Shown: positions 1-64,000 of the stretch, one piece after another
How positions within the stretch are numbered: position 1 is the stretch's first letter
Layout of the letters: every line of letters begins with the position of its first letter
Source: Rhodoplanes sp.
GTDB lineage: Bacteria > Pseudomonadota > Alphaproteobacteria > Rhizobiales > Xanthobacteraceae
Direction of reading: 5' to 3'
Length of the DNA stretch: 64,000 bases
NCBI RefSeq assembly: GCF_013377085.1
Contig: NZ_JACAAX010000004.1
Coordinates: 186,001-250,000, forward strand
Notes under the pieces: generated by a model
Databases searched by the model: none
What the model was told of the DNA's origin: nothing
The model's input: only the letters and a program-made list of their open reading frames with translations
Made by a program: the position numbers and the translations under genes

Positions 1-634
1 CGACGGCGAGATTCTTTCCCTCGCCGACCACCGACAGCACCGCCTCGATGCGGCGGAGATCCTCGGACAAGGGCGCGCCGCCGATCTTCATCTTCACGAC
101 CCGGTAGCCGCGGTCGCGATAGCTCCTCATCTCGTCCTTGAGCTTGTCGTCGTCCTTGCCCGGATAATAGTACCCCCCGGCCGCGTAGACGAAGACCTTG
201 TCGTCGGCCTCGCCGCCGCGATAGCGGTCGGCGAGCAGGCGCCACAGCGGCTTGCCCTCGATCTTGGCGACCGCGTCCCATACCGCCATGTCGACCACGC
301 CGACCGCGACCGAACGCTCGCCGTGGCCGCCCGGCTTCTCGTTGTTCATCAGGGTGCGCCAGATTTTGAACGGATCGAGATTGGCGCCGTCGTCGGTGAT
401 CAGCGATTCCGGCTTCGCGTCGCGCAGGCGCGGCAGGAAGCGGTCGTGCAGCAGGCAGCCGGGGCTGTAGCGGCCATTCGAGTTGAAGCCGTAGCCGACG
501 ACCCGGCGGCCGTCGCGCACCACGTCGGTCACCACCGCGACCAGGCTGCAGGTCATCGTCGAGAAGTCGATATAGGCGTTGCGGATGGCGGAGGCGATCG
601 GGAAGGTCTTTTCGCGGATGTCGACGATGCGCAC
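1..634 (-). CDS. tarD: D(-)-tartrate dehydratase-like enolase-superfamily enzyme (partial)
   Basis: Acid-sugar dehydratase of the mandelate racemase/muconate lactonizing group. It resembles most closely D(-)-tartrate dehydratase, a cytoplasmic Mg-dependent enzyme giving oxaloacetate. Only the N-terminal ~211 residues are present; the barrel metal ligands and the C-terminal half lie beyond the left edge. Visible blocks are RNAYIDFSTMTCSL (~19-31), GFNSNGRY (~49-56), NEKPGGHGERSVAVG (~98-112) and KMKIGG (~181-186). In the last, the two lysines K181 and K183 match the family's KxK active-site motif. The GTG start at 634 is preferred because AGAGGA lies about 7 bases upstream. Family assignment is firm. 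The exact substrate is inferred from resemblance to the Bradyrhizobium enzyme, recalled from memory, and could be another acid sugar. Confidence 0.82.
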   Translation of the reverse strand, partial: MRIVDIREKTFPIASAIRNAYIDFSTMTCSLVAVVTDVVRDGRRVVGYGFNSNGRYSPGCLLHDRFLPRLRDAKPESLITDDGANLDPFKIWRTLMNNEKPGGHGERSVAVGVVDMAVWDAVAKIEGKPLWRLLADRYRGGEADDKVFVYAAGGYYYPGKDDDKLKDEMRSYRDRGYRVVKMKIGGAPLSEDLRRIEAVLSVVGEGKNLAV

Positions 635-761
635 GGGCGATCCTCTCGCGCGGCCGGCCGGCCGGTGGGGCCCTTATGGGCTGCGGGCCTCGTTTAGTCC
701 GCGGTGCGCTGCGGCCACAACGGCTAATTCGGAATGTCGCGGAACCGCCGGCTGCAGGGCG

Positions 762-1493
762 TCAGAACTGCTCGGCGAGGTCGCCGATTCCCATGACATG
801 CGAGATGGTGCGGATTTCCCGCTTCTGATCATCGCGCAATTTGGCCATCAGCGGGGCGGCCACGGCCTTGAGCTGCTCGACGCTGCGGGTGTCGAGGGCC
901 GCCGTCCCCGAATTGCGCTTGTCGTTGCCGCGGCGCCAGACGACGGCCCGCAGGGCCGTCTCGACGGGCGGCCAGAGCTTTTCCTGCTCGGCCGTGAGCT
1001 TCAGTCGCCCCTTGATCGAGGCGATCTGGGCCTCGTTGAGAAGCGTGCTGGCGGGTCGCCCGCGGCCCGGCTCGGGCGGCGCGCCATCCGGCCAGCGCGG
1101 CGGCACCGGCGCGTAGGCCGTCACCGGGCCGGACGGGGGATCGGCGGTCGCGGCGGGGGCGGAGGCGAAGCGATCGGCGAAATCGGTGCGGGACGCCCCG
1201 GCCGCGACCTCGGACAGCGACGTCGCGGTCGGCGACCACTCGGCCAGGAAACGCAGCCGCACGGTCTCGGCGGCCGTCAGCTCGAGCGCTGCCGGCTGCG
1301 GGCCGCGGCCCGACCACATCGCCATGGCGCCGGCGACGATCAGGGCGACGACCAGGGCGAAGACCGGGGCGGCGAGGGTTCGCCACAGCGCCGTGCGCCG
1401 CCGGCGGGTCGGCGCCGGAACGCGTCCGCTCCACGGCGGCGGCTCCCGTCGCGACGGTCGAGTGGGTACCTGCCGAATGGGTCGAACGGCCAT
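762..1493 (-). CDS. LTXXQ-motif (Spy/CpxP-like) membrane-anchored protein
   Basis: A ~243-residue protein with an Arg/Pro-rich N-terminus, one hydrophobic segment (TLAAPVFALVVALIVAGAMA, about residues 39-58) and a long alanine/proline-rich linker. The C-terminal helical part contains IKGRLKLTAEQEKLWPPVE. The LTAEQ pentapeptide fits the LTXXQ motif of Spy/CpxP-type periplasmic stress proteins, so the C-terminal part probably sits in the periplasm, tethered by the N-terminal helix. The frame stays open upstream to a TTG at 1589. The ATG at 1493 is chosen because the upstream residues look like non-coding, Arg-rich translation, but no strong ribosome site marks either start. The specific function is unknown. 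A second, partial LTXXQ protein lies at the right end of the window. Confidence 0.6.
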   Translation of the reverse strand: MAVRPIRQVPTRPSRREPPPWSGRVPAPTRRRRTALWRTLAAPVFALVVALIVAGAMAMWSGRGPQPAALELTAAETVRLRFLAEWSPTATSLSEVAAGASRTDFADRFASAPAATADPPSGPVTAYAPVPPRWPDGAPPEPGRGRPASTLLNEAQIASIKGRLKLTAEQEKLWPPVETALRAVVWRRGNDKRNSGTAALDTRSVEQLKAVAAPLMAKLRDDQKREIRTISHVMGIGDLAEQF

Positions 1494-1889
1494 CGAGACT
1501 CGACTGACATCACGCGTTGAACGGCTGATTGTTCTACGGCCCGGAACCAGGCCGCGGCCTTTCGGACCGGACCGGACTTGATTTAGCAAAAATTATCAAA
1601 GTTCGCGACCTGCGGCCGCCCGTGCGACCCAAGCGGCGCCATCGAGGAGTGTTACGCTTTTAACGCGAATTTAAGGCGCCGCATCCAAGATCGGTATTAG
1701 AGTAACAGGCTAGGATAAGAATTAGTCCGACGGCCCAGGCATCCCCCGCCTACCCGGCCGCCGTGAGAACGTGCGTGGCCTTCTGTCCGACGACCCGGCG
1801 ATGTCCGGGTCCAAAGTGCGGCTCCTCGCGCAAGAGCGCACTGCGGCGGTCCGAGGGCTTCCCGCCACCGCGCCTCGCGTTGCTGGACC
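1494..1889. other. Divergent intergenic region
   Basis: This stretch lies between the leftward LTXXQ protein and the rightward chemoreceptor. It has two relatively AT-rich patches (about 1580-1605 and 1690-1730) in otherwise very GC-rich DNA. They are the natural places for the two divergent promoters, but no convincing -35/-10 pair stands out. No gene is supported here. Confidence 0.5.
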
Positions 1890-4010
1890 ATGATCACGGC
1901 TCCTCGTCGTATCGGCACCAAGCTCGCGCTGTCGGCCGCCATCGGCGTGCTGCTGGTCGCCGGCATGATCGTCAACACCACCCTGAACGGCCGCTCCACC
2001 CTGACCATGACGGGTGTCGCCAACGAGCGGCAGAAGGCGGCCCAGGAGGCCGTCCAGATCGGCCTGCACTTCCAGCGCATGCAGACTTTCAGCCGGGACG
2101 CTCGGCTGGCGCGGGACGAGGCGCAGGTCGATGCCGCCCTGCAGGATCTGGAGAAGAGCTCCGGCGACGGCTTCGCGCTCCTCGACGTGCTGGTGGAGAA
2201 GACCAAGGATGCGGCGAGCAGCGAGAAGCTCGACAAGACCAAGGAGCTCTACGCCGACTATCTCACCGGCGCGGCCGAGCTGGTCGAGAGCCAGCGCGCG
2301 CTGGTCGGCCTGTGGGCCGAGCGGCGCCGCCTCGGCGCCGGCTGGGACGACGGGCTCGCTCGCACGCTCGACCTGATCGCCGAGCAGGCGACGGACACGC
2401 GTGCGCTCGAGGCGCGGCTGCGCGCCGCCGCCGCCGCCGTCAACACGCTGCGCATCGCCTCGCTGCAGTTCGACGAGCTGCGCACGCCCGACCAGGCGGG
2501 CGTCGTCGAGCGTGACGGCGGCGAGGCTGCCGGTCTGCTCGAACGGGCCCGCAAGGCGGCCGAAGACGCCGTTCTCGTCGCGGCCTTCGAGCCGCTGAAC
2601 GCGACGCTCGCCGCCACGCGCGAGACGGCGGCCAGGATCGTCACCACGATCGGCGAGCAGGACGCGCTGCTGGGCGACCGGCTGCATCCCATCGTGGCGC
2701 AGATCGACGCGCTGCTGACCGGGATCGGCGAGGCGTCCAACACGGCGGCTGCGCACGAGATGGAGGTGACCTCGTCGCGGATCGCCGAGGCCACCATGGT
2801 CAACGCCGCGGCCGGGGCCTTCGTCGTGATCGTGCTGATCGGATCCGCCGCGTTCGGCGCGCTCGCCATCGGCCGGCCGATCCGCCGCGTCGGCGCCACC
2901 CTGAGGGCGCTCGCCGACGGCGACAAGACGGTGGCGATCCCCTATGTGACCCGGCGCGACGAGGTGGGCGACAACGCCCGTGCCGCCCAGGCCTTCAAGG
3001 ACAATCTCGAGCAGTTCGCCCGCCTCGAGGTGGACCAGCGCGTCGCCGACGAGCGCGCCGCCAAGCAGCGGCAGGTGGCGGTGCACAGGATCGCCGACGA
3101 GTTCGAGGCGGCGGTCGGCGCCATCGTCGAGACCGTGTCGACGGCCGCGACCGAGCTCGAGCAGGCCTCCGGCAGCCTGACCCGGACGGCAGAGACCACC
3201 CAGCACCTGTCCACCGCCGTTGCGGCTGCCTCCGAGCAGGCGTCGGCGAATGTCGAGAGCGTCGCCTCGGCGACCACCGAGATGACCTCGTCGGTCGGCG
3301 AGATCAGCCGCCAGGTGCAGGAATCGACCCGCATCGCCGGCGAGGCGGTCCGACAGGCCGAGAAGACCGACGGCCGCATCGGTGCGCTGTCGCAGGCGGC
3401 CAGCCGTATCGGCGACGTCGTCAAGCTGATCACGGCGATCGCCGAGCAAACGAACCTGCTGGCGCTGAATGCGACCATCGAAGCCGCCCGGGCCGGCGAC
3501 GCCGGCCGCGGGTTCGCCGTGGTGGCGAACGAGGTCAAGGCGCTCGCCGCTCAGACCGGCAAGGCGACCGGCGAGATCGGTGCCCAGATCGCCGGCATGC
3601 AGGCGGCGACGCACGACTCGGTCGCGGCCATCAAGGAGATCGGCGGCACCATCGGCCATATCGCGGAGATCGCCGCTGCCATCGCGGCGGCGGTCGAGGA
3701 GCAGGGGGCCGCGACTGCGGAGGTCGCGCGCAACATCCAGCAGGCCTCGCACGGCACCGCCCAGGTCGCCCGCACGATCGGCGAGGTCAGCCGCGGGGCG
3801 GACGCCACCGAGGCGGCGTCCGAGCAGGTGCGCAACTCGGCGACCTTGCTGGCCAGCGAGGGCGGCAAGCTCAAGGAGGAGGTGCGGCGCTTCCTGACGA
3901 ATGTGCGGACCGGGCCGCTCGACCGCCGCGACGGCGACGACAGCGGCTATGCCGGGCCCGAACGCCGCGGCGGCCGCGACGCCGCAAGCGAGGCCGCGCG
4001 GGTGGCGTGA
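1890..4010 (+). CDS. Methyl-accepting chemotaxis protein
   Basis: Transmembrane chemoreceptor (706 aa) that would signal to CheA/CheW. TM1 is about residues 11-31 ([18 protein letters not shown]). It is followed by a ~260-residue periplasmic helical sensor; its length and helical character suggest a helical bimodular (HBM) type, which is inference. TM2 is about 303-328, a HAMP domain about 329-382, then the cytoplasmic signalling hairpin with the hallmark tip [20 protein letters not shown] at about 519-538. There is no C-terminal CheR/CheB-tethering pentapeptide; the tail is polar ([12 protein letters not shown]). The ligand is unknown. The downstream ABC importer is a possible functional partner only by proximity, with a 212-base gap between them. 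Confidence 0.93.
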
Positions 4011-4222
4011 CCCGGCGCGGCCATCGCCGCCGCGTTGCGTCTCCGATAAAATATCACTTGAAACGATCGCCCGACGCTGCGTTCAATCACGCAGCGGCGG
4101 GCCGCCATGCCTGCCGCCCGTCCGCGTGCGGAACCCCCTGCCGGCAAAACCGTGCTGGTCCGCGTGCGCAGGTGCGAGCGAGCCCCTCGAGAGGCTCGCC
4201 GCCCGGGAGGAAAGGCGTGCGA

Positions 4223-5080
4223 ATGAGCGACCCTACGGTAGTCCCGTGGCCGCGGCCGGTGTCGGCCGCCCGGCCGGAGAGCGTGCTGACCGTCGACGAC
4301 ATCCTGGTGCGATTCCAGACCCGCGACGCCTCCGTGACGGCCGTCGACCGCATGACGTTCGACGTACGGCACGGCGAGTTCATCTCGGTGATCGGGCCCT
4401 CGGGCTGCGGCAAGTCGACCCTGTTCAACGTGATCGGCGGCCTGATCACGCCGACCTCCGGCCTGGTGACGGTGGCGGGTGAGCCGATCCGCGGCCCGCA
4501 TCCGGCGATCGGCATGGTGTTCCAGGAGGAGTCGACCTTTCCCTGGCGCACCGTCCTCGACAATGTCGCGTTTCCGCTCGAGGTGCGCGGTGTGTCGCGC
4601 CGCGTGCGCCTCGAGAAGGCGCGCGACGTCGTCGCCATGGTCGGCCTCACGGGCTTCGAGGGCCACTATCCGTCCGAGCTGTCGGGGGGCATGCGCCAGC
4701 GCGTCTCGATCGCCCGCACGCTCGCCTCCGAGCCGAAGATCCTGCTGATGGACGAGCCCTTCGCGGCACTCGACGAGCAGACGAGGCTGCTGCTCGGCGA
4801 CAAGGTGCTGCAGATCCAGCAGACGCTGAAGCAGACCACGCTGCTGATCACCCACTCGATCACCGAGGCCGTGCAGCTCTCCGACCGGGTCGTGGTGATG
4901 AGCTACCGGCCCGGCCGGCTGAAGCGCATCGTCGACATCGACCTGCCGCATCCGCGCACCTCGGAGATCATGACCAGCGACGCCTTCGGCCACTACGTGG
5001 CGGAGATCTGGGGTGATCTGCGCGACGAGGCGAGCCGCGGCATGGCCGAGGCCGAGGCGTCGCGCGGAGCTCGCACATGA
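4223..5080 (+). CDS. ABC transporter ATP-binding protein, NitT/TauT (SsuB-like) family
   Basis: Cytoplasmic ATPase (285 aa) of an importer for nitrate, sulfonate, taurine or similar small organic anions. Walker A is GPSGCGKST, the Q-loop is in VFQEEST, the signature is LSGGMRQR and Walker B is ILLMDEPFAALDE. The switch histidine is in LLITHSITEA. The ATG at 4223 is chosen because GGGAGGAAAG sits about 8-17 bases upstream and the family alignment starts soon after. A longer frame back to 4007 overlaps the chemoreceptor and reads as non-coding. Its stop overlaps the next gene's start (ATGA), so it heads a coupled operon with two permeases and a binding protein. The substrate cannot be told from sequence. 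Confidence 0.93.
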   Translation: MSDPTVVPWPRPVSAARPESVLTVDDILVRFQTRDASVTAVDRMTFDVRHGEFISVIGPSGCGKSTLFNVIGGLITPTSGLVTVAGEPIRGPHPAIGMVFQEESTFPWRTVLDNVAFPLEVRGVSRRVRLEKARDVVAMVGLTGFEGHYPSELSGGMRQRVSIARTLASEPKILLMDEPFAALDEQTRLLLGDKVLQIQQTLKQTTLLITHSITEAVQLSDRVVVMSYRPGRLKRIVDIDLPHPRTSEIMTSDAFGHYVAEIWGDLRDEASRGMAEAEASRGART

Positions 5081-5838
5081 GTATTTCGCGCGCGGATCAT
5101 GCGCCGGCGCTGGTCGGTGCGGCGACTCTGCTCGGCCTGTTCGCGCTGCTCGAGCTGGCGATCCGGGCCGGCCTGGTCGACCGCTATGTCGTGCCGCCGC
5201 CGAGCGACGTGGTGGCGAGCTTCGCTCGCATCGTCACCGAGGAGGACATCCCGCACCGCTTCGCCCAGACGGCGCTGGAAGGCCTCGGCGCCGCCGTGCT
5301 GATCGCGCTGGTCGGCATTCCGGCCGGCCTGCTGCTCTATCGCCACATGGTGCTGCGCGTCGCCGTGCAGAGCTGGGTGGCCGCGCTCGCCGCCGCGCCG
5401 CTGGTGCTCGCCTATCCGCTGTTCCTGGTGATCTTCGGCCGCAGCGCCATGACCATCGTGATGATGGGCTTCATCTCCGGCGTCGCCCCGGTGACGTTGA
5501 AGACGCTCGAAGGCCTGTCCGCGACCCGGCGTGTACTGATCGATGTCGGGCGCAGCCTCAAGTTGACGCCGGCCCAGCAATTCCGGCTGGTGCTGCTGCC
5601 GGCGGCGGTGCCGACCATCTTCGTCGGCCTGCGGCTCGGCCTCGTCTTCGCGCTGATCAACATCGTCGGGCTGGAGTTTCTGATCAATTTCGGCGGGCTC
5701 GGCCAGCTCATCAACGAGCTTGCCGAACGTTACGACCTCGCCGGCACCTATGCGGCGATCGCCTTCGTGGTGCTGGTGAGCGTGCTGTTCTTCCTCGCTT
5801 TGGAGAGGACCGAGCGATGGCTGAGACCCGGACGATAG
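5077..5838 (+). CDS. ABC transporter permease 1, NitT/TauT family
   Basis: Inner-membrane permease (253 aa) of the importer, with about six hydrophobic segments. It carries the BPD-type coupling loop near residues 155-190 (GLSATRRVLIDVGRSLKLTP) that docks on the ATPase. It starts with the ATGA overlap at the end of the ATPase gene. It differs clearly in sequence from the second permease, so the channel is probably a heterodimer. Its last ~20 bases overlap the start of the second permease. Confidence 0.9.
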   Translation: MSISRADHAPALVGAATLLGLFALLELAIRAGLVDRYVVPPPSDVVASFARIVTEEDIPHRFAQTALEGLGAAVLIALVGIPAGLLLYRHMVLRVAVQSWVAALAAAPLVLAYPLFLVIFGRSAMTIVMMGFISGVAPVTLKTLEGLSATRRVLIDVGRSLKLTPAQQFRLVLLPAAVPTIFVGLRLGLVFALINIVGLEFLINFGGLGQLINELAERYDLAGTYAAIAFVVLVSVLFFLALERTERWLRPGR

Positions 5839-6605
5839 TCGCACTGCCGATCACGCCCCGGCTCGGGGCGGTGATGCGGCTCCGGCTATTTCTCATCCTC
5901 GGCGTGCTTATCATGTGGGAGGCGACCGCCGCCTCCGGCTTGTTGTTTCGCGACGTCGTGCCGTCGAGCGTCACGGTGGTGCGGGCGCTGGTCCGGCTGC
6001 TGATCGATCCGGACTTCTGGGGGAATTTCGGCGTCACGGCCGGCGAGGTGTTGGCGGCGCTGGCGATCGGCGCGACGGCCGGACTCGCCGCGGGCCTGCT
6101 GCTCGGTGCCAGCCGGTTTCTCGGCCGCGCCTACGAGCCCTATCTCAACAGCCTCGCGCCGACCCCAAAAATCATCTTCTTCCCGGTGATGATCATGGCG
6201 TTCGGCGTCTATGCGGGCTCCAAGGTCGCCATGGGGGCGCTGTCGGCGTTCTTCCCCGTCGCGCTCTCGACGGCCGGCGGCATGCGCGAGGTCGATGCGG
6301 CGCTCGTGAAGGTCGGCCGCAGCTTCCGCCTGTCGACCTGGCAGATGGTGACGAAGATCTATCTGCCGGCGATCCGCGTTCCCGTGCTCAACGGGATGCG
6401 GCTCGGCTTCGGCGTCGCCGTCATCGGCGTGCTGCTGGCCGAGACCAAGCTGTCCAACCAGGGGCTCGGCTATCTGGTCATGCAGGCCTATGCGCGCTTC
6501 GACATGCCGCAGATGTACGCGATCCTGCTGGTCGTGTTCGCCGTCGCGGTCGCGCTCAACGCCGGACTCGGCCGGCTGACCGAGCCTCGGCATCGGCGCA
6601 CCTGA
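5817..6605 (+). CDS. ABC transporter permease 2, NitT/TauT family
   Basis: Second inner-membrane permease (262 aa). Hydrophobic segments begin at LFLILGVLIMWEATAASGL. The coupling region REVDAALVKVGRSFRLSTWQ is the EAA-like loop facing the ATPase. The ATG at 5817, in an overlap with the end of permease 1, gives the expected family length. A longer upstream frame runs through permease 1 and is an out-of-frame artefact. It is followed by a repeat element and then the binding protein. Confidence 0.9.
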   Translation: MAETRTIVALPITPRLGAVMRLRLFLILGVLIMWEATAASGLLFRDVVPSSVTVVRALVRLLIDPDFWGNFGVTAGEVLAALAIGATAGLAAGLLLGASRFLGRAYEPYLNSLAPTPKIIFFPVMIMAFGVYAGSKVAMGALSAFFPVALSTAGGMREVDAALVKVGRSFRLSTWQMVTKIYLPAIRVPVLNGMRLGFGVAVIGVLLAETKLSNQGLGYLVMQAYARFDMPQMYAILLVVFAVAVALNAGLGRLTEPRHRRT

Positions 6606-6620
6606 GGCGCTTCGATCTCC

Positions 6621-6698
6621 GCTCATTCCCGCGAATGCGGGAATCCAGAGACCGGAACGCGAGACATCTGGGTCCCCGCTTTCGCGGGGACGAACGGA
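6621..6698. repeat. Extragenic paired-hairpin repeat (permease 2 / binding protein gap)
   Basis: Two short hairpins in tandem: ATTCCCGCgaatGCGGGAAT, then TCCCCGCtttcGCGGGGA, separated by about 25 bases. The layout matches the other paired-hairpin repeats in this window (near 22.4, 25.0, 29.5 and 44.8 kb), although the sequence subtype differs. It lies inside a transporter operon, so it may attenuate or stabilise the message for the downstream binding protein. Confidence 0.75.
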
Positions 6699-6751
6699 GG
6701 CGGTTTTCGTCGACGAGAGATCAACCAAGAGAGAAACGTGGAGGACCCCCG

Positions 6752-7711
6752 ATGACACTGACAAAATGGTGGCCGGTCGGCGCCGCGATGCTGGTCGCAA
6801 CGGCCGTGACCCCAGCTCAGGCCGAGGACACGCTGAAGCTCGCCATCGGTCAGCGCGGCAACTGGGACACGGCGATCCCCGAGCTCGGCCAGCGCGCCGG
6901 AATCTTCAAGAAGCACGGGCTGACCCTCGAGCTCCTTTACACCCAGGGCGGCGGCGAGACCCAGCAGGCGGTGCTGTCGGGGAGCGTCGACGTCGGCGTC
7001 GCCGCCGGCACGCTCGGCGTCGTCGGCGCCTTCTCCAAGGGCGCGCCGGTGCGCATCCTCGGCGCCCAGGCGACCGGTGCGGCGGACTTCTGGTATGTGC
7101 GCAGCGAGTCGAAGCTGAAGGCCATCAAGGACGCCGACGCCGCGACCACCATCGCCTTCTCGACCAACGGCTCGTCGACCAACAGCGTCGTGCTCGCCTT
7201 CCTCAAGCAGTACGACTTGAAGTCCAAGCCGGTCGCCACCGGCAGCCCGCCGGCGACCTTCACGCAGGTGATGTCCGGCCAGATCGATGTCGGCTGGTCG
7301 TCGCCGCCGTTCGGCTTCGACGCCATGGACCAGGGCAAGATCCGCATCGTCGCCAAGGCGACCGACGTGCCCGAGGTGCGCGACCAGTCGATCCGCACGC
7401 TGATCACCAATGTTCGGGCCCTGCAGGGCAAGGGCGATGCGCTGGCCCGCTTCATGGCCGGCTATCGCGAGACCATCGACTGGATGTATTCGGACGACGC
7501 CGCGCTGAAAGCCTATGCCGAGTTCGCCGGCACCACGCTGCCGGTGGCCAGCCGTATCCGCGACGAGTTCTTCCCCAAGTCGCTGCTCGATCCCGACCGC
7601 ATGGCCGGCATGGACGTGATCATGCGCGACGCCGTGTCCTTCAAGGTGATCCCGGCGCCGCTGACGAAGGCGCAGCTCGACGAGCTGATCAGGATTCCGC
7701 CGCGCAAGTGA
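6752..7711 (+). CDS. ABC transporter substrate-binding protein, NitT/TauT family
   Basis: Periplasmic solute receptor (319 aa) for the importer encoded just upstream. It has a Sec signal peptide of ~24 residues ending TPAQA before EDTLKLAIG. The mature part has the SsuA/TauA-type two-lobe pattern: IFKKHGLTLELLYTQGGGET, the block VDVGVAAGTLGVVGAF, and YVRSESKLKAIKDAD in the hinge region. The ATG at 6752 follows GTGGAGGACC. Ligand specificity is not readable. Being last in the operon, after a hairpin repeat, is unusual but still fits a dedicated receptor. Confidence 0.9.
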   Translation: MTLTKWWPVGAAMLVATAVTPAQAEDTLKLAIGQRGNWDTAIPELGQRAGIFKKHGLTLELLYTQGGGETQQAVLSGSVDVGVAAGTLGVVGAFSKGAPVRILGAQATGAADFWYVRSESKLKAIKDADAATTIAFSTNGSSTNSVVLAFLKQYDLKSKPVATGSPPATFTQVMSGQIDVGWSSPPFGFDAMDQGKIRIVAKATDVPEVRDQSIRTLITNVRALQGKGDALARFMAGYRETIDWMYSDDAALKAYAEFAGTTLPVASRIRDEFFPKSLLDPDRMAGMDVIMRDAVSFKVIPAPLTKAQLDELIRIPPRK

Positions 7712-7756
7712 GCGCCGGCGCGACGGCGTCGCCCGAGCCCGCCGTGACCCGCGGTC

Positions 7757-8902
7757 TCACCAGCCGTGAAAGCGGCTCCAGATCCGCGTCGCGCCGTCGC
7801 CGTCGACGACCTGATAGGCGTCGAATTGGGTGGCGGTGGCGCAGGCGTGGTTGGGCAGGATCCGCAGACGCGCCCCGATCGGGAAACGCTGCGCGATCTC
7901 GCGGTCGGGGACGCCGTCGCGACGCGCGACGATGCCGTGCTCCTGGTTGGCGCCGCTCATGACGTAGCCGTCGACCAGAGCGCCGGCGAGGTCGCACACT
8001 GCGCCATAGCCGTAGTCGACGGCTTGCGCCTGCGTCCCGCGGTCGCGGCTCATCGCCATCCAGCCGGCGTCGACGATGGCCCAGCCCTTGTCGGTCTGGT
8101 GGCCGATCACGGTGGCGAGCACCGACAGCGCGATGTCCTGCGGCCGGCAGACGCCGACATTCGCCATCACCAGGTCGAAGAACACGTAGACGCCGGCCCG
8201 CACCTCGGTGACGCCGTCGAGCGTTTGGGCCGACAGCGCCGTCGGGGTCGAGCCGATGCTGACCTCCAGGCACGGCAGCCCGGCGGCGCGCAGACGCGAC
8301 GCGGCACGGACGCAGCGGCTGCGCTCCTGCTCGGCCATCTGCTGCAGCGCCTCCGGCGTGCTCAGCCCATAGGAGCTGCCGGCATGGGTCAGCACGCCCG
8401 TGAGGATCGCGCCGCCGCGGTCGAGCTTGGTGCCGATCTCGATCAGCAAGTCGTCGTCCGGCGCCACGCCGGAACGGTGGCCGTCGGTGTCGACCTCGAT
8501 CATCACCTCGAACGCATGGGTCTCGGCGCGGCCCTTGTCGATCACGGCGTCGGCGCCCGCGAGCGAGTCCACCAGGATCACGAGCCGGCAGCCGGCGCGG
8601 CGCAGCCGCAGCACGCGGTCGAGCTTTTGCGGGGCGATGCCGACCGCATAGAGGATGTCGTCGAACCCGGCGGCGAAGTACTCCTCCGCCTCCTTCAGGG
8701 TCGAGACCGTGATGCCGCGTCCGCCGGCCTGCTGCTGCAGGCGGCCGACCTCGATGCATTTCGAGGTCTTGATGTGCGGGCGCAGCCTCGTGCCGAGCGC
8801 CGTGATGCGGCTCTGCATGGTGCCGATGTTGCGCATCATCAGCGTGCGGTCGATCAAGGCGGCGGGCGTTTCGATACCGTCGAGTGTCATGGTCGGTGTC
8901 AT
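7757..8902 (-). CDS. DSD1-type PLP enzyme (D-threonine aldolase / D-serine dehydratase-like)
   Basis: Fold-type III PLP enzyme (~381 aa) acting on D-beta-hydroxy-amino acids. The PLP lysine is in RPHIKTSK near the N-terminus. The barrel continues with GITVSTLKEAEEYFAAG, EVDTDGHRSGV and SIGSTPTAL. The C-terminus has ILPNHACATATQF, whose His and Cys match the metal-binding pair of this family. Cytoplasmic. Two in-frame ATGs at 8902 and 8890 lie in a tandem 12-base duplication; 8902 is listed, but 8890 (MTLDGIETPAAL) is equally likely, and neither has a clear ribosome site. Whether it cleaves D-threonine or dehydrates D-serine cannot be told. It converges with the binding-protein gene. Confidence 0.85.
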   Translation of the reverse strand: MTPTMTLDGIETPAALIDRTLMMRNIGTMQSRITALGTRLRPHIKTSKCIEVGRLQQQAGGRGITVSTLKEAEEYFAAGFDDILYAVGIAPQKLDRVLRLRRAGCRLVILVDSLAGADAVIDKGRAETHAFEVMIEVDTDGHRSGVAPDDDLLIEIGTKLDRGGAILTGVLTHAGSSYGLSTPEALQQMAEQERSRCVRAASRLRAAGLPCLEVSIGSTPTALSAQTLDGVTEVRAGVYVFFDLVMANVGVCRPQDIALSVLATVIGHQTDKGWAIVDAGWMAMSRDRGTQAQAVDYGYGAVCDLAGALVDGYVMSGANQEHGIVARRDGVPDREIAQRFPIGARLRILPNHACATATQFDAYQVVDGDGATRIWSRFHGW

Positions 8903-9113
8903 GGTCGGTGTCTTGGCGGCGGGCAGGATCACGCAGGCGGCGTCGGTCGACGCCGGAGAGGGATCCGACGCCGGCGCCACCCTAGGTCATCGGCGAGCGC
9001 GCCGTCGAGAAGGTCGGCGAGGCTGCGCGGCGCAGGCTGCGACGCGCTGGCACACCGGTGCGGGATCGACGGCACGTCACGCGACCGAGGTCCGCGTCGC
9101 CGCAAGGCTAGTC

Positions 9114-9896
9114 TCACAGCGTTCGCGTCTCGCCGCCGTCGAGATCGACGACGGCGCCCTGCAGATAGGCGATGCGGCCGGACGCCATCACGGCGACCAA
9201 GTCCGCCACCTCCTCGGGCCGTCCGAAGCGCGCGACGCGATGCGCCGCCCGCATGGTGTCGTAGGCCGCGGCTTCGGAGACGCCGGTCTCGGCGACCAGG
9301 CGCTGCAGGCGGGTGCGAAACCGGTCGGTCTCGACGATGCCGGGATTGATCGCGTTGACCCGCACGCCCTCGGCGATGCCGCGGTCGGCCAGCGCCTTGG
9401 TCAGCAGACCGAGCGCCGCATTGACGCTGCCGCCGATGGTGAACTCGCGGTCGCCGGTGCGGCCGCCGTTGCCGGCGATGCTGATCACCGAGCCGCCCGT
9501 CGCCTGCAGGAGCGGCCAGGCCGCGCGCGTCATCCGGACGGCGCCGAAGAGCTTGAGCGCATAGCCGTCCGCCCAGTCGTCGTCGGTCAGCGCCAGAAAG
9601 TCGCCGCGCTTCGTCGCCCCCGCATTGTTCACCAGCAGATCGAGCCGGCCGAGCGCTCCGGCCGTCGTGGCGACGACGTGGGCCGGCGCCGCCGGATCGC
9701 GCAGATCCACCGGCAAGGCGACGGCCTCGCGGCCGAGCGCGTCGATCTCCCGCCGCAACGCCTCGAGCGGCTCGCGCGAGCGTGCCACCAGTGCGACATG
9801 CATGCCCTCCTGCGCGAGCCGCAACGCGATCGCATGCCCGATGCCACGGCTCGCGCCGGTGACGATCGCGACCTTGTCGGCAAGTCCCAGATCCAT
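9114..9896 (-). CDS. SDR-family protein lacking the Tyr-x-x-x-Lys catalytic pair
   Basis: Rossmann-fold short-chain dehydrogenase/reductase-like protein (260 aa). The nucleotide site TGASRGIG (13-20) and the NNAGA motif (90-94) are intact, and VRVNAINPG follows at the normal distance. A gapless alignment to ordinary SDRs puts Gly155 where the catalytic Tyr should be and Asn159 where the Lys should be (segment TIGGSVNAALGLL). The Ser of VISIAG remains. It may be a dehydrogenase with an altered mechanism or a non-catalytic relative; I recall other proteobacterial SDRs with a similar GxxxN motif. Starts with ATG at 9896, divergent from the esterase. Confidence 0.85.
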   Translation of the reverse strand: MDLGLADKVAIVTGASRGIGHAIALRLAQEGMHVALVARSREPLEALRREIDALGREAVALPVDLRDPAAPAHVVATTAGALGRLDLLVNNAGATKRGDFLALTDDDWADGYALKLFGAVRMTRAAWPLLQATGGSVISIAGNGGRTGDREFTIGGSVNAALGLLTKALADRGIAEGVRVNAINPGIVETDRFRTRLQRLVAETGVSEAAAYDTMRAAHRVARFGRPEEVADLVAVMASGRIAYLQGAVVDLDGGETRTL

Positions 9897-10062
9897 ATGT
9901 CGACACTTTCGGGTTGTGCGGCAAAGCCGTGTCCGCGGACGCCTTAGGACAGCCGCGATCTGGCATCAACAGGATGTGCGAATGAATTGTGCGCTGCAGC
10001 GTGACCGGGCGTGTTAACCCCAGGTCGCCCGCTCGGCGGCAGCTTTCAAGAGAGGTCACGGC

Positions 10063-11349
10063 GTGCCCGGACTGAACTCGACCATCGCGGCGCTGGCACG
10101 TCAACGTCAGCAGTGGGAAGCGTTTCTGCGGACGATTCCGGGAGGAGTCGCGCCGCGCGAGCGGCCGCCCGGCCCGACCCGGCTCCAAGAGGTCACGGAT
10201 TTCGGCGCCAATCCGGGCAATCTGCGGATGTGCACCTATGTGCCGCGCAACCCGCAGCGCGCCCTGGTGGTCGTCCTGCACGGCTGCACCCAGACGGCCG
10301 CGAGCTACGATCTCGGCGCCGGCTGGTCGACGCTGGCCGACCGTTACGGCTTCATGCTGCTGCTGCCCGAGCAGCGGGCGGAGAACAACCCGAAGACGTG
10401 CTTCAACTGGTTCCGTGAGAACGACATCACCCGCGGCCAGGGCGAGGCGGCCTCGATCCGGCAGATGATCACGACGATGGCGATCGAGCACGACGTCGAT
10501 CCCCGGCGCGTGTTCATCACCGGCCTGTCGGCCGGAGGGGGCATGACGGCCGTGATGCTGGCGACCTATCCGGAGGTCTTTGCCGCCGGCGCCATCATTG
10601 CGGGCCTGCCCTATCGCAGCGCGACCAGCACGCGCCAAGCGCTGGAGAGCATGTTCCGGGTGCGGGTGCGCACGCCGCGCGAATGGGGCGATCTCGTCCG
10701 CGCGGCGTCGCCTCATGCCGGGCCGTGGCCGCGCGTCTCGGTATGGCACGGCGGCGCCGACACGGTGGTCAAGCCGAAGAACGCCGAGGAACTGTTGAAG
10801 CAGTGGACCGACGTGCACGGGCTCGGCACCCAGGCGACCCGCACCGAGACGGTGGACGGCTATCCGCGCCATGTGTGGACGGATGCGTCGGGCGAGGTCG
10901 TCATCGAGTCCTACATCATTCCGCTGATGCCGCACGGCACCCCGCTCGCCAGCGGAGACGGCGACGAGAGCTACGGCGTGCCGGGCGAGTATCTGATCGA
11001 GGTCGGCATCTCGTCCTCCTATCACATCGCCTGCTTCTGGGGGCTGACCGAGAAGCGGCCGGCCGCGTCGCGGCCGCGTCGCACAGCGGAGTCGAGCGCA
11101 GCAACGCAGCGCGTCGTCGAGGCGCGTCCCGCAAAGGGGAGCGAGCCCACGCCCGCGCCGGTTCGGGCCGAGGTCATCGAGCAGCCAGGCCCGGGGGACG
11201 TCCCGCCGCCGCGGGCAGGGCGCTCGGAGGGGCCGGGCGAGAGTGCCGGCGCCGGCCGCGACAAGGCGCGCAAGTCGGGCGTCTCGGCCTTTGTCGAAGG
11301 CGCCATCAAGCGCGCCCTCGAAGCCGCCGGGATGATGAAGCGGCGCTGA
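10063..11349 (+). CDS. PHB depolymerase-family (LpqC-like) esterase
   Basis: Alpha/beta-hydrolase of the esterase PHB family (428 aa). It carries the oxyanion region VVVLHGCTQTA, the lipase box GLSAGG (GxSxG) with the nucleophilic Ser, an Asp in VWHGGADTVV, and a His in PLMPHGTPL, so the full triad is visible. The last ~100 residues are low-complexity and polar (Pro/Arg/Ala/Glu), ending in a short basic helix. No clear signal peptide is seen. The GTG start at 10063 follows AAGAGAGG. Likely substrates are short-chain polyester or aromatic esters; the true one is unknown. Confidence 0.87.
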   Translation: MPGLNSTIAALARQRQQWEAFLRTIPGGVAPRERPPGPTRLQEVTDFGANPGNLRMCTYVPRNPQRALVVVLHGCTQTAASYDLGAGWSTLADRYGFMLLLPEQRAENNPKTCFNWFRENDITRGQGEAASIRQMITTMAIEHDVDPRRVFITGLSAGGGMTAVMLATYPEVFAAGAIIAGLPYRSATSTRQALESMFRVRVRTPREWGDLVRAASPHAGPWPRVSVWHGGADTVVKPKNAEELLKQWTDVHGLGTQATRTETVDGYPRHVWTDASGEVVIESYIIPLMPHGTPLASGDGDESYGVPGEYLIEVGISSSYHIACFWGLTEKRPAASRPRRTAESSAATQRVVEARPAKGSEPTPAPVRAEVIEQPGPGDVPPPRAGRSEGPGESAGAGRDKARKSGVSAFVEGAIKRALEAAGMMKRR

Positions 11350-11369
11350 CGATCCACGCACCGACAAGC

Positions 11370-11403
11370 ACCGACGCCGTCGCTGGTGGGCGACGGCGTC
11401 GGT
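11370..11403 (+). terminator. Hairpin terminator-like element after the esterase
   Basis: A perfect 13-bp stem, ACCGACGCCGTCG / CGACGGCGTCGGT, with an 8-base loop, 20 bases after the esterase stop. There is no T-run, so it may act with Rho or as a shared barrier towards the converging small gene. Confidence 0.65.
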
Positions 11404-11437
11404 CGTGTTCGGGGCGGGGGTTGAGGAGCGCCGGCGA

Positions 11438-11761
11438 TCAGCGGATGTAGCCGGTCGCCTGGTCGAACCAGTCCTTCATCGACGAGAACAGCATGGTGCC
11501 GCTCGACATCTTGCGGTCTTCGAGGACGTAGAGCTTGCCGCCGCTGCGATAGACGATGGCACCTGCCGGCAGCTCGCGGCCTTCCTTCATGATCATGTCG
11601 TGGCCCTTGGGGTTGGGCGTCAGCACGTCATGGGCGCCGCTCGGCGACACATAGATGGCCTGGCGGTCGTTCATGCCGCGCGCCGTCTGGGCCGACGCGG
11701 CGGTGGCGACCAGCGCGACGGCGGCGGCGCCGGCCAGGATCGCGATCGTGGATCGAGCCAT
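11438..11761 (-). CDS. Small exported protein with C-terminal DQATGYIR
   Basis: Secreted or periplasmic protein of 107 aa. The signal peptide MARSTIAILAGAAAVALVAT... ends near ASAQ. A compact mature domain includes INDRQ-like and YVSPSGAHDVLTPNPKGHD segments and LPAGAIVYRSGGKLYVLED. The start at 11761 is supported by AGGAG 6 bases upstream. The last eight residues, DQATGYIR, are almost identical to the end of the neighbouring small gene (DQAKGYIR). No family recognised. Confidence 0.72.
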   Translation of the reverse strand: MARSTIAILAGAAAVALVATAASAQTARGMNDRQAIYVSPSGAHDVLTPNPKGHDMIMKEGRELPAGAIVYRSGGKLYVLEDRKMSSGTMLFSSMKDWFDQATGYIR

Positions 11762-11840
11762 GGGATTCTCCTGCGGGAATATAGGGGGGGCGGGGCAGAC
11801 GGGCCGGCCGGCGAGCTGCCGGCCGGCGACACGCGGCAGA

Positions 11841-12005
11841 TCAGCGGATGTAGCCCTTGGCCTGGTCGACGCCGGTCTCCGTGGCGCCCATGCCGGTCGC
11901 GACATAGCGCGAGCTCTGGGTCCACGGGGCGGCGTCGGCGGCGAGCTGGGTGCCGACCAGCGCGACGAGAGCGAAGGCGAACAGGGCGATCTTGGACAGG
12001 GTCAT
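11841..12005 (-). CDS. Very small exported protein with C-terminal DQAKGYIR
   Basis: A 54-aa protein: a signal-like hydrophobic N-terminus (LSKIALFAFALVALVGTQ) with probable cleavage near ADA-AP, then about 30 mature residues ending DQAKGYIR. The ATG at 12005 is well supported by CAGAGGAGAC just upstream. It lies 79 bases upstream of the second small exported gene and is read in the same direction. Both end in the same motif, so they probably work together or descend from one gene. Function unknown. Confidence 0.68.
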   Translation of the reverse strand: MTLSKIALFAFALVALVGTQLAADAAPWTQSSRYVATGMGATETGVDQAKGYIR

Positions 12006-12097
12006 GACAGTCTCCTCTGGGGCTTTGTTCGGGTCGTTCCGGTGGAGCGACCAGGCGACTATCGCGATCCCGAGGACGGAACTGAAATGCCGAGTGT

Positions 12098-13051
12098 CTA
12101 TGGTGTCGATAGCGCCGAAGCATCCTCGGCGCCGTGGGCCGCGGCCGTCCGGGCCAAGGCCATGGCCGGCTTCCCGTGCCACGGCACCCGCATCGCCTCC
12201 CGCACCAGGGCGCCGACCGCCGGCGAATGCGGCCGTCCCCGCACCGTGACGAGATTCACGGTGCGCCAGAACTCCGGCTCGATCAGCGGGCGCGCGACGA
12301 CCTCGCGATCCGTGACCGAGTATTCCGGCATGAAGCCGAAGCCGAGACCGGAGCGGATCATCGCCAGCACCCAGTCGTCGCGCTCGCTGCGATAGACGGT
12401 GCGGCACGAGACGCCCTGCGCGCGGAAGAACTGGCCGGCGTAGCCGTTGAACTCGCAATTGCTGCGGTTGACGTAGCTCAGGCCGTCGAGATCGCGCACC
12501 CGGATCGCATTCGAGGACGCGAGCGCGTGCCCGTTCGGAACGACGATCATCATCTGCTCGCGATAGAGCGGCATGACGTGCAGCCGTGCGTCGGGATCCC
12601 GGTCGGGCAGGCAGTAGACCGCGACCTCGAGGCCGCCATCGAGCAGCGTGGCGTCGAGCTCGCGCGCGCTCCGGTCGGCGATGTCCAGCTCGACGCCGGG
12701 ATGGCGAACCTGCACCGAGCTCACCAGCTCGACGAGCTGGGCCGGGGCGATCGTGCACATCACGCCGAGCTTCAGCGGCACCCTCTCGAGCCGGATGGCG
12801 TCGCGGGCGAGCCGCTTGGCGACCTGCATCTCCTCGTACACCTGTGCGAGATGCGGATGGACCATGCGGCCGAGCTCGGACAGATGCGTGTTTGCCCGCT
12901 CGCGGTGGAACAGCGGGCCCCCGAGCTCCTCCTCCAGGAGCTTCACGGCACGGGTGAGCGACGGCTGCGCGACGTTGCAGGCCTCGGCCGCGCGGGTGAA
13001 GTTGAGATGCTCGGCGACCGCGAGGAAGTAGCGGACCTGATGCATTTCCAT
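12098..13051 (-). CDS. LysR-family transcriptional regulator
   Basis: DNA-binding regulator of 317 aa. The winged HTH is residues 1-60 (MHQVRYFLAVAEHLNFTRAA, then QPSLTRAVKLLEEELGG), with the periplasmic-binding-protein-like effector domain after ~90. It belongs to the large group sensing small metabolites. The ATG at 13051 gives the normal start. It is divergent from the 2-oxoacid oxidoreductase genes across a long intergenic region and upstream, in the same direction, of the two small exported genes. It may control either set; direct evidence is lacking. Confidence 0.9.
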   Translation of the reverse strand: MEMHQVRYFLAVAEHLNFTRAAEACNVAQPSLTRAVKLLEEELGGPLFHRERANTHLSELGRMVHPHLAQVYEEMQVAKRLARDAIRLERVPLKLGVMCTIAPAQLVELVSSVQVRHPGVELDIADRSARELDATLLDGGLEVAVYCLPDRDPDARLHVMPLYREQMMIVVPNGHALASSNAIRVRDLDGLSYVNRSNCEFNGYAGQFFRAQGVSCRTVYRSERDDWVLAMIRSGLGFGFMPEYSVTDREVVARPLIEPEFWRTVNLVTVRGRPHSPAVGALVREAMRVPWHGKPAMALARTAAAHGAEDASALSTP

Positions 13052-13899
13052 GCGACGAACCCTGCTGGCGAATCGGCCGGAGGCCGCACTCCCGAAGCGC
13101 CTCCTTTGCTGCGGCATGATGACGCCGCGGCACTCGGGCGCCAGAAAACTTGCCGTGATCGCACCGCAGCACGGCCTTCCGGGGGCCCTCTGGCCGCGGT
13201 GCCGCGCCATCGCGACGTCCCGCGACGGGGCCGCGCCGACCGCGACTCCGTCCGCCGGAAGGGCCGGCCGGACCTCGTTTCGCGGCGGAGCGGAGCTTCT
13301 GCACCACCGCTTTCGCATGTCAGGTCCGGCCGCGCGACATATCACTCGGTACGGGTCGGTCGTAGATCATGTGATATTTCACATGGCCGGTTTGCGGCCC
13401 GCGCGGATCGGCATCGGTGGCGGTCCGCACTGCAGCGCCACCATCACGCACCTGCAGCAATTCCCGAAACGACGCAGCCGAGACTCGAAGGTTCGGAAAA
13501 AATCACGTCGGCAAGGGAGCTTATAGGCATTCGGGGGCGTCCGTCCGCGGCCTCCTCCCGCGCTTCGATCGCCGCCGTCGAGCCGTGCGAACGGCAACCG
13601 TGGCGACAACCGTCGCGTTGCGGACGCCGTCCATGTGCAGACCGCAGTGCAGCACGCCGCGCTCCCGCCCCGGGGCCCTTTGACAATAGTCAGAGCGAGG
13701 TTCAGACCCTCGCAGTAGAAAGCCTCTAGTCAAGGTGGCAGGCAAGCCTGAGCAAGGCTCGGTGTGCAGGCCCGAAAAAGACAGCCTGGGGCGGAACGTC
13801 GAGTTTTCCGAAGGTTCGAGCGACCACGGTCGCCCCGGCTTGGACGCGAGCGACGGATCGCCTGCTCAGCGCAGACCACGTACCAGACGGACGCAGCAA
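13052..13899. other. Long divergent intergenic region
   Basis: About 850 bases between the LysR gene and the giant oxidoreductase gene, with no supported protein. The frame of the oxidoreductase stays open back to 13735, but the ATG at 13900 begins the family's conserved region. The region holds a strong palindrome at 13368-13385, listed separately, and an AT-rich patch near 13490-13525. A TTGACA at 13680-13685 lacks a good -10 at the right distance. Its length suggests complex control or an untranslated leader. Confidence 0.6.
13368..13385. promoter_or_regulatory. Perfect 7-4-7 palindrome, operator candidate
   Basis: CATGTGATATTTCACATG is a perfect inverted repeat with 7-base arms and a 4-base centre. 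The half-site TGTGA resembles the Crp type, but the 4-base spacing is like Fnr-type sites. Equally, the T-N11-A pattern of LysR boxes fits. It lies 317 bases from the LysR start and 515 bases upstream of the oxygen-sensitive-looking oxidoreductase. Which protein binds is inference. Confidence 0.55.
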
Positions 13900-16800
13900 A
13901 TGAACGCGAAATATCCTGGCATTTCGACAGTCATCAATGGAAATGGTGCCGTCGCTCAGGTGATGGGACACGTCTGCGGCGGCGTCATCGGTTATCCGAT
14001 CACGCCGTCCACCGAGATCTCCGAGCTCTACGAGGCGTTCCGCTCCGCCGGCGGCTGCAACGTCTGGGGCAAGCATCCCTTCTTCTTCGAGCCCGAGGGC
14101 GAGCATTCGGCGCAGTCCGGCGCGCTCGGCGCCGCGCTCACCGGCGGCAAGTTCGTCTCCAACGCCTCGTCGAGCCAGGGCATTCTGTACGGCCTCGAAT
14201 CGCACTACGTGACGGTCGGCAAGAAGGTCGGCGGCTTCGTGCTGCAGGTCGCCGCCCGCGTCGTGTCGAAGCACTCGCTCAACGTGATGGCGGGCCACGA
14301 CGACGTCTACGCCCTGCTGCAGTCCGGCTACACCATCCTGTTCGGCTCCAACCCGCAGGAAGCGGCCGACCTCTCCGTCATCTCCTACAAGGTGAGCGCC
14401 ACCTCGCTCATTCCGGTCGCCAACGCGATGGACGGCTTCGCCACCTCGCACATGATGAGCGAAGCCCTGATGCCGGAGCCCGAGCTGATCCGGGAGTTCC
14501 TCGGCGACCCGTCCGGGCGCGTCAAGGCGCTGACGGTGGCGCAGGAGATCCTGTTCGGCGCCAAGGGGCGCGGCTATCAGCTCAAGCAGTGGCTCGCCAA
14601 GCACGAGGGCGACTTCGTGCCGGGCGAACTCGCCAAGGTCCGCGCCTGGCTCGACACCAATATCGACGCGGTCGAGATCGACAATGCCGCCGCGATGATC
14701 GACGCGACGCTGGCGTTCGTGCCGGAGGAGCTGCGCCCGCAGTGGCGGCGGCAGTGGACCAACGCGTTCGAGAAGGGCACCCGCCAGCTCGTGCCGGCGC
14801 TGGTCGACGTCCACAATCCGGGCCTCACCGGCGGCGTGCAGAACCAGCCCGACTTCCAGGCCGGCTCGATGGACCATCGCACCCACTTCGTGCGTGACGT
14901 GCCGCGCTTCGTGCGCGAGGCGATGGCCGAGTACTCGGCTCTCACGGGCCGCGAGTACAAGCCGGTGATGACCTATATGTGCGACGACGCCGAGCACGTG
15001 ATGGTCGGGCTCGGCTCGGTCACCGACGACGTCGAGGCGGTGGTCGCGCATCTGCGCAGCAAGGGCAAGAAGGTCGGCGTCGTGTCGATCAAGCTGCTGC
15101 AGCCGTTCCCGGAGGCCGAGCTGGTCGAGGCCCTGAAGGGCAAGAAGTCCGTCACGGTGCTGGAGCGTTCCGACGTGACGGCGCTGACCAGCTTCGTCAC
15201 CCAGGCGCTGTTCAAGGCGGTCGAGAACGCCGGCGGCCCGCGCCATCCCGGCATCGCCGCGATCGAGCGGCTGCCCAAGATGACGACGGCGATCTTCGGC
15301 CTCGGCGCGCACGACCTGCAGCCGCGCCACCTGATCGCGGCGTTCAAGAACATGGAGACGACCAACGCGCCGTTCGTCTATCTCGGCTCGCAGTTCTTCG
15401 CCAAGGATCCGAGCCCGCGGCTCGCGGCCTTGCAGGAGCGCCTGAAGACGGCCTATCCCGAGACCGAGCTGATGGCGCTCGAGACCGAGCCGAACCCGAC
15501 CCTGCTGCCGCCCTCGGCCTTCCGGGTGCGCTTCCATTCGGTCGGCGGCTACGGCACCATCGCGACCGGCAAGCTCCTCACCGACATTCTCGCCGGCGTG
15601 CTCGACATGCACTCCAAGGCGTCGCCGAAATACGGTTCCGAGAAGAGCGGCGCACCGACCAACTACTACATCACGCTGAGCCCCGAGCAGGTGAAGATCA
15701 CCAATGCCGAGCTCGAGGACGTCGAGATCGTCGTCTCGCCGGACCACAAGGTGTTCAGCCACACCAATCCGCTGCGCGGCCTGGTCGAGGGCGGCACCTT
15801 CATGCTGCAGTCGAACCTCTCGCCGCTCGAAGTGTGGAAGGATCTGCCCAAGCGCGCCCGCAAGACGATCCGCGACAAGAAGATCAAGATGTTCGTGATG
15901 GACGGCTTCGCGGTCGCCAAGCGCCACGCGCCGACGCCCGAGCTCGAGACCCGCATGATGGGCATCGCCTTCATTGGGGCGGTCTGCGGCCATGTCGACC
16001 GCATCGTCGCCGACGCCTCGATCGACGTCATTCTCAAGAAGGTCCAGCAGCAGCTTTCGAAGAAGTTCGGCGCCAAGGGCGCCGCCGTGGTCGACGGCAA
16101 CATGGCCGTCATCAAGGAAGGCCTGGATGCGACGCACAGGCTCGACTACACGCAGCCGGAATTCGCCGAGCTGGAGACCGAGGAGACCGTCAAGGCGCTG
16201 CGCGGCGTCGCCATCTCGGCCGAAATGTGCCGGGTCGGCGGCTCGACGCCGTCCGGCGGCTTCTTCGACCGCGAGTACTACGACGACATGGTCGGCGCGC
16301 CGTTCCGCGACGGCACCGTCGCCGAAGCCCCGGTGCTGCCCGGCACCGGCCTGTTCATGCCGGCCGGCTCCGCCGCCTGGAAGGACAAGGGCCTGTTCCG
16401 CCGCGACGTGCCGGAGTTCCTGTCCGAGCTCTGCACCGGCTGCATGGAATGCACGCTGGTCTGCCCGGATGCGGCGATCCCCAACACGGTGCACGACATC
16501 CACGATCTGCTGCTCACCGGCATCAAGCATCTCGACCTGGTCGAGGCCCAGCGCGAGGCGGTGCGCGGCCAGATCTTCGCGTTGAGCGAAGCGGTCCGCG
16601 AGTCCTATCGGTCGACCAAGAAGGCGCAGTCGTTCGGCGAGGTGGTGACCGCGGCGGTCGCCAAGCTCGGCACCGACAACGCCACGCTCAAGCGCAATCT
16701 CGGCCGGCTCGCCGAGGTGCTGGAGACCTTCCCGGTCGCCAAGACGCGGCCCTTCTTCGACGCGATGGAGAAGGAGCAGCCCGGCACCGGCGGCCTCTAC

Positions 16801-18873
16801 TCGGTCGCCATCGACCCGTGGAAGTGCTCGGGGTGTCTGGAATGCATCGACGTGTGCGGCCCCGGCGCCCTCAAGGCGCGCGAGCAGGACGCGCCGCTGC
16901 TCGAGACCCTGCAGGCCCGCTTCGAGTTCCTCAGCGAGACGCCGAACACGCCGGTCCGCTTCACCGAAGCGGCATTGAGCCCGGGCGGCGACACCAAGCG
17001 GCTGATGCTCGACCGCACCAACTACTATGCCACCACGGGCGGCCACGGCGCCTGCCGCGGCTGCGGCGAGGTGACGGCGATCCGCCTGGTGACCTCGACC
17101 AACAACGCCATCCAGACCAAGCGGCGCAAGGGGCACCAGCGCGAGCTGGAGGCCCTGATCGAGAAGCTGCAGGCGAAGGTGCCTGCCGTGCAGGACGACA
17201 CGGCGCGGCGCGAGCGCATCGCCGGCGTGCTGAAGGTCCTCGAGAAGCGCCTTTATCTCCTGGAGAGCGGCCCGACCGGCAACGGCCCGGCCTCGGCCGT
17301 GATCGCCAACGCCACCGGCTGCTCGAGCGTCTACGCCTCGACCTTTCCGTTCAATCCCTACAACGACCCGTGGGTGAACAGCCTGTTCCAGGACACTCCG
17401 GCAGTCGCCAAGGGCATGTTCGAGGGCCTGACGGCGGCGGCGACCGACGACGTCAAGGCGCTGCGCATCGCCCAGCTCGAGCTCGACGACGCCTACGAGC
17501 CGGGCATGCACGACAAGTTCTTCCGCACCTTCTCGTGGCCGCAGTTCACGCCGGAGGAGCTCGCGCTGCTGCCGACCGTGATCAGCATGGGCGGTGACGG
17601 CGCCACCTACGACATCGGCTTCGGCGCGCTGTCGCGGTTGCTCACCACCAACACGCCCATCAAGGTCGTGGTGCTCAACACCGGCGCGTACTCCAACACC
17701 GGTGGCCAGGCCTCGACGGCGAGCCTGACGGGCCAGGACTCGGATCTGTCGCGCTTCGGTGCAGCCCATCACGGCAAGCAGGAGGACCGCAAGGAGCTCG
17801 GCCTGATCGCCGCCTTCCACCCGAACGTGTTCGTGGTGCAGACCTCGACGGCGCTGCAGCAGCACTTCCTGCAGAACGTCACCAAGTACCTCAACCACTC
17901 CTCGTCGCCGGCCGTGCTCGACGTCTACACGCCGTGCCAGGCCGAGCACGGGATCGCCGACGCGGCCGCCAGCCGGCGCTCCCGCCTCGCGGTCGAGAGC
18001 CGCATGAACCCGGTGTTCGTGCACGATCCGGGCGCGAGCCCGACCCGCCAGGGCTGGTTCTCGCTCGACGGCAATCCGGACGTCGACAAGGATTGGACGA
18101 AGACGACGGTGGAATATGTCGAGGACGGCGCCACCAAGCTGATGGACGTGCCGCTGACGCCGGCCTACTTCGCCCAGGAGGAGACCCGCTTCAAGAAGCA
18201 GTTCCGCAAGCTCGCGGCCGATGCCGACGCCATGCCGGTGCACGAGTTCATCGATCTCCCGATCGCCGACCGGGCCGGCAAGACCGCCTTCGTGTACTCG
18301 ACCGACCACGACAAGAAGCTGGTCAAGCTGGAGGTGGCCAACGAGATCATCCATCTGGTCGAGGAGCGCCGCAAATACTGGCGGACGCTGCAATACCTCG
18401 CCGGGCGGCAGATCGAGAAGCTGGACGCCGATCATCGCGTCGAGCTCGAGGCCTTGAAGCAGCGCTACGACGAGTCCGTGAAGACGCAGGAGTCGACGCT
18501 CGACACCATCGCCCGCGCGATGAGCGAGCTCGCCGCCTCGTCGAACGCCCCGGCGTCCGGCCTCGCGAGTGCGCTCGCCCCGTTCGGCGGCGCTCCGGCG
18601 GCGGCGACCGCCGCCCCGGCGGCGGCGGCGAAAGCCAACGGCGCCACGTTGCCCCACATCCACGACGAGGACGTCGCGGCCTGCACCAACTGTAAGACCT
18701 GCTACCAGCAGGTCCCCGAGCTGTTCGAGCTGACCAAGATCATGGTCGACGGCGCCCCCAAGGAGGTCGCCCACACCATCCCGGGCGCTCTCGACAAGGT
18801 GCAGATCACGCCGGAGCTGAAGGTCCGGGTGGCCAAGGCGGCGGCGAGCTGCGACGCGGAGATCATCCGATGA
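13900..18873 (+). CDS. Giant pyruvate:ferredoxin (2-oxoacid) oxidoreductase, NifJ-like
   Basis: Single-chain 2-oxoacid oxidoreductase of 1657 aa; ordinary NifJ is ~1170-1200. It would convert a 2-oxoacid plus CoA to acyl-CoA, CO2 and low-potential electrons. Domain order: N-terminal domain with GYPITPST and Arg120 in AAR, at the position of the pyruvate-contacting Arg of NifJ; GHDDVYA and MDGFATSH blocks; domain II; gamma domain FHSVGGYGT (~545); two 4Fe-4S motifs starting at C845 (CTGCMECTLVCP) and C976 (CSGCLECIDVC); TPP domain with GHGACRGCGE (~1048) and MGGDGATYDIGFG (~1230). Odd parts are a ~60-residue charged helical insert (~1070-1130) inside the TPP domain and a ~400-residue extension. 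The extension ends in a ferredoxin-like CTNCKTC (1595) with a distant Cys1651. Pyruvate is the likeliest substrate. It is coupled by ATGA to the next gene. Confidence 0.9.
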   Translation: MNAKYPGISTVINGNGAVAQVMGHVCGGVIGYPITPSTEISELYEAFRSAGGCNVWGKHPFFFEPEGEHSAQSGALGAALTGGKFVSNASSSQGILYGLESHYVTVGKKVGGFVLQVAARVVSKHSLNVMAGHDDVYALLQSGYTILFGSNPQEAADLSVISYKVSATSLIPVANAMDGFATSHMMSEALMPEPELIREFLGDPSGRVKALTVAQEILFGAKGRGYQLKQWLAKHEGDFVPGELAKVRAWLDTNIDAVEIDNAAAMIDATLAFVPEELRPQWRRQWTNAFEKGTRQLVPALVDVHNPGLTGGVQNQPDFQAGSMDHRTHFVRDVPRFVREAMAEYSALTGREYKPVMTYMCDDAEHVMVGLGSVTDDVEAVVAHLRSKGKKVGVVSIKLLQPFPEAELVEALKGKKSVTVLERSDVTALTSFVTQALFKAVENAGGPRHPGIAAIERLPKMTTAIFGLGAHDLQPRHLIAAFKNMETTNAPFVYLGSQFFAKDPSPRLAALQERLKTAYPETELMALETEPNPTLLPPSAFRVRFHSVGGYGTIATGKLLTDILAGVLDMHSKASPKYGSEKSGAPTNYYITLSPEQVKITNAELEDVEIVVSPDHKVFSHTNPLRGLVEGGTFMLQSNLSPLEVWKDLPKRARKTIRDKKIKMFVMDGFAVAKRHAPTPELETRMMGIAFIGAVCGHVDRIVADASIDVILKKVQQQLSKKFGAKGAAVVDGNMAVIKEGLDATHRLDYTQPEFAELETEETVKALRGVAISAEMCRVGGSTPSGGFFDREYYDDMVGAPFRDGTVAEAPVLPGTGLFMPAGSAAWKDKGLFRRDVPEFLSELCTGCMECTLVCPDAAIPNTVHDIHDLLLTGIKHLDLVEAQREAVRGQIFALSEAVRESYRSTKKAQSFGEVVTAAVAKLGTDNATLKRNLGRLAEVLETFPVAKTRPFFDAMEKEQPGTGGLYSVAIDPWKCSGCLECIDVCGPGALKAREQDAPLLETLQARFEFLSETPNTPVRFTEAALSPGGDTKRLMLDRTNYYATTGGHGACRGCGEVTAIRLVTSTNNAIQTKRRKGHQRELEALIEKLQAKVPAVQDDTARRERIAGVLKVLEKRLYLLESGPTGNGPASAVIANATGCSSVYASTFPFNPYNDPWVNSLFQDTPAVAKGMFEGLTAAATDDVKALRIAQLELDDAYEPGMHDKFFRTFSWPQFTPEELALLPTVISMGGDGATYDIGFGALSRLLTTNTPIKVVVLNTGAYSNTGGQASTASLTGQDSDLSRFGAAHHGKQEDRKELGLIAAFHPNVFVVQTSTALQQHFLQNVTKYLNHSSSPAVLDVYTPCQAEHGIADAAASRRSRLAVESRMNPVFVHDPGASPTRQGWFSLDGNPDVDKDWTKTTVEYVEDGATKLMDVPLTPAYFAQEETRFKKQFRKLAADADAMPVHEFIDLPIADRAGKTAFVYSTDHDKKLVKLEVANEIIHLVEERRKYWRTLQYLAGRQIEKLDADHRVELEALKQRYDESVKTQESTLDTIARAMSELAASSNAPASGLASALAPFGGAPAAATAAPAAAAKANGATLPHIHDEDVAACTNCKTCYQQVPELFELTKIMVDGAPKEVAHTIPGALDKVQITPELKVRVAKAAASCDAEIIR

Positions 18874-21698
18874 GCACGGCGAATCCCCAGGAGCAGCTCC
18901 TGCGCTACGCCCAGACGTCTCGCACGCTGGAGCAGACCCGCAGCCAGCTCGAGGAGCTGGAGCACTCCGAGGCGGTCGAGATCTTCCAGAAGCAGCTCGA
19001 CCTCCTCAAGAAGCGCCTGCTCGGCGACCCCAAGTCGCTGCGCAGCATGTTCGTCGCCGACGGCGTCCAGGCGATCGCCTGGGAGTTCCAGCAGGACGCG
19101 CTGAGCCCGGCCTTCACCAAGACGCTGTGGAGCCTGATGCTGCGCGACGACGACATGAGCGTCGTGCTGCTGCGCTTCATCTGGGCGATGCCGGTGCGGT
19201 TCAAGCGCAAGCTCATCAAGGCGATCGACGACCACCTGTCCGACAAGTACCCGATGTTCAAGGGCCTGTCGGTCAATTGGCCGTTCGACGCCTACATTCC
19301 GCCCTATATCCGGCCGCCGGAGGAGCGCAACCACGACTTCGCGCTCGTGAACACCGGCTATCTCGGCTACATGGCGCTCGGCTACACCGAGCGCGAGGTC
19401 GAGATGTTCGTCTGGCTCGAGGTGCTGCGCGACAAGCAGTGCCAGGACAAGCCGTGCGAGCTCGGCGTCCTGATCCACGGCAAGAAGGAGCCGAAGGGCG
19501 GCTGCCCGGTCAAGATCCACATCCCCGAGATGCTGGACATGCTGGGCCAGGGCAAGTTCCGCCAGGCGCTCGAGCTGATCGAAAGCTGCAACCCGCTGCC
19601 CAACGTCACGGGCCGCGTGTGTCCGCAGGAGCTGCAGTGCCAGGGCGTCTGCAAGCACACCCATCGGCCGCTCGAGATCGGGCAGATCGAGTGGTTCCTG
19701 CCGCAGCGCGAGAAGCTGGTCGGCCCGAAGCCGGAAGAGCGATTCAAGGGCCGTATCAGCCCGTGGGCGCACGCCGAGAAGCCGCCCATCGCGGTGGTCG
19801 GCTCCGGCCCGTCCGGCCTGATCAACGCCTATCTGCTCGCCGCGGAGGGGTTCCCGGTCACGGTGTTCGAGGCGTTCCACGACCTCGGCGGCGTGCTGCG
19901 CTACGGCATTCCCGAGTTCCGCCTGCCGAACGAGCTGATCGACGACGTGGTCGGCAAGATCACGCTGCTGGGCGGCCGCTTCGTCAAGAACTTCGTGGTC
20001 GGCAAGACCGCGACGCTCGAGGATCTGAAGGAGGCCGGCTTCTGGAAGATCTTCGTCGGCACCGGCGCCGGCCTGCCGACCTTCATGAACGTGCCGGGCG
20101 AGCACTTTCTCGGCGTCATGTCGGCCAACGAGTTCCTCACCCGCGTCAACCTGATGCGGGCGCTCGACGACAAGTACGAGACGCCGCTGCCCGACATCAA
20201 GGACAAGCAGGTCTTCGTCGTCGGCGGCGGCAACACCGCGATGGACGCGGCCCGCACGGCGCGGCGCCTCGGCGGCCACGTGACGATCGTCTATCGCCGC
20301 ACCAAGTCGGAGATGCCGGCCCGCGTCGAGGAGCTGCACCACGCCCTCGAGGAGGGCATCGACCTCAAGGTGCTGCGTGCGCCGATCGAGTTCATCGGTG
20401 ACGAGAAGACGCACTTCATCAGCCACGCCGTGCTGGCCGTCAACCAGCTCGGCCCGCCCGACAAGTCGGGCCGCCGCGCGCCGAAGCCTACCGGCGAGAC
20501 CGAGCGTGTGCCGGTCGACCTCGTCATCATGGCGCTGGGCAACACCGCGAACCCGATCATGAAGGACGCGGAGCCCGACCTGAAGACCTCCAAGTGGGGC
20601 ACCATCGAGGTGCCGGAGGGCTCGCAGAAGACCTCGATCGCGGACGTCTACTCCGGCGGCGACGCCGCCCGCGGCGGCTCGACCGCCATCCGGGCGGCCG
20701 GCGACGGCCAGGCGGCGGCGCGCGAGATCGTCGGCGACATCCCGTTCACGCCGGCCGAGATCAAGGTGCGGGTCGACAAGGCGGCCCGCTACACCGAGCT
20801 CGGCCAGGTCAAGCAGACCGTGGTCGAGAAGATCGCGCTCGCCGGCGGCATCGTCGAGTTCAAGGTGCGGGCCCCGATGGTGGCCCACTCCGCCAAGGCC
20901 GGCCAGTTCGTACGTGTGCTGGGCTGGGACGACGGCGAGCTGATCCCGCTCACCCTCGCCGACTGGGACGCCGAGGCCGGCACCATCGACCTGGTCATCC
21001 AGGGCATGGGCACCTCGACGCTGCTGATGAACAAGATGGCGGTCGGCGACGCCTTCGCCGGCATTGCCGGCCCGCTCGGGCGTGCGAGCGAGGTGCACCA
21101 TTACGGCCCCGACCAGACCGTGGTGTTCACGGCCGGCGGCGTCGGCCTGCCGCCCGTCTATCCGATCGCGCGGGCGCATCTCGAGCTCGGCAATCACGTC
21201 ACCCTGATCGCCGGCTTCCGCTCCAAGGACTTCCTGTTCTGGACCGGAGACGACGAGCGGATGGGCAAGCTGAAGGCCAAGTACGGCGATCAGCTCGACA
21301 TCATCTACGCGACCAATGACGGCACCTTCGGCATCAAGGGCTTCGTCACGACGCCGCTCGAGGAGATGCTGAAGAACGACAAGACCAGCAAGGGCCGCAA
21401 GATCGCCGAGGTCATCACGATCGGTCCGCCGATCATGATGCGGGTCGTCTCCGACCTGACCAAGCCTTACGGCGTGAAGACGGTGGCGAGCCTCAACTCG
21501 ATCATGGTGGACGCGACGGGCATGTGCGGCGCCTGCATGGTGCCGATCACGGTCGACGGCAAGATGGTGCGCAAGCACGCCTGCATCGACGGTCCGGAGC
21601 TCGATGCCCACCTGATCGACTGGGACAAGTTCCTGCCGCGGTTCAACACCTTCAAGGCGCAGGAGCAGCGCAGCAAGGTGGCGCACGGGCTGGCCTGA
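18870..21698 (+). CDS. Fused GltD-like / PyrK-like flavoprotein (NfnBA-like), NAD(P) partner of the 2-oxoacid oxidoreductase
   Basis: Predicted cytoplasmic iron-sulfur flavoprotein of 942 aa. Residues ~1-170 match no domain I know. Then comes a GltD-type half: cysteines ~240-260 (GRVCPQELQCQGVC), FAD site VGSGPSGL (~310) and NAD(P) site VGGGNTAMD (~451). The C-terminal third (~650-942) is PyrK/ferredoxin-reductase-like, with FTAGGVGLPPVYPIA and a 2Fe-2S-type cysteine set near C886 (MCGACMVP ... HACIDGPE). GltD- and PyrK-like halves are the two subunits of NfnAB, the bifurcating ferredoxin:NADP oxidoreductase; here they are fused in B-A order. Its start overlaps the previous stop (ATGA), so the two proteins are probably made stoichiometrically. 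The likely job is passing electrons from the oxidoreductase to NAD(P). Bifurcation is speculative. Confidence 0.88.
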   Translation: MSTANPQEQLLRYAQTSRTLEQTRSQLEELEHSEAVEIFQKQLDLLKKRLLGDPKSLRSMFVADGVQAIAWEFQQDALSPAFTKTLWSLMLRDDDMSVVLLRFIWAMPVRFKRKLIKAIDDHLSDKYPMFKGLSVNWPFDAYIPPYIRPPEERNHDFALVNTGYLGYMALGYTEREVEMFVWLEVLRDKQCQDKPCELGVLIHGKKEPKGGCPVKIHIPEMLDMLGQGKFRQALELIESCNPLPNVTGRVCPQELQCQGVCKHTHRPLEIGQIEWFLPQREKLVGPKPEERFKGRISPWAHAEKPPIAVVGSGPSGLINAYLLAAEGFPVTVFEAFHDLGGVLRYGIPEFRLPNELIDDVVGKITLLGGRFVKNFVVGKTATLEDLKEAGFWKIFVGTGAGLPTFMNVPGEHFLGVMSANEFLTRVNLMRALDDKYETPLPDIKDKQVFVVGGGNTAMDAARTARRLGGHVTIVYRRTKSEMPARVEELHHALEEGIDLKVLRAPIEFIGDEKTHFISHAVLAVNQLGPPDKSGRRAPKPTGETERVPVDLVIMALGNTANPIMKDAEPDLKTSKWGTIEVPEGSQKTSIADVYSGGDAARGGSTAIRAAGDGQAAAREIVGDIPFTPAEIKVRVDKAARYTELGQVKQTVVEKIALAGGIVEFKVRAPMVAHSAKAGQFVRVLGWDDGELIPLTLADWDAEAGTIDLVIQGMGTSTLLMNKMAVGDAFAGIAGPLGRASEVHHYGPDQTVVFTAGGVGLPPVYPIARAHLELGNHVTLIAGFRSKDFLFWTGDDERMGKLKAKYGDQLDIIYATNDGTFGIKGFVTTPLEEMLKNDKTSKGRKIAEVITIGPPIMMRVVSDLTKPYGVKTVASLNSIMVDATGMCGACMVPITVDGKMVRKHACIDGPELDAHLIDWDKFLPRFNTFKAQEQRSKVAHGLA

Positions 21699-21743
21699 TC
21701 GGTCGTCCGCCGCGGCACGTTCCGCGTGCCGACACATGTTGCG

Positions 21744-21772
21744 AAGGAGCAGGGCCGAGCCCTGCTCCTTTT
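21744..21772 (+). terminator. Rho-independent terminator after the oxidoreductase operon
   Basis: A perfect 12-bp stem, AAGGAGCAGGGC / GCCCTGCTCCTT, with a 3-base loop, followed by TTTT overlapping the stem end. It lies 46 bases after the flavoprotein stop, so the two-gene operon ends here. Confidence 0.88.
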
Positions 21773-21892
21773 GCATTCGGGGGTCGAGGAGATATGCGCG
21801 CGCCGTCGCGGTGCGCCGCGGCGCTATTGCGTCGGGAATCGCGCCGGCCGACAATGCGGCCCCGCAACGAAACCCCGGCGAACAACAAGCCC

Positions 21893-22345
21893 ATGTACAC
21901 CGCAACCTCGAAGCGCCTCACCAACGAGGGCGCCCGCAAGATCCTGGAAACCGCCATGGCCAAGGCCCGCGAGGCGGGCATTCAGGTCGCTGTCGCGATC
22001 GTCGACGGCGGCGGCAATCTGCTGCTGCTCGAGCGCATGGACACGGCGCGGTTCCATCTCGTCCATTCCTCCACCACCAAGGCGAAGTGCTGCGCTTCCA
22101 ACAAGCGGCCGACGACCTCCAAGGGCGCGGTCGCCCAGCCGCTGGATACCGCGCACGCCCTCGGCCTCGCGCTGGCGGCCGGCCCCGAGAACTGGACCGC
22201 CATGGAAGGCGGCTGCCCGATCATCTTCGACGGCGAGTGCGTCGGCGGTGTCGGTGTCAGCGGCGGAAGCTGGGACATGGACGGCCGGATCGCCGAGGAA
22301 GCGGTGAAGTCGATCGGCGCGAGCGTCAGCATCGACGGCAAGTGA
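21893..22345 (+). CDS. GlcG/HbpS-family (DUF336) protein
   Basis: Small protein of ~150 aa from the GlcG/HbpS family. The typical core is seen: LTNEGARKILETAMAKAREA, VAIVDGGGNLLLLERMD, then GGCPIIFDGECVGGVGVSGG. Members bind haem or cobalamin or accompany catabolic enzymes; the role here is open. The ATG at 21893 aligns with the family start. An in-frame ATG at 21854 would add 13 residues (MRPRNETPANN...), and neither has a clear ribosome site. It follows the terminator of the oxidoreductase operon, so it is transcribed separately. Confidence 0.82.
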   Translation: MYTATSKRLTNEGARKILETAMAKAREAGIQVAVAIVDGGGNLLLLERMDTARFHLVHSSTTKAKCCASNKRPTTSKGAVAQPLDTAHALGLALAAGPENWTAMEGGCPIIFDGECVGGVGVSGGSWDMDGRIAEEAVKSIGASVSIDGK

Positions 22346-22383
22346 CGTTTCGCGTGGCGCGGCGCACCGGCAAGCAACTATCG

Positions 22384-22484
22384 TCGTCATTGCCGGGCTC
22401 GACCCGGCAATCCATCGAACTTCGAAAGAAGCCCTTCTTCTTAAGCGATGGATGCGTGGGTCGAGCCCGCGCATGACGAGTCGG
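22384..22484. repeat. Extragenic paired-hairpin repeat, copy A
   Basis: About 100 bases with two outer hairpins around a central ATCCATC...GATGGAT inverted pair. The left arm is CATTGCCGGGCTCGACCCGG with its partner CCGGGTCGAGCCCGGCAATG within; the right arm is GGGTCGAGCCCGCGCATGAC. It is nearly identical in layout to the copies at 25013-25108 and 44806-44900, and sits between two co-directional genes. Confidence 0.85.
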
Positions 22485-22534
22485 AGTTTGTGAAGACTGG
22501 TATTACTCGTCACAACAAAAAGTGGTCGAACAAC

Positions 22535-23542
22535 ATGAGCAACAACCCCGTACGCGTCGGTTGCATCGGCATGGGCTGGTGGTCCGACGTGCTGGCCGAT
22601 GCCATCAAGCGTTCGAGCAAGATCGAGATCGTGAGCTGCTACACCCGCACGCCGGAGAAGCGCAACGCGTTCGCGGCGAAGTACGGCGGCAAGGCGGTGG
22701 CGAGCTTCGAGGAGATGCTCGCCGATCCGTCGGTCGAAGCGATCATCAACACCACGCCGAACAACGTTCATCTGGAGACGACCGGACAGGCGGCGGCCGC
22801 CGGCAAGCACGTCTTCCTCGACAAGCCGATCGCCAACAACGTCTCGACCGGTCGCGCCATCGCCGACGTGGCCAAGAAGCACGGCATCATCCTTCAGCTC
22901 GGCTATCAGCGCCGGCGCGAGAGCCAGTTCCGCTGGATCAAGCAGCAGATCGACGCCGGCGTGTTCGGCAAGCTGGTCAACGCCGAATCGAACATCAGCC
23001 GCGACCGGCTGGGCAAGTTCGACGCGCACCACTGGCGCCACACGGCGGAGGGCATGCCGGGCGGCGTGATGCTGCAGATCGGCATCCACTACATCGACGT
23101 GCTGAGCTATCTGATGGGGCCGGTCGTCGCCGTCACGGGCCGGGCCGTTCAACTCGTCCTCCCGGGCGACAATCCGGACGTCGCCAGCATGATCCTGGAG
23201 CACGAGAACGGCGCACTCTCGACCGTCAACGCCTCCTACGCGTCGGCGGCCGAATACTACCTGATGAACATCTACGGCAAGGAGGCGACCGCCTATTACG
23301 ACCTCCACAACGGCCTGCGCCTGCAGAAGCGCCACTCCGACAAGGTCGAGCCGATTCCGTTCGAGAAGAACGACGCCATCCGCGACGAGCTCGAGGAGTT
23401 TGCCGCCGTGGTGCGCGGCAACGGCAAGCCGGAGACCGACGGCGTGCACGGCTATCAGTCGCTCGCCGTGGTGCGGGCCGGCACCGTCTCGGCGCGCGAA
23501 GGCCGTCGCGTCGAGGTCGCCGAGATGTTGGCGAAGGATTGA
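22535..23542 (+). CDS. Gfo/Idh/MocA-family oxidoreductase
   Basis: NAD(P)-dependent sugar or polyol dehydrogenase-like protein, 335 aa. The N-terminal Rossmann domain begins VGCIGMGWWSDVLA, with NTTPNNVHLE and the family motif FLDKPIA (EKP-type, here DKP) at about residues 100-106. The C-terminal alpha/beta domain includes GVMLQIGIHYIDVLSYL, where HY/D take the usual active-site position. The ATG at 22535 gives a normal start; the upstream frame runs into the repeat element. The substrate is unknown. It stands alone, convergent with the alcohol dehydrogenase. Confidence 0.88.
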   Translation: MSNNPVRVGCIGMGWWSDVLADAIKRSSKIEIVSCYTRTPEKRNAFAAKYGGKAVASFEEMLADPSVEAIINTTPNNVHLETTGQAAAAGKHVFLDKPIANNVSTGRAIADVAKKHGIILQLGYQRRRESQFRWIKQQIDAGVFGKLVNAESNISRDRLGKFDAHHWRHTAEGMPGGVMLQIGIHYIDVLSYLMGPVVAVTGRAVQLVLPGDNPDVASMILEHENGALSTVNASYASAAEYYLMNIYGKEATAYYDLHNGLRLQKRHSDKVEPIPFEKNDAIRDELEEFAAVVRGNGKPETDGVHGYQSLAVVRAGTVSAREGRRVEVAEMLAKD

Positions 23543-23597
23543 ACGGCCGCGTGGCGCGACCCGACGTTTGCGCGGCTCGCGGGCTCGGAGCGTGTGG

Positions 23598-23755
23598 CAC
23601 CCCCCTCCCTGTCCCTCCCCCACAAGGGGGGAGGGAGCAGGCTGCGGCGAGCCGCCGGTTGTTCCGGCTCTCGGAGTGGGAGTCGTGGAAGCGTGAAGGC
23701 GAAGCGCTTCCGGTGTTCCCTCCCCCCTTGTGGGGGAGGGACAGGGAGGGGGGTG
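23598..23755. repeat. Inverted-repeat element with ~39-bp arms
   Basis: Left arm 23598-23638 starts CACCCCCCTCCCTGTCCCTC; right arm 23716-23755 is its reverse complement, with a mismatch only at the inner end. The spacer is about 80 bases. Each arm also holds a small internal palindrome (CTCCCCCACAAGGGGGGAG). It lies between two convergent genes and could form a very long hairpin that ends both transcripts, or be a non-autonomous mobile unit. It codes for nothing. Confidence 0.85.
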
Positions 23756-23843
23756 GCCCGATGCGAGGTGTCAGCGGTCCGGCCACGGCTCTTCACCGAG
23801 GCCGCCGACTGAGCGAGGGCAAAACGACCGTCCGGCGCCGCCC

Positions 23844-24971
23844 TCAATCCTGCTTCATCTTCACCACCACCTTGATGGCGTCCTCGATGCGGTCGCGGGC
23901 GTAGCGGAAGGCGGTCGGCACCTCCTCGAGCGGGAACGTGTGGGTGTGGATCAGCTTGGGGTCGAACCGCTTCTGCTCGACCAGCGCGGCGACCCGGTGG
24001 GTGGCGCTGCGGCCCTCGCCGCGGATGCCGAACACCGAGATGTGCTGGCGGATCAGCTTGGCGAGGTCGACCGAGGCCTTGTGCTCCGGAAAGCCGATCA
24101 GGCACACCTTGCCGCCGCGCTTGAGCATGTCGGTGGCGAGGTCGAGGCTGTTCGGGTCGCCCGAAGCCTCGACCACGTAATTCACCCCCTTGCCGCCCGT
24201 GATGCGCTTCACCGCCTCGAGCGGATCCTCGTTGCGGATGTTGACGACGTGGTCGGCGCCCATCCGCTTGCCGAGCGCCAGCCGCGCGTCGCGGGTGCCG
24301 GTGAGGATCACGGGTTGGGCGCCGAGCGCCTTCGCCACCGCGACCACCATCAGGCCGATGGCGCCGGGGCCGAGCACCACGACGCTCTCGCCGGCGACCA
24401 ACCCGTTCAGGGTGTCGAGTGCGTACATGGCCGTGCCGGCCGTCACGATCAGGGTCGCCTCCTCGTCGCCGACCCCCTCCGGCACGTGGACCAGCGTCGA
24501 GACGTGGTTGACGGCGTACTCGCAGAAGCCGCCGTCGGTGGTGAAGCCGTTGGCGCGGTGGCCCTTGTCGTGGCCCTTGTAGTTCATGCCGTAGTTGAGG
24601 CAGGCCGTGTACATGCCGGCGCGGCAGCGCTCGCAGCGGCCGCAGCCGTAATGCACCTCGACCACCACGCGGTCGCCGGGCGAAAACTCGTCGACGCCGG
24701 CGCCGAGCTTTACCACGGTGCCCATGTACTCGTGTCCGGGTGTAAAATTCTTGTTGAAGGGCTTGCCGCCTTCGATCAGCGCCGGCGGGCCCTTGGTGAT
24801 GATGCTGATGTCGCCGGCGCAGAACGCGATGGCGTCGATGCGCACCAGCACCTCGGAATGGCCTGGCTGCGGCACCGGCTTCTCGGTGAGGCGGAGCTGT
24901 CCGGGATCGTCCAGCACCCAGGCCTTCATGGTGGCCGGGATGACGAAGTCTGTCGGGGCGGTAGCGGTCAT
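23844..24971 (-). CDS. Zinc-dependent alcohol dehydrogenase (MDR family)
   Basis: Medium-chain Zn dehydrogenase of 375 aa. Catalytic-zinc ligands are visible in AFCAGD (Cys) and TPGHEYMG (His-Glu). The four structural-zinc cysteines are in CGRCERCRAGMYTAC. The Rossmann NAD(P) site is VVLGPGAIGLMVVAVAKALG. Close relatives oxidise sugar alcohols or threonine. The ATG at 24971 is chosen for the AAGGA about 9 bases upstream; the 16 extra upstream codons look non-coding and start near a repeat element. It lies downstream of the sulfurtransferase gene in the same direction, but a repeat separates them. Confidence 0.9.
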   Translation of the reverse strand: MTATAPTDFVIPATMKAWVLDDPGQLRLTEKPVPQPGHSEVLVRIDAIAFCAGDISIITKGPPALIEGGKPFNKNFTPGHEYMGTVVKLGAGVDEFSPGDRVVVEVHYGCGRCERCRAGMYTACLNYGMNYKGHDKGHRANGFTTDGGFCEYAVNHVSTLVHVPEGVGDEEATLIVTAGTAMYALDTLNGLVAGESVVVLGPGAIGLMVVAVAKALGAQPVILTGTRDARLALGKRMGADHVVNIRNEDPLEAVKRITGGKGVNYVVEASGDPNSLDLATDMLKRGGKVCLIGFPEHKASVDLAKLIRQHISVFGIRGEGRSATHRVAALVEQKRFDPKLIHTHTFPLEEVPTAFRYARDRIEDAIKVVVKMKQD

Positions 24972-25012
24972 CGGAATTGTCCTTGCCGGTTGGAGGTCCG
25001 GAGGGGAAGGAG

Positions 25013-25108
25013 TCGTCATTGCCGGGCGTGACCCGGCAATCCATCGATCTTCGAAAAGAGCGTGTCTTTAGGGATGGATGCGCGGGTCGAGCCCGCGCAT
25101 GACGAGTC
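25013..25108. repeat. Extragenic paired-hairpin repeat, copy B
   Basis: Same architecture as the copy at 22384: CATTGCCGGGCGTGACCCGG..., ATCCATC / GATGGAT in the middle, and GGGTCGAGCCCGCGCATGAC at the right end. The flanking GAAGACTGGT also matches the flank of copy A, so the duplicated unit extends ~20 bases beyond the hairpins. Confidence 0.87.
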
Positions 25109-25128
25109 CGAGTGTTTGAAGACTGGTC

Positions 25129-25968
25129 TCACTTCTCGATCGGGAAGCCGACGATGCTGCCCCATTCGGTCCAGGAGCCGTCGTAGATCTTGATGTTGCC
25201 GTAGCCCAGCAGGCCGGCGAGCGCGACCCAGGCGAGCGTCGCGCGGTGGCTGAGCCGGCAATAGCAGACGACGTCGTCGAACGTCTCCGGCGCGATGCCG
25301 TAGGCGGCGAGCGCCTTGCGGATCGCGTCCGGCGACTTGAACGAGTCGTCGTCGTTCAGCACCTCGCGGAAATAGAAGTGCCGCGCGCCGGGAATGCGGC
25401 CGGTGCGCTCGGCGCCGTGGTCGAACGCCGACGTGTACTCGGCGACCCGCTTGCCGGCATATTCCTCCGGCGAGCGGACGTCGAGGATCAGCCGGTGCGA
25501 ATGGCCGAGATGGGCCTTCACCTCGTCGCGGCCGACCCGCATGGAGGCGTCCGGCGTGGGCACCGGATATTCGACAGGCCTGAAGCTCGGCACGGTACGG
25601 GACAGCGGCCGTTTCTCGGCGAGCCATTTGCGGCGGCCGCCATCGAGGACTTTCAGGTTCTTGTGGCCGGCCATCGTGAAGGCCCAGTACGCATAGGTGC
25701 CGTACTGCACGGGCTCGCCGTAGAGCACGACGGTGGTGTCGGGGCCGATGCCGAGCTTGCCGAACAGCCGCGCCAGCGCTTCCGGCGAGACGAACTCGCG
25801 GTCGCTCTCGTGCCAGCAGGCGGTCTTCCAGAACAGCCAAGCGGCGCCGGGTACATGGCCGTCGCAATAGGCGGTCGGCTCGTTGATATTGGAGATTTCG
25901 ACGACCCGCAGTCCGGGGTCGTCGAGATGCTCCTCGAGCCAAGCGGGGGAGACGACGGGTGAAGCCAT
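25129..25968 (-). CDS. Thiosulfate/mercaptopyruvate sulfurtransferase (tandem rhodanese)
   Basis: Sulfurtransferase of 279 aa with two rhodanese domains. The N-terminal one (~5-120) is inactive, containing VEISNINEPTAYCDGHVPGA. The C-terminal one (~145-279) has LDVRSPEEYAG and the active-site loop VVCYCRLSHRAT, whose second Cys is the sulfur carrier. No signal peptide, so cytoplasmic. The ATG at 25968 follows CGAGGATCTTCC. It probably moves sulfane sulfur to cyanide or thiols. Alone between dctA and a repeat, read leftward. Confidence 0.9.
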   Translation of the reverse strand: MASPVVSPAWLEEHLDDPGLRVVEISNINEPTAYCDGHVPGAAWLFWKTACWHESDREFVSPEALARLFGKLGIGPDTTVVLYGEPVQYGTYAYWAFTMAGHKNLKVLDGGRRKWLAEKRPLSRTVPSFRPVEYPVPTPDASMRVGRDEVKAHLGHSHRLILDVRSPEEYAGKRVAEYTSAFDHGAERTGRIPGARHFYFREVLNDDDSFKSPDAIRKALAAYGIAPETFDDVVCYCRLSHRATLAWVALAGLLGYGNIKIYDGSWTEWGSIVGFPIEK

Positions 25969-26071
25969 GGAAGATCCTCGCGCGAAGGGAGCCGATCTCT
26001 GTTGCTCTTTGGGCGGACGAGGCGCCGCGACATCGTCGCGGCGCCTCCGAGTATCGAGCAGGCCGGCGGCG

Positions 26072-27388
26072 TCAGTCGACGTCGCCCGTGGCGAGCCTGC
26101 GCGTCGCCGTGTCGTAGTCGCATGCGCTCACCCACCGGCCGACCACCAGGGTGGCGATCACGTTGCCCATCAGGTTGGTCGCGGCGCGGATCTGCGACAT
26201 GAAGCTGTCGGCGCCGATCAGCAAGGCGAGTGCGCCGACCGGGATGTCGCTGATGGTCGGCATGGTGGCGGCGAGCGCCACGAAGCCGGCGCCGGCGACG
26301 CCGGCCGCGCCCTTCGACGTGAACAGCATCACGAACAGAACCGAGAGCTGCTGCCAGATCGACATCTCGATGTCGAGGGCGTGGGCCATGAACATCAGGC
26401 CCATGGTCATGTAGATTGCGGTGCCGTCGGTGTTGAACGACATGCCGGACGGCATCACCAGGCCGACCACCTCGCGCGAGACGCCGAGCTTCTCCAGCTT
26501 CTCCATGCAGCGCGGCAGCATCGCCTCGCCGGACGTGGCGGCGAGGCAGAACAGCCACTCGTCCTTGAAGTAGGAGAGCACCTGGAAGACGTTGAAGCCG
26601 GCCCATCTGAGGAAGCCGCCGAGCACCACCAGCACGAAGAAGATGCTGACGACATAAACGCCGAGGATGAGCTGGCCGAGATCGACCAGGGTGCGCGTGC
26701 CGAACTTCGACACCGTGAACGCCATGGCGCCGAAGGCGGCGAGCGGCGCGACGTACATGATGATCTTCACCATGCCGAAGAACGCCGAGGTGGACCGGTC
26801 GAGGAGGTCGACGATCGGCCTGCCTTTCTCGCCGATCCCGACCAGGGCGAAGCCGAACAGCGTGGCGACGAACACCACCTGCAGCATGTTGCCCTTGGCG
26901 AAGGGGTCGATGAAGGTGATCGGGATGATGTCCATCAGGAAGGACATCATGGTCATGTCCTGGCTCGCCTTGGCGAAGCCGGCGACCAGCTTGCTGTCGA
27001 GTGCGGCCGGATTGGCGTGGATGCCGGAGCCGATCGGCCAGACATTGATGACGACGATGCCGATGATCAGCGCGATGGTCGAGGCGACCTCGAAATAGAT
27101 CAGCGCCTTGGCGCCGACATTGGCGACGCGGTGCATGTCGCCCATCTTGGCGATGCCGACCACGATGGTGAGGAAGATGATCGGCGTGATGATCATCTTG
27201 ATCGCCTTGATGAAGACCAGGCCGAGCGGCTGCAGCGTCACACCGATGTTCGGGTAGACGATCGCCAGCAGCGAGCCCAGGATCACGCCGACGATCACCT
27301 GGACGTACATCTTCTTGTAGAACGGCTTGGCGGCCTGCTTCGCAGCAGGCGACGCGGGTGCCTGCGTCGCGACGGTCGTGATGGTCAT
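26072..27388 (-). CDS. dctA: C4-dicarboxylate:cation symporter DctA
   Basis: Inner-membrane uptake system for succinate, fumarate and malate, 438 aa, of the DAACS (SLC1-like) family. Signature regions are visible: IKAIKMIITPIIFLTIVVGIA, the re-entrant loop region TSGEAMLPRCMEKLE, the motif PSGMSFNTDGTAIYM, and TSKGAAGVAGAGF near the C-terminus. The length matches rhizobial DctA. The ATG at 27388 follows GGGGGAT. No adjacent dctBD two-component genes are seen, so its control must be elsewhere or different. Confidence 0.92.
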   Translation of the reverse strand: MTITTVATQAPASPAAKQAAKPFYKKMYVQVIVGVILGSLLAIVYPNIGVTLQPLGLVFIKAIKMIITPIIFLTIVVGIAKMGDMHRVANVGAKALIYFEVASTIALIIGIVVINVWPIGSGIHANPAALDSKLVAGFAKASQDMTMMSFLMDIIPITFIDPFAKGNMLQVVFVATLFGFALVGIGEKGRPIVDLLDRSTSAFFGMVKIIMYVAPLAAFGAMAFTVSKFGTRTLVDLGQLILGVYVVSIFFVLVVLGGFLRWAGFNVFQVLSYFKDEWLFCLAATSGEAMLPRCMEKLEKLGVSREVVGLVMPSGMSFNTDGTAIYMTMGLMFMAHALDIEMSIWQQLSVLFVMLFTSKGAAGVAGAGFVALAATMPTISDIPVGALALLIGADSFMSQIRAATNLMGNVIATLVVGRWVSACDYDTATRRLATGDVD

Positions 27389-27887
27389 GGTTTCAAATCC
27401 CCCAGACTATGGCGCGCGCCGCGCGGCTTGGCGTGGGGTGCAAATCACCCACGCGACGGCGGATGCTGCCTCAATTCTGGAATGCGGAAAAGCAACGCGG
27501 CTGCGCGGACTGCCCCGCGCGCCGCGCAATACGGCATGCCGCGACGGATCCGCGAATCGATCGCGCCGTATCCGTGACATTCCGGGGTCTTGCTGCTGTG
27601 ATCAGACTCCTGCCGTCTGTGTTGCATCCGGCTTACTGCGTAGTGGGCGCGCAATTGGCGGCGGCGCGCTGCCGTCCAGCAGGCCGCGTTCTGCGCTGCA
27701 GCAGACGCGCCGCGATCGCCTGCAAGAAAATGCAATTAATGAGCGAGAGGCGGGGCGGTGACGACAGGCGGCCTCGGATACCGGCGACGACGGCGACGAG
27801 CCTGCCGGTGTCTTTCTGCGAAACGAGGCGGGGCCCCGCATCGATCCTTTCGGAGTCCGAGGGCCGCCGCCGGCCAACCTGGGCTGA
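27389..27887. other. Intergenic region upstream of dctA
   Basis: About 500 bases between the dctA start and the end of the GNAT gene. A small inverted repeat, GTGGGGTGCAAATCACCCAC, lies 40-65 bases upstream of the dctA start and may be a regulatory hairpin. The rest shows only out-of-frame openness and no conserved protein. No sigma-54 promoter was found in the dctA direction. Confidence 0.45.
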
Positions 27888-28565
27888 TCAGATGGCGAGG
27901 CGCTGGTGCAGCGCGTCGTCCCACTGACTGGTGAGATAGCGGAACATCCAGTTGCCGCGCCGCTTCAGCCGCTGATACGCGGCCTTCAGGTCGAGCACCA
28001 TGGTGATGCGCCGGCTGGCGCAGTGCAGCTCGCCGACATCGTGGGTGGCTACCGGGTGGAAGCCCATCACCCTGGTGTGGAAGCCGTAGGGGCTGTGCGG
28101 GTCGTCCTCGAACACGTCGGTGAGATAGTGCGTGTAGCCGCGTGAAATCGTCTCGGCGGCGGCGGCGCGCATCAGCGCGGCGGCGACGACCAGGCGCCGG
28201 CGGTAACGCGGCACGACGGCGAAGCGGCCGATCTCGGCGATCTTGCAATCGCCGATCATCTCCTCGATGCGGATCGCCGGGTCGATCGGGGCGAAGCCGT
28301 AGGCCGCATAGGCGGCGAGCGGCGGATCGTAGAGCACGCGCACCACGCCGGCGGGCCGCACCCGCACGCCGATCGGCCGGCTGCGCACGTCGACCACGAA
28401 CCAGGAGACATTGTCGCGGACGAGATCGTCCGGCGGAAACTGAGTCTCCGGATCGATCACCCAGCGCTTCTCGCGCTGATAGGTCGCCCGCAGCACCGCG
28501 AGGACGCGGAGGCGACCGGCCTCGTCGATCACCCGGTGGGCGGTGACGCGCTCGTCCAGTCTCAT
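27888..28565 (-). CDS. GNAT-like N-acyltransferase (FeeM/OlsB-like)
   Basis: Protein of 225 aa with the shape of a GNAT acyltransferase from the N-acyl-amino-acid synthase group. A conserved-looking block, EIGRFAVVPRYRRRLVVAAALM, matches the acyl-CoA/ACP-binding loop of that fold. It is followed by RGYTHYLTDVFEDDPHSPYGF. The start at 28565 overlaps the stop of the lysophospholipid-acyltransferase-like gene by 4 bases (ATGA). The pairing recalls OlsB-OlsA of ornithine-lipid synthesis, so an amino-lipid product is a reasonable inference, but no substrate can be assigned. Confidence 0.7.
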   Translation of the reverse strand: MRLDERVTAHRVIDEAGRLRVLAVLRATYQREKRWVIDPETQFPPDDLVRDNVSWFVVDVRSRPIGVRVRPAGVVRVLYDPPLAAYAAYGFAPIDPAIRIEEMIGDCKIAEIGRFAVVPRYRRRLVVAAALMRAAAAETISRGYTHYLTDVFEDDPHSPYGFHTRVMGFHPVATHDVGELHCASRRITMVLDLKAAYQRLKRRGNWMFRYLTSQWDDALHQRLAI

Positions 28566-29377
28566 GGCGAACCTCCGTGCAGTGGGGGCGGGGCGGCGGG
28601 CGTCGACATCCGGTCGGAGCAGATCGGGCCGGCCGAGCGCTTGCCGGAAAGGCGGGCGATCTCGGCCATCACGGCGCCGTGCCAGGACCGCAGGGCGGTC
28701 GCCGAGGGGCGTTCGATGCGCTCGCGCGGCAGCAGCGGCGGGCCGATCCGCACCTCGATGGCGTCGCGATCGCTGATCGGGCGGCCGGGCGGCGCGTGCG
28801 GGAAGCGAATCCCGACCGGTACGACCGGGACGCCGGTCTCGAGCGACAGGAGCGCGGCGCTGCGCCGTCCCGGCAGCAGCGTGTTCGGATCGCGATTGAC
28901 CGTGCCTTCGACAAAGACGCCGACCGAACGGCCGCGGGCGAGACAGTCGCGGGCGTGGTCGAGCACCGAGCCGGCCGGTCGGTAGAGCGGCCGCAGCACG
29001 TCGAGCACGCGCGGCCGCGCCGGCTTCGCCGTCACGGCGAGGATTTCGGCGCGGCGATAGAGCAGGCCGATGCCGGGGATGAGCTGGAAGTTCCAGTCCG
29101 CCATGAAGTGGATCAGGCGGCCGCCGCGATGCAGCGTCAGCACGGCGGGGACCAGCAGCGCCTCGATCCGGGTCGAATGATTGAGCGCCAGGATGAACGG
29201 ATCGTAGCCGGGCCTGATGTTCTGCAGGCCGGTCACGCCGAGCACGCGGCCGCGCGCCGCGAGCGCGACGGCGCGGAGCAGGGCGCGATTGGCGAAGCCC
29301 TGATAGGGCAGCGGCCAGCGCAGCACCTCGCCAGGCGTCGCCAGCTCCCAGGACGGCGGATCGGCATACAACGACAT
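28562..29377 (-). CDS. 1-acyl-glycerol-phosphate (PlsC/OlsA-like) acyltransferase
   Basis: Membrane-associated acyltransferase of 271 aa. Motif I reads NHSTRIEA, that is HX4E instead of the usual HX4D. Later motifs are conserved: FVEGTVNRD at the glycerol-phosphate site and GVPVVPVGI as the last motif. The gene leads a two-gene unit with the GNAT protein and would add the second fatty acid to a lyso-lipid. No strong ribosome site is seen before the ATG at 29377, but the family length fits. Confidence 0.8.
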   Translation of the reverse strand: MSLYADPPSWELATPGEVLRWPLPYQGFANRALLRAVALAARGRVLGVTGLQNIRPGYDPFILALNHSTRIEALLVPAVLTLHRGGRLIHFMADWNFQLIPGIGLLYRRAEILAVTAKPARPRVLDVLRPLYRPAGSVLDHARDCLARGRSVGVFVEGTVNRDPNTLLPGRRSAALLSLETGVPVVPVGIRFPHAPPGRPISDRDAIEVRIGPPLLPRERIERPSATALRSWHGAVMAEIARLSGKRSAGPICSDRMSTPAAPPPLHGGSP

Positions 29378-29743
29378 CGGCGGTGCAGGTCCACCCGGAG
29401 ACGGACGCCACCCGGCGTGGCGCGCTCGCTCTCCCGGTCATCCAAACAGCGTCGGTGATTCCTGTTGCGCCCGGATGAGCGCGCCGTGACGGGGACGTGA
29501 CAAAGAATCGAGGACTCGAGCCGGTTATCGGTGATTCCGGGGCGCCGCGCAGCGGCGAGCCCGGAATCCATACTCACAGAGACAGGGGTTATGGATTCCG
29601 GGCTCGCGGGCTTTCAGCCCGCGCCCCGGAATGACGGCCAAGAGATGTCTATCCGAATTCGGAAACAGATAAGAAGCGGGGGACGACGTTTCCACCCCGC
29701 TCGCCGCAGGCAGGGAGAGGCGAAGGTCATCCGCCGCTTTCGC
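29378..29743. other. Intergenic region with repeat
   Basis: 366 bases between the leftward acyltransferase start and the end of the SbcC-like gene. It contains the repeat at 29534-29634. No gene is supported. The promoter of the acyltransferase pair should lie between about 29380 and 29530. Confidence 0.5.
29534..29634. repeat. Extragenic paired-hairpin repeat (GGATTCCGGG type)
   Basis: Two inverted halves: ATTCCGGGGC...GAGCCCGGAATCCAT, a 19-base spacer, then ATGGATTCCGGGCTC...GCGCCCCGGAAT. The central ATCCAT/ATGGAT pair is shared with the copies at 22.4, 25.0 and 44.8 kb, but the arm sequence differs, so it is a sister subtype. Confidence 0.85.
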
Positions 29744-32422
29744 TCAGCTCTCCTCGCGCTCGATCGTCAGCAGGCGGCCGCCGCAACTGACAAACGCGCG
29801 GCTGCGGCAGGTGAGCACGATCACCTGCTGCTTCTCGGCCGCCTGGGTCAGCACGTCGAACATGCGCTCGATGCGCTCGTCGTCGGAGAACACCAGCGAG
29901 TCGTCGAGCACCACCGGCACCGGCTGGCCGCGCTCGGCGAGCAGCCGGCCGAGCGCCAGCCGCACGATGATGGCGATCTGCTCGCGGGTGCCGTCGGAGA
30001 GCGACATGAACGGCTCGTCGGTACCGGCCCGCATCAGGCCGTCGATCGAGAAGCCGGCGTCGAGCGCCGCATCCGCCCCGGGAAACAGCGCGTGCAGATA
30101 GGGCCGCATCGCGGTCTTCACGGGCGCGAGGAAGCTCTCGCTGGCGGCGCGGCGGCTCTCCTCGATGGTGTCGCGCAACAGGCGCAGCGCGGCGAGGCGC
30201 CGCTCGATCGCGGCGACATCGGTCTCGGCCAGCGCCAGCGCGTCGGCGGCCTCGGCCTCGCGCTCGCCCAGGCCCTCGCCGCCGCGCGTGGCGATGCGGC
30301 CCTGCAGATTGGCGATCTCCTGCTCGACCGCGATCAGCCGCGTCTCGTTGCCCTTGATCGCCTCGGTCAGGCGCTTCACCCGCGCGTCCAGCGCGCTGCG
30401 CTGCTCGGGCGTCGGCAACGCGGCGCGCAGTTGCGTGGCGCACGCTGCCGCGGCGTCGAAAGCGGCCCGCGCCTGCGCCGCCTCGGCGGCCAGTGCCACC
30501 AGCCGCTCGTCACGCCCTGCGTCCGGGCAGACGGCGAGATCCTCGGCGAGCCGGCTTTGGGCCTCGCCGATTTCGATCTGAAGGGCTTGCTGCCGGAACT
30601 TCTCGGCGGCGTCCTCGCTGCGGGCCACGTGCACGGCGCTTTGCGCGTCGGCGTGCTCGCGGTGCAGCGCGTCGCGGGCCTGCTCGGAGGCGGTTCGCTC
30701 GCGCGCCAGCACGTCGCGGTCGAGCGGCGCCGAGCCGGCCGCCCCGATCCCGGCACCGTCGAGCCCGGCCTGCGCCTCGGCGAGCGCCCGCTCCAGACCC
30801 GCGATCCCGTCCTCTTTGCTGCCTTTGGCCGCCGGCGGCGCCGTGGCGGCAAGCTCTGCGACGAGGCCGCGACCCTCGGTCTGGAGATCGTCCGCCTTGG
30901 CGCGCCGCTCGTAGGCTTCGGCGAGCGAGCCGACGCCCGCCTCGCGCAGCGCTTTCGCGAGCTTTTCACGCGCCGCCTCGACCGCACCGGCATCCTCCGA
31001 GGTTGCGACCGGCACGATCTCGACGGTGGCGATGTCGCCGACCGCGACGGTGAGCGGGCCGACCGCGGCGATCTCACGCAAGCCGTCGATCGGTTCGCCC
31101 GCGCAGGTGACGAGGCCGGCACCGGCCGGCCCGACTCTCACGGTGACGCGCGGCGCCTTTGCTTCCTGGCGGGCACGGGCGGCATCGAGCGCCTGCATGG
31201 CCGCCTCGATGGCCTTGATCGTCTCGACCGGCACGGCGAGCGTCGTGATCACCTGGCGAATCCGGGCGATTCCTTCGCGCAACTCGCGGGCTCTGGCGAG
31301 CCGGGTGGAGATCTCGACGACCCGTTCGGCGTCGCGGGCCGCGGTCTCGCGCCGGCGCGCCTGGTCGACGGCGCGCTCCGCCTCGGCCCAGCGCGCCGCG
31401 AGCGCGCCGAGCACCTGCTCCTGCGCCGCGAGCGCCGCCGCCTGGGCCGCGCAGGCGGCGTTCTGCTCGGCGAGGCGTCGCGTCAGTGCCGCGATCTTCT
31501 CGCGCGTCTTGCCGATGCGCTGGTCGAGCCCGACCAGCTCCTCGTGGCGCTTGCGGGCGCGGTCGAGACCGAGCTCGCGCTGGGCCTGCTCGGTCTCGGC
31601 CCGCTGGGTCGCCTGCTCGGCCTTGGCCGTCTGCTCGCGCTCCGCGACGGCCGCGTCGCGGTCGGTCCGCATCTGCGCGAGCGCCGCAGCATCGGCCAGC
31701 GTCTCGCGCTCGCGCAATTTCCCTGCCAACGCCGTGCGGTCGGCCTCGAGCGCCGCCAGGGTCGACCGCAGCTCGGCGAGCGCGGTCTGGGCGGCGGCGC
31801 GGCGGTCGAGCGCCGCCTTCCATGGGCCGCCCGCCTTCGGCCCGGTCTTGGTCTCCTCGCGCGACAGCTTGTCGGTGATGCTCTTCCACACCCGCTCGCC
31901 GCGCTCGCCACCCAAGACCTCGCCGACCTCGGCCTCGATGACGCGCGACAGCAGCGCCTTGGTCTCCTCGCTCGGCACGGCGGGCTTGAACGACTGGCCC
32001 TGCCGCACCCACAAGAGCCCGAAGGTCGACTCGTCGGCCGCCGAGGTGCCGGGGACGAGATCGAGCGCCGCCCACACCGCCTCGTCGGCGGCGCGGCCGT
32101 CCGCCACCAGGGTGCCGCCCTTGTAGAGCCGCGCGCCGGTGCTGCGCAGGAACGACTTCTTGACCAGATAATCGGCGCCGCCGCGCTGGAAGCCGACCTC
32201 GATGCAGGCCGGGATCTCGGCGCCCAGGCAGGCGAGCCGCCGCATCTCCTCGGTCTTGCTGCCGTGACGGGCGAACAAGGCGAGCTGCAGGGCGCGGAAC
32301 AGCGTCGATTTTCCCGCTTCGTTGGGGGCGCACAGCAGATTGAGCCCGGGGCCGAGCCCGCGCACCACATGGCGCGAGCGAAAGCGTCCGACCCCGTCGA
32401 CGGCGAGATGCGTGATGATCAT
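29744..32422 (-). CDS. SbcC/YhaN-like AAA ATPase with coiled coils
   Basis: SMC/Rad50-like DNA-repair ATPase of 892 aa. Walker A is in APNEAGKSTLFRAL (~32-45). Long alanine/glutamate/arginine-rich coiled-coil arms fill ~190-720. The C-terminal head has the signature region SLSDGTREQIAII and Walker B VVLDDSLVFSDDERI. No CxxC zinc hook is visible in the arms, unlike Rad50/SbcC. It is 10 bases downstream of the nuclease-like gene, so the two likely form a complex, as in the YhaN/YhaO pairs of other bacteria. Starts with ATG at 32422. Confidence 0.85.
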   Translation of the reverse strand: MIITHLAVDGVGRFRSRHVVRGLGPGLNLLCAPNEAGKSTLFRALQLALFARHGSKTEEMRRLACLGAEIPACIEVGFQRGGADYLVKKSFLRSTGARLYKGGTLVADGRAADEAVWAALDLVPGTSAADESTFGLLWVRQGQSFKPAVPSEETKALLSRVIEAEVGEVLGGERGERVWKSITDKLSREETKTGPKAGGPWKAALDRRAAAQTALAELRSTLAALEADRTALAGKLRERETLADAAALAQMRTDRDAAVAEREQTAKAEQATQRAETEQAQRELGLDRARKRHEELVGLDQRIGKTREKIAALTRRLAEQNAACAAQAAALAAQEQVLGALAARWAEAERAVDQARRRETAARDAERVVEISTRLARARELREGIARIRQVITTLAVPVETIKAIEAAMQALDAARARQEAKAPRVTVRVGPAGAGLVTCAGEPIDGLREIAAVGPLTVAVGDIATVEIVPVATSEDAGAVEAAREKLAKALREAGVGSLAEAYERRAKADDLQTEGRGLVAELAATAPPAAKGSKEDGIAGLERALAEAQAGLDGAGIGAAGSAPLDRDVLARERTASEQARDALHREHADAQSAVHVARSEDAAEKFRQQALQIEIGEAQSRLAEDLAVCPDAGRDERLVALAAEAAQARAAFDAAAACATQLRAALPTPEQRSALDARVKRLTEAIKGNETRLIAVEQEIANLQGRIATRGGEGLGEREAEAADALALAETDVAAIERRLAALRLLRDTIEESRRAASESFLAPVKTAMRPYLHALFPGADAALDAGFSIDGLMRAGTDEPFMSLSDGTREQIAIIVRLALGRLLAERGQPVPVVLDDSLVFSDDERIERMFDVLTQAAEKQQVIVLTCRSRAFVSCGGRLLTIEREES

Positions 32423-32432
32423 GATCGCGCCC

Positions 32433-33551
32433 TCACGCCGTCGCTTCGAGATAGAGGGCGAGCAGCGCGTCCTCGGCGATCTGCCGTTCGGCGCCCGACA
32501 GCGCCGGGTCGGCGGCCCGTGCCTTCAGGCTCTCGGCGACGCGGCGCAGGACGCCGTCGAAGTCGATGCTCTCCAGATCGGCGGCGTCCGGCCGCACGGC
32601 GAGCGCCAGCGCCGCGTCGAGATGGAACACGGCGGCCTGCAGCCGCTCCAGCCAGTCGTCGAGCTTGCGGCGGTCCGCGATCGACACCGCGCCCGTGATC
32701 TTCAGCTTCAGCACCAGCTTCGACATCGGGTCTTGGGTCGTGCGCAGCAGCGCCTCGCGGGCCGCCAGCGGCTCGGCATCGGCGATCTCGACGGCGTCGC
32801 TCGCCCAGCGATACGTGCCGACGGCGCGGGGCTCGACCAGCGGCGGGGCGCCGGCCTCCGTCACCGTGACCAGCAGCGCGCTGCCGACCGTCTGGCTGTC
32901 GTGGCGGTCTGGCTCGGGCGTGCCCGAATACCAGGTGCGTGGACCGATCTCGCGGGTGCGGTGCCAGTCGCCGAGCGCGAGGTAATCGAGGCCGGCTTTT
33001 TGGGCGCGGCCCGGATCGATCTGGTTGGTCGCCTCGCCCTCCGCCTCCGGCGTGCCGAAGCGCGTGACGGCGCCGTGGGCGAGGCCGATGCGGATCGTGC
33101 CGATCGGCGTCGGCGTGTCGTCCATGCGGGCGGTGAGGTCGCGGGTCTCGGCCCGGCTGGTCAGCGGCGCCGGCAGCAGCACGGCATCGGGGGCGAGCGC
33201 CATCGGCGTCGCGGTGAGATGCAGCCGCACATTTGCAGGAGGTCCGAGAGCGGCCAGCCGCTCCCACACGCCGCCCGGCCGGTGGGCATCGTGGTTGCCC
33301 GGCAGCAGGTGCCAGGTGACGCCGGGAAAGCCGCGCATGCGCTCGAGCGGCGCCCGCAGCGTGACATTGGTGGGCGTGTCGCTGTCGAAGACGTCGCCGG
33401 CGACCAGCACATGAGCGGCATTTTCCGCGACGGCGAGCCGGCCGAGGCTTTCGATGGCGTCGAGCCGGGCGCCGCGCAGCGCCTCGGCCTTGTCGCCGAA
33501 GCGGACGAAGGGCTTGCCGATCTGCCAGTCGGCCGTGTGGACGAAACGCAT
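32433..33551 (-). CDS. SbcD/YhaO-like metallophosphoesterase (DNA repair nuclease)
   Basis: Calcineurin-like phosphoesterase of 372 aa, predicted nuclease partner of the adjoining ATPase. Metal motifs: HTADWQIG at the start (DxH replaced by DxQ, a form I recall in other alphaproteobacterial relatives), AGDVFDSD, GNHDAHR, and GLAHG and LGDWHRT later. The C-terminal ~100 residues form the capping and partner-binding part. Cytoplasmic. Starts at ATG 33551 with no strong ribosome site visible. Confidence 0.87.
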   Translation of the reverse strand: MRFVHTADWQIGKPFVRFGDKAEALRGARLDAIESLGRLAVAENAAHVLVAGDVFDSDTPTNVTLRAPLERMRGFPGVTWHLLPGNHDAHRPGGVWERLAALGPPANVRLHLTATPMALAPDAVLLPAPLTSRAETRDLTARMDDTPTPIGTIRIGLAHGAVTRFGTPEAEGEATNQIDPGRAQKAGLDYLALGDWHRTREIGPRTWYSGTPEPDRHDSQTVGSALLVTVTEAGAPPLVEPRAVGTYRWASDAVEIADAEPLAAREALLRTTQDPMSKLVLKLKITGAVSIADRRKLDDWLERLQAAVFHLDAALALAVRPDAADLESIDFDGVLRRVAESLKARAADPALSGAERQIAEDALLALYLEATA

Positions 33552-33689
33552 GGGAACCCGGGTGCCTGGCGACGGCGCGGCGCGCCGATTCGCAGGCCGG
33601 ATACTAGCGGAGTCTGGTTTTGCTCGGCAGTGCGCCGCCGCCGTCGGGTGGTCGTCCCCGGGATCGGGTCGTCGCAGAGGCCGGCGCGC

Positions 33690-34670
33690 TCACGCTGGCT
33701 TCACCGGCGTCATGCGGCGCGCCATGGCGATCGCCGCCGCCATGTTGTGGTGATCGGCGACGCCCTTCCAGGCGATGTCGAAGGCGGTGCCGTGGTCGAC
33801 CGAGGTGCGCAGGATCGGCAGGCCGGCCGTGATGTTGACGGTCTCGTGCTTGCCGATCAGCTTGGCCGGGATGTGGCCCTGGTCGTGGAACTGGGCGACC
33901 ACGATCTCGTACTTGCCGTCGATCGCCTGCTGGAACACCACGTCGCCCGGGATCGGGCCGTGGGCGTCGATCCCTTCGGCGCGGGCAGCCGCGACCGCCG
34001 GCTTGACGTAGTCGTCGTCCTCGCTGCCGTAAAGCCCACCCTCGCCGCAATGGGGATTGAGGCCGGCCACCGCGACCCGCGGCGCCGCCACCCCGGTGGT
34101 CAGCACGTGCCGGTGGGCGACCCGGATCGTCTCCAGCACCAGATCGGTGCGGCAGAGCCCGGCGGCCTGCGCCAGCGAGACGTGGGTCGAGACGTGGATC
34201 ACGGCGAACTGGGGGCACGCCAGCACGGCGTAGTTCTTCTTCACCCCGGTGAAATGGGCGAGCAGGCCGGCATGGCCGTTGAGCGCGTAGCCGGCCATGC
34301 GCAGCGCGGTCTTGTTGAGCGAGGCCGTGCAGACGACGTCGATCTCGCCGGCGAGCGCCATCTCGACGGCCGTCTTGACGCAGCGGCAGGCGGCCTCGCC
34401 GGCGTCAGCCGAGAGCGTCCCGGGCAGGATGGCGTCGCGGTTCGGGGCCTCGACGGCGAGCAGCGGCACGGCGCCGCTCGGCACCGCCGCGTCATGCGGC
34501 ACGAAATGCAGCGCGCTCCCGACCAGGCGGTTGGCCCGCTCCATGAAGACCGGATCGCCGATGACGATGGTGGCGGCGCGCTCGGCGGCCGGCAGCTCGG
34601 CCAGAGCCTTGCAGATGACCTCCGGTCCGATGCCGGCCGGATCCCCCATGGTGAGACCGATCGTGTTCAT
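33690..34670 (-). CDS. pdxA2: PdxA2-like 4-phospho-D-tetronate dehydrogenase
   Basis: NAD-dependent oxidative decarboxylase of 326 aa, homologous to PdxA. It carries LTMGDPAGIGPEV at the N-terminus and metal-ligand histidines in HVSTHVSLA and AQFHDQGHIPAK. Because a DUF1537 kinase lies directly divergent, the likely substrate is D-threonate or D-erythronate 4-phosphate, giving dihydroxyacetone phosphate and CO2, rather than the vitamin-B6 intermediate. The pairing of PdxA2 with DUF1537 kinases is established; the exact tetronate is inference. Starts at ATG 34670. Confidence 0.85.
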   Translation of the reverse strand: MNTIGLTMGDPAGIGPEVICKALAELPAAERAATIVIGDPVFMERANRLVGSALHFVPHDAAVPSGAVPLLAVEAPNRDAILPGTLSADAGEAACRCVKTAVEMALAGEIDVVCTASLNKTALRMAGYALNGHAGLLAHFTGVKKNYAVLACPQFAVIHVSTHVSLAQAAGLCRTDLVLETIRVAHRHVLTTGVAAPRVAVAGLNPHCGEGGLYGSEDDDYVKPAVAAARAEGIDAHGPIPGDVVFQQAIDGKYEIVVAQFHDQGHIPAKLIGKHETVNITAGLPILRTSVDHGTAFDIAWKGVADHHNMAAAIAMARRMTPVKPA

Positions 34671-34761
34671 CTGTGCGGTTCCGAGGAATGTCGTCGAGGC
34701 CTCGCCCGATCCGGGAAAGCCACCACGGTGACATCCGCATTATCACAAGAATTGCGTTAGA

Positions 34762-34780
34762 ACCATACATGTTTTATGGT
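34762..34780. promoter_or_regulatory. Operator-like inverted repeat in the pdxA2/kinase divergent promoter
   Basis: ACCATACATGTTTTATGGT: 6-base arms (ACCATA/TATGGT) around 7 bases, inside an AT-rich 50-base patch between the two divergent genes. A similar block lies before the TRAP genes (40987-41000). The DeoR-type regulator downstream is the natural candidate binder; this is inference. Confidence 0.5.
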
Positions 34781-34870
34781 ACAAACTCGGTCGCGCGATG
34801 TGTCGATCGGGCTCGCGCGGCCCGAGGATCTCGCCGTCGGACCGGCTCCGGCGGCCGTGAGGGACCGCGC

Positions 34871-36238
34871 ATGTTGGGCCGTTCGGACAGCTCCGGGCTG
34901 ATCCTGAGCTTCTATGGCGACGATTTCACCGGCTCGACCGATGCGCTCGAGGCGGTGGCGATGGCCGGAATCCCGGCCATGCTGTTCCTCGAGCCGCCGA
35001 CCCGCGAGGATCTGGTGCGCTGGCCCGGGCTGCGCGCCGTCGGGGTCGCCGGCACCAGCCGCAGCGAAAGCCCCGCCTGGATGGACACGCATCTGCCCGG
35101 GGTGTTCGAGCGCCTGAAGGCGCTCGGCGCACCGCTCTGCCACTACAAGACCTGCTCGACCTTCGATTCCGCCCCGAGCGTCGGCAATATCGGCCGCGCC
35201 GCCGAGATCGGGCAGCGGGTGTTCGGTACCTCCGTGCTGGTGGTGGTCGGCGTCACCCGGTACCAGCGCCATGTCGTGTTCTCGACCCTGTTCGCGGCGG
35301 GCAGCATATCGGGTGCCCAGGAGGTGTTCCGGATCGACCGGCATCCGACCATGAGCCGCCACCCGGTGACCCCGATGACCGAGGCGGATCTGCGCCGGCA
35401 TCTCGCGGCGCAGACCAGCCGGTCGATCGTCGGCTTCGATTTCCGGCGCATGCTGGCCGACGATGCGTCCTCGGCGCTGCAGGCCGCTCTTGCCGCCGCC
35501 GACATGGTGATTCTCGACACTTTCGACGCGGCGACCACGCGAGCGACCGGCCGGCTGCTGGCCGAGCACGCCGCGCGGAAGCCGGCCTTCGTGGTCGGGT
35601 CGTCGGGCGTCGAGTACGCGCTCGTCGATCATCTCACGGCGGCCGGCGAGCTGCCGCTCGCGCCGCCGCCGACCGCGCGCGGCGCGGTGGACAGGCTGAT
35701 CGCGGTGTGCGGAAGCTGCTCGCCCGTCACCGAAAGCCAGATCACCTGGGCGGACTCGAACGATCTTGCCGTCGTCGCCGTCGACACGGTGGCGATGGTG
35801 AACGGCGGCGAGGCGATCGAGGCCGACCTCGCCGACGCGGTTGCGGCGGCCTTGTCGACACGGGCCGGCGTCGTCTTGCACACGGCGCGCGGACCGACCG
35901 ATCCTCGGCTCGGGCCGACCCGCGCGGCGCTCGAGAAGCGCGGGCTCACCGGCTTCGACAGCGCGCGGGTGCTCGGCGGCAGCCTCGGGCGCGCGCTTCG
36001 CCGCGCCGTCGCCCGCACCGGCGTCACCCGCGTGGTGCTGGCCGGAGGCGATTCGTCCAGCCACACCGTCTCGGCCATGGGGGTCGAGGCGCTCGAGGTG
36101 GCGGGGCCGCTCGTCCCCGGCGCGCCGCTGTGCCGGATCCATTCGTCCGACGCCGTCATCGACGGCGTCGAGATCTCCCTCAAAGGCGGGCAGGTGGGCA
36201 GCTCCGACTTCTTCGCCCGCGTGCTCGCCGGGCACTGA
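34871..36238 (+). CDS. Four-carbon acid-sugar kinase (DUF1537 family)
   Basis: ATP-dependent kinase of 455 aa for a tetronate (D-threonate or D-erythronate type). The N-terminal substrate domain starts ILSFYGDDFTGSTDAL (~10-25), where DDxTG is the family motif. The C-terminal nucleotide domain has GRALRRAVA and VLAGGDSSSHTVSAMG, followed by GAPLCRI and SLKGGQVG near the end. The ATG at 34871 places the motif at the normal distance. It is followed after 19 bases by the DeoR regulator and then the aldolase, so these three probably form an operon. Confidence 0.88.
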   Translation: MLGRSDSSGLILSFYGDDFTGSTDALEAVAMAGIPAMLFLEPPTREDLVRWPGLRAVGVAGTSRSESPAWMDTHLPGVFERLKALGAPLCHYKTCSTFDSAPSVGNIGRAAEIGQRVFGTSVLVVVGVTRYQRHVVFSTLFAAGSISGAQEVFRIDRHPTMSRHPVTPMTEADLRRHLAAQTSRSIVGFDFRRMLADDASSALQAALAAADMVILDTFDAATTRATGRLLAEHAARKPAFVVGSSGVEYALVDHLTAAGELPLAPPPTARGAVDRLIAVCGSCSPVTESQITWADSNDLAVVAVDTVAMVNGGEAIEADLADAVAAALSTRAGVVLHTARGPTDPRLGPTRAALEKRGLTGFDSARVLGGSLGRALRRAVARTGVTRVVLAGGDSSSHTVSAMGVEALEVAGPLVPGAPLCRIHSSDAVIDGVEISLKGGQVGSSDFFARVLAGH

Positions 36239-36257
36239 AACGCCCTGGAGGCTGCCG

Positions 36258-37016
36258 GTGAATCCCGACGAACGCCGCCGCGAGATCGTCAAGCTCGTCC
36301 AGAACGAGAAGACCGTGCAGCTCGACGATCTCTCCGAGCGGCTCGGTGTGAGCCGCATGACGGTCCACCGCGACCTCGACCTGCTCGAGAGCCGGGGCCT
36401 GCTGCGCAAGGAGCGGGGCGGGGCGACTGCCGAGAGCTCGCTGCTGTTCGAGAGCAACTTCCACTACCGCCTGCAGTTCGGTCAGGCCGAGAAGCGGGCG
36501 CTGGCGAAGGCCGCCCGCGCCCTGATCGAGCCAGGCGCCGTGGTGATGATCGACGACAGCACCTCGACGCTGCCGATCTGCGACGAGCTGGAGACGATCG
36601 AGCACGTGACGGTGATCACCAACTCGCTCGCCGCCTGCGATCGGCTGCGCGACCGCACCAATGTGCGGCTGATCCTCACCGGTGGCATCTTCAACGACAC
36701 CCTGCAGGGCTTCTACGGGCTGGTGTGCGAACAGGCGCTGAGCAAGCTGCGGGCCGACTGGGCCTTCCTGTCGGCATCGTCGGCGATCGGCATCGCCCTG
36801 TACCATCAGGACCAGGAGGTGGTGCGTGTGAAGCGCGCCATGATGGCCGCGGCGGAGCGCTCGGTGATGCTGCTCGACGCCTCGAAGTTCAAGACGCGTG
36901 CCCTCAATCACTTCGCGGATCTCACCGAATTCGATCGGGTGCTCGTCGATCGACAACTCGACGAGACGTCGGCGCAGCGTCTGCGCCAGGCGGGAATCTC
37001 GTTCGATCTCGTCTAG
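36258..37016 (+). CDS. DeoR/GlpR-family transcriptional regulator
   Basis: Repressor-type regulator of 252 aa. The N-terminal winged HTH (~1-57) includes QLDDLSERLGVSRMTVHRDL. A DeoR-C sugar-phosphate sensor domain follows, with MIDDSTSTLPICD, VITNSLAA and LTGGIFNDTLQGFYG. The GTG start at 36258 has CTGGAGG 8 bases upstream. It lies within the kinase-aldolase operon and probably represses it and the divergent pdxA2 gene, sensing a phosphorylated intermediate. Confidence 0.9.
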   Translation: MNPDERRREIVKLVQNEKTVQLDDLSERLGVSRMTVHRDLDLLESRGLLRKERGGATAESSLLFESNFHYRLQFGQAEKRALAKAARALIEPGAVVMIDDSTSTLPICDELETIEHVTVITNSLAACDRLRDRTNVRLILTGGIFNDTLQGFYGLVCEQALSKLRADWAFLSASSAIGIALYHQDQEVVRVKRAMMAAAERSVMLLDASKFKTRALNHFADLTEFDRVLVDRQLDETSAQRLRQAGISFDLV

Positions 37017-37031
37017 CCGGAAAGACATGCC

Positions 37032-37892
37032 ATGCCGCAGACGTTGGGCAAGCAGCTTCGCCTTTCGCGTATCGTCGATCCGAAGACGAAGCGCGGCTTC
37101 TGCATCGCCTTCGACCACGCGCTGCAGCTCGGCCCCTGTGCCGGCATGGAGCGGCCGGAGGAGAGCCTCGACCAGATGGCCGAGGCGGGGGTCGACGCCG
37201 TCATCCTGCCGCTCGGCTCGGCCCTGCAGTACGGCCCGCGGCTGGTCGCCAATGGCGGTCCGGCCCTGATCCTGCGGCTCGACCAGACCACCATGTGGCG
37301 CGAGGGAACGCCGCTCGGCTATACCGACGGGCATACGCGCCTGGTCGCCGCCGTGGAGGACGCAGTCGCGCTCGGTGCCGAGGCGGTGATCACCTATCTG
37401 TTCGTCGGCCACAATGATCCGGCCGAGGAGACGGCGGCGTTCCGCGACAATGCCGCCGTCAACGCCGCTGCGCGAAAAGCCGGGATGGTCCACATCATCG
37501 AGACCATGGGGGCGCGCGGGGCGCGCGCCGGCGACGTCCACGACGGCGAGTTCGTCCGCTTCCATTCGCGCATCGGGGTCGAGATGGGCGCCGACGTCAT
37601 CAAGACCGACTGGCCGGGAAGCGTCGCGGCGCTCCGTCGTGTCACGGCGGCGTTGCCGGTGCCGGTGATGCTCGCCGGTGGCCCGCGCGACGGCACCGAC
37701 CGCGGGACCATCGAGCTGGTCGACGCGATCATGAAGGGCGGTGCCGCCGGCATCCTGTTCGGCCGGGCGATCTTCCAGGCGCTCGATCCGCTCGCCGTGA
37801 TGAAGGCGTGCCGGGCGATCGTCCACGACCGGCTCCCGGTCGATGCCGCCATCGAACAATCCGGTTTCCGCGGGTCTCCGGCGGCGGCCTGA
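37032..37892 (+). CDS. Class I aldolase (FbaB/LsrF/DeoC-like)
   Basis: Schiff-base aldolase of 286 aa, with an N-terminal FCIAFDHALQLGP block and the catalytic lysine in GADVIKTDWPGS (~190-201). VMLAGGPRDGTDRG is the phosphate-binding region. Its position behind the DUF1537 kinase and the DeoR regulator suggests it acts on a product of the same pathway. The classic D-tetronate route needs no aldolase, so a variant pathway or side substrate is possible. It ends with a terminator. Confidence 0.86.
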   Translation: MPQTLGKQLRLSRIVDPKTKRGFCIAFDHALQLGPCAGMERPEESLDQMAEAGVDAVILPLGSALQYGPRLVANGGPALILRLDQTTMWREGTPLGYTDGHTRLVAAVEDAVALGAEAVITYLFVGHNDPAEETAAFRDNAAVNAAARKAGMVHIIETMGARGARAGDVHDGEFVRFHSRIGVEMGADVIKTDWPGSVAALRRVTAALPVPVMLAGGPRDGTDRGTIELVDAIMKGGAAGILFGRAIFQALDPLAVMKACRAIVHDRLPVDAAIEQSGFRGSPAAA

Positions 37893-37915
37893 GCGGCCGG
37901 TTCAGTCCGGCCGGG

Positions 37916-37948
37916 AAAGGGCGGCGCCGGTTGCGCCGCCCTTTCTTT
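37916..37948 (+). terminator. Rho-independent terminator after the aldolase
   Basis: A perfect 12-bp stem, AAAGGGCGGCGC / GCGCCGCCCTTT, with a 5-base loop, then CTTT. It ends the kinase - DeoR - aldolase unit. Confidence 0.9.
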
Positions 37949-37985
37949 GCCCGCCGAACGTCCGCGCTTGCGCCGCCAGGACGAT

Positions 37986-38018
37986 GAGAGGCCCGTGTCG
38001 GGGCGACACGGACCTCTC
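37986..38018. terminator. Bidirectional-type hairpin between convergent operons
   Basis: GAGAGGCCCGTGTCG / CGACACGGACCTCTC, a 15-bp stem with one mismatch and a 3-base loop. It lies just beyond the end of the TRAP operon read leftward and probably terminates it. Confidence 0.75.
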
Positions 38019-38022
38019 GGCC

Positions 38023-38045
38023 GACGGTCGTGGGCGACGACCGTC
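38023..38045 (-). terminator. Small hairpin at the stop codon of the TRAP permease
   Basis: GACGGTCGT / ACGACCGTC, a perfect 9-bp stem with a 5-base loop. The right arm reaches into the stop codon of the QM gene. With the neighbouring hairpin it forms a double barrier between the two convergent operons. Confidence 0.6.
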
Positions 38046-39975
38046 AGAAGCGCAGATGCGGGGCCGTCAGCCAGGGCACGGCGGCGACGATGACGGCGGC
38101 GATCAGCAGCGATGCCATGTAGGGCCAGATGGCGTGCATCGCCTTGTCGGGCGGCACCCGGCCGATGGCGCAGGCCTGGTAGAAGCCGATGCCCAGCGGC
38201 GGGGTGAACAGGCCGAGGCTCATCGAGAGCACCATCATGATGGCGTAGTGCACCGGCTCGATGCCGAGATCGTGGGCGATCGGGAACAGCAGCGGTGCGA
38301 ACACCACGATGGCCGGGATGCCCTCCAGCACGCAGCCGAGGATGGCGAACACCACGATCGACAGCGCCAGGAAGCCGTAGGCGCCGCCCGGCATCTGCGC
38401 CATGCCGTGGGCGAGCTGCTGCGAGAAGCCGGACTGGGTGAGGGCCCAGGCCATGGCGGTGGCGGTGCCGAGGATGATCATGATGGCGCCGGACAGCGCC
38501 AGGGTGTCGCACAGCATCGGCCACACCCGCTCGAGCGGGAATTGCCGGTAGATCACGATGGCGACCACGACCGTGTAGACCACCCCGATGGTCGACACCT
38601 CGGTTGCGGTGGCGACGCCGCTGACCACCGCCCAGCGGATCAGCACCAGCAGCAGCAGGGCCGGGATGGAGGCGGCAAAAGCCTTCAGCACCTGCTTGCC
38701 GGAGGCCCGCACGGCCTCGCTGACGTCCTCGCCGCGGGAACGGAAATACGCCACGACGACGAGCCCGATCGCACCGACCGCCGCCGGCAGCAGGCCGCCC
38801 GTGAACAAGGCGGCGATCGACACCCCGGTGACCGAGCCCACCGTGATCAGCACGATCGAGGGCGGGATGGTCTCGGCCATGGCGGCCGACGACGACAGCA
38901 GGCCGATCAGCTCGCCGGGCTCCTTGCCGCGGCGCTGCATCTCCGGCAGCAGCACCGGCGCGATCGCCGCCATGTCGGCCGCCTTCGAGCCGGAAATGCC
39001 GGAGACGAGATACATGGCGCCGACCAGGACGTAGGAGAGCCCGCCCTTGAAGTGGCCGACCAGGGCGGTGAGCAGGTTGATCAGCACGGCGGCGAGGCCC
39101 GTCATCTCGATCAGCAGGCCGAGCAGCACGAACAGCGGGATCGACAGCAGCACGAAGGTCGACATGCCCTCGTCCATGCGGCTGATCACGATGCTCATCG
39201 GCATGTGGGTCATGAACTCGAGATAGACGACGGTCGAGAGCCCGAATGCGAAGGCGATCGGGGCGCCGCCGAGCACCAGGGCGGTGACGCCGATGCCGAA
39301 GAAGATCAGCAGGTTCCAGTTCTCCATGTCCTGCATCTGCGGCAGGAACACCGTGAGGGCGACCCCGCAGGCGACCATCAGGCCGATCGCGAAGGCGAGG
39401 TCGGCCGGCTTCGCCCGCTGGACGAGCTGCAGCACGGCGACGATCAGCATCAGGGTGGTGCCGGTGAGGATGGCGGCGGAGCGGACGGTGTCCGGAAGCT
39501 GCAGGGCGGGTGTCGTGATCGCCATCTGGTCGACGGCGTGCTCGAAGGCCGGCTGCAGGATCAGGCCGAGGAACAGGATCACGGCGGCCGCCGAGCAGGT
39601 CTCGATCCGGTCGCGCCACGGACGCGGAAACAGGGCGGAGACGACGGTGAGGCGCATGTGGCCGCCCTTGTGCTGGGCGACGACGGCGCCGAGCATGCAC
39701 AGCCACAGGAACAGGATGGAGGCGAGCTCGTCCGACCAGACCAGCGGCTTGTGCAGGCCGTAGCGGAAGGCGACGCCGGTGAACAGGACGACCACCTCGA
39801 CGACGACCAGGATGGCGCCGGGAACCTCGGTGAGGAGCGCGATGCCGCGCTCCAGGCGGGCGCAGGCGGCCTTCAGGGCCGCAAGCCCGCCGGGCGCGAC
39901 GCCCGACGGGTCCACGACGATGGCGTCAGCCGAGGGGGCCGACGTATTTTTCGAGGCGGGTCCAGGCGTCGTCAC
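38044..39975 (-). CDS. TRAP transporter fused small+large permease (DctQM)
   Basis: Inner-membrane protein of ~643 aa. Residues ~45-190 are the small Q subunit with four helices (VPGAILVVVEVVVLFTGVAF, then WSDELASILFLWLCMLGAVVA). The rest is the large M subunit with about 12 helices, including GSKAADMAAIAPVLLPEM and MSLGLFTPPLGIGFY. QM fusions are known in some TRAP systems (SiaQM type). The GTG at 39975 makes a 50-base overlap with dctP; a GTG at 39912 after the dctP stop is possible, but no ribosome site decides. Together with DctP it imports an organic acid, perhaps the four-carbon acid sugar used nearby. Confidence 0.87.
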   Translation of the reverse strand: MTTPGPASKNTSAPSADAIVVDPSGVAPGGLAALKAACARLERGIALLTEVPGAILVVVEVVVLFTGVAFRYGLHKPLVWSDELASILFLWLCMLGAVVAQHKGGHMRLTVVSALFPRPWRDRIETCSAAAVILFLGLILQPAFEHAVDQMAITTPALQLPDTVRSAAILTGTTLMLIVAVLQLVQRAKPADLAFAIGLMVACGVALTVFLPQMQDMENWNLLIFFGIGVTALVLGGAPIAFAFGLSTVVYLEFMTHMPMSIVISRMDEGMSTFVLLSIPLFVLLGLLIEMTGLAAVLINLLTALVGHFKGGLSYVLVGAMYLVSGISGSKAADMAAIAPVLLPEMQRRGKEPGELIGLLSSSAAMAETIPPSIVLITVGSVTGVSIAALFTGGLLPAAVGAIGLVVVAYFRSRGEDVSEAVRASGKQVLKAFAASIPALLLLVLIRWAVVSGVATATEVSTIGVVYTVVVAIVIYRQFPLERVWPMLCDTLALSGAIMIILGTATAMAWALTQSGFSQQLAHGMAQMPGGAYGFLALSIVVFAILGCVLEGIPAIVVFAPLLFPIAHDLGIEPVHYAIMMVLSMSLGLFTPPLGIGFYQACAIGRVPPDKAMHAIWPYMASLLIAAVIVAAVPWLTAPHLRF

Positions 39976-40945
39976 CGAACTTCTCCCTCCACTGGGCGTA
40001 GAATCCGGCCTTCTTCAGCGCGTCGCGGAAGGGCTGCGGGTCCGGTCGGCTGAACACCATGCCCTTGGTCTCGAGCTCGGCCTGGACGGAGCTGTTCAGG
40101 GCGGCGATGTCGTCGCGCTGCTTCATCCCCGAGTCGTCGAGCGCCGTCTGGGCGATCTTGCGCATGTCGCCCGGCAGCCGGTTCCATGTCTTGCCCGAGG
40201 CGATGAACAGGAAGCCGTCCCAGATGTGGTTGGTCAGCATGCCGTATTTCTGCACCTCGTAGAGCTTGGCGGTGCGGATGATCGGCAGCGGGTTCTCCTG
40301 GGCGTCGACGATCCGGGTCTGCAGGGCCGTGTAGACCTCGCTGAACTGCATCGAGGTCGGGGCGGCGCCGAGCGCTTGGAACAGGCTGATCGAGAGCTGG
40401 CTGACCGGCACGCGGATCTTGATGCCGGCGAGGTCGTCGGGCGTCACCACCGGCTTGCCCGAGGTGGTGAGCTGGCGGAAGCCGTTGTCCCACACCTTCG
40501 GCATCATGTGCAGGCCGGCCTTCTCGATCGCGCCGCCGATGAAGGCGCCGAGGTCGCCGTCCATGGCGGCCCACACCTTGTCGTAGCTCGGGAAGGCGAA
40601 GCCGAGCGCGTTGATCGGCGCGGCCGGCACCAGGGTCGCGATCACCAGGGCGGACGGCGTGAAGAAGTCCAGGGCGCCCGACCGCACCTGGTTGAGCATG
40701 TCGGTGTCGCCGCCGAGCTGGTTGTTCGGGAAGATCCGGATCTCGAGATCCCCGTTGGTCTCCGTCTTGATCCGCTCCGCCGCCTCCAGGGCGCGCACGT
40801 TCAGCGGATGCGTGAGGGGGAGGTTGTTGCCGTACTTGTAAACGAACTTGGCGGCGGCGCGGGCCCGCAGATGGGGCATGGCGAGGATGGCCGGGCCGGC
40901 CAGGGCGGCGGTGGCGAGAAGGCTGCGTCGGCTGAGGTGGGGCAT
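39926..40945 (-). CDS. TRAP transporter substrate-binding protein DctP
   Basis: Periplasmic receptor of 339 aa. The N-terminus SRRSLLATAALAGPAILA looks like a twin-arginine or Sec signal with cleavage near ARAAA. DctP-type blocks are seen: NNLPLTHPLNVRALEAAERI, FPNNQLGGDTDMLNQVRSGA, IRVPVSQLSISLFQALGAAP and VDAQENPLP. The conserved Arg of this family is in KIRVP. The first gene of the TRAP operon, it starts at ATG 40945. Its ligand is probably an acid related to the locus, which is inference. Confidence 0.9.
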   Translation of the reverse strand: MPHLSRRSLLATAALAGPAILAMPHLRARAAAKFVYKYGNNLPLTHPLNVRALEAAERIKTETNGDLEIRIFPNNQLGGDTDMLNQVRSGALDFFTPSALVIATLVPAAPINALGFAFPSYDKVWAAMDGDLGAFIGGAIEKAGLHMMPKVWDNGFRQLTTSGKPVVTPDDLAGIKIRVPVSQLSISLFQALGAAPTSMQFSEVYTALQTRIVDAQENPLPIIRTAKLYEVQKYGMLTNHIWDGFLFIASGKTWNRLPGDMRKIAQTALDDSGMKQRDDIAALNSSVQAELETKGMVFSRPDPQPFRDALKKAGFYAQWREKFGDDAWTRLEKYVGPLG

Positions 40946-40986
40946 CCAGAGTCACTCCCGGGTGGGTTCTGGTATGGCTTTGTAAC

Positions 40987-41000
40987 ATACTTTTTGGTAT
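40987..41000. promoter_or_regulatory. Operator-like repeat upstream of the TRAP operon
   Basis: ATACTTTTTGGTAT, a 4-6-4 inverted repeat, in an AT-rich patch 41-55 bases upstream of the dctP start, with a further GGTATGG 12 bases to its left. It shares the elements CATAC, TTTT and GGTA with the pdxA2/kinase operator candidate at 34762. Confidence 0.4.
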
Positions 41001-41118
41001 AGAGGCTGTCTAGCGATGTTCTGTTCGTAGAGAACCGGATGTGCCCAGGCCCCTGCCCGGGCAAGGTGCGCCCACTCCCCGCCCGGTGGGCGGGACGTGC
41101 GACAGGAAAGGCCGGACA

Positions 41119-41664
41119 ATGAGCAGGCTGTTCGGAGAGGTCCGCCAGATCGGCTATGTGGTCGAGGACATCGAGGCGGCGATGCGCTACTGGGCCGGGA
41201 CGCTGGGGATCGGCCCGTGGTTCTACGCCGAGCGGATCGTCGACCAGGACTTCTATTACAAAGGCGAGCCGTCGCCGATCGTGCGCTCGGTCGCGCTCGC
41301 CAATTCCGGCTTCATCCAGATGGAGCTCGTGCAGCAACGCAACGACGCTCCGTCGATGTACCTGGATTTCCTGCGCGCCGGCCGCACCGGGGTGCAGCAC
41401 TTCGCCTACTGGACGACGACCTTCGACGAGCACCTGGCCAAGGCCACGGCCGCCGGCATGACGGTCGGCATGGGCGGGCAGGTCGGCGCCAACGGGCGCT
41501 ACGTCTATTTCGATTGCGAGTACCACCCCGGCACGGTGATCGAGCTCTCCGAGGTGTCCGGCCCGAAGGGGCGGCTGTTCAGGACGATCCGCGAGGCGAG
41601 CGAAGGATGGGACGGTGCGAACCCGATCCGCCCGTTCCCGGACCTGTCGACCCTAGAGGCCTGA
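41119..41664 (+). CDS. VOC (glyoxalase/epimerase-like) family protein
   Basis: Protein of 181 aa with the paired beta-alpha-beta-beta-beta units of the vicinal-oxygen-chelate fold. The first unit begins RQIGYVVEDIEAAMRYW, with Gln where most members have a metal His. The second has GVQHFAYWTTTFDEH and ends VIELSEVSG, providing a His and a Glu. It resembles methylmalonyl-CoA epimerase and lactoylglutathione lyase relatives. The ATG at 41119 is divergent from the TRAP operon, which suggests a linked role in acid-sugar or ketone metabolism. GACAGGAAAGG precedes it. Confidence 0.8.
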   Translation: MSRLFGEVRQIGYVVEDIEAAMRYWAGTLGIGPWFYAERIVDQDFYYKGEPSPIVRSVALANSGFIQMELVQQRNDAPSMYLDFLRAGRTGVQHFAYWTTTFDEHLAKATAAGMTVGMGGQVGANGRYVYFDCEYHPGTVIELSEVSGPKGRLFRTIREASEGWDGANPIRPFPDLSTLEA

Positions 41665-41668
41665 TCCG

Positions 41669-41714
41669 GAGCGCGTTCGGCAAAGCAGATTCCGATTGGC
41701 GTCCGAATGCGCTC
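41669..41714. repeat. Hairpin between VOC and protease genes
   Basis: GAGCGCGTTCGG / CCGAATGCGCTC, a 12-bp stem with one mismatch and a 22-base loop. It begins 4 bases after the VOC stop, between two convergent genes. It may act as terminator; the sequence also looks like a dispersed repeat. Confidence 0.6.
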
Positions 41715-41773
41715 TGAACGTCAGAGCCGGAGCGTTGTCATCTTGCGGACCGGGGGTACGCGGTCGAGGCGGC

Positions 41774-43969
41774 TCACTGCCCCCCGGCGCCGCGGGCCTG
41801 TGTCAGCAGCCAGGCCATGATCTCGGCGTTCTCCTGCACGGGGCCGAGCCGCCCGGAGCGGCCGGCGTGTCCGGCGCCCATGTCGGTCTTGAACACCAGC
41901 TCGCGGTCGTCCGTGCGGGTGGCGCGCAGCCTGGCGACCCACTTGGCCGGCTCGACATAGCGCACCTGGCTGTCGTGGAAGCCGGCGGTGACGAACATGG
42001 CCGGATAGGCCTTGGGCTCGATGTTGTCGTAGGGCGACCAGGCCCGGATGTTGTCGTAGTGCTCGGGGATCGCCGGATTGCCCCACTCGACCCATTCGAG
42101 CGTGGTGAGCGGGATCGAGGCGTCCGACGTGGTGGTGAGCACGTCGACGAACGGCACCTCGGCGACGATCCCGGCGAACAGGTCCGGCCGCATGTTGGCG
42201 ACCGCGCCGACCAGAAGTCCCCCAGCCGAGCCGCCGCGCGAAAACAGGGCGCGACGGTCGGCAAACCCTTGCGCCACCAGGGCCTCGCCGGCGGCGATGA
42301 AGTCCGTGAAGCTGTTGCGCTTCATCAGGCCGCGGCCGTCGCGGTGCCAGCGCTCGCCCTTCTCGTGGCCGCCGCGCACATGCGCCATCGCATGGACGAA
42401 GCCGCGGTCGATCAGGCTGAACACGCTCTCGGTGAAGGTCGGCCGCTGGCTGTAGCCGTAGGCGCCGTAGCCGACCAGCAGGGTCGGGTTGCCGCCCGGC
42501 CGCCTCAGGCTCTTCTTATAGGTGAGCGTGACGGGCACGCGCTCGCCGTCCGGCGCCACCGCCTCGATCCGCTCCACCGCGTAGTCGTCCGGCTTCAGCC
42601 AGCGGGCCGCCGGATCCTCGCGCCGCAGCGTCAGGGTCCCGGTCGCCATGTCGAAGTCGTAGGTGCGCTCCGGCTGCAGCGGCGCGCTGAAGCGGAAGCG
42701 CAGCACGCTGGTGTCCGGCTCGCGGTTGCCGCCGAAGGCGCCGTAGAAGAAGCTCGTCGAGGCGACGCCGATCGCCGCCGGCTGCGGCACCGCGATCTCG
42801 GTCTTGTCGGACAGGCGCAGCACCTTGATGCCGATGCCGCTGTCGCGCTCCTCGTCGTAGGCGACGAAGTCGCGGAACGGCTCGATGCGCCAGATGAAGC
42901 GGCCCGGCCGTTGTGGAATCAGCTCACGCCAATGCGCGGCGTCGGGGGTCGCTTCGGGCGCCGTCATCACGCGGAAGTCGGGCGCGTCGAGATCGGTGCG
43001 GATGTAGAACGTGTCGCCGACATGGTCGATGTCGTAGCGCACGCCGACGCGGCGCGGCTCGACGACGCGGAAAGTTCCGTCCGGCTGGTCGGCGGCCAGA
43101 TAGCGCGCCTCGCTGGTCTGCTCCTGATCGCTCTCGATCAGGATGAAGCGGCGCGACTTGCTGCGCCGGACCACGACGCTGAAGGTCGGGTCGCTCTCCT
43201 CGTAGGCCAGCACGTCGGTGTCGGTCGGTGCGCCGAGCCGGTGGCGCCAGACCTGGTAGCCGCGCAGCGTCTCGGGCTCCCGCCGCACGTAAAAGAGCGT
43301 CGTCGAGTCGGCCGCGAAGGCGAAGCTCTCGGCGCCGTCCGAGATGCCCTGGTCGGTGACGGCGCCGGTGGCGATGTCGCGCACGAACAGGCGGGTCTGC
43401 CGGTCGCCGGTGAAATCGACCATGAAGGCGACGCGCCGCCCGTCCGGGCTCGGCTGCCAGCGGCCGAGTCGGTAGAGCGCATGGCCGGCGGCCAGCGCCG
43501 GCACGTCGAGCACGATCTCCTCGACGGCGCCGGGCGCGTCGCGGCGGCGGACGATCACCGGATACTGGGCGCCCTCGGCGAAGCGGCGCTCATACAGCCA
43601 GCCGCCGTCGCGGAACGGCACGCTGGCTTCGGAGTGGCCGCTGCGCTGCCGCAGCTCGGCGGCGATCTCGTCGATCAGCGGCCTGATGGTGGCGAGGCGG
43701 CGCTCGGCATAGGTATTCTCGGCGGCGAGATGCGCCAGCACGGCGGGATCGTTGCGGTTCGCCAGCCACTGATAGGGGTCGACGCGGTCGTGGCCGTGCT
43801 CGTGCAAAACGGTCGGGACGGTTTTGGCGACGGGCGGCTTCGCTGTCGCCGCCGCTTCGTCAGCAGCGGCGGCCGGGACCGAACTTGTGAGAATGACGAA
43901 AAGCGCTGCACAGGACAGCGCACCGAAGAACAGAGCGGCGATGGAACGAGAAAAGGTGCCGTGTCGCAT
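41774..43969 (-). CDS. Oligopeptidase B-like S9 serine peptidase, exported
   Basis: Prolyl-oligopeptidase-family protease of 731 aa. It has a signal-like hydrophobic stretch (IAALFFGALSCAALFVILTS, ~10-29), so it is probably periplasmic. The beta-propeller (~50-440) precedes the hydrolase domain. The nucleophile is in SRGGSAGGLL, the Asp in AGFHDSQVRYVEP and the His in MGAGHAGRSG. The GYGAYGYSQRPTF and AHVRGGHEKGERWH blocks are typical of oligopeptidase B, which cuts after Arg or Lys in short peptides. The ATG at 43969 starts the signal; the extra upstream frame reads as non-coding. Confidence 0.9.
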   Translation of the reverse strand: MRHGTFSRSIAALFFGALSCAALFVILTSSVPAAAADEAAATAKPPVAKTVPTVLHEHGHDRVDPYQWLANRNDPAVLAHLAAENTYAERRLATIRPLIDEIAAELRQRSGHSEASVPFRDGGWLYERRFAEGAQYPVIVRRRDAPGAVEEIVLDVPALAAGHALYRLGRWQPSPDGRRVAFMVDFTGDRQTRLFVRDIATGAVTDQGISDGAESFAFAADSTTLFYVRREPETLRGYQVWRHRLGAPTDTDVLAYEESDPTFSVVVRRSKSRRFILIESDQEQTSEARYLAADQPDGTFRVVEPRRVGVRYDIDHVGDTFYIRTDLDAPDFRVMTAPEATPDAAHWRELIPQRPGRFIWRIEPFRDFVAYDEERDSGIGIKVLRLSDKTEIAVPQPAAIGVASTSFFYGAFGGNREPDTSVLRFRFSAPLQPERTYDFDMATGTLTLRREDPAARWLKPDDYAVERIEAVAPDGERVPVTLTYKKSLRRPGGNPTLLVGYGAYGYSQRPTFTESVFSLIDRGFVHAMAHVRGGHEKGERWHRDGRGLMKRNSFTDFIAAGEALVAQGFADRRALFSRGGSAGGLLVGAVANMRPDLFAGIVAEVPFVDVLTTTSDASIPLTTLEWVEWGNPAIPEHYDNIRAWSPYDNIEPKAYPAMFVTAGFHDSQVRYVEPAKWVARLRATRTDDRELVFKTDMGAGHAGRSGRLGPVQENAEIMAWLLTQARGAGGQ

Positions 43970-44066
43970 GCATGGTCCGTCGCTGGTCCGCCCCCGCGCC
44001 ACCGAGCACCGGACTATGGCCAATGCGCGACGGGATGACCAGTCACGATCATGCGCGCATGCGCGC

Positions 44067-44777
44067 TCAGGCGGCTGTCCGCCGTGCCCGGAAGCTGATG
44101 CGGGCCGGGTTGTGCTCCATGTTCTCGGCCAGCCGCTCGGCCGAGAAGCCGGCTCTCGAGAGAATGTCGCGGAACTCCGCCTCGGTGTATTTGGCGATGC
44201 CGAGCTTTTGGCGGAGCTTGCTGTAGGACGAGAGCGCCGTGCGGGCGACGCCGACCAGGGCGGCGAGCAAAAAGCCGTTCGCATACGCATAGCGCAGCAA
44301 TGCGAACAGGTCGCTGACGGCGCCGACATCGGGCGGGATCACGTCGGCGACGATCAGCACGCCGTCGGCCGTGAGCAGGCGCCGCCATTGCGCGAGCAGA
44401 CCGTCGAGATCCGCCCGGCCGAGATACTGCACCACCGAGTTGGCGACGATCAGCTCGAACGAGCCGGCCGGATACGCCGTCAGCTCTTCCGGGCTGGCGA
44501 CGGCGATGTTGGGTACGGCCGAGAAGCGCGCCGCGAGGTTCTTTCGCACGTTCGGCGCGGCGTCCGACAGCACCACGCGGCGCGCGACCTTCGCCACCGT
44601 GTCGGCGTGCAGTGCCTCGCCGCAGCCGAAGTCGAGTACGCGGGCCTGCGGTCCCGGCACATAGCCGGCGATCGCATCGGCGATGTCGCGGTAATGCACG
44701 TCGGCATGCCGCGCATTCACGTAGATCGAATGCGGATTGTCCCAGAAGCCGACCCAGTCGCGGATGGTGGTGGTCAT
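44067..44777 (-). CDS. Class I SAM-dependent methyltransferase
   Basis: Methyltransferase of 236 aa with the SAM-binding motif I in RVLDFGCGEALHAD (~47-60), motif II-like LSDAAP and a post-motif LIVANSVVQYL. Cytoplasmic, substrate unknown. The ATG at 44777 shares one base with the stop of the GT39 gene (TGATG), and AGGAC lies 8 bases upstream. It is therefore the third gene of a coupled operon with two glycosyltransferases, probably modifying a lipid-linked sugar or glycan. Confidence 0.87.
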   Translation of the reverse strand: MTTTIRDWVGFWDNPHSIYVNARHADVHYRDIADAIAGYVPGPQARVLDFGCGEALHADTVAKVARRVVLSDAAPNVRKNLAARFSAVPNIAVASPEELTAYPAGSFELIVANSVVQYLGRADLDGLLAQWRRLLTADGVLIVADVIPPDVGAVSDLFALLRYAYANGFLLAALVGVARTALSSYSKLRQKLGIAKYTEAEFRDILSRAGFSAERLAENMEHNPARISFRARRTAA

Positions 44778-46474
44778 CACGATGTCCTGCCAGGGTCTCG
44801 ATGCCCGTCATGGCCGGGCTTGACCCGGCCATCCATCAGGTTTCGCAAAAACGCTTTGTTCGAAGCGGGATGGATCGCCGGGTCAAGCCCGGCGATGACG
44901 CCGGTGAGGGAGGCTGACACGGCCGCACTCCTGGGCCCGCTCTGCGGCGGCACGATCAGCAGGCGGTAGGGCGACGGGAGGTTGGTCTCGCCGAAGAAGG
45001 TGCGGGTGACGGCGAGATCGACGATGCGGGCGTCCGGCTCGGTCGCGGCGCGGGCCGCCAGTTCCCGCCGGCAGGGGCCGTCGTCGCCCTTGCACACGGC
45101 GACATAGCCGTCGCGCAGCAACTGCTCGGGCGTCACCCACGGCGCCGTCGCCAGCGAGAAGCCCGGCACCGAGTCCGGATGGTCGGGATGATAGAACGTG
45201 ATGGCGGCGCCGAGATCGGGATCGCCGATCACCACCGACAGCCGCCGGCCGGTCGCACTCGCCCATTCGCGCGAGACTGCGTCGGTGAGCGGCGCGAAAT
45301 AGGCGCGGCCTTCCTTGTTGCCGTCCCAGTGGCGCATGAGCGCGACGGCGGGCGCCGCCGCCACGATCAGCAGCGTCACGATCAGCACGGCGCCGGCGAG
45401 CGTCGCCGCGGCGGCGCGTGAGACGACGGCCTCGGCCGGCGCCAGTAGCACGACCGGCAGCAGGAACCACGCCTGCATGGTCCACAGCGAGGTCAGCTCG
45501 ACGCCGACGAACGGCGCCGTCACGGCCGGGATCAGCAGCGGCAGCACCAGCAGATGGACCAGCATGCGCCGGTCGGGATCCTGCGGCCACAGCGCCGCGG
45601 CGATCGTCTGGCGGTTCGGGCGGACCATCACGAGCCAGGCGATGATCGGTCCCGCCACATAGGCGACCGCGCCGAGGAGATACAGCACCGCCTTCCACAG
45701 GATCGCCGCCTGGGTCGCGCCGCCATGCACCGCATAGGCGTAGCCGAACGGCTGGAAGCCCGTGGTGGCGAGCCAGTACAGATGCGGCGACAGCACGGCG
45801 ACGCCGGCCAGGATCGACACCCAGGGCGACGGTGATCTGAGATAGGCAAAGCGCGCCGGATGCAGCAGCGCGGCGATCGGCAGGCTCACCACCAGATAGA
45901 TCGAGTAGTACTTGCCCAGCATGGCGAGCGCGCAGGCGGCGCCCGCCGCCGCCGACCAGCCGAACCTGCGGCTCTCATAGGCGCGCAAGAAGCAGTAGAC
46001 GGCGAGCGGCCAGGTCGAGAGCAGCGTCTGGTTGGAGGCGAAGCGCTGGCCGTGGAACTGATAGAACGGCGTCAGCAACAGGAACAGCAGCACCAGCACG
46101 CGCTTGTCGCCGGACAGGTACCGCTTGGCGATGCAGTCGACCATGAACAGCGCGAAGGCGGCGTTGACCATCGCGAGCAGGTGGAACGACCACTCGACGA
46201 GCGGGAACACCGAAAACCACGCTGCCGCCATCAGGGCGCCGAGCGGCGGGTGCTTGTAGTAGCCGGGGCCAGGATGGCGGCTCCAGGCATAGACCTCCAC
46301 GAGATCCGGGTGGAGATCCAGCGACGTGTAGGAGATCACCTGGAACGCCGTCCAGGCGATGACGAACAGCATCAGCAGGATCGCGGTGGCTCGGCCGTCG
46401 TCGGCGTGGTCGAGCCACGCGCCGATGATTCGGCGCGGCATCGAGACTCGTACAGGAGCCGCGGTGGTGCTCAT
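44777..46474 (-). CDS. ArnT-like GT39/GT83 membrane glycosyltransferase
   Basis: Polytopic membrane protein of ~565 aa, with about a dozen hydrophobic helices after residue ~30. Family features: DLHPDLVEVYAWSRHPGPGY and YYKHPPLGA near the first loop, with the conserved acidic and His residues of polyprenyl-phosphate-sugar glycosyltransferases. It would move a sugar from undecaprenyl phosphate to an acceptor on the outer face of the membrane. Odd: the last ~45 residues, including VIAGLDPAIHPAS and MDGRVKPGHDG, are translated from a dispersed hairpin repeat. The start overlaps the GT2 stop by ATGA. Confidence 0.87.
   Translation of the reverse strand: MSTTAAPVRVSMPRRIIGAWLDHADDGRATAILLMLFVIAWTAFQVISYTSLDLHPDLVEVYAWSRHPGPGYYKHPPLGALMAAAWFSVFPLVEWSFHLLAMVNAAFALFMVDCIAKRYLSGDKRVLVLLFLLLTPFYQFHGQRFASNQTLLSTWPLAVYCFLRAYESRRFGWSAAAGAACALAMLGKYYSIYLVVSLPIAALLHPARFAYLRSPSPWVSILAGVAVLSPHLYWLATTGFQPFGYAYAVHGGATQAAILWKAVLYLLGAVAYVAGPIIAWLVMVRPNRQTIAAALWPQDPDRRMLVHLLVLPLLIPAVTAPFVGVELTSLWTMQAWFLLPVVLLAPAEAVVSRAAAATLAGAVLIVTLLIVAAAPAVALMRHWDGNKEGRAYFAPLTDAVSREWASATGRRLSVVIGDPDLGAAITFYHPDHPDSVPGFSLATAPWVTPEQLLRDGYVAVCKGDDGPCRRELAARAATEPDARIVDLAVTRTFFGETNLPSPYRLLIVPPQSGPRSAAVSASLTGVIAGLDPAIHPASNKAFLRNLMDGRVKPGHDGHRDPGRTS
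44806..44900. repeat. Paired-hairpin repeat, copy C, inside the GT39-like gene
   Basis: CGTCATGGCCGGGCTTGACCCGG..., ATCCATC / GATGGAT centre, GGGTCAAGCCCGGCGATGACG. It has the same plan as the copies at 22.4 and 25.0 kb. Here it lies within the 3' end of a reading frame and codes for the C-terminal tail of the protein. Confidence 0.87.
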
Positions 46475-47544
46475 GAGCCGGTGGAGGCCCGCCGCGGCGG
46501 CTCCCCGTGGACCGCCTCGATCGGGGCGCCGGGCGAGTTGCGCGAGGTTTCGGTCTCGGCCACCAGGAAGGGCGGCCATCGGCGGGTCTCGCGCAGGACG
46601 CGGCCGATATATTCGCCGATGATGCCCAGCACCAGGAACTGGCCGGCCCCCATGATGGCGATCGCCGACATGGTCGAGGTCCAGCCCGCCACCGTGTGGC
46701 CGATGGCGAGGAAGCTGACGATCGAGTAGACCAGCAGCAGCACGCCGATCAGCGCGAAGATCAGCGCCAGATGGATGGCGATGCGCAGCGGCCGCACGCT
46801 GTGGGCGATGATGCCGGTGACGGCGAGGTCGATCATGCGGCGGAGCGTGTAGCTCGACTCGCCCTCGCTGCGCATGCCCTGGCGGTACGGGACCTTGACC
46901 AGCGGATACCCGACCCAGCGCACCAGGCCGCGCAGAAAGAGGTCGTGGTCGTCGAAGCCGTTGATGGTGTCGACCACGGCGCGGTCGAGCAGCAGGAAGT
47001 CGGCGCTGCCCGGCTCGATGCGCACGTCGCCGATGGTGTCGAGCAGCTTGTAGTAGAAGCGCGAGGTGAGGCGCTTCATGAACGACACGTCGCCGGCGGC
47101 GCTGTCGCGTTGCGCCGCGACGATCTTGGCGCCCTCGCGCCATTTGGCGACCATCTCGGGGATCAGCTCGGGCGGATGCTCGAAGTCGCAGTCCATCAGC
47201 ACGACGAGGTCGCCCTTCGCGTGCCGCAGGCCCGCCCGCAGCGCCGGCTGGTGGCCGAAATTGCGGGTGAACGACACGTAGCGGACATGCGGATCGGCGG
47301 CGGCGAGGCGGCGCAGCTCGGCCAGCGTCTCGTCGCGCGAGCAGTCGTCGACGAAGACCACCTCGAAGCGGCCGAGCGCGCCCGCCACCTCGGCGAGCCG
47401 CTGCGCCATCGGGCCGACATTGCGCGCCTCGTTGAAGGCGGGCAGCACGATCGAGAGGAGGGGTCCCTCCGTCGCCCGCCGATCCGATCCGATCGCCAAC
47501 CCGCTCTCCTGCTGTGCCTGCCGCGCGAGTGTCCTTGCGCGCAT
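46471..47544 (-). CDS. GT2 glycosyltransferase, DPM1/ArnC-like, with C-terminal TM pair
   Basis: Polyprenyl-phosphate sugar transferase of ~357 aa. The GT-A domain has LSIVLPAFNEARNV, VVFVDDCSRDETL (the DDxS-type nucleotide site), SFTRNFGHQPALRAGL, and VLMDCDFEHPPELIP with the DxD-like metal motif. Two C-terminal membrane helices (~270-330) anchor it: LALIFALIGVLLLVYSIVSF, then MGAGQFLVLGIIGEYIG. It would make a lipid-linked sugar used by the next gene. ATG at 47544; a GTG at 47580 is possible. The gene leads the GT2 - GT39 - methyltransferase operon. Confidence 0.9.
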   Translation of the reverse strand: MRARTLARQAQQESGLAIGSDRRATEGPLLSIVLPAFNEARNVGPMAQRLAEVAGALGRFEVVFVDDCSRDETLAELRRLAAADPHVRYVSFTRNFGHQPALRAGLRHAKGDLVVLMDCDFEHPPELIPEMVAKWREGAKIVAAQRDSAAGDVSFMKRLTSRFYYKLLDTIGDVRIEPGSADFLLLDRAVVDTINGFDDHDLFLRGLVRWVGYPLVKVPYRQGMRSEGESSYTLRRMIDLAVTGIIAHSVRPLRIAIHLALIFALIGVLLLVYSIVSFLAIGHTVAGWTSTMSAIAIMGAGQFLVLGIIGEYIGRVLRETRRWPPFLVAETETSRNSPGAPIEAVHGEPPRRASTGS

Positions 47545-47678
47545 CGCCGGCGCACCGCACGGCGTCGCCAGGGGCGCCACCGGGGTGCCGGCTCGGCTCG
47601 TTCAGGGCACAGTCGGGTGGAAGAATCAAGCCGGGCGGGACCCGGCCGGGTGGGCTGCGGCGCCGCGCGGGCTGCCGC

Positions 47679-48269
47679 TCAGGCCGCGTTACCGGCGGAG
47701 CGGCGCTCGCCGGCGCAGGCCTGGACGGCGGCGTGGGCCTCGGTCGCCCACAACTTCACCAGCGGGCCGGCCTTGCCGCGCACCGGGTCGCTGGTCGGCA
47801 GCGGCACCTGGGGGATGTCGACCAGCGCCTTGGCGTGCTCGGCCTTGCTGCCGCGGCAGATGTCGTACTTTCCGCTCGGCGGATAGGCGCCGATCACCAC
47901 GAGGTCCGGCGTGGCGGAGAGCCGCTGGTGGCCCGTGCCGGCCGGCAGCACGACGACGTCGCCGACCTTGAGGTCGACCTCGGCGCCGCGCTCGCCGCCG
48001 AAGCGCACGCACACGCGGCCGCGGGCGATACCCATCACCTCGTGGATGCGCGAGTGGTAGTGCGCGTAAGGGGAGATGCCGTTCCGCCAGGTGCCGACCC
48101 AACCGTGCCGCAGGAAGGTCTTCTCGATCAGCTCCTCGGGATGGGCCGAGCCCTTCATGTCGATGGCATCGCGCAACACCACGAACGACAGGATCGGGTT
48201 GTTGGGAATGATGCCGTCGTCCGCGAACCGGTGGGTTTCGGGGGCGTTCCGGGGGGGCTTTGCGTGCAT
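47679..48269 (-). CDS. Cupin-domain protein
   Basis: A 196-aa protein with one cupin barrel. Metal-ligand motifs are YAHYHSRIHEVMGIARG (HxH...E type) and LPAGTGHQ (final His). The N-terminal ~45 residues and the tail after ~150 are less ordered. The ATG at 48269 is read leftward, 99 bases upstream of the glycosyltransferase operon. The reaction is unknown; isomerase, dioxygenase or binding roles are all possible. Confidence 0.75.
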   Translation of the reverse strand: MHAKPPRNAPETHRFADDGIIPNNPILSFVVLRDAIDMKGSAHPEELIEKTFLRHGWVGTWRNGISPYAHYHSRIHEVMGIARGRVCVRFGGERGAEVDLKVGDVVVLPAGTGHQRLSATPDLVVIGAYPPSGKYDICRGSKAEHAKALVDIPQVPLPTSDPVRGKAGPLVKLWATEAHAAVQACAGERRSAGNAA

Positions 48270-48443
48270 ACGTTCATCCTGGCCACCGGGTGCCGGCGGT
48301 CCTTTTCCGGGCCGCAGTGTGCTTGCGACGGTTTAAATTGCCCTTAAGCCGGACGGTCCAATTCGGACAGGTCTAGCCCGACGGCCGCCGCAACCGAGCG
48401 GAGCGCCTAGTTGCGCGCGGCCCTTCGGCAGGGCGTCGCAGTG

Positions 48444-48929
48444 TCAGGCCGCGTCGACGCGGCGCTTGGCGACCAGGGCCTCGTAGCCGAAACAGGCCAG
48501 AGCCACGATGCGCGGGACCGGGCCGGGGTTCAGGTAGTAGCCGATCTGCCGCCGGCTGCGGCCGAGCAGCGCCGCCGCGGCCTGCTGGGTCAAGTGATTG
48601 CGCTCGAGAAAGCGGGCGAACTCGATGCTGTCCATCTCCTGCTCGGCGATCGTCTCGATCAGGTCCGCCGACATGTCGAGATCCGGCCCGTCCCAGGCGA
48701 CAGCGTCGCCGTCCTCGATCACATGCGCGGTCTCGAACAGAACAGGGTTGTTTCGCAGCGGCCTATAAACCTTGTAGCTCCCGAGCAGAGGGGCGATGTC
48801 CACGATCTCCGTCCGTCCGGCCCGGCTGCCTTCGGCCCAGGTGATCTCCAGGCGCGATGGGCCGACGACCCGCGCCGTGGCGATGCGGGCCATCGGAATG
48901 CCCGTGTCGAGGACCTCAGTCCCGCTCAT
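48444..48929 (-). CDS. DUF2442-like protein with C-terminal HTH (antitoxin-like)
   Basis: A 161-aa protein. Residues ~20-90 resemble DUF2442 (ARVVGPSRLEITWAEGSR, then VDIAPLLGSYKVYRPLRNN). The C-terminal part (~100-150) contains a helix-turn-helix, FARFLERNHLTQQAAAALLGRSRRQIGYYL. Its start overlaps the end of the DUF4160 gene by 14 bases. DUF4160 and DUF2442 pairs are often predicted as toxin-antitoxin-like modules. The HTH fits an autoregulatory antitoxin role, and two palindromes lie upstream of the operon. Function is inference. Confidence 0.75.
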   Translation of the reverse strand: MSGTEVLDTGIPMARIATARVVGPSRLEITWAEGSRAGRTEIVDIAPLLGSYKVYRPLRNNPVLFETAHVIEDGDAVAWDGPDLDMSADLIETIAEQEMDSIEFARFLERNHLTQQAAAALLGRSRRQIGYYLNPGPVPRIVALACFGYEALVAKRRVDAA

Positions 48930-49155
48930 TGAGCCGTCTCCACGCGTGCGCCAGTCGATCCTGATTGTCCGGGCTTTCGGCCCACGTGATCGCCTCTTCC
49001 AGGGCGCTCTTCGGTCCTCGTCCCTTCAGGACCCGGAACGACCCGAGTTCGATCGCCGCCGTCCATCCAGGTCCGCGAACATGGAAATGGGGCGGCATGT
49101 GATCTCCGGGGTAGATGCATATCTTGCATTGGCTCAGCCGCACGATCATCGGCAT
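48916..49155 (-). CDS. DUF4160-family small protein
   Basis: A 79-aa protein of the DUF4160 family: MPMIVRLSQCKICIYPGDH, then the family motif MPPHFHVRG and a C-terminal helical part with WRRLNERD. The ATG at 49155 is chosen because AAGGA lies 9 bases upstream; a longer frame to 49218 crosses the operator-like repeats. First gene of the two-gene module; it could be the toxin or a partner of the HTH protein. Confidence 0.78.
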   Translation of the reverse strand: MPMIVRLSQCKICIYPGDHMPPHFHVRGPGWTAAIELGSFRVLKGRGPKSALEEAITWAESPDNQDRLAHAWRRLNERD

Positions 49156-49184
49156 CGCCGCTATCCTTGAACGTAGAAAATAGT

Positions 49185-49228
49185 GCAATGATTGCGCATG
49201 ATCAAGAAAAATGGGCAATGGTTGCGCA
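49185..49228. promoter_or_regulatory. Two operator-like palindromes 30 bp apart
   Basis: GCAATGATTGCGCA (49185-49198) and GCAATGGTTGCGCA (49215-49228), identical except for one base. Each holds the palindrome GCAAT-N-ATTGC (the second with one mismatch). The spacing of 30 bases is close to three helical turns. They lie 30-73 bases upstream of the DUF4160 start, where an autorepressor would bind. Confidence 0.72.
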
Positions 49229-49235
49229 AAATTAG

Positions 49236-49260
49236 GACGCGGCGGCGCGTGCGCCGCGTC
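49236..49260 (-). terminator. GC-rich hairpin upstream of the DUF4160 module
   Basis: GACGCGGCG / CGCCGCGTC, a perfect 9-bp stem with a 7-base loop. On the minus strand it is followed by CTAATTTT. It lies between the carA terminator and the operator pair and may be a second barrier to read-through. Confidence 0.5.
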
Positions 49261-49281
49261 GTCAAATTATTGAGCTGCCAT

Positions 49282-49347
49282 AAAAATGCAATCAGTGAGG
49301 GTGCTTCAGGCCCCGGTTTGAACCGGGACCGCGGCGACCGCCCTCAC
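49282..49347 (-). terminator. Nested-hairpin terminator of carA
   Basis: On the minus strand an outer stem GTGAGGG/CCCTCAC, whose left arm covers the carA stop codon, encloses an inner perfect hairpin CCCGGTT-tg-AACCGGG. After the outer stem comes TGATTGCATTTTT, a U-rich tail 8 bases on. Confidence 0.72.
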
Positions 49348-50528
49348 GCCCGCTTGCGCTCGCGCACCAGCCCGGCGAAGCGCTGGAACAGGTAGTGGCT
49401 GTCGCGCGGGCCGGGCGAGGCCTCGGGGTGGTACTGCACCGAGAACACCGGCCGGTCATTTACGGCGAGGCCGCAGTTGGAGCCGTCGAACAGCGAGACA
49501 TGGGTCTCCCTGACGGTCGCCGGCAGGCTGTCGCGGTCGACCGCAAAGCCGTGGTTCATCGAGGTGATCTCGACCTTGCCGGTCTCGAGGTCCTTCACCG
49601 GATGGTTCGCCCCGTGATGGCCCTGGTGCATCTTTCGCGTCGTGCCGCCGAGCGCGATGCCCAGCATCTGGTGGCCGAGGCAGATGCCGAAGGTCGGAAT
49701 ATCCTGATCGATCAGGGTCTTGATCACCGGCACCGCGTAGGCCCCGGTGGCCGCCGGGTCGCCCGGCCCGTTGGACAGGAAGATGCCGTCCGGCTTCAGC
49801 GCCAGAATGTCCTCGGCCGAGGTTTTGGCCGGCACCACCGTCACCTTGGCGCCGATGCCGGCGAGAAGCCGCAGGATGTTGCGCTTGATGCCGTAGTCGA
49901 TGGCGACCACGTGCAGGTCGGGGTTCTCCATCCGGCCGTAGCCCTTGCCCCACACCCACTCGGTCTCGTCCCAGGTGAAGCGCTGGCCCGAGGTGACCTT
50001 CGGGACGAGGTCCATGCCGACCAGGCCCGGCCAGGCCGCGGCCTCGGTCTTGAGGGCGTCGAGGTCGAAGCTGCCGTCCGGCGCATGGGCGATGACGGCA
50101 TTGGGCATGCCCTTGGCCCGGATCAGGTTGGTCAGCGCCCGGGTATCGATGCCGCCGAGCCCGATCACGTTGCGGGCCTTCAGCCACGCGTCGAGATGCC
50201 GGGTCGCCCGGTAGTTGGACGGCCGGGTGATGGCCGAATGGAGGATCACGCCGCAGGCGCCCGGGGTGGCGGCCATGTTGACGGTCTCGATGTCCTCCTC
50301 GTTGGTGCCGACATTGCCGATGTGCGGGAACGTGAAGGTGATGATCTGGCCCGCATAGGAGGGGTCGGTGAGGATCTCCTCGTAGCCCGTCATGGCGGTG
50401 TTGAAGCACACCTCGCCGACCGCCCGGCCGGCGGCGCCGAGGCCGAACCCCTCGATCACGGTGCCGTCGGCGAGGACGAGCAGGGCGGTGGGCTTGGGGT
50501 CCGCCCAGGTGGAGGTCTGGTTCGACAT
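49344..50528 (-). CDS. carA: Carbamoyl-phosphate synthase small subunit
   Basis: Glutamine amidotransferase subunit, 394 aa, making ammonia for carbamoyl phosphate (arginine and pyrimidine synthesis). The N-terminal domain has [20 protein letters not shown]. The class I amidotransferase domain has FLSNGPGDP, the nucleophile Cys in [11 protein letters not shown], and the His-Glu pair in [12 protein letters not shown]. The ATG at 50528 aligns with other CarA; a TTG 6 codons earlier is less likely. It is divergent from yqeY, a common alphaproteobacterial order. Confidence 0.95.
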
Positions 50529-50677
50529 GGTGCTCTTGTCCGACAAGGAGTTCGGCTTGCGCCCTGACCGGGTCCGGGCGACGGCGCGGCCGCGCGCTCT
50601 GGCCGTCCCGCCTTATTTGCGTATAAAAGGCGCCGAGGCAAGGTTTTGGGCCTCACGCTGGGACGAAGGGTAGGGCG

Positions 50678-51130
50678 ATGCTGCGCGAAAACATCAACGC
50701 TGCGTTGAAGGAGGCCATGAAGGCGCACGACGCTCCGAAGGTGTCGACGCTGCGGCTGGTCAATGCGGCGCTGAAGAATGCCGACATCGAGGCGCGCGGC
50801 CAGGGCAAGGCGGCGCTCGCCGACGAGGACGTGCTGTCGCTGCTGCAGAAGATGATCAAGCAGCGCCAGGAATCGGTCGAGCTGTACGAGAAGGGCGCGC
50901 GGCCCGAGCTCGCCGCCAAGGAGCGCGAGGAGATCGCCGTCATCTCCGCCTATCTGCCCAAGCAGCTCTCCGCCGAGGAGGCCGAGGCCGCCGTGAAGGC
51001 CGTGATCGCCGAGATCGGCGCCGCCGGCATGAAGGACATGGGCAAGGTGATCGCGGCGTTGCGCGAGCGCCATGCCGGGCAGCTCGACATGGGCAAGGCG
51101 AGCGGCATCGTGAAGGGGCTCTTGAAGTGA
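50678..51130 (+). CDS. yqeY: GatB/YqeY-domain protein
   Basis: Small cytoplasmic protein of 150 aa with the YqeY fold, related to the tRNA-binding tail of GatB. The visible pattern includes LRLVNAALKNADIEARG, LQKMIKQRQESVELYEKG and SAYLPKQLSAEEAE. The C-terminus MGKASGIVKGLLK matches the end of the domain. The biochemical role is not settled. It sits between carA and dnaG as in many relatives. Confidence 0.92.
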   Translation: MLRENINAALKEAMKAHDAPKVSTLRLVNAALKNADIEARGQGKAALADEDVLSLLQKMIKQRQESVELYEKGARPELAAKEREEIAVISAYLPKQLSAEEAEAAVKAVIAEIGAAGMKDMGKVIAALRERHAGQLDMGKASGIVKGLLK

Positions 51131-51237
51131 CGGTCCGGACCGCCATCGTCGGCCCGATGCGGGACCGGGAGGACTAGATCCGCGGAGCATCCGCGGCCGC
51201 GGCCGACTGTTCACATATTGATTGTTCGAGCTGTTCC

Positions 51238-51795
51238 ATGCAGATTTTTTATGCCTCGCGCGACGGGCAATCCCGCAAGATCGCGACCCACATCGCCGGC
51301 CGCCTGGCGGCCCGCGGACTATCCGCCACGCCGACGGATCTGGGGAGCGCGCCGCCGACGGCCGCCGACCTCGCCCGGGCGCCGCTGGTCGTCGCCGTCA
51401 TGTCGATCCGCTACGGCAAGCACCTGCCCGAGGGCCTGCGCTTCATCGAGACGTTCCGGGCGCTGGAGAATCCGCCCCCGCTGGTGCTCGCCTCGGTCAA
51501 CCTGACGGCGCGAAAACCCGGCAAGGACACGGCCGAAGGCAATGTCTATCTGCGCAAGCTGATCGCCAGGAACGCCCTGTCGCCGGTGCTCGCCACCGCC
51601 TTCGCGGGCCGCCTCGACTACCCGCGCTACGGCCTCTTCGACAAGACCATGATCCGCTTCATTATGCTGGTCACGGGCGGCCCGACCGACCCGGCCTCGG
51701 TCGTCGAGTACACCCAGTGGGACAGGGTGGATGCCTTCGCGGGGCAGATTGCCGAGGTTTTGGAGGCGAAGACGGCGGCGACGGTCAAGGGGTGA
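51238..51795 (+). CDS. hemG: Protoporphyrinogen IX dehydrogenase, flavodoxin type (HemG-like)
   Basis: FMN flavodoxin-fold enzyme of 185 aa, oxidising protoporphyrinogen IX to protoporphyrin IX with a quinone as acceptor. The FMN phosphate loop is IFYASRDGQSRKIA (3-16). Later blocks ASVNLTARKPGKDT and GRLDYPRYGLFDKTMIRFIM match HemG. The ATG at 51238 gives the motif at residue 3. Haem synthesis gene placed within the carA-dnaG interval. Confidence 0.88.
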   Translation: MQIFYASRDGQSRKIATHIAGRLAARGLSATPTDLGSAPPTAADLARAPLVVAVMSIRYGKHLPEGLRFIETFRALENPPPLVLASVNLTARKPGKDTAEGNVYLRKLIARNALSPVLATAFAGRLDYPRYGLFDKTMIRFIMLVTGGPTDPASVVEYTQWDRVDAFAGQIAEVLEAKTAATVKG

Positions 51796-51797
51796 TC

Positions 51798-52097
51798 ATG
51801 CCTGTGGAAGACACGGACGACTTCGTGCCGATCGGCATGTCACATGCGGAGTTTTCGATCGGGTGCGAGTTCCTGACCGCGACCGGACGCTGGCGCTGCA
51901 CCGATGTCGGCACGCGCACGATCGTCGCCATCAAGCTCGATCTCGACCACGATCCGAGCTGGTACAACGGCCCGCCCTACGCCGTTCCCGAGCACGTCTT
52001 CGACGAGGACGACCTCGACGGGTGCAGCCCGGCGCCAGTCGAGCGGGAATATGACGACACTGGTCGTGAGCGCCTGGTGACGTTCTCTCGCGGGTGA
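51798..52097 (+). CDS. Conserved small protein between hemG and dnaG
   Basis: A 99-aa acidic protein with no recognised domain. Clear features are FVPIGMSHAEFSIGCEF, GRWRCTDVGTRTIVAIKLD and a stretch rich in Pro, Tyr and acidic residues (WYNGPPYAVPEHVFDEDDL). The sequence gives the impression of a conserved family, and I recall similar small proteins in other proteobacteria. It starts 2 bases after the hemG stop, so it is co-transcribed. Function unknown. Confidence 0.7.
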   Translation: MPVEDTDDFVPIGMSHAEFSIGCEFLTATGRWRCTDVGTRTIVAIKLDLDHDPSWYNGPPYAVPEHVFDEDDLDGCSPAPVEREYDDTGRERLVTFSRG

Positions 52098-52217
52098 GCG
52101 CGCTCGCCGCCGCCCTGTGGATAACCGGGACAACCCGGTCCCGCGCGCCCGGGCGGTCCGTCCCGCCCGGCGGCGCCTTACATTGGCGGCAGCGCCGGCC
52201 TAGGCTCCCGAATCACC

Positions 52218-54176
52218 ATGCGGTTCCCGCCCGAGTTTCTCGACGATCTGCGCGCCCGCCTCCCGGTTTCGGAGGTGGTGTCGCGGCGCGTCAAGCTGAA
52301 GAAGGCGGGGCGCGAATGGAAAGGCCTCTCGCCCTTCAACAAGGAGAAGACTCCGTCCTTTTTCGTCAACGATTCAAAAGGGATGTGGTTCGATTTCTCG
52401 TCCGGCCGCAACGGCAATATCTTCGATTTCGTGATGGCCACCGAGGGCCTGTCTTTTCCCGAGGCGGTGGAGCGGCTGGCTGGCGCGGCCGGCATGGCGG
52501 TGCCGAAGTCGTCGCCGGAGGCGGCCGAGCAGGCGCGGCACAGCCGCACGCTGCTGGACGTGGTCGAGCTCGCGGCGACGTATTTCGAGGCGACGCTGGC
52601 GACCCGGGCGGGCGCCCGGGCCCGCGGCTATCTGGCCGACCGCGGCCTCGATCCGGCGACCCAGATCAAGTTCCGCATCGGCTATGCGCCACCCGACCGG
52701 TTCGCCCTCAAGGAGCATCTGGGCGGGCTGGGCGTGTCGGTCGAGGACATGGTGGAGGCGGGCCTGCTGGTCGCCGGCGACGATATCCCGGTGCCCTACG
52801 ACCGCTTCCGCGACCGGGTGATCTTCCCGATCGGCGACCTGCGCGGCCGCATCGTCGCCTTCGGGGGCCGCGCGCTCGACAAGGAGGTGTCGGCCAAGTA
52901 CCTGAACTCGCCGGAGACCTCGCTCTTCCACAAGGGCGGCCTGTTGTATAATGGCGCGACTGCCCGGGCCGCCGTCCATGCCGGTGCGCCGCTGATCGCC
53001 GTCGAGGGCTATGTCGACGTCATCGCCATGGTGACGGCGGGCTTTCCGGGCACGGTGGCGCCGCTCGGCACCTCGCTGACGGCCGACCAGCTCGCCCTGA
53101 TGTGGAAGATCGCCGACGAGCCGATCCTCTGCTTCGACGGCGATTCGGCCGGCCGGCGCGCCGCCTACCGGGCCGTCGACATGGCGCTGCCGCTGCTGCA
53201 GCCCGGCAAGAGCCTCTATTTCGCCACCCTGCCGCAGGGCCACGATCCCGACGACCTGATCCGGGCCAGCGGCGCCGGCGCCATGGCCGACGTGCTCGGC
53301 GCCGCCCAGCCGCTCGCCGAAATTCTCTGGATGCGCGAGACCGAGACCGGCCACTTCGATACGCCGGAACGCCGTGCCGGCCTGGAGGCACGGCTCGACG
53401 CGCTCCTGGCCGGCATCGGCCATGACTCGATCCGCAAATACTATCGGGCCGATCTCGGCAACCGGCTGCGCGGCCTGCTGGCGCCCGAGCCCGCCATGGC
53501 CGGGGGCGGCCGCTACCCGTCGCGCGAGCGCAGCGCCTCCGCCTTCACGGGTCGCGAGCAGCGCGGCAAGGGCTTTGGGCGGGGCGGGCGTCCGGGCGCG
53601 CCGGCGGAGCGGTTCGTCGGCGCCGTCAGCCCGCGGCTGTCGACCAGCCCGGTGGTGCGCGGCGCGCGCGCCGTGCTGCCGGCCCGGGAAGCCCTGATCG
53701 TGCTGTCGGTTCTCAACCACCCCTGGTTGCTGGACGGCCATGCCGAGGAGTTTGCCGCCCTCGACCTCGTCCACCCGGACGCCGACCGGCTGCGCGGTGC
53801 CATCCTGGACGCGGTGGCAACCCACCACGACATGGACGCGGAGGCCCTGCGGGCGGCCATTGCCGACCATGACCTCGGCGACATCATCGCCCGGATCGGG
53901 GCTGCCCTGACCCATGTGTCGGACTGGCCCGCCCGCCCCGGAGCCGCCCCGGAGGACGTGCGGCCGTGGTGGCGCCATGTTCTTACCTTGCATCACAAGA
54001 ACCGGACGCTAAATAAGGAACTCAAAGAGGCCGAGCGCGCGCTGGGCGATGAGCCCAGCGAGCGCAATTATGCGTGGCTGCGCGACGTTCAGGGCCGTCT
54101 GGCCGCGATCGAGGGCACGGAAGCCTCGATCGAGGGCTTTGGCGCCTTGTCGGGACGCCCGACGCGGGGCCTCTGA
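52218..54176 (+). CDS. dnaG: DNA primase
   Basis: Replication primase of 652 aa making RNA primers for DnaB-driven synthesis. The N-terminal region aligns with the zinc-binding domain, but the metal ligands are gone: SPFN replaces CPFH and FDFSSG replaces HCFGCG (residues ~38-63). The core and TOPRIM domains are intact, with FGGRALD, VEGYVDVIAM and CFDGDSAGRRAAYRA. The C-terminal helicase-binding part follows a Gly/Arg-rich linker at ~430-470. Loss of these Cys appears common in Hyphomicrobiales. ATG at 52218. Confidence 0.95.
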   Translation: MRFPPEFLDDLRARLPVSEVVSRRVKLKKAGREWKGLSPFNKEKTPSFFVNDSKGMWFDFSSGRNGNIFDFVMATEGLSFPEAVERLAGAAGMAVPKSSPEAAEQARHSRTLLDVVELAATYFEATLATRAGARARGYLADRGLDPATQIKFRIGYAPPDRFALKEHLGGLGVSVEDMVEAGLLVAGDDIPVPYDRFRDRVIFPIGDLRGRIVAFGGRALDKEVSAKYLNSPETSLFHKGGLLYNGATARAAVHAGAPLIAVEGYVDVIAMVTAGFPGTVAPLGTSLTADQLALMWKIADEPILCFDGDSAGRRAAYRAVDMALPLLQPGKSLYFATLPQGHDPDDLIRASGAGAMADVLGAAQPLAEILWMRETETGHFDTPERRAGLEARLDALLAGIGHDSIRKYYRADLGNRLRGLLAPEPAMAGGGRYPSRERSASAFTGREQRGKGFGRGGRPGAPAERFVGAVSPRLSTSPVVRGARAVLPAREALIVLSVLNHPWLLDGHAEEFAALDLVHPDADRLRGAILDAVATHHDMDAEALRAAIADHDLGDIIARIGAALTHVSDWPARPGAAPEDVRPWWRHVLTLHHKNRTLNKELKEAERALGDEPSERNYAWLRDVQGRLAAIEGTEASIEGFGALSGRPTRGL

Positions 54177-54530
54177 CAGGTTTGCAGCCGGCGGCCCGCC
54201 CGCGGGGCAGGAGGCCGGGTGGGTGTGGCGGAGAGACTGCTTTCGACCGATGCGGGCCCGTGGGCCGGCCTCGGGGCCGGGACGCTCAGGGTGGACGCAA
54301 AAAACCCTGGGAGCATGAAGGACGGTGCGTGCCCCCGTCGGGACGGCGGACGGCGCGGAGGGGTCTCGGGCGGGCGGCGAGGCGACTCTTTAATTGTTTT
54401 GGGGGCGAGCCCGATACGGATCGACAGGCGGGCGGTAACTCGGGCGGTGACGATGCTGCCCTCGTGGCCGACGGCGGCACGGCGGCTGCCGAGAACGGCG
54501 TAGGGCGAGAGCGCGGCTTCAGGAGAACTC
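54177..54530. other. Leader region of rpoD
   Basis: 354 bases between dnaG and rpoD. A short AT-rich stretch at about 54389-54402 (CTTTAATTGTTTTG) is the only promoter-like spot in very GC-rich DNA. No conserved protein is supported. The ribosome site AGGAGA lies 5 bases before the rpoD ATG. Confidence 0.5.
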
Positions 54531-56657
<2,127 letters not shown>

Positions 56658-56683
56658 GGAAGGGTGCGACGCCCTCTCTCGCT

Positions 56684-58876
56684 CTATGCCGCGAGTAGCG
56701 CGTCGCCGAGGGTGGCTTCATTGGAGTCGTGCAATGCACGAACGACCACCGGCCGGATCTCACTGAAAACGTCGGTCAGCGATCGGCCGTCTTCGACCAG
56801 ACGGAGCGCAGGGCGCAACGCGGATCGGAGGCCGGCAATCGCCGGCTCCAGGTCGGCCGCCTCGGAATCGCCGAGCCAGCGCTCGATCTCCTGTGCGGCG
56901 GCGGCGTCTCCGAGCAGAGTCTGCGCGACGAGGATCAGCGCCCTCAGCTTCGGCTGCCGCGCGGCGAGCTTCTCCAGCCTCTCGCGGTCCTCCGCGGCGA
57001 GCGCATCCTCGAAGGCGGCGGCGAAAGGAGGCAACGTGCCGGGCTCGGCCTCCCAGATGCGATGGCGCGCGGCCAGAAGCTCCGCATAGGCGAAGGTCGG
57101 ATCCTCGCGCAGGATCTGCGCAAGCTCGTCCAGCGCGCTCTTGCGGTCTTCGACGGGAACCGACTCCAGCTCAAAGCGCAGTCGTCGTATCGTCCCGAGC
57201 CGTGCCACCTCGGCAAGCTCAGGGTCGGACGCCGGAGCCAGGAAGCGACCGGCCGCCTCGCGATGCTCCGGCTCCCGAAACGCCTGGCTCTTCAGCGGCA
57301 GCGACTTGCCCTTGCTCAAGTCCTGCTTGTGCCGTTTGAGCACGCCGTTGTCGAGGGCCAGCGCGATGCCGTCCTCCACGCTTCGTAACGCATCGTTCGG
57401 CCGGCCGGCATGCGACCACAGTCGCGCCCGCAGCGAATACGTGGCTTCATCCGCCGCGCCGTCGTCGATCGCATCATCGACGACCTCGGCGGCCTCGTCG
57501 ATCCGATCCTCGAAGATCAGCAGCTCGGCCAGCTCGGTCCTGGCGACGACGTCGTGCGGAAACGTCGCGATGGTGTCCTTCAGCAGCGCCTCCGCATCCT
57601 CGAGCCGGCCCAGCTCGTTGACGAGCAGTGTCGCGAGCTGGGTCCGGGCATTGACGTCGGTCTGATCGCGCCGGACCCTCTCCCAGCCGACCAGCTCCGC
57701 GGCGTCGGGCGCACCGTCCGCCACCAGTGCGTCGCACCACAAGGCCCCCAGGTGACGGTTGTAAGGCTCCCATCGCAGCCCTTCGCGGGCCAGCGCCTGC
57801 GCCTTGACGGCGCGCGCATGGCGGGCGTCCTCGCCCCGCACGATCAGCTCGCGGCCGAGCATGTGAACGGCACGCACGAAATAGTGCGAATGGCCGGTCG
57901 CGGAGAGATAGCGTCGGTGCTTCTGGAACAGGTCGTCGATCAACGGCTCGATGGTCTCGAACGGCTCGTCGAGCCGGCCGATGACGTGGTCGCAGTCCTC
58001 GGGCATCGGAGAGCGAAGCGGCGTCCCCGAGGCGATGTACCGCTTCTGTGTCAACGACTCGAAGTCCGGATCGACGTGCCACCAGCCGGGCGGCTCGATG
58101 CCGTTGTCGCGGAACTCGCGGGTCGACAACAGGGTCGAGACGAGCTTTCGCCAGCGTTCCGGCGCCCGCGGATAGAGCGGCTTGAGCCCGAGCCATTCGG
58201 CCTTGAACTCGGCGTCCGACGGGTTTCGCGCCAGGGCCCATTGCGCCAGGCCGGCTGCCCAAGGAAGAAGTTCCGAATCCTTGTCGACGCCCGGAAGCCT
58301 CCGCAGGCCGAGAAGGCCGATCGAGAGATAGTGCCGCGGCAAGCGGGCTCCAGCCTCGCGGCAGATCTGCTGCCATATCGGCGCAAGGCCGTTACGGCTC
58401 AGGTCGGGCGCCTTATCGGCAGCCAGCTTCTGGGTCAGGGCCAGTGTGCGCCAATAGGCGGCGCGGGCATCCCGCGCCGGCGACAGCACCAAGCGCGCGG
58501 TCCAGTCATCCCAGACCAGACGCCGGCGCCGTAATTCCACCGCCGCATCGGCGACGTTCAGCAGCGCGACGATCTCGAACGCCTCGCTGATCTCCCGGAT
58601 GTGGCGCTGCAGCTTCGGCCGCGCGGCGGGCAGCGGCGCTTTCCGCCGTTTTTCCAGCCAGGACAGGATGGCCGGCCCCAAAAGGGCGCGCGTGCGATCC
58701 TTCGGATCGAGAGGACCGAACAGCATGTGAGCCGCATCCGGGGCGTCGGCGCGCTCGTACGGATGGATGTCGGCATAGCCCGCGAGCAAGTCGCCGAAGG
58801 CCTCCTCCGGCGCGTCCTCGAACCGCACCAGCCAGGGATGGCGACCGGGGGTCATGGGCTCACTCAGGGCACTCAT
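56684..58876 (-). CDS. Large alpha-helical (TPR-like) protein of unknown function
   Basis: A ~730-residue soluble protein without signal peptide. The middle and C-terminal parts look like tetratricopeptide-type helical repeats, for example LLVNELGRLEDAEALLKDTI, LAELLIFEDRIDEAAEVVDD and LWSHAGRPNDALRSVEDGIA. The N-terminal ~300 residues are not recognised. The ATG at 58876 has GGAGAAG 10 bases upstream and overlaps the end of the preceding gene by 17 bases; an ATG at 58855 is possible. The overlap implies a two-gene unit with the 308-aa protein. Convergent with rpoD. No function is claimed. Confidence 0.75.
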   Translation of the reverse strand: MSALSEPMTPGRHPWLVRFEDAPEEAFGDLLAGYADIHPYERADAPDAAHMLFGPLDPKDRTRALLGPAILSWLEKRRKAPLPAARPKLQRHIREISEAFEIVALLNVADAAVELRRRRLVWDDWTARLVLSPARDARAAYWRTLALTQKLAADKAPDLSRNGLAPIWQQICREAGARLPRHYLSIGLLGLRRLPGVDKDSELLPWAAGLAQWALARNPSDAEFKAEWLGLKPLYPRAPERWRKLVSTLLSTREFRDNGIEPPGWWHVDPDFESLTQKRYIASGTPLRSPMPEDCDHVIGRLDEPFETIEPLIDDLFQKHRRYLSATGHSHYFVRAVHMLGRELIVRGEDARHARAVKAQALAREGLRWEPYNRHLGALWCDALVADGAPDAAELVGWERVRRDQTDVNARTQLATLLVNELGRLEDAEALLKDTIATFPHDVVARTELAELLIFEDRIDEAAEVVDDAIDDGAADEATYSLRARLWSHAGRPNDALRSVEDGIALALDNGVLKRHKQDLSKGKSLPLKSQAFREPEHREAAGRFLAPASDPELAEVARLGTIRRLRFELESVPVEDRKSALDELAQILREDPTFAYAELLAARHRIWEAEPGTLPPFAAAFEDALAAEDRERLEKLAARQPKLRALILVAQTLLGDAAAAQEIERWLGDSEAADLEPAIAGLRSALRPALRLVEDGRSLTDVFSEIRPVVVRALHDSNEATLGDALLAA

Positions 58877-59786
58877 TCGGAATGTCTTCTCCGAAGTCGT
58901 CCCGTCCTGCGGCGATATGCAACGCAAGCAGGTGGTGGTTGCGAAGGCTCCGAAGATCGACCCCGCCCGGCGCAGCACGGATCTCGCCGAGCCGCAGGAG
59001 GTGCCGACGCTCGTAGTCTATACGAAAATGAAGGATTTCCGCTAACAGTTCCTTGTCGTCCTGAACCTCGTAGAGCGTCATGGTGCGTCCACAGCAAAGC
59101 TCCGGTGGCGCCGGAAAGAAGTAGGGCCAAGGACCGCTGTCGAGGACCGTCGGGGCCGTGAAGGCATACGACACCGACGCCTTCGCGGCAGAAGCCCGGA
59201 CCTCGGCCACCGTGTACTCCATCAGGGCGACAGGAACGGGACCCGCCGCGCAATCATAATGCGCGAGCCCAAGCCGGTCGCGCAGGCGATCGGGCCAATT
59301 GGCACGCTCCAGGTCGTCCGCCACCTCGTCCTTGAAGGTCGCGAAGGCCGGGCGGCGGTCGCGAATGTCGGCGGTGTTCCAGACGGCGAGAAAAGCTTGG
59401 ATCACCGGGACATCGTTGCCTGTGTAGGCTTTCGACAGGTCGTCGAATGAAATTCCGTGTTTCGCCAGCGGTCGCGTCAACGCTTCGACGCGAACGATTG
59501 TTTGTGTTTCATCGATCGCGCCGAGGTCTGTCGGATCGATCGATGCCATGAACGTATGAGGAACATCGTCGCCGACGCGAACGAACTCGCTCCAATAGTC
59601 GATGTGGGCCTTTCGTAAGCTTTCCGGATCGACGGCTCCGAGGGCCTCTTGCTCGAATACGGCCTGTCGTTTTGCGCTTACTCTTTGCTCGAACCAGATG
59701 TTGTCTGCCTCCGAGCGTTTCTTCGAGTCCTTCAGCTCGCGCCATCTGACGAGCGCGTCCTGCAATTGTGGGTTTTCGAACTGCAT
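58860..59786 (-). CDS. Protein of unknown function, partner of the TPR-like protein
   Basis: A 308-aa soluble protein with no domain I recognise. The N-terminus (MQFENPQLQDALVRWRELKD) is helical and charged. A middle part has GNDVPVIQAFLAVWNTADI, and the C-terminal third contains PAPPELCCGRTMTLYEV and RSLRNHHLLALHIAAGRDD. The 5' end and upstream DNA are less GC-rich than the neighbours. It starts at ATG 59786 with a promoter-like sequence upstream and overlaps the next gene by 17 bases, so both are made together. It could be an acquired module. Confidence 0.72.
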   Translation of the reverse strand: MQFENPQLQDALVRWRELKDSKKRSEADNIWFEQRVSAKRQAVFEQEALGAVDPESLRKAHIDYWSEFVRVGDDVPHTFMASIDPTDLGAIDETQTIVRVEALTRPLAKHGISFDDLSKAYTGNDVPVIQAFLAVWNTADIRDRRPAFATFKDEVADDLERANWPDRLRDRLGLAHYDCAAGPVPVALMEYTVAEVRASAAKASVSYAFTAPTVLDSGPWPYFFPAPPELCCGRTMTLYEVQDDKELLAEILHFRIDYERRHLLRLGEIRAAPGGVDLRSLRNHHLLALHIAAGRDDFGEDIPNECPE

Positions 59787-59823
59787 GACAAGGCCGAAAA
59801 GACAGGTGATGACCGGAGCTTAG

Positions 59824-59853
59824 GTATAAAGCTGCAACAGTGAAAATCCACAA
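59824..59853 (-). promoter_or_regulatory. Promoter candidate for the unknown two-gene unit
   Basis: On the minus strand TTGTGG, an 18-base spacer, then TTATAC, 38 bases before the ATG at 59786. The region is clearly AT-rich compared with its surroundings. Match to the sigma-70 consensus is moderate. Confidence 0.4.
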
Positions 59854-60027
59854 CCACTGTAAAAGGAAACCTTCGCTGTCGTAAACCGTTTTTATTGTTC
59901 TGGAGTTTGGGCCGGCCAAAACGCGTGCGCCGATCGGGTGCTCGGCGCCCCCGGCGCCCTGCCTTCCCCCCGCCGCACCCGCGTGGCATTGTCCGCTGCG
60001 ATGCACATTTGCGAGATGGGGACCGGG

Positions 60028-60846
60028 ATGGCTGTTCGGACGTTCGCCGCACTGGCGTGCCTATTGGCTCTGACGTCGTTCGGGCCCACCCCGGCCTCCG
60101 CCGCCCAATGCGGCGGCGACTTCGACACGTTTCTGGCCGCCATGGGACGGGAGGCGCAAGGCACCGGCGTGTCGCGCGGCGTGATCGACCAGGCGTTTGC
60201 CGGGGTCACCTCGGATCCGGCGGTGCTGAACTTCGACCGCCGCCAGCGCTACACCTTCAAGAAAACCTTCGAGGAGTATGCGGCGACGCGCGTCATTCCG
60301 GCCCGCGTCAAGCGGGCCAAGACGCTGATGCAGAAGCACGCCGCGCTCTTGTCCCGCGTCGAGCGGCAATACGGCGTGCCGAAAGAGCTCTTGATGGCGA
60401 TCTGGACGCTGGAGAGCGACAACGGCACCGGCGACATGGGCAAGCTGCCGGTGGTGCGCACCATCGCCACGCTCGCCCACGACTGCCGCCGCACCGAGCT
60501 CTTCCAGGGCGAGCTTCTGGCGGCGCTGAAGATCGTCCAGCGCGGCGACCTGCCGCTGCGCGACATGATCGGGGCCTTCGCGGGCGAGATCGGCCAGACG
60601 CAATTCCTGCCGTCGTCCTACATCAAGTACGGCGTCGACTACGACGGCGACGGCCATGTCGATCTGCGCCACAGCGTGCCGGACGTGCTCGCCTCGACGG
60701 CCAATCTGCTGAAAGTAAACGGCTGGCGCTCCGGCGCGCCGTTCGACGAGGGAACGGCGAATTTCGAGGTGATGCGCGAGTGGAACCGCTCGGTCATCTA
60801 CCGCAAGACCATGGCGCTGTTCGCCCAGCGGCTGACGGAGCCGTGA
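60028..60846 (+). CDS. Lytic murein transglycosylase (MltB-like)
   Basis: Peptidoglycan-cleaving enzyme of ~272 aa. The signal peptide MAVRTFAALACLLALTSFGP... ends at PASA-AQCG. The catalytic Glu is in LLMAIWTLESDNGTGD. Other MltB-type blocks are IGAFAGEIGQTQFLPSSYI and YGVDYDGDGHVDLRHSVPDV. It acts in the periplasm; no lipobox Cys at the signal end is seen, so it is probably soluble. The ATG at 60028 is chosen for signal-peptide shape; 60016 and 60001 are in-frame alternatives. Confidence 0.9.
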   Translation: MAVRTFAALACLLALTSFGPTPASAAQCGGDFDTFLAAMGREAQGTGVSRGVIDQAFAGVTSDPAVLNFDRRQRYTFKKTFEEYAATRVIPARVKRAKTLMQKHAALLSRVERQYGVPKELLMAIWTLESDNGTGDMGKLPVVRTIATLAHDCRRTELFQGELLAALKIVQRGDLPLRDMIGAFAGEIGQTQFLPSSYIKYGVDYDGDGHVDLRHSVPDVLASTANLLKVNGWRSGAPFDEGTANFEVMREWNRSVIYRKTMALFAQRLTEP

Positions 60847-60864
60847 CAGCCCGAGGATGCGCCG

Positions 60865-61818
60865 CTAAGGCGCCACCAGCTCCACCCGGCGGTTGAGGGC
60901 GCGGCCCGCCTCGGTGGCATTCGGCCCGACCGGAGCGAGGAAACCGACGCCGGCAGTGCGCAGCCGCGGCCGCGCGATGGCGTAGCGGCCAGCGAGCTCG
61001 GTGGCGATCGCCTCGGCGCGACGGCGCGACAGATCCATGTTGTAGTCCCAGCCGCCCTGGCTGTCGGTGTGGCCGACGATGACGACGGCGAGCTGCGGCT
61101 GCACGGCGAGGAGCTTGGCGATCTCGTCGAGGGTCGGCCGGCTCTCCGGCTTGAGCACCGCCTTGTCGGTGTCGAAATAGATACCGTAGAGCGCGATGTG
61201 CCCGCTCTCGCCGAGGCCCTTGGCCATGGCGGCGGCGTCGACCATCTTGTTGGTGACGGCCCCCAGCTCGGCGACGACGAGCTGCGCCGTGATGTCGTCG
61301 TTGTTGCGGCTCACCAGGACGCTTGCCCAGGTCTCGCGGCCGCCGTCCGTCTTGCGGCCGGCAAAATAGCGGTAGTCGAAGCCGTCGACCCACATCTGCG
61401 GGATCGGCAGTGTGTCGACCGCCTCGGCGAACGGGATGCTGCCGCACGGATCGGCATCGCAGGCGACGACGGTCTCGAACCCGGCTTTCGCGAGCTGGGT
61501 CTCGAAATTGCGCGCCACCTCGAGGATCGACGGTCCCGGGCCGGTCCGGTAGGCGATGCGGGTGATGCGGCCCTCGAGCCGGCGCGCGTCGGTCGGCTTG
61601 CCGTCGGCAAACGCCGCCGCCTGAAACCGCGCCGCGTCGAAGTCCTTCGCGGCATAGCCGGTGATCACGCTGCCGCGGAAGCGGCCGATGCCGGGATGGT
61701 CGCGCGATCCGGCGACGTCGCGCGCCTGTGCCTGCGCCGTCGATGGCCGCGGCCCGGCGACGTCGACGAGAAAGGCGGCGAGCAGGGCGGCAGCGAGAAC
61801 GACGGCACATCGCGGCAT
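60865..61818 (-). CDS. OmpA-family C-terminal domain protein
   Basis: Envelope protein of 317 aa. The signal peptide is MPRCAVVLAAALLAAFLVDVA.... An N-terminal domain (~40-190) is not recognised. The C-terminal OmpA-like peptidoglycan-binding domain has GIYFDTDKAVLKPES, VIVGHTDSQGGWDYN and LSRRRAEAIATEL, with the Asp and Arg that hold diaminopimelate. It probably links an outer-membrane or periplasmic assembly to the wall. The ATG at 61818 follows GAGGTTT. Convergent with the lytic transglycosylase, 18 bases apart. Confidence 0.88.
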   Translation of the reverse strand: MPRCAVVLAAALLAAFLVDVAGPRPSTAQAQARDVAGSRDHPGIGRFRGSVITGYAAKDFDAARFQAAAFADGKPTDARRLEGRITRIAYRTGPGPSILEVARNFETQLAKAGFETVVACDADPCGSIPFAEAVDTLPIPQMWVDGFDYRYFAGRKTDGGRETWASVLVSRNNDDITAQLVVAELGAVTNKMVDAAAMAKGLGESGHIALYGIYFDTDKAVLKPESRPTLDEIAKLLAVQPQLAVVIVGHTDSQGGWDYNMDLSRRRAEAIATELAGRYAIARPRLRTAGVGFLAPVGPNATEAGRALNRRVELVAP

Positions 61819-61948
61819 GCGCAAACCTCGCGTCGGAACCGGGCTCGGCCGTGCGGGCCGTGCGATCTCGGGATCGCGCCGGCAGCGTCGAACAGGATTG
61901 TGACGCGGCTGTGGGCGCTGGCCGTGACGGCGGGCGCGCCTGCGCCCG

Positions 61949-62731
61949 TCAGCTCCGGCCCGTGATGTGGCGCATCTCGTTGAGCAGGAGGTTGCCGATC
62001 CGCTTGCCGCGGTTGCGCAGCGCGCGCAGGAGCCCCGAGTCGACGAAATAGGTGAGCAGGATGCTGTCGCGCGAGCGCACCTCGGGGCCGACCTGATCGG
62101 CCGAGTGCCAACTGATGTCGTTCACCGCGAAGGCGTAGCCGCTGTTGGGCACGAAGCGCATCTTGCGCGCCACCGAGAAGCTGCCGTCGGGCTCGCGGCG
62201 GTTCATGATGGTGCCGATCCCGGCATTCGCATCGTCCGCCGGCAGATAGAGCTGCACCGTGATGCCCTTCCAGCGCGTGTCGGTGTGCGGGGGGATGCGA
62301 TAGCCGGCGGTATCGCGGGTGAGCACCGGGATCGGATACATGTCGATGTCGGCGTGCTGGTCGCCGAAGCGCCGCGCGAGGCCCGGCGCCAGCCTGCGCA
62401 CGAAGGCCGCTTGCACCGTCGACGAGGTGAGCGCCGCGCCGACGATCTCCCACACGGGCCGCGTCTCGGCCGAGAAGTGGCGGATGTATTCGGGAAACAG
62501 ATCGATCTTCACCCGGGTGACGGTGCCGTCGGTCCGGACATTGTCGTTGTTGCGGCCCGGGAGGGCGCGGTAGTCGCCGGGGCGCGGCAGGCAGCGGATC
62601 ATCTCCGCATAGACGTCGTCGGGAAACACCTGCTCGAGCGTCAGGAGGCAGAACGGATCGTCGAACACCGGCGCGGCTTCGATCGCACCGACGACGTGCT
62701 CGATCACGCGGGTCACGGCGGGTTTGGTCAT
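61949..62731 (-). CDS. 2OG-Fe(II) oxygenase-like protein
   Basis: Cytoplasmic protein of 260 aa with the double-stranded beta-helix pattern of 2-oxoglutarate/iron oxygenases. The HxD pair is in IPPHTDTRWKG and the distal His in VNDISWHSAD, with a later Arg in EVRSRDSILLTYF for 2-oxoglutarate. The substrate is unknown; relatives act on glycans, peptides or small molecules. The ATG at 62731 gives the expected start; the upstream frame runs into GC-rich non-coding DNA. Confidence 0.78.
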   Translation of the reverse strand: MTKPAVTRVIEHVVGAIEAAPVFDDPFCLLTLEQVFPDDVYAEMIRCLPRPGDYRALPGRNNDNVRTDGTVTRVKIDLFPEYIRHFSAETRPVWEIVGAALTSSTVQAAFVRRLAPGLARRFGDQHADIDMYPIPVLTRDTAGYRIPPHTDTRWKGITVQLYLPADDANAGIGTIMNRREPDGSFSVARKMRFVPNSGYAFAVNDISWHSADQVGPEVRSRDSILLTYFVDSGLLRALRNRGKRIGNLLLNEMRHITGRS

Positions 62732-63114
62732 GTCGAGATCCCTCGGCTTCCCCAGGCAGGCCTGCGTCCGGCATTTTTTAGCATCGCATGGCGGCTTCGA
62801 GAAGCCGCCCGGTACCCGTCGAAGCAGCGCCGGACAAGGCAATGCCTCCATGACGGCGTCGGCCATGCCGTCACCGTGCGGCTCGCCGCCGGGCCACGCC
62901 GGCGGCTGCGTCAGCCTCGACTGCGAGGCGTGACGGCGCGGCATCTGCTGCAGTGCGGCAGGTCAGCATTGCGGCTTTGCGACCGATTACCGTTGAGACC
63001 TCTGTCAGCCCCGTGTAAGTTTCGGCTTCCGCGCCGCCGTCTGCCGCCCGGCACCGCCGGCGTCGCCCGTTCCCTTGTCTCGGAACGTCCCTGTCAACCC
63101 ACCGGAGGCCGTCG
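62732..63114. other. Divergent intergenic region
   Basis: 383 bases between the leftward oxygenase and the rightward small membrane protein. It contains a perfect 8-bp hairpin, GGCGGCTT-cgag-AAGCCGCC (62790-62809), and a T-rich spot near 62773-62779. No gene is supported. GGAGG at 63103-63107 is the ribosome site of the next gene. Confidence 0.5.
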
Positions 63115-63360
63115 ATGAAGGCGCTCATCATGTACGTCCTGTTCGTCGTGCTCGGCGGCGTTCTGGCTGCAGCCCTCAGCTACTATGTTGAAACGGCGGT
63201 CTCGTCGGCGGTGGGACTGATGGTCTTTCTCGGCCTGTTCTTTTCGAATTTCGTCATCGCCTGGATCCTCGTCATCCTGGTGATGGACGGCTCGCTGCGC
63301 AACGCGACGGGCCGGGCCGAGCAGGCGGCGCTCGAGGCCAACAGCCGCCGGGCCCACTGA
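63115..63360 (+). CDS. Small two-helix membrane protein
   Basis: An 81-aa inner-membrane protein with two hydrophobic helices (IMYVLFVVLGGVLAAALSYY and VGLMVFLGLFFSNFVIAWIL) and a short charged C-terminal tail. GGAGG 7 bases before the ATG supports the start. Family unknown. Confidence 0.75.
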   Translation: MKALIMYVLFVVLGGVLAAALSYYVETAVSSAVGLMVFLGLFFSNFVIAWILVILVMDGSLRNATGRAEQAALEANSRRAH

Positions 63361-63444
63361 TCGGCGCTCCGGAGACGACGGTTTGCCGGTGCCGGGTTCG
63401 GGGTTAAGCTGGCCGCGACCCCATCCGGACTACGGTGATCCTCG

Positions 63445-63726
63445 ATGTCGTTCTTGAAATCCCTGTTCGGCGGGCGCTCGGCGCCCGCAGAGACGCCGCA
63501 AGGCGAGCCGGTCGAGTACAAGGGCTATGTGATCCGCCCCGCCCCGTTCCAGAACGGCGGGCAGTACCAGACCGCCGGCACCATCGAGAAGAACATCGAC
63601 GGCGTCCGCAAGGAGCACCGGTTCATCCGGGCCGACAGCCACGCCTCGCTCGACGACGCGAAGACCTTCTCGCTCTCCAAGGCCCGGCAGATCGTCGATC
63701 TTCAGGGCGACCGGATGTTCGACTGA
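63445..63726 (+). CDS. HlyU-family protein
   Basis: A 93-aa protein of the HlyU family: the N-terminus FLKSLFGG, then EYKGYVIRPAPFQNGGQYQT, AGTIEKN and HRFIRADSH, ending with a helix carrying KARQIVDLQGDRMFD. HlyU-type proteins are annotated as regulators, but the small size makes a role as an accessory protein possible. Starts at ATG 63445, 84 bases after the membrane protein. Confidence 0.8.
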   Translation: MSFLKSLFGGRSAPAETPQGEPVEYKGYVIRPAPFQNGGQYQTAGTIEKNIDGVRKEHRFIRADSHASLDDAKTFSLSKARQIVDLQGDRMFD

Positions 63727-63772
63727 CCCCGGCGCGTTGTCGCGCGCCGCTGCGGGCCCTACGCGACCCTCG

Positions 63773-64000
63773 TCACCACAGCCAGCCGCTGCGCTTCGGG
63801 CCGAGCTCGTCGACCTTGGCCTTCTGGCCCGGGTCGAGCGACGCATAGAACGTGTCGAAGGCCGGTCGGACCAGCCGGATCGCCTGCATGGCGGTGTCGA
63901 GCCGCTTCTCCATCATGGCGAGCTGGGCGTCGGCGGTCTGCAGACGCGGCGCGCGCCGCGGGCAGGCCGTCGCGAACAGGTCGATCGCCTTGGTCGACGC
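63773..64000 (-). CDS. LTXXQ/Spy-like protein, C-terminal part
   Basis: Open minus-strand frame of about 75 codons ending at the stop 63773-63775; the start lies beyond the right edge. Readable residues include ACPRRAPRLQTADAQLAMME, KRLDTAMQAIRLVRPAFDTF and FYASLDPGQKAKVDELGPKR, ending GWLW. The pattern KRLDTxxQAI...RPAxDxFY...LDPGQKA matches the C-terminal part of LTXXQ-motif proteins common in Bradyrhizobium and relatives, probably periplasmic. Confidence 0.7.
   Translation of the reverse strand, partial: ASTKAIDLFATACPRRAPRLQTADAQLAMMEKRLDTAMQAIRLVRPAFDTFYASLDPGQKAKVDELGPKRSGWLW

Follow-up and report, generated by a model that had tools for sequence, protein, structure and literature searches.

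Azoarcus KorABC and the phenylglyoxylate dehydrogenase Pad are 2-oxoacid:NAD(P)+ oxidoreductases with a GltD-like subunit, built from separate small subunits and not known to have an NfnS half or a tethered ferredoxin. In the Euglena-type pyruvate:NADP+ oxidoreductase (PNO), a pyruvate:ferredoxin oxidoreductase (PFOR) hands its electrons to a dedicated NADP-reducing flavoprotein, an NADPH-cytochrome P450 reductase module to which it is fused covalently. Some PNO relatives have lost this reductase secondarily, as a passage of PMC6993867 describes. On the flavoprotein side, sections of Liang et al. 2019 (PMC6405883) describe a fused Nfn layout, 'Pattern C', which occurs in Actinobacteria as well as in Alpha- and Gammaproteobacteria, exceeds other fusions by about 200 amino acids and has properties that are called uncharacterised there; a figure legend of the same paper names PFOR among its neighbour-gene abbreviations. 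The example given for Pattern C is the protein of Mobiluncus curtisii (PMC6405883), whose Nfn is placed as the earliest-branching lineage of the Nfn tree in a section of Poudel et al. 2018 (PMC6085437). From length, domain order and host groups, we infer that Pattern C corresponds to NCBIfam NF009415/PRK12779.

The 64,000-nucleotide stretch of Rhodoplanes sp. DNA analysed here (the window) encodes a pair of proteins whose kind, a 2-oxoacid oxidoreductase with its own flavoprotein, is known and whose wiring appears to be new. Like KorABC and Pad, the pair combines a 2-oxoacid oxidoreductase with a dedicated flavoprotein, but it has an NfnS half and a tethered ferredoxin, which those enzymes are not known to have. 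Like PNO, it would connect a PFOR to a flavoprotein of its own; the partner is of the Nfn type and would be joined by a tethered ferredoxin, and no cytochrome P450 reductase domain was found in either protein by Pfam at E ≤ 0.1. The features of the locus are as follows.

13680..13693, +, FNR/FixK-like half-palindrome TTGACAATAGTCAG, one mismatch to TTGA-N6-TCAA
13900..18873, +, giant PFOR-like 2-oxoacid oxidoreductase, 1657 aa (coding to 18870, stop codon to 18873)
13984..14547, +, POR_N thiamine diphosphate domain, residues 29-216 (Pfam; T35 and R120 invariant)
15544..16125, +, POR gamma domain, residues 549-742 (Pfam)
16432..16857, +, two 4Fe-4S motifs, C845/848/851/855 and C976/979/982/986 (eight Cys in 84/84)
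17053..17937, +, presumed proximal-cluster Cys C1052, C1055, C1141 and C1346, with TPP_enzyme_C and N1266 (84/84)
17575..17925, +, TPP_enzyme_C domain of the PFOR-like protein (Pfam)
18535..18669, +, flexible Ala/Pro/Gly/Ser linker, residues 1546-1590 (by composition and low conservation)
18670..18870, +, tethered single-cluster ferredoxin domain ('arm'), C1595, C1598, C1601 and C1651 (Fer4_15)
18870..21698, +, fused Nfn-type flavoprotein, NfnL/GltD then NfnS/PyrK, 942 aa (NF009415 match)
18870..19409, +, N-terminal all-helical domain, about residues 1-180 (pLDDT 84)
19431..19691, +, two-cluster region, presumed distal ligands D188, C191, C196, C261 and proximal ligands C212, C251, C257, E274 (70/70 invariant)
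19788..20705, +, FAD/NADP(H) Rossmann domains, residues 307-612, RRT at 476-478 (Pfam and alignment)
20811..21617, +, NfnS/PyrK-like FAD-NAD(H) module, presumed [2Fe-2S] ligands D881, C886, C889, C905 (Pfam and alignment)
21744..21770, +, terminator-like hairpin of 12 bp with loop CGA (T's to 21772)

A preceding sequence-only reading had proposed two genes overlapping by ATGA, of 1657 and 942 residues, and both frames are present with this overlap. A gap of -4 between the two genes recurs in 43 of 75 pairs, and the genes are kept adjacent in all 75 testable full-length relatives, so they are not chance reading frames. The 'strong terminator' of that reading holds in part. The perfect, GC-rich 12-bp hairpin at 21744-21770 folds far better than its shuffles (z -4.35, 0/200 shuffles equal it), but the GC-rich part is followed by no more than four T's, two of them paired within the stem, and a consensus terminator scanner did not report it. 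No consensus promoter was found.

The larger protein carries the Pfam domains POR_N, PFOR_II, POR, two Fer4 motifs, TPP_enzyme_C and a C-terminal Fer4_15 (residues 1591-1657). Among curated families, TIGR02176, pyruvate:ferredoxin oxidoreductase, matches it best, with 393.6 bits against 175 bits for the next family, although the curated cut-off of 911.35 bits is not reached; the ordinary NifJ of the same genome scores 1800.8 bits. The domain order is that of PFOR/NifJ, and all twelve core cluster cysteines are present in 84/84 PFOR-like proteins. Four of these, C1052, C1055, C1141 and C1346, we take to be proximal-cluster ligands by assignment from Desulfovibrio africanus PFOR. The thiamine diphosphate and substrate positions T35, R120 and N1266, presumably the counterparts of T31, R114 and N996 in the same enzyme, are likewise found in 84/84 relatives. 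Domains, clusters and active-site positions are shared with the solved PFORs (PDB 6cin, 1b0p), with which the protein aligns piecewise across the core up to residue 1391. It is about 430-490 residues longer than these, due to inserts, linker and arm. The inserts lie ahead of a conserved Gly-Cys and between the two ferredoxin motifs, where the intervening stretch is longer than in ordinary PFOR, and some 265 residues continue beyond the aligned core, with a single-cluster ferredoxin domain at their end. By these marks the protein is a divergent type of PFOR, and pyruvate is its best-supported substrate, though not a certain one, because the score stays below the family cut-off. Where the sequence-only reading had put forward pyruvate, 2-oxoglutarate and indolepyruvate, the comparison now favours pyruvate; the reaction may run in either direction.

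The linker near the C-terminus varies between 36 and 66 residues among 80 proteins and consists of A, P, G and S to 65%. Its conservation (0.43) is the lowest among nine stretches compared, against 0.70 for the arm and 0.79 for residues 1-860 (n = 80). The arm shows profile matches to the solved ferredoxins 7m1o (E 0.0002) and 7m1n (E 0.0004), and its four cysteines are kept in 80/80 full-length PFOR-like proteins, which bears out the earlier suggestion that the oxidoreductase has ferredoxin cysteines of its own. Linker and four-cysteine domain together likely form a swinging ferredoxin arm with one [4Fe-4S] cluster.

The partner is a full-length member of NF009415 (1850.4 bits over residues 6-942 of 942; cut-off 1519), with the Pfam domains Fer4_20, Pyr_redox_2, NAD_binding_1 and DHODB_Fe-S_bind. 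Its predicted structure (pLDDT 79, pTM 0.77, with low confidence at 246-260, 339-351 and 880-888) has the Nfn fold, with target-normalised TM-scores of 0.86 to 5jca_L and 0.89 to 5jca_S, in line with both Nfn halves residing in one protein, as had been read from the sequence. The ligands of the distal and proximal clusters are assigned from DPD and Nfn structures, and those of the [2Fe-2S] cluster are presumed. Invariant in 70/70 flavoproteins are C191, C196, C212, C251, C257, C261, E274, D881, C886, C889, C905 and the RRT motif. The first cysteine of the Nfn distal cluster is replaced by D188 in the same 70/70, whereas cysteine occupies this position in 7/7 canonical NfnL proteins (4 aligned, 3 by motif). 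In that comparison, three pieces that fall short of the ligand region (L115, L119, L123) were left out, and three proteins passed over by the motif filter (L010, L011, L031) were inspected separately. Aspartate serves as a cluster ligand in Pyrococcus furiosus ferredoxin, and by analogy D188 may ligate the distal cluster.

For the helical N-terminal domain, neither a profile search of the PDB (E ≤ 1) nor a fold search (E ≤ 0.001, best hit 2.1) brought up a solved relative, so that no known fold could be assigned to it; it is possibly a docking domain. With its modules, their order and about 200 additional N-terminal residues, the flavoprotein resembles Pattern C Nfn/NF009415. It differs from the free Nfn described in the sections of Liang et al. 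in being tied to an arm-bearing PFOR and in having aspartate for the distal cysteine. The sequence-only reading knew of no characterised example of this architecture. The GltD-PyrK fusion itself is already recorded as NF009415 and Pattern C, while the pairing with an arm-bearing PFOR was not found described. We found no account of an arm-bearing PFOR, or of the pair as a complex, in the open-access literature, and an earlier report may exist; in the passages of PMC11636981, PMC12455942, PMC4930944, PMC6593406 and PMC12151479 that mention PFOR or pyruvate synthase, this pair is not described.

To assess how constant the pairing is, relatives were collected from named genomes with a PFOR profile made from the window copy and eight copies of one other genus, in all eight of which the flavoprotein adjoins the PFOR. 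The best 80 of 348 matches were used as relatives, and members further removed may behave otherwise; 88 loci in all were examined for pairing, 7 of which have no room downstream and are untestable. A same-strand flavoprotein directly follows the PFOR in 75/75 testable full-length arm-bearing copies, counting those where the contig ends and only the beginning of the flavoprotein is present, and in 2/2 frame-broken copies, as against 0/4 armless copies; the relatives behind the pairing, ligand and box counts are not independent samples. The co-occurrence proposed as a check by the sequence-only reading is thereby found across genomes.

The four armless copies belong to three Pleomorphomonas genomes (L105, L106, L108) and one Hyphomicrobiales MAG (L083). 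Their proteins end ahead of the ferredoxin domain, none was found in their loci, and nowhere in the three Pleomorphomonas genomes does an NF009415 match pass the cut-off. The MAG carries elsewhere an arm-bearing PFOR end (residues 1286-1657, at a contig start), followed by a flavoprotein in two pieces. A fifth armless copy (L129), from a genome of the window's own genus that also holds a normal PFOR-flavoprotein pair, is unpaired with 4.2 kb of room. Within the window's own family, the PFOR adjoins the flavoprotein in 25/25 other carriers (coordinates compared by eye), is present in 0/6 reaction-centre genomes without the flavoprotein, and no unpaired flavoprotein occurs among the 26 carriers. 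The earlier proposal of a closed oxidoreductase, in which a PFOR passes electrons through its own ferredoxin to a dedicated Nfn-type flavoprotein, thus gains comparative support (75/75 paired against 0/5 armless). No other finding speaks as strongly for an arm that serves the partner as the fact that the two are missing together. As a whole, the coupling of an arm-bearing PFOR to the flavoprotein is, on this comparative footing, the firm new result; the flavoprotein fusion alone was already known.

The two proteins also appear to have been inherited together, with a distance correlation of 0.875 over 69 pairs against a permutation maximum of 0.139. The Pleomorphomonas armless copies nest beside paired copies of Aliiruegeria, Tropicimonas and Cohaesibacter (support 0.98; core alone 0.99). 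L083 and L129 group with the paired L077, away from the Pleomorphomonas copies, with uneven support of 0.99 and 0.95 for the L083-L077 grouping and of 0.38 and 0.85 after L129 was added. Since armless forms thus stand among paired ones in at least two lineages, arm and partner would have been lost, or gained, jointly at least twice. In alignment A3, 45 rows were chosen and L023 was left out.

The pair is found in purple phototrophic bacteria and in scattered other bacteria. Among the matches listed, PFOR relatives come from Rhodoplanes (88% identity), Rhodopseudomonas, Blastochloris, Rhodopila, Propionivibrio, Rhodoferax, Thiosymbion, Sodalis, Cohaesibacter and several Actinobacteria. The distribution of the flavoprotein is patchy: members over the NF009415 cut-off occur in 26/218 genomes of the window's own family, 1/289 genomes of the class sample, 9/398 of the phylum sample (eight from a single genus, the ninth being the window's genome) and 1/396 of the Actinomycetota sample, where the single member is the seed itself. 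Most actinobacterial PFORs fall into a single group (17 tips, support 0.999), which includes one tip from a record labelled Proteobacteria, and two others lie directly outside it. In the midpoint-rooted tree they are nested beside Sodalis and betaproteobacterial copies, and this nesting suggests gene transfer.

The region upstream was inspected for regulatory signals. The box TTGACAATAGTCAG begins 220 bp upstream of the PFOR start codon and departs by one mismatch from TTGA-N6-TCAA, the FNR/FixK consensus. The same site is found in three near relatives (L035, L036, L037). Within the window, one-mismatch boxes are not significantly enriched (10 found against 5.8 expected). The exact motif lies within 300 bases upstream in 19/87 PFOR relatives against 30/5716 control tiles, and before other mechanical ORF starts of the same loci in 22/1444; 2 of 89 sequences with less than 300 bases upstream were left out, and the box-bearing relatives come from several clades, close relatives being included in the count. 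The box also stands before the armless Pleomorphomonas copies L105, L106 and L108, and therefore bears on the regulation of the PFOR and not on the pairing.

No third gene was found to be conserved beside the pair (81 stretches; frames ≥ 130 aa, E ≤ 1e-25). The most frequent neighbour family, ABC-transporter ATPase-like by its look and of a common type, occurs in 19/81 stretches, and the next, an antisense frame across the flavoprotein end, in 10/81. A short frame with the CxxCxxCxxxC ferredoxin motif lies within 3 kb in 2 loci only, in a scan for this one motif that covered 82 loci with room upstream and 60 beyond the flavoprotein. Upstream of the pair in the window lies an esterase of the PHB depolymerase family.

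With regard to physiology, 26 of the 218 genomes of the window's own family carry the flavoprotein, 30 carry reaction-centre genes and 24 carry both, so that reaction-centre genes occur in 24/26 carriers against 6/192 non-carriers; counted by genus, the link is 5/10 against 2/37 (p 0.0028). In a sample of Acetobacteraceae, the family of Rhodopila, carriers make up 3/67 reaction-centre genomes against 1/133 others (p 0.11). Furthermore, some named PFOR carriers are, to our knowledge, not phototrophs. Phototrophy as the general function was ruled out on these two grounds; it is one setting of the pair and not its function. Accumulibacter, Propionivibrio, Kineosphaera, Micropruina and Nostocoides, all known for carbon-storage habits, are carriers among the matches listed; together with the upstream esterase they suggested PHA or glycogen storage as the function. 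The surroundings of the pair (81 stretches; frames ≥ 130 aa) showed no storage gene that is conserved, and storage was set aside as a lead only. The window's genome also holds an ordinary NifJ, a separate unfused Nfn cluster and several further 2-oxoacid oxidoreductases, of which two lie next to flavoproteins, as well as a cluster resembling KorABC/Pad (L033). For R. palustris, sections of PMC8307300 report that nine strains could use the pyruvate:ferredoxin oxidoreductase reaction to form pyruvate when given acetate, and that strain CGA009 transcribes this route in acetate cultures.

Sequence comparison shows the anatomy of the two proteins, their conservation and pairing, that arm and partner are missing together, and the upstream box; from these we infer how electrons would travel, where the arm would dock, that pyruvate is the likely substrate, that the pair is probably used anaerobically, and which way the reaction may run. 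On this reading, which we regard as probable, the pair is a closed, ferredoxin-independent pyruvate:NAD(P) oxidoreductase, most likely used without oxygen. With thiamine diphosphate as cofactor, the PFOR core would split pyruvate with CoA or form it from acetyl-CoA and CO2; single electrons would pass along three internal [4Fe-4S] clusters to the fourth, tethered [4Fe-4S] domain. This domain would swing between the PFOR and the flavoprotein and dock there at the site used by free ferredoxin in Nfn, handing electrons to the distal cluster, with Asp for one Cys, and then to the proximal cluster. More specifically, electrons from the arm would be exchanged with the first FAD and NADP(H), while the second FAD and the [2Fe-2S] site would serve NAD(H), a role that is argued from the retention of the whole NfnS half. 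Use of the pair would be anoxic, under FNR/FixK-type control; phototrophs may employ it to interconvert acetyl-CoA and pyruvate, and in non-phototrophs it may serve the oxidation of pyruvate with formation of NAD(P)H.

The alternative that survives best, tentative as it is, is a bifurcating or confurcating enzyme that uses both flavins: pyruvate + CoA + NADH + 2 NADP+ <-> acetyl-CoA + CO2 + NAD+ + 2 NADPH. NADPH could then drive the reductive carboxylation of acetyl-CoA without free ferredoxin. With potentials of -500, -380 and -280 mV, the oxidation of pyruvate under cell-like conditions releases 23 kJ/mol when NADPH is formed and 43 kJ/mol when NADH is formed. Only the three-way coupled reaction comes near equilibrium (about 4 kJ/mol), in favour of bifurcation; carboxylation driven by NADPH without the coupling would need about 23 kJ/mol. 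All Nfn cluster ligand positions but one are kept in 70/70 flavoproteins, and so is the NfnS half, which ought to be superfluous in a plain NADP reductase. Sections of PMC6405883 and PMC6085437 treat Nfn of this fold as an established bifurcating enzyme; against this, the exchange of the distal-cluster cysteine for aspartate in 70/70 may shift the potentials, and whether Nfn homologues bifurcate is, in a statement of PMC6405883, not readable from sequence alone. A pyruvate synthase/oxidoreductase with built-in flavin-based bifurcation, its arm taking the place of a diffusible ferredoxin pool within one complex, is the boldest reading and a rather doubtful possibility.

That the substrate is another 2-oxoacid, such as oxaloacetate, 2-oxobutyrate, 2-oxoglutarate or an aryl-pyruvate, we consider unlikely. 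The distance from curated PFOR (394 bits against a cut-off of 911) and the further 2-oxoacid oxidoreductases of the genome, two beside flavoproteins, would permit it, but PFOR scores well ahead of every other family (394 against 175 bits) and the PFOR-type active-site positions are invariant. Least probable, and quite improbable in our judgement, is an ordinary ferredoxin-dependent PFOR sharing an operon with a free-standing Nfn, both on the soluble ferredoxin pool: PFOR and Nfn are known as separate enzymes and occur as such in this genome (NifJ and unfused Nfn), and the armless copies presumably use free ferredoxin, but arm and partner are absent together, no unpaired arm-bearing copy occurs among the 75 testable, no unpaired flavoprotein among the 26 family carriers, and a ferredoxin gene of the CxxCxxCxxxC type, the type scanned, is not conserved beside the pair.

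Returning to the closed pyruvate:NAD(P) oxidoreductase, the pair would add a further route, beside free ferredoxin and the PNO fusion, by which an acetyl-CoA/pyruvate enzyme is wired to NAD(P), and the natural variants with and without the arm make the mechanism directly testable. If the bifurcating reading were true, purple bacteria and facultative anaerobes could do without free ferredoxin when they carboxylate acetyl-CoA or draw NADPH from pyruvate and NADH, and Pattern C Nfn would be a PFOR subunit rather than a free transhydrogenase. Should Pattern C be such a subunit, the rooting argument for the Nfn tree that rests on M. curtisii would need a second look. For purple phototrophs, the pair is a candidate for the carboxylation of acetyl-CoA or the oxidation of pyruvate that may proceed without competing with nitrogenase for ferredoxin.

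The genome that carries the pair of giant PFOR and fused Nfn-type flavoprotein also encodes an unfused Nfn cluster elsewhere, and GltD-like genes stand beside other 2-oxoacid oxidoreductases in this genome and among relatives.

Features at and beyond the pair
L031 (G000:C31:15000-32000, window's own genome), 6820-14561: unfused Nfn pair and 2-oxoacid oxidoreductase cluster
L033 (G000:C28:48000-62000, window's own genome), 4101-9400: GltD-like protein and 2-oxoacid oxidoreductase alpha subunit
L076 (a relative), 1709-6957: additional GltD-like gene, then a second PFOR-like frame
Window, 18870-19409: N-terminal part of the flavoprotein, a conserved helical domain
Window, 10063-11349: PF10503 esterase (PHB depolymerase family) that lies upstream of both genes

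In L031, separate PyrK-like and GltD-like proteins with the canonical cysteines come first; immediately after them are the alpha and beta subunits of a 2-oxoacid oxidoreductase and a 738-aa protein that ends in a 4Fe-4S ferredoxin domain and weakly resembles the TPP region of the giant PFOR. The cluster is perhaps a multi-subunit parallel version of the pair's design. In L033, the GltD-like protein and alpha subunit are accompanied by a further frame of beta-subunit-like appearance, a layout similar to the KorABC arrangement of Azoarcus. An additional GltD-like gene also lies close to the pair in four loci (L076, L042, L051 and L112).

Giant PFOR copies that end before the tethered ferredoxin domain and have no adjoining flavoprotein were found in L105, L106, L108, L083 and L129; by eye, the L083 copy adjoins KorA/KorB-like genes. 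These armless enzymes may be ferredoxin-dependent, and they would be usable as natural controls.

Relatives of the PF10503 esterase are present in three loci of near relatives. For the flavoprotein's helical domain, neither profile nor fold comparison found a solved relative. The flavoprotein's modules follow Pattern C, a fused Nfn layout. The published Nfn tree has a Pattern C protein as its earliest lineage (PMC6085437, PMC6405883); if that protein is a PFOR subunit, the Nfn origin inferred there may be affected.
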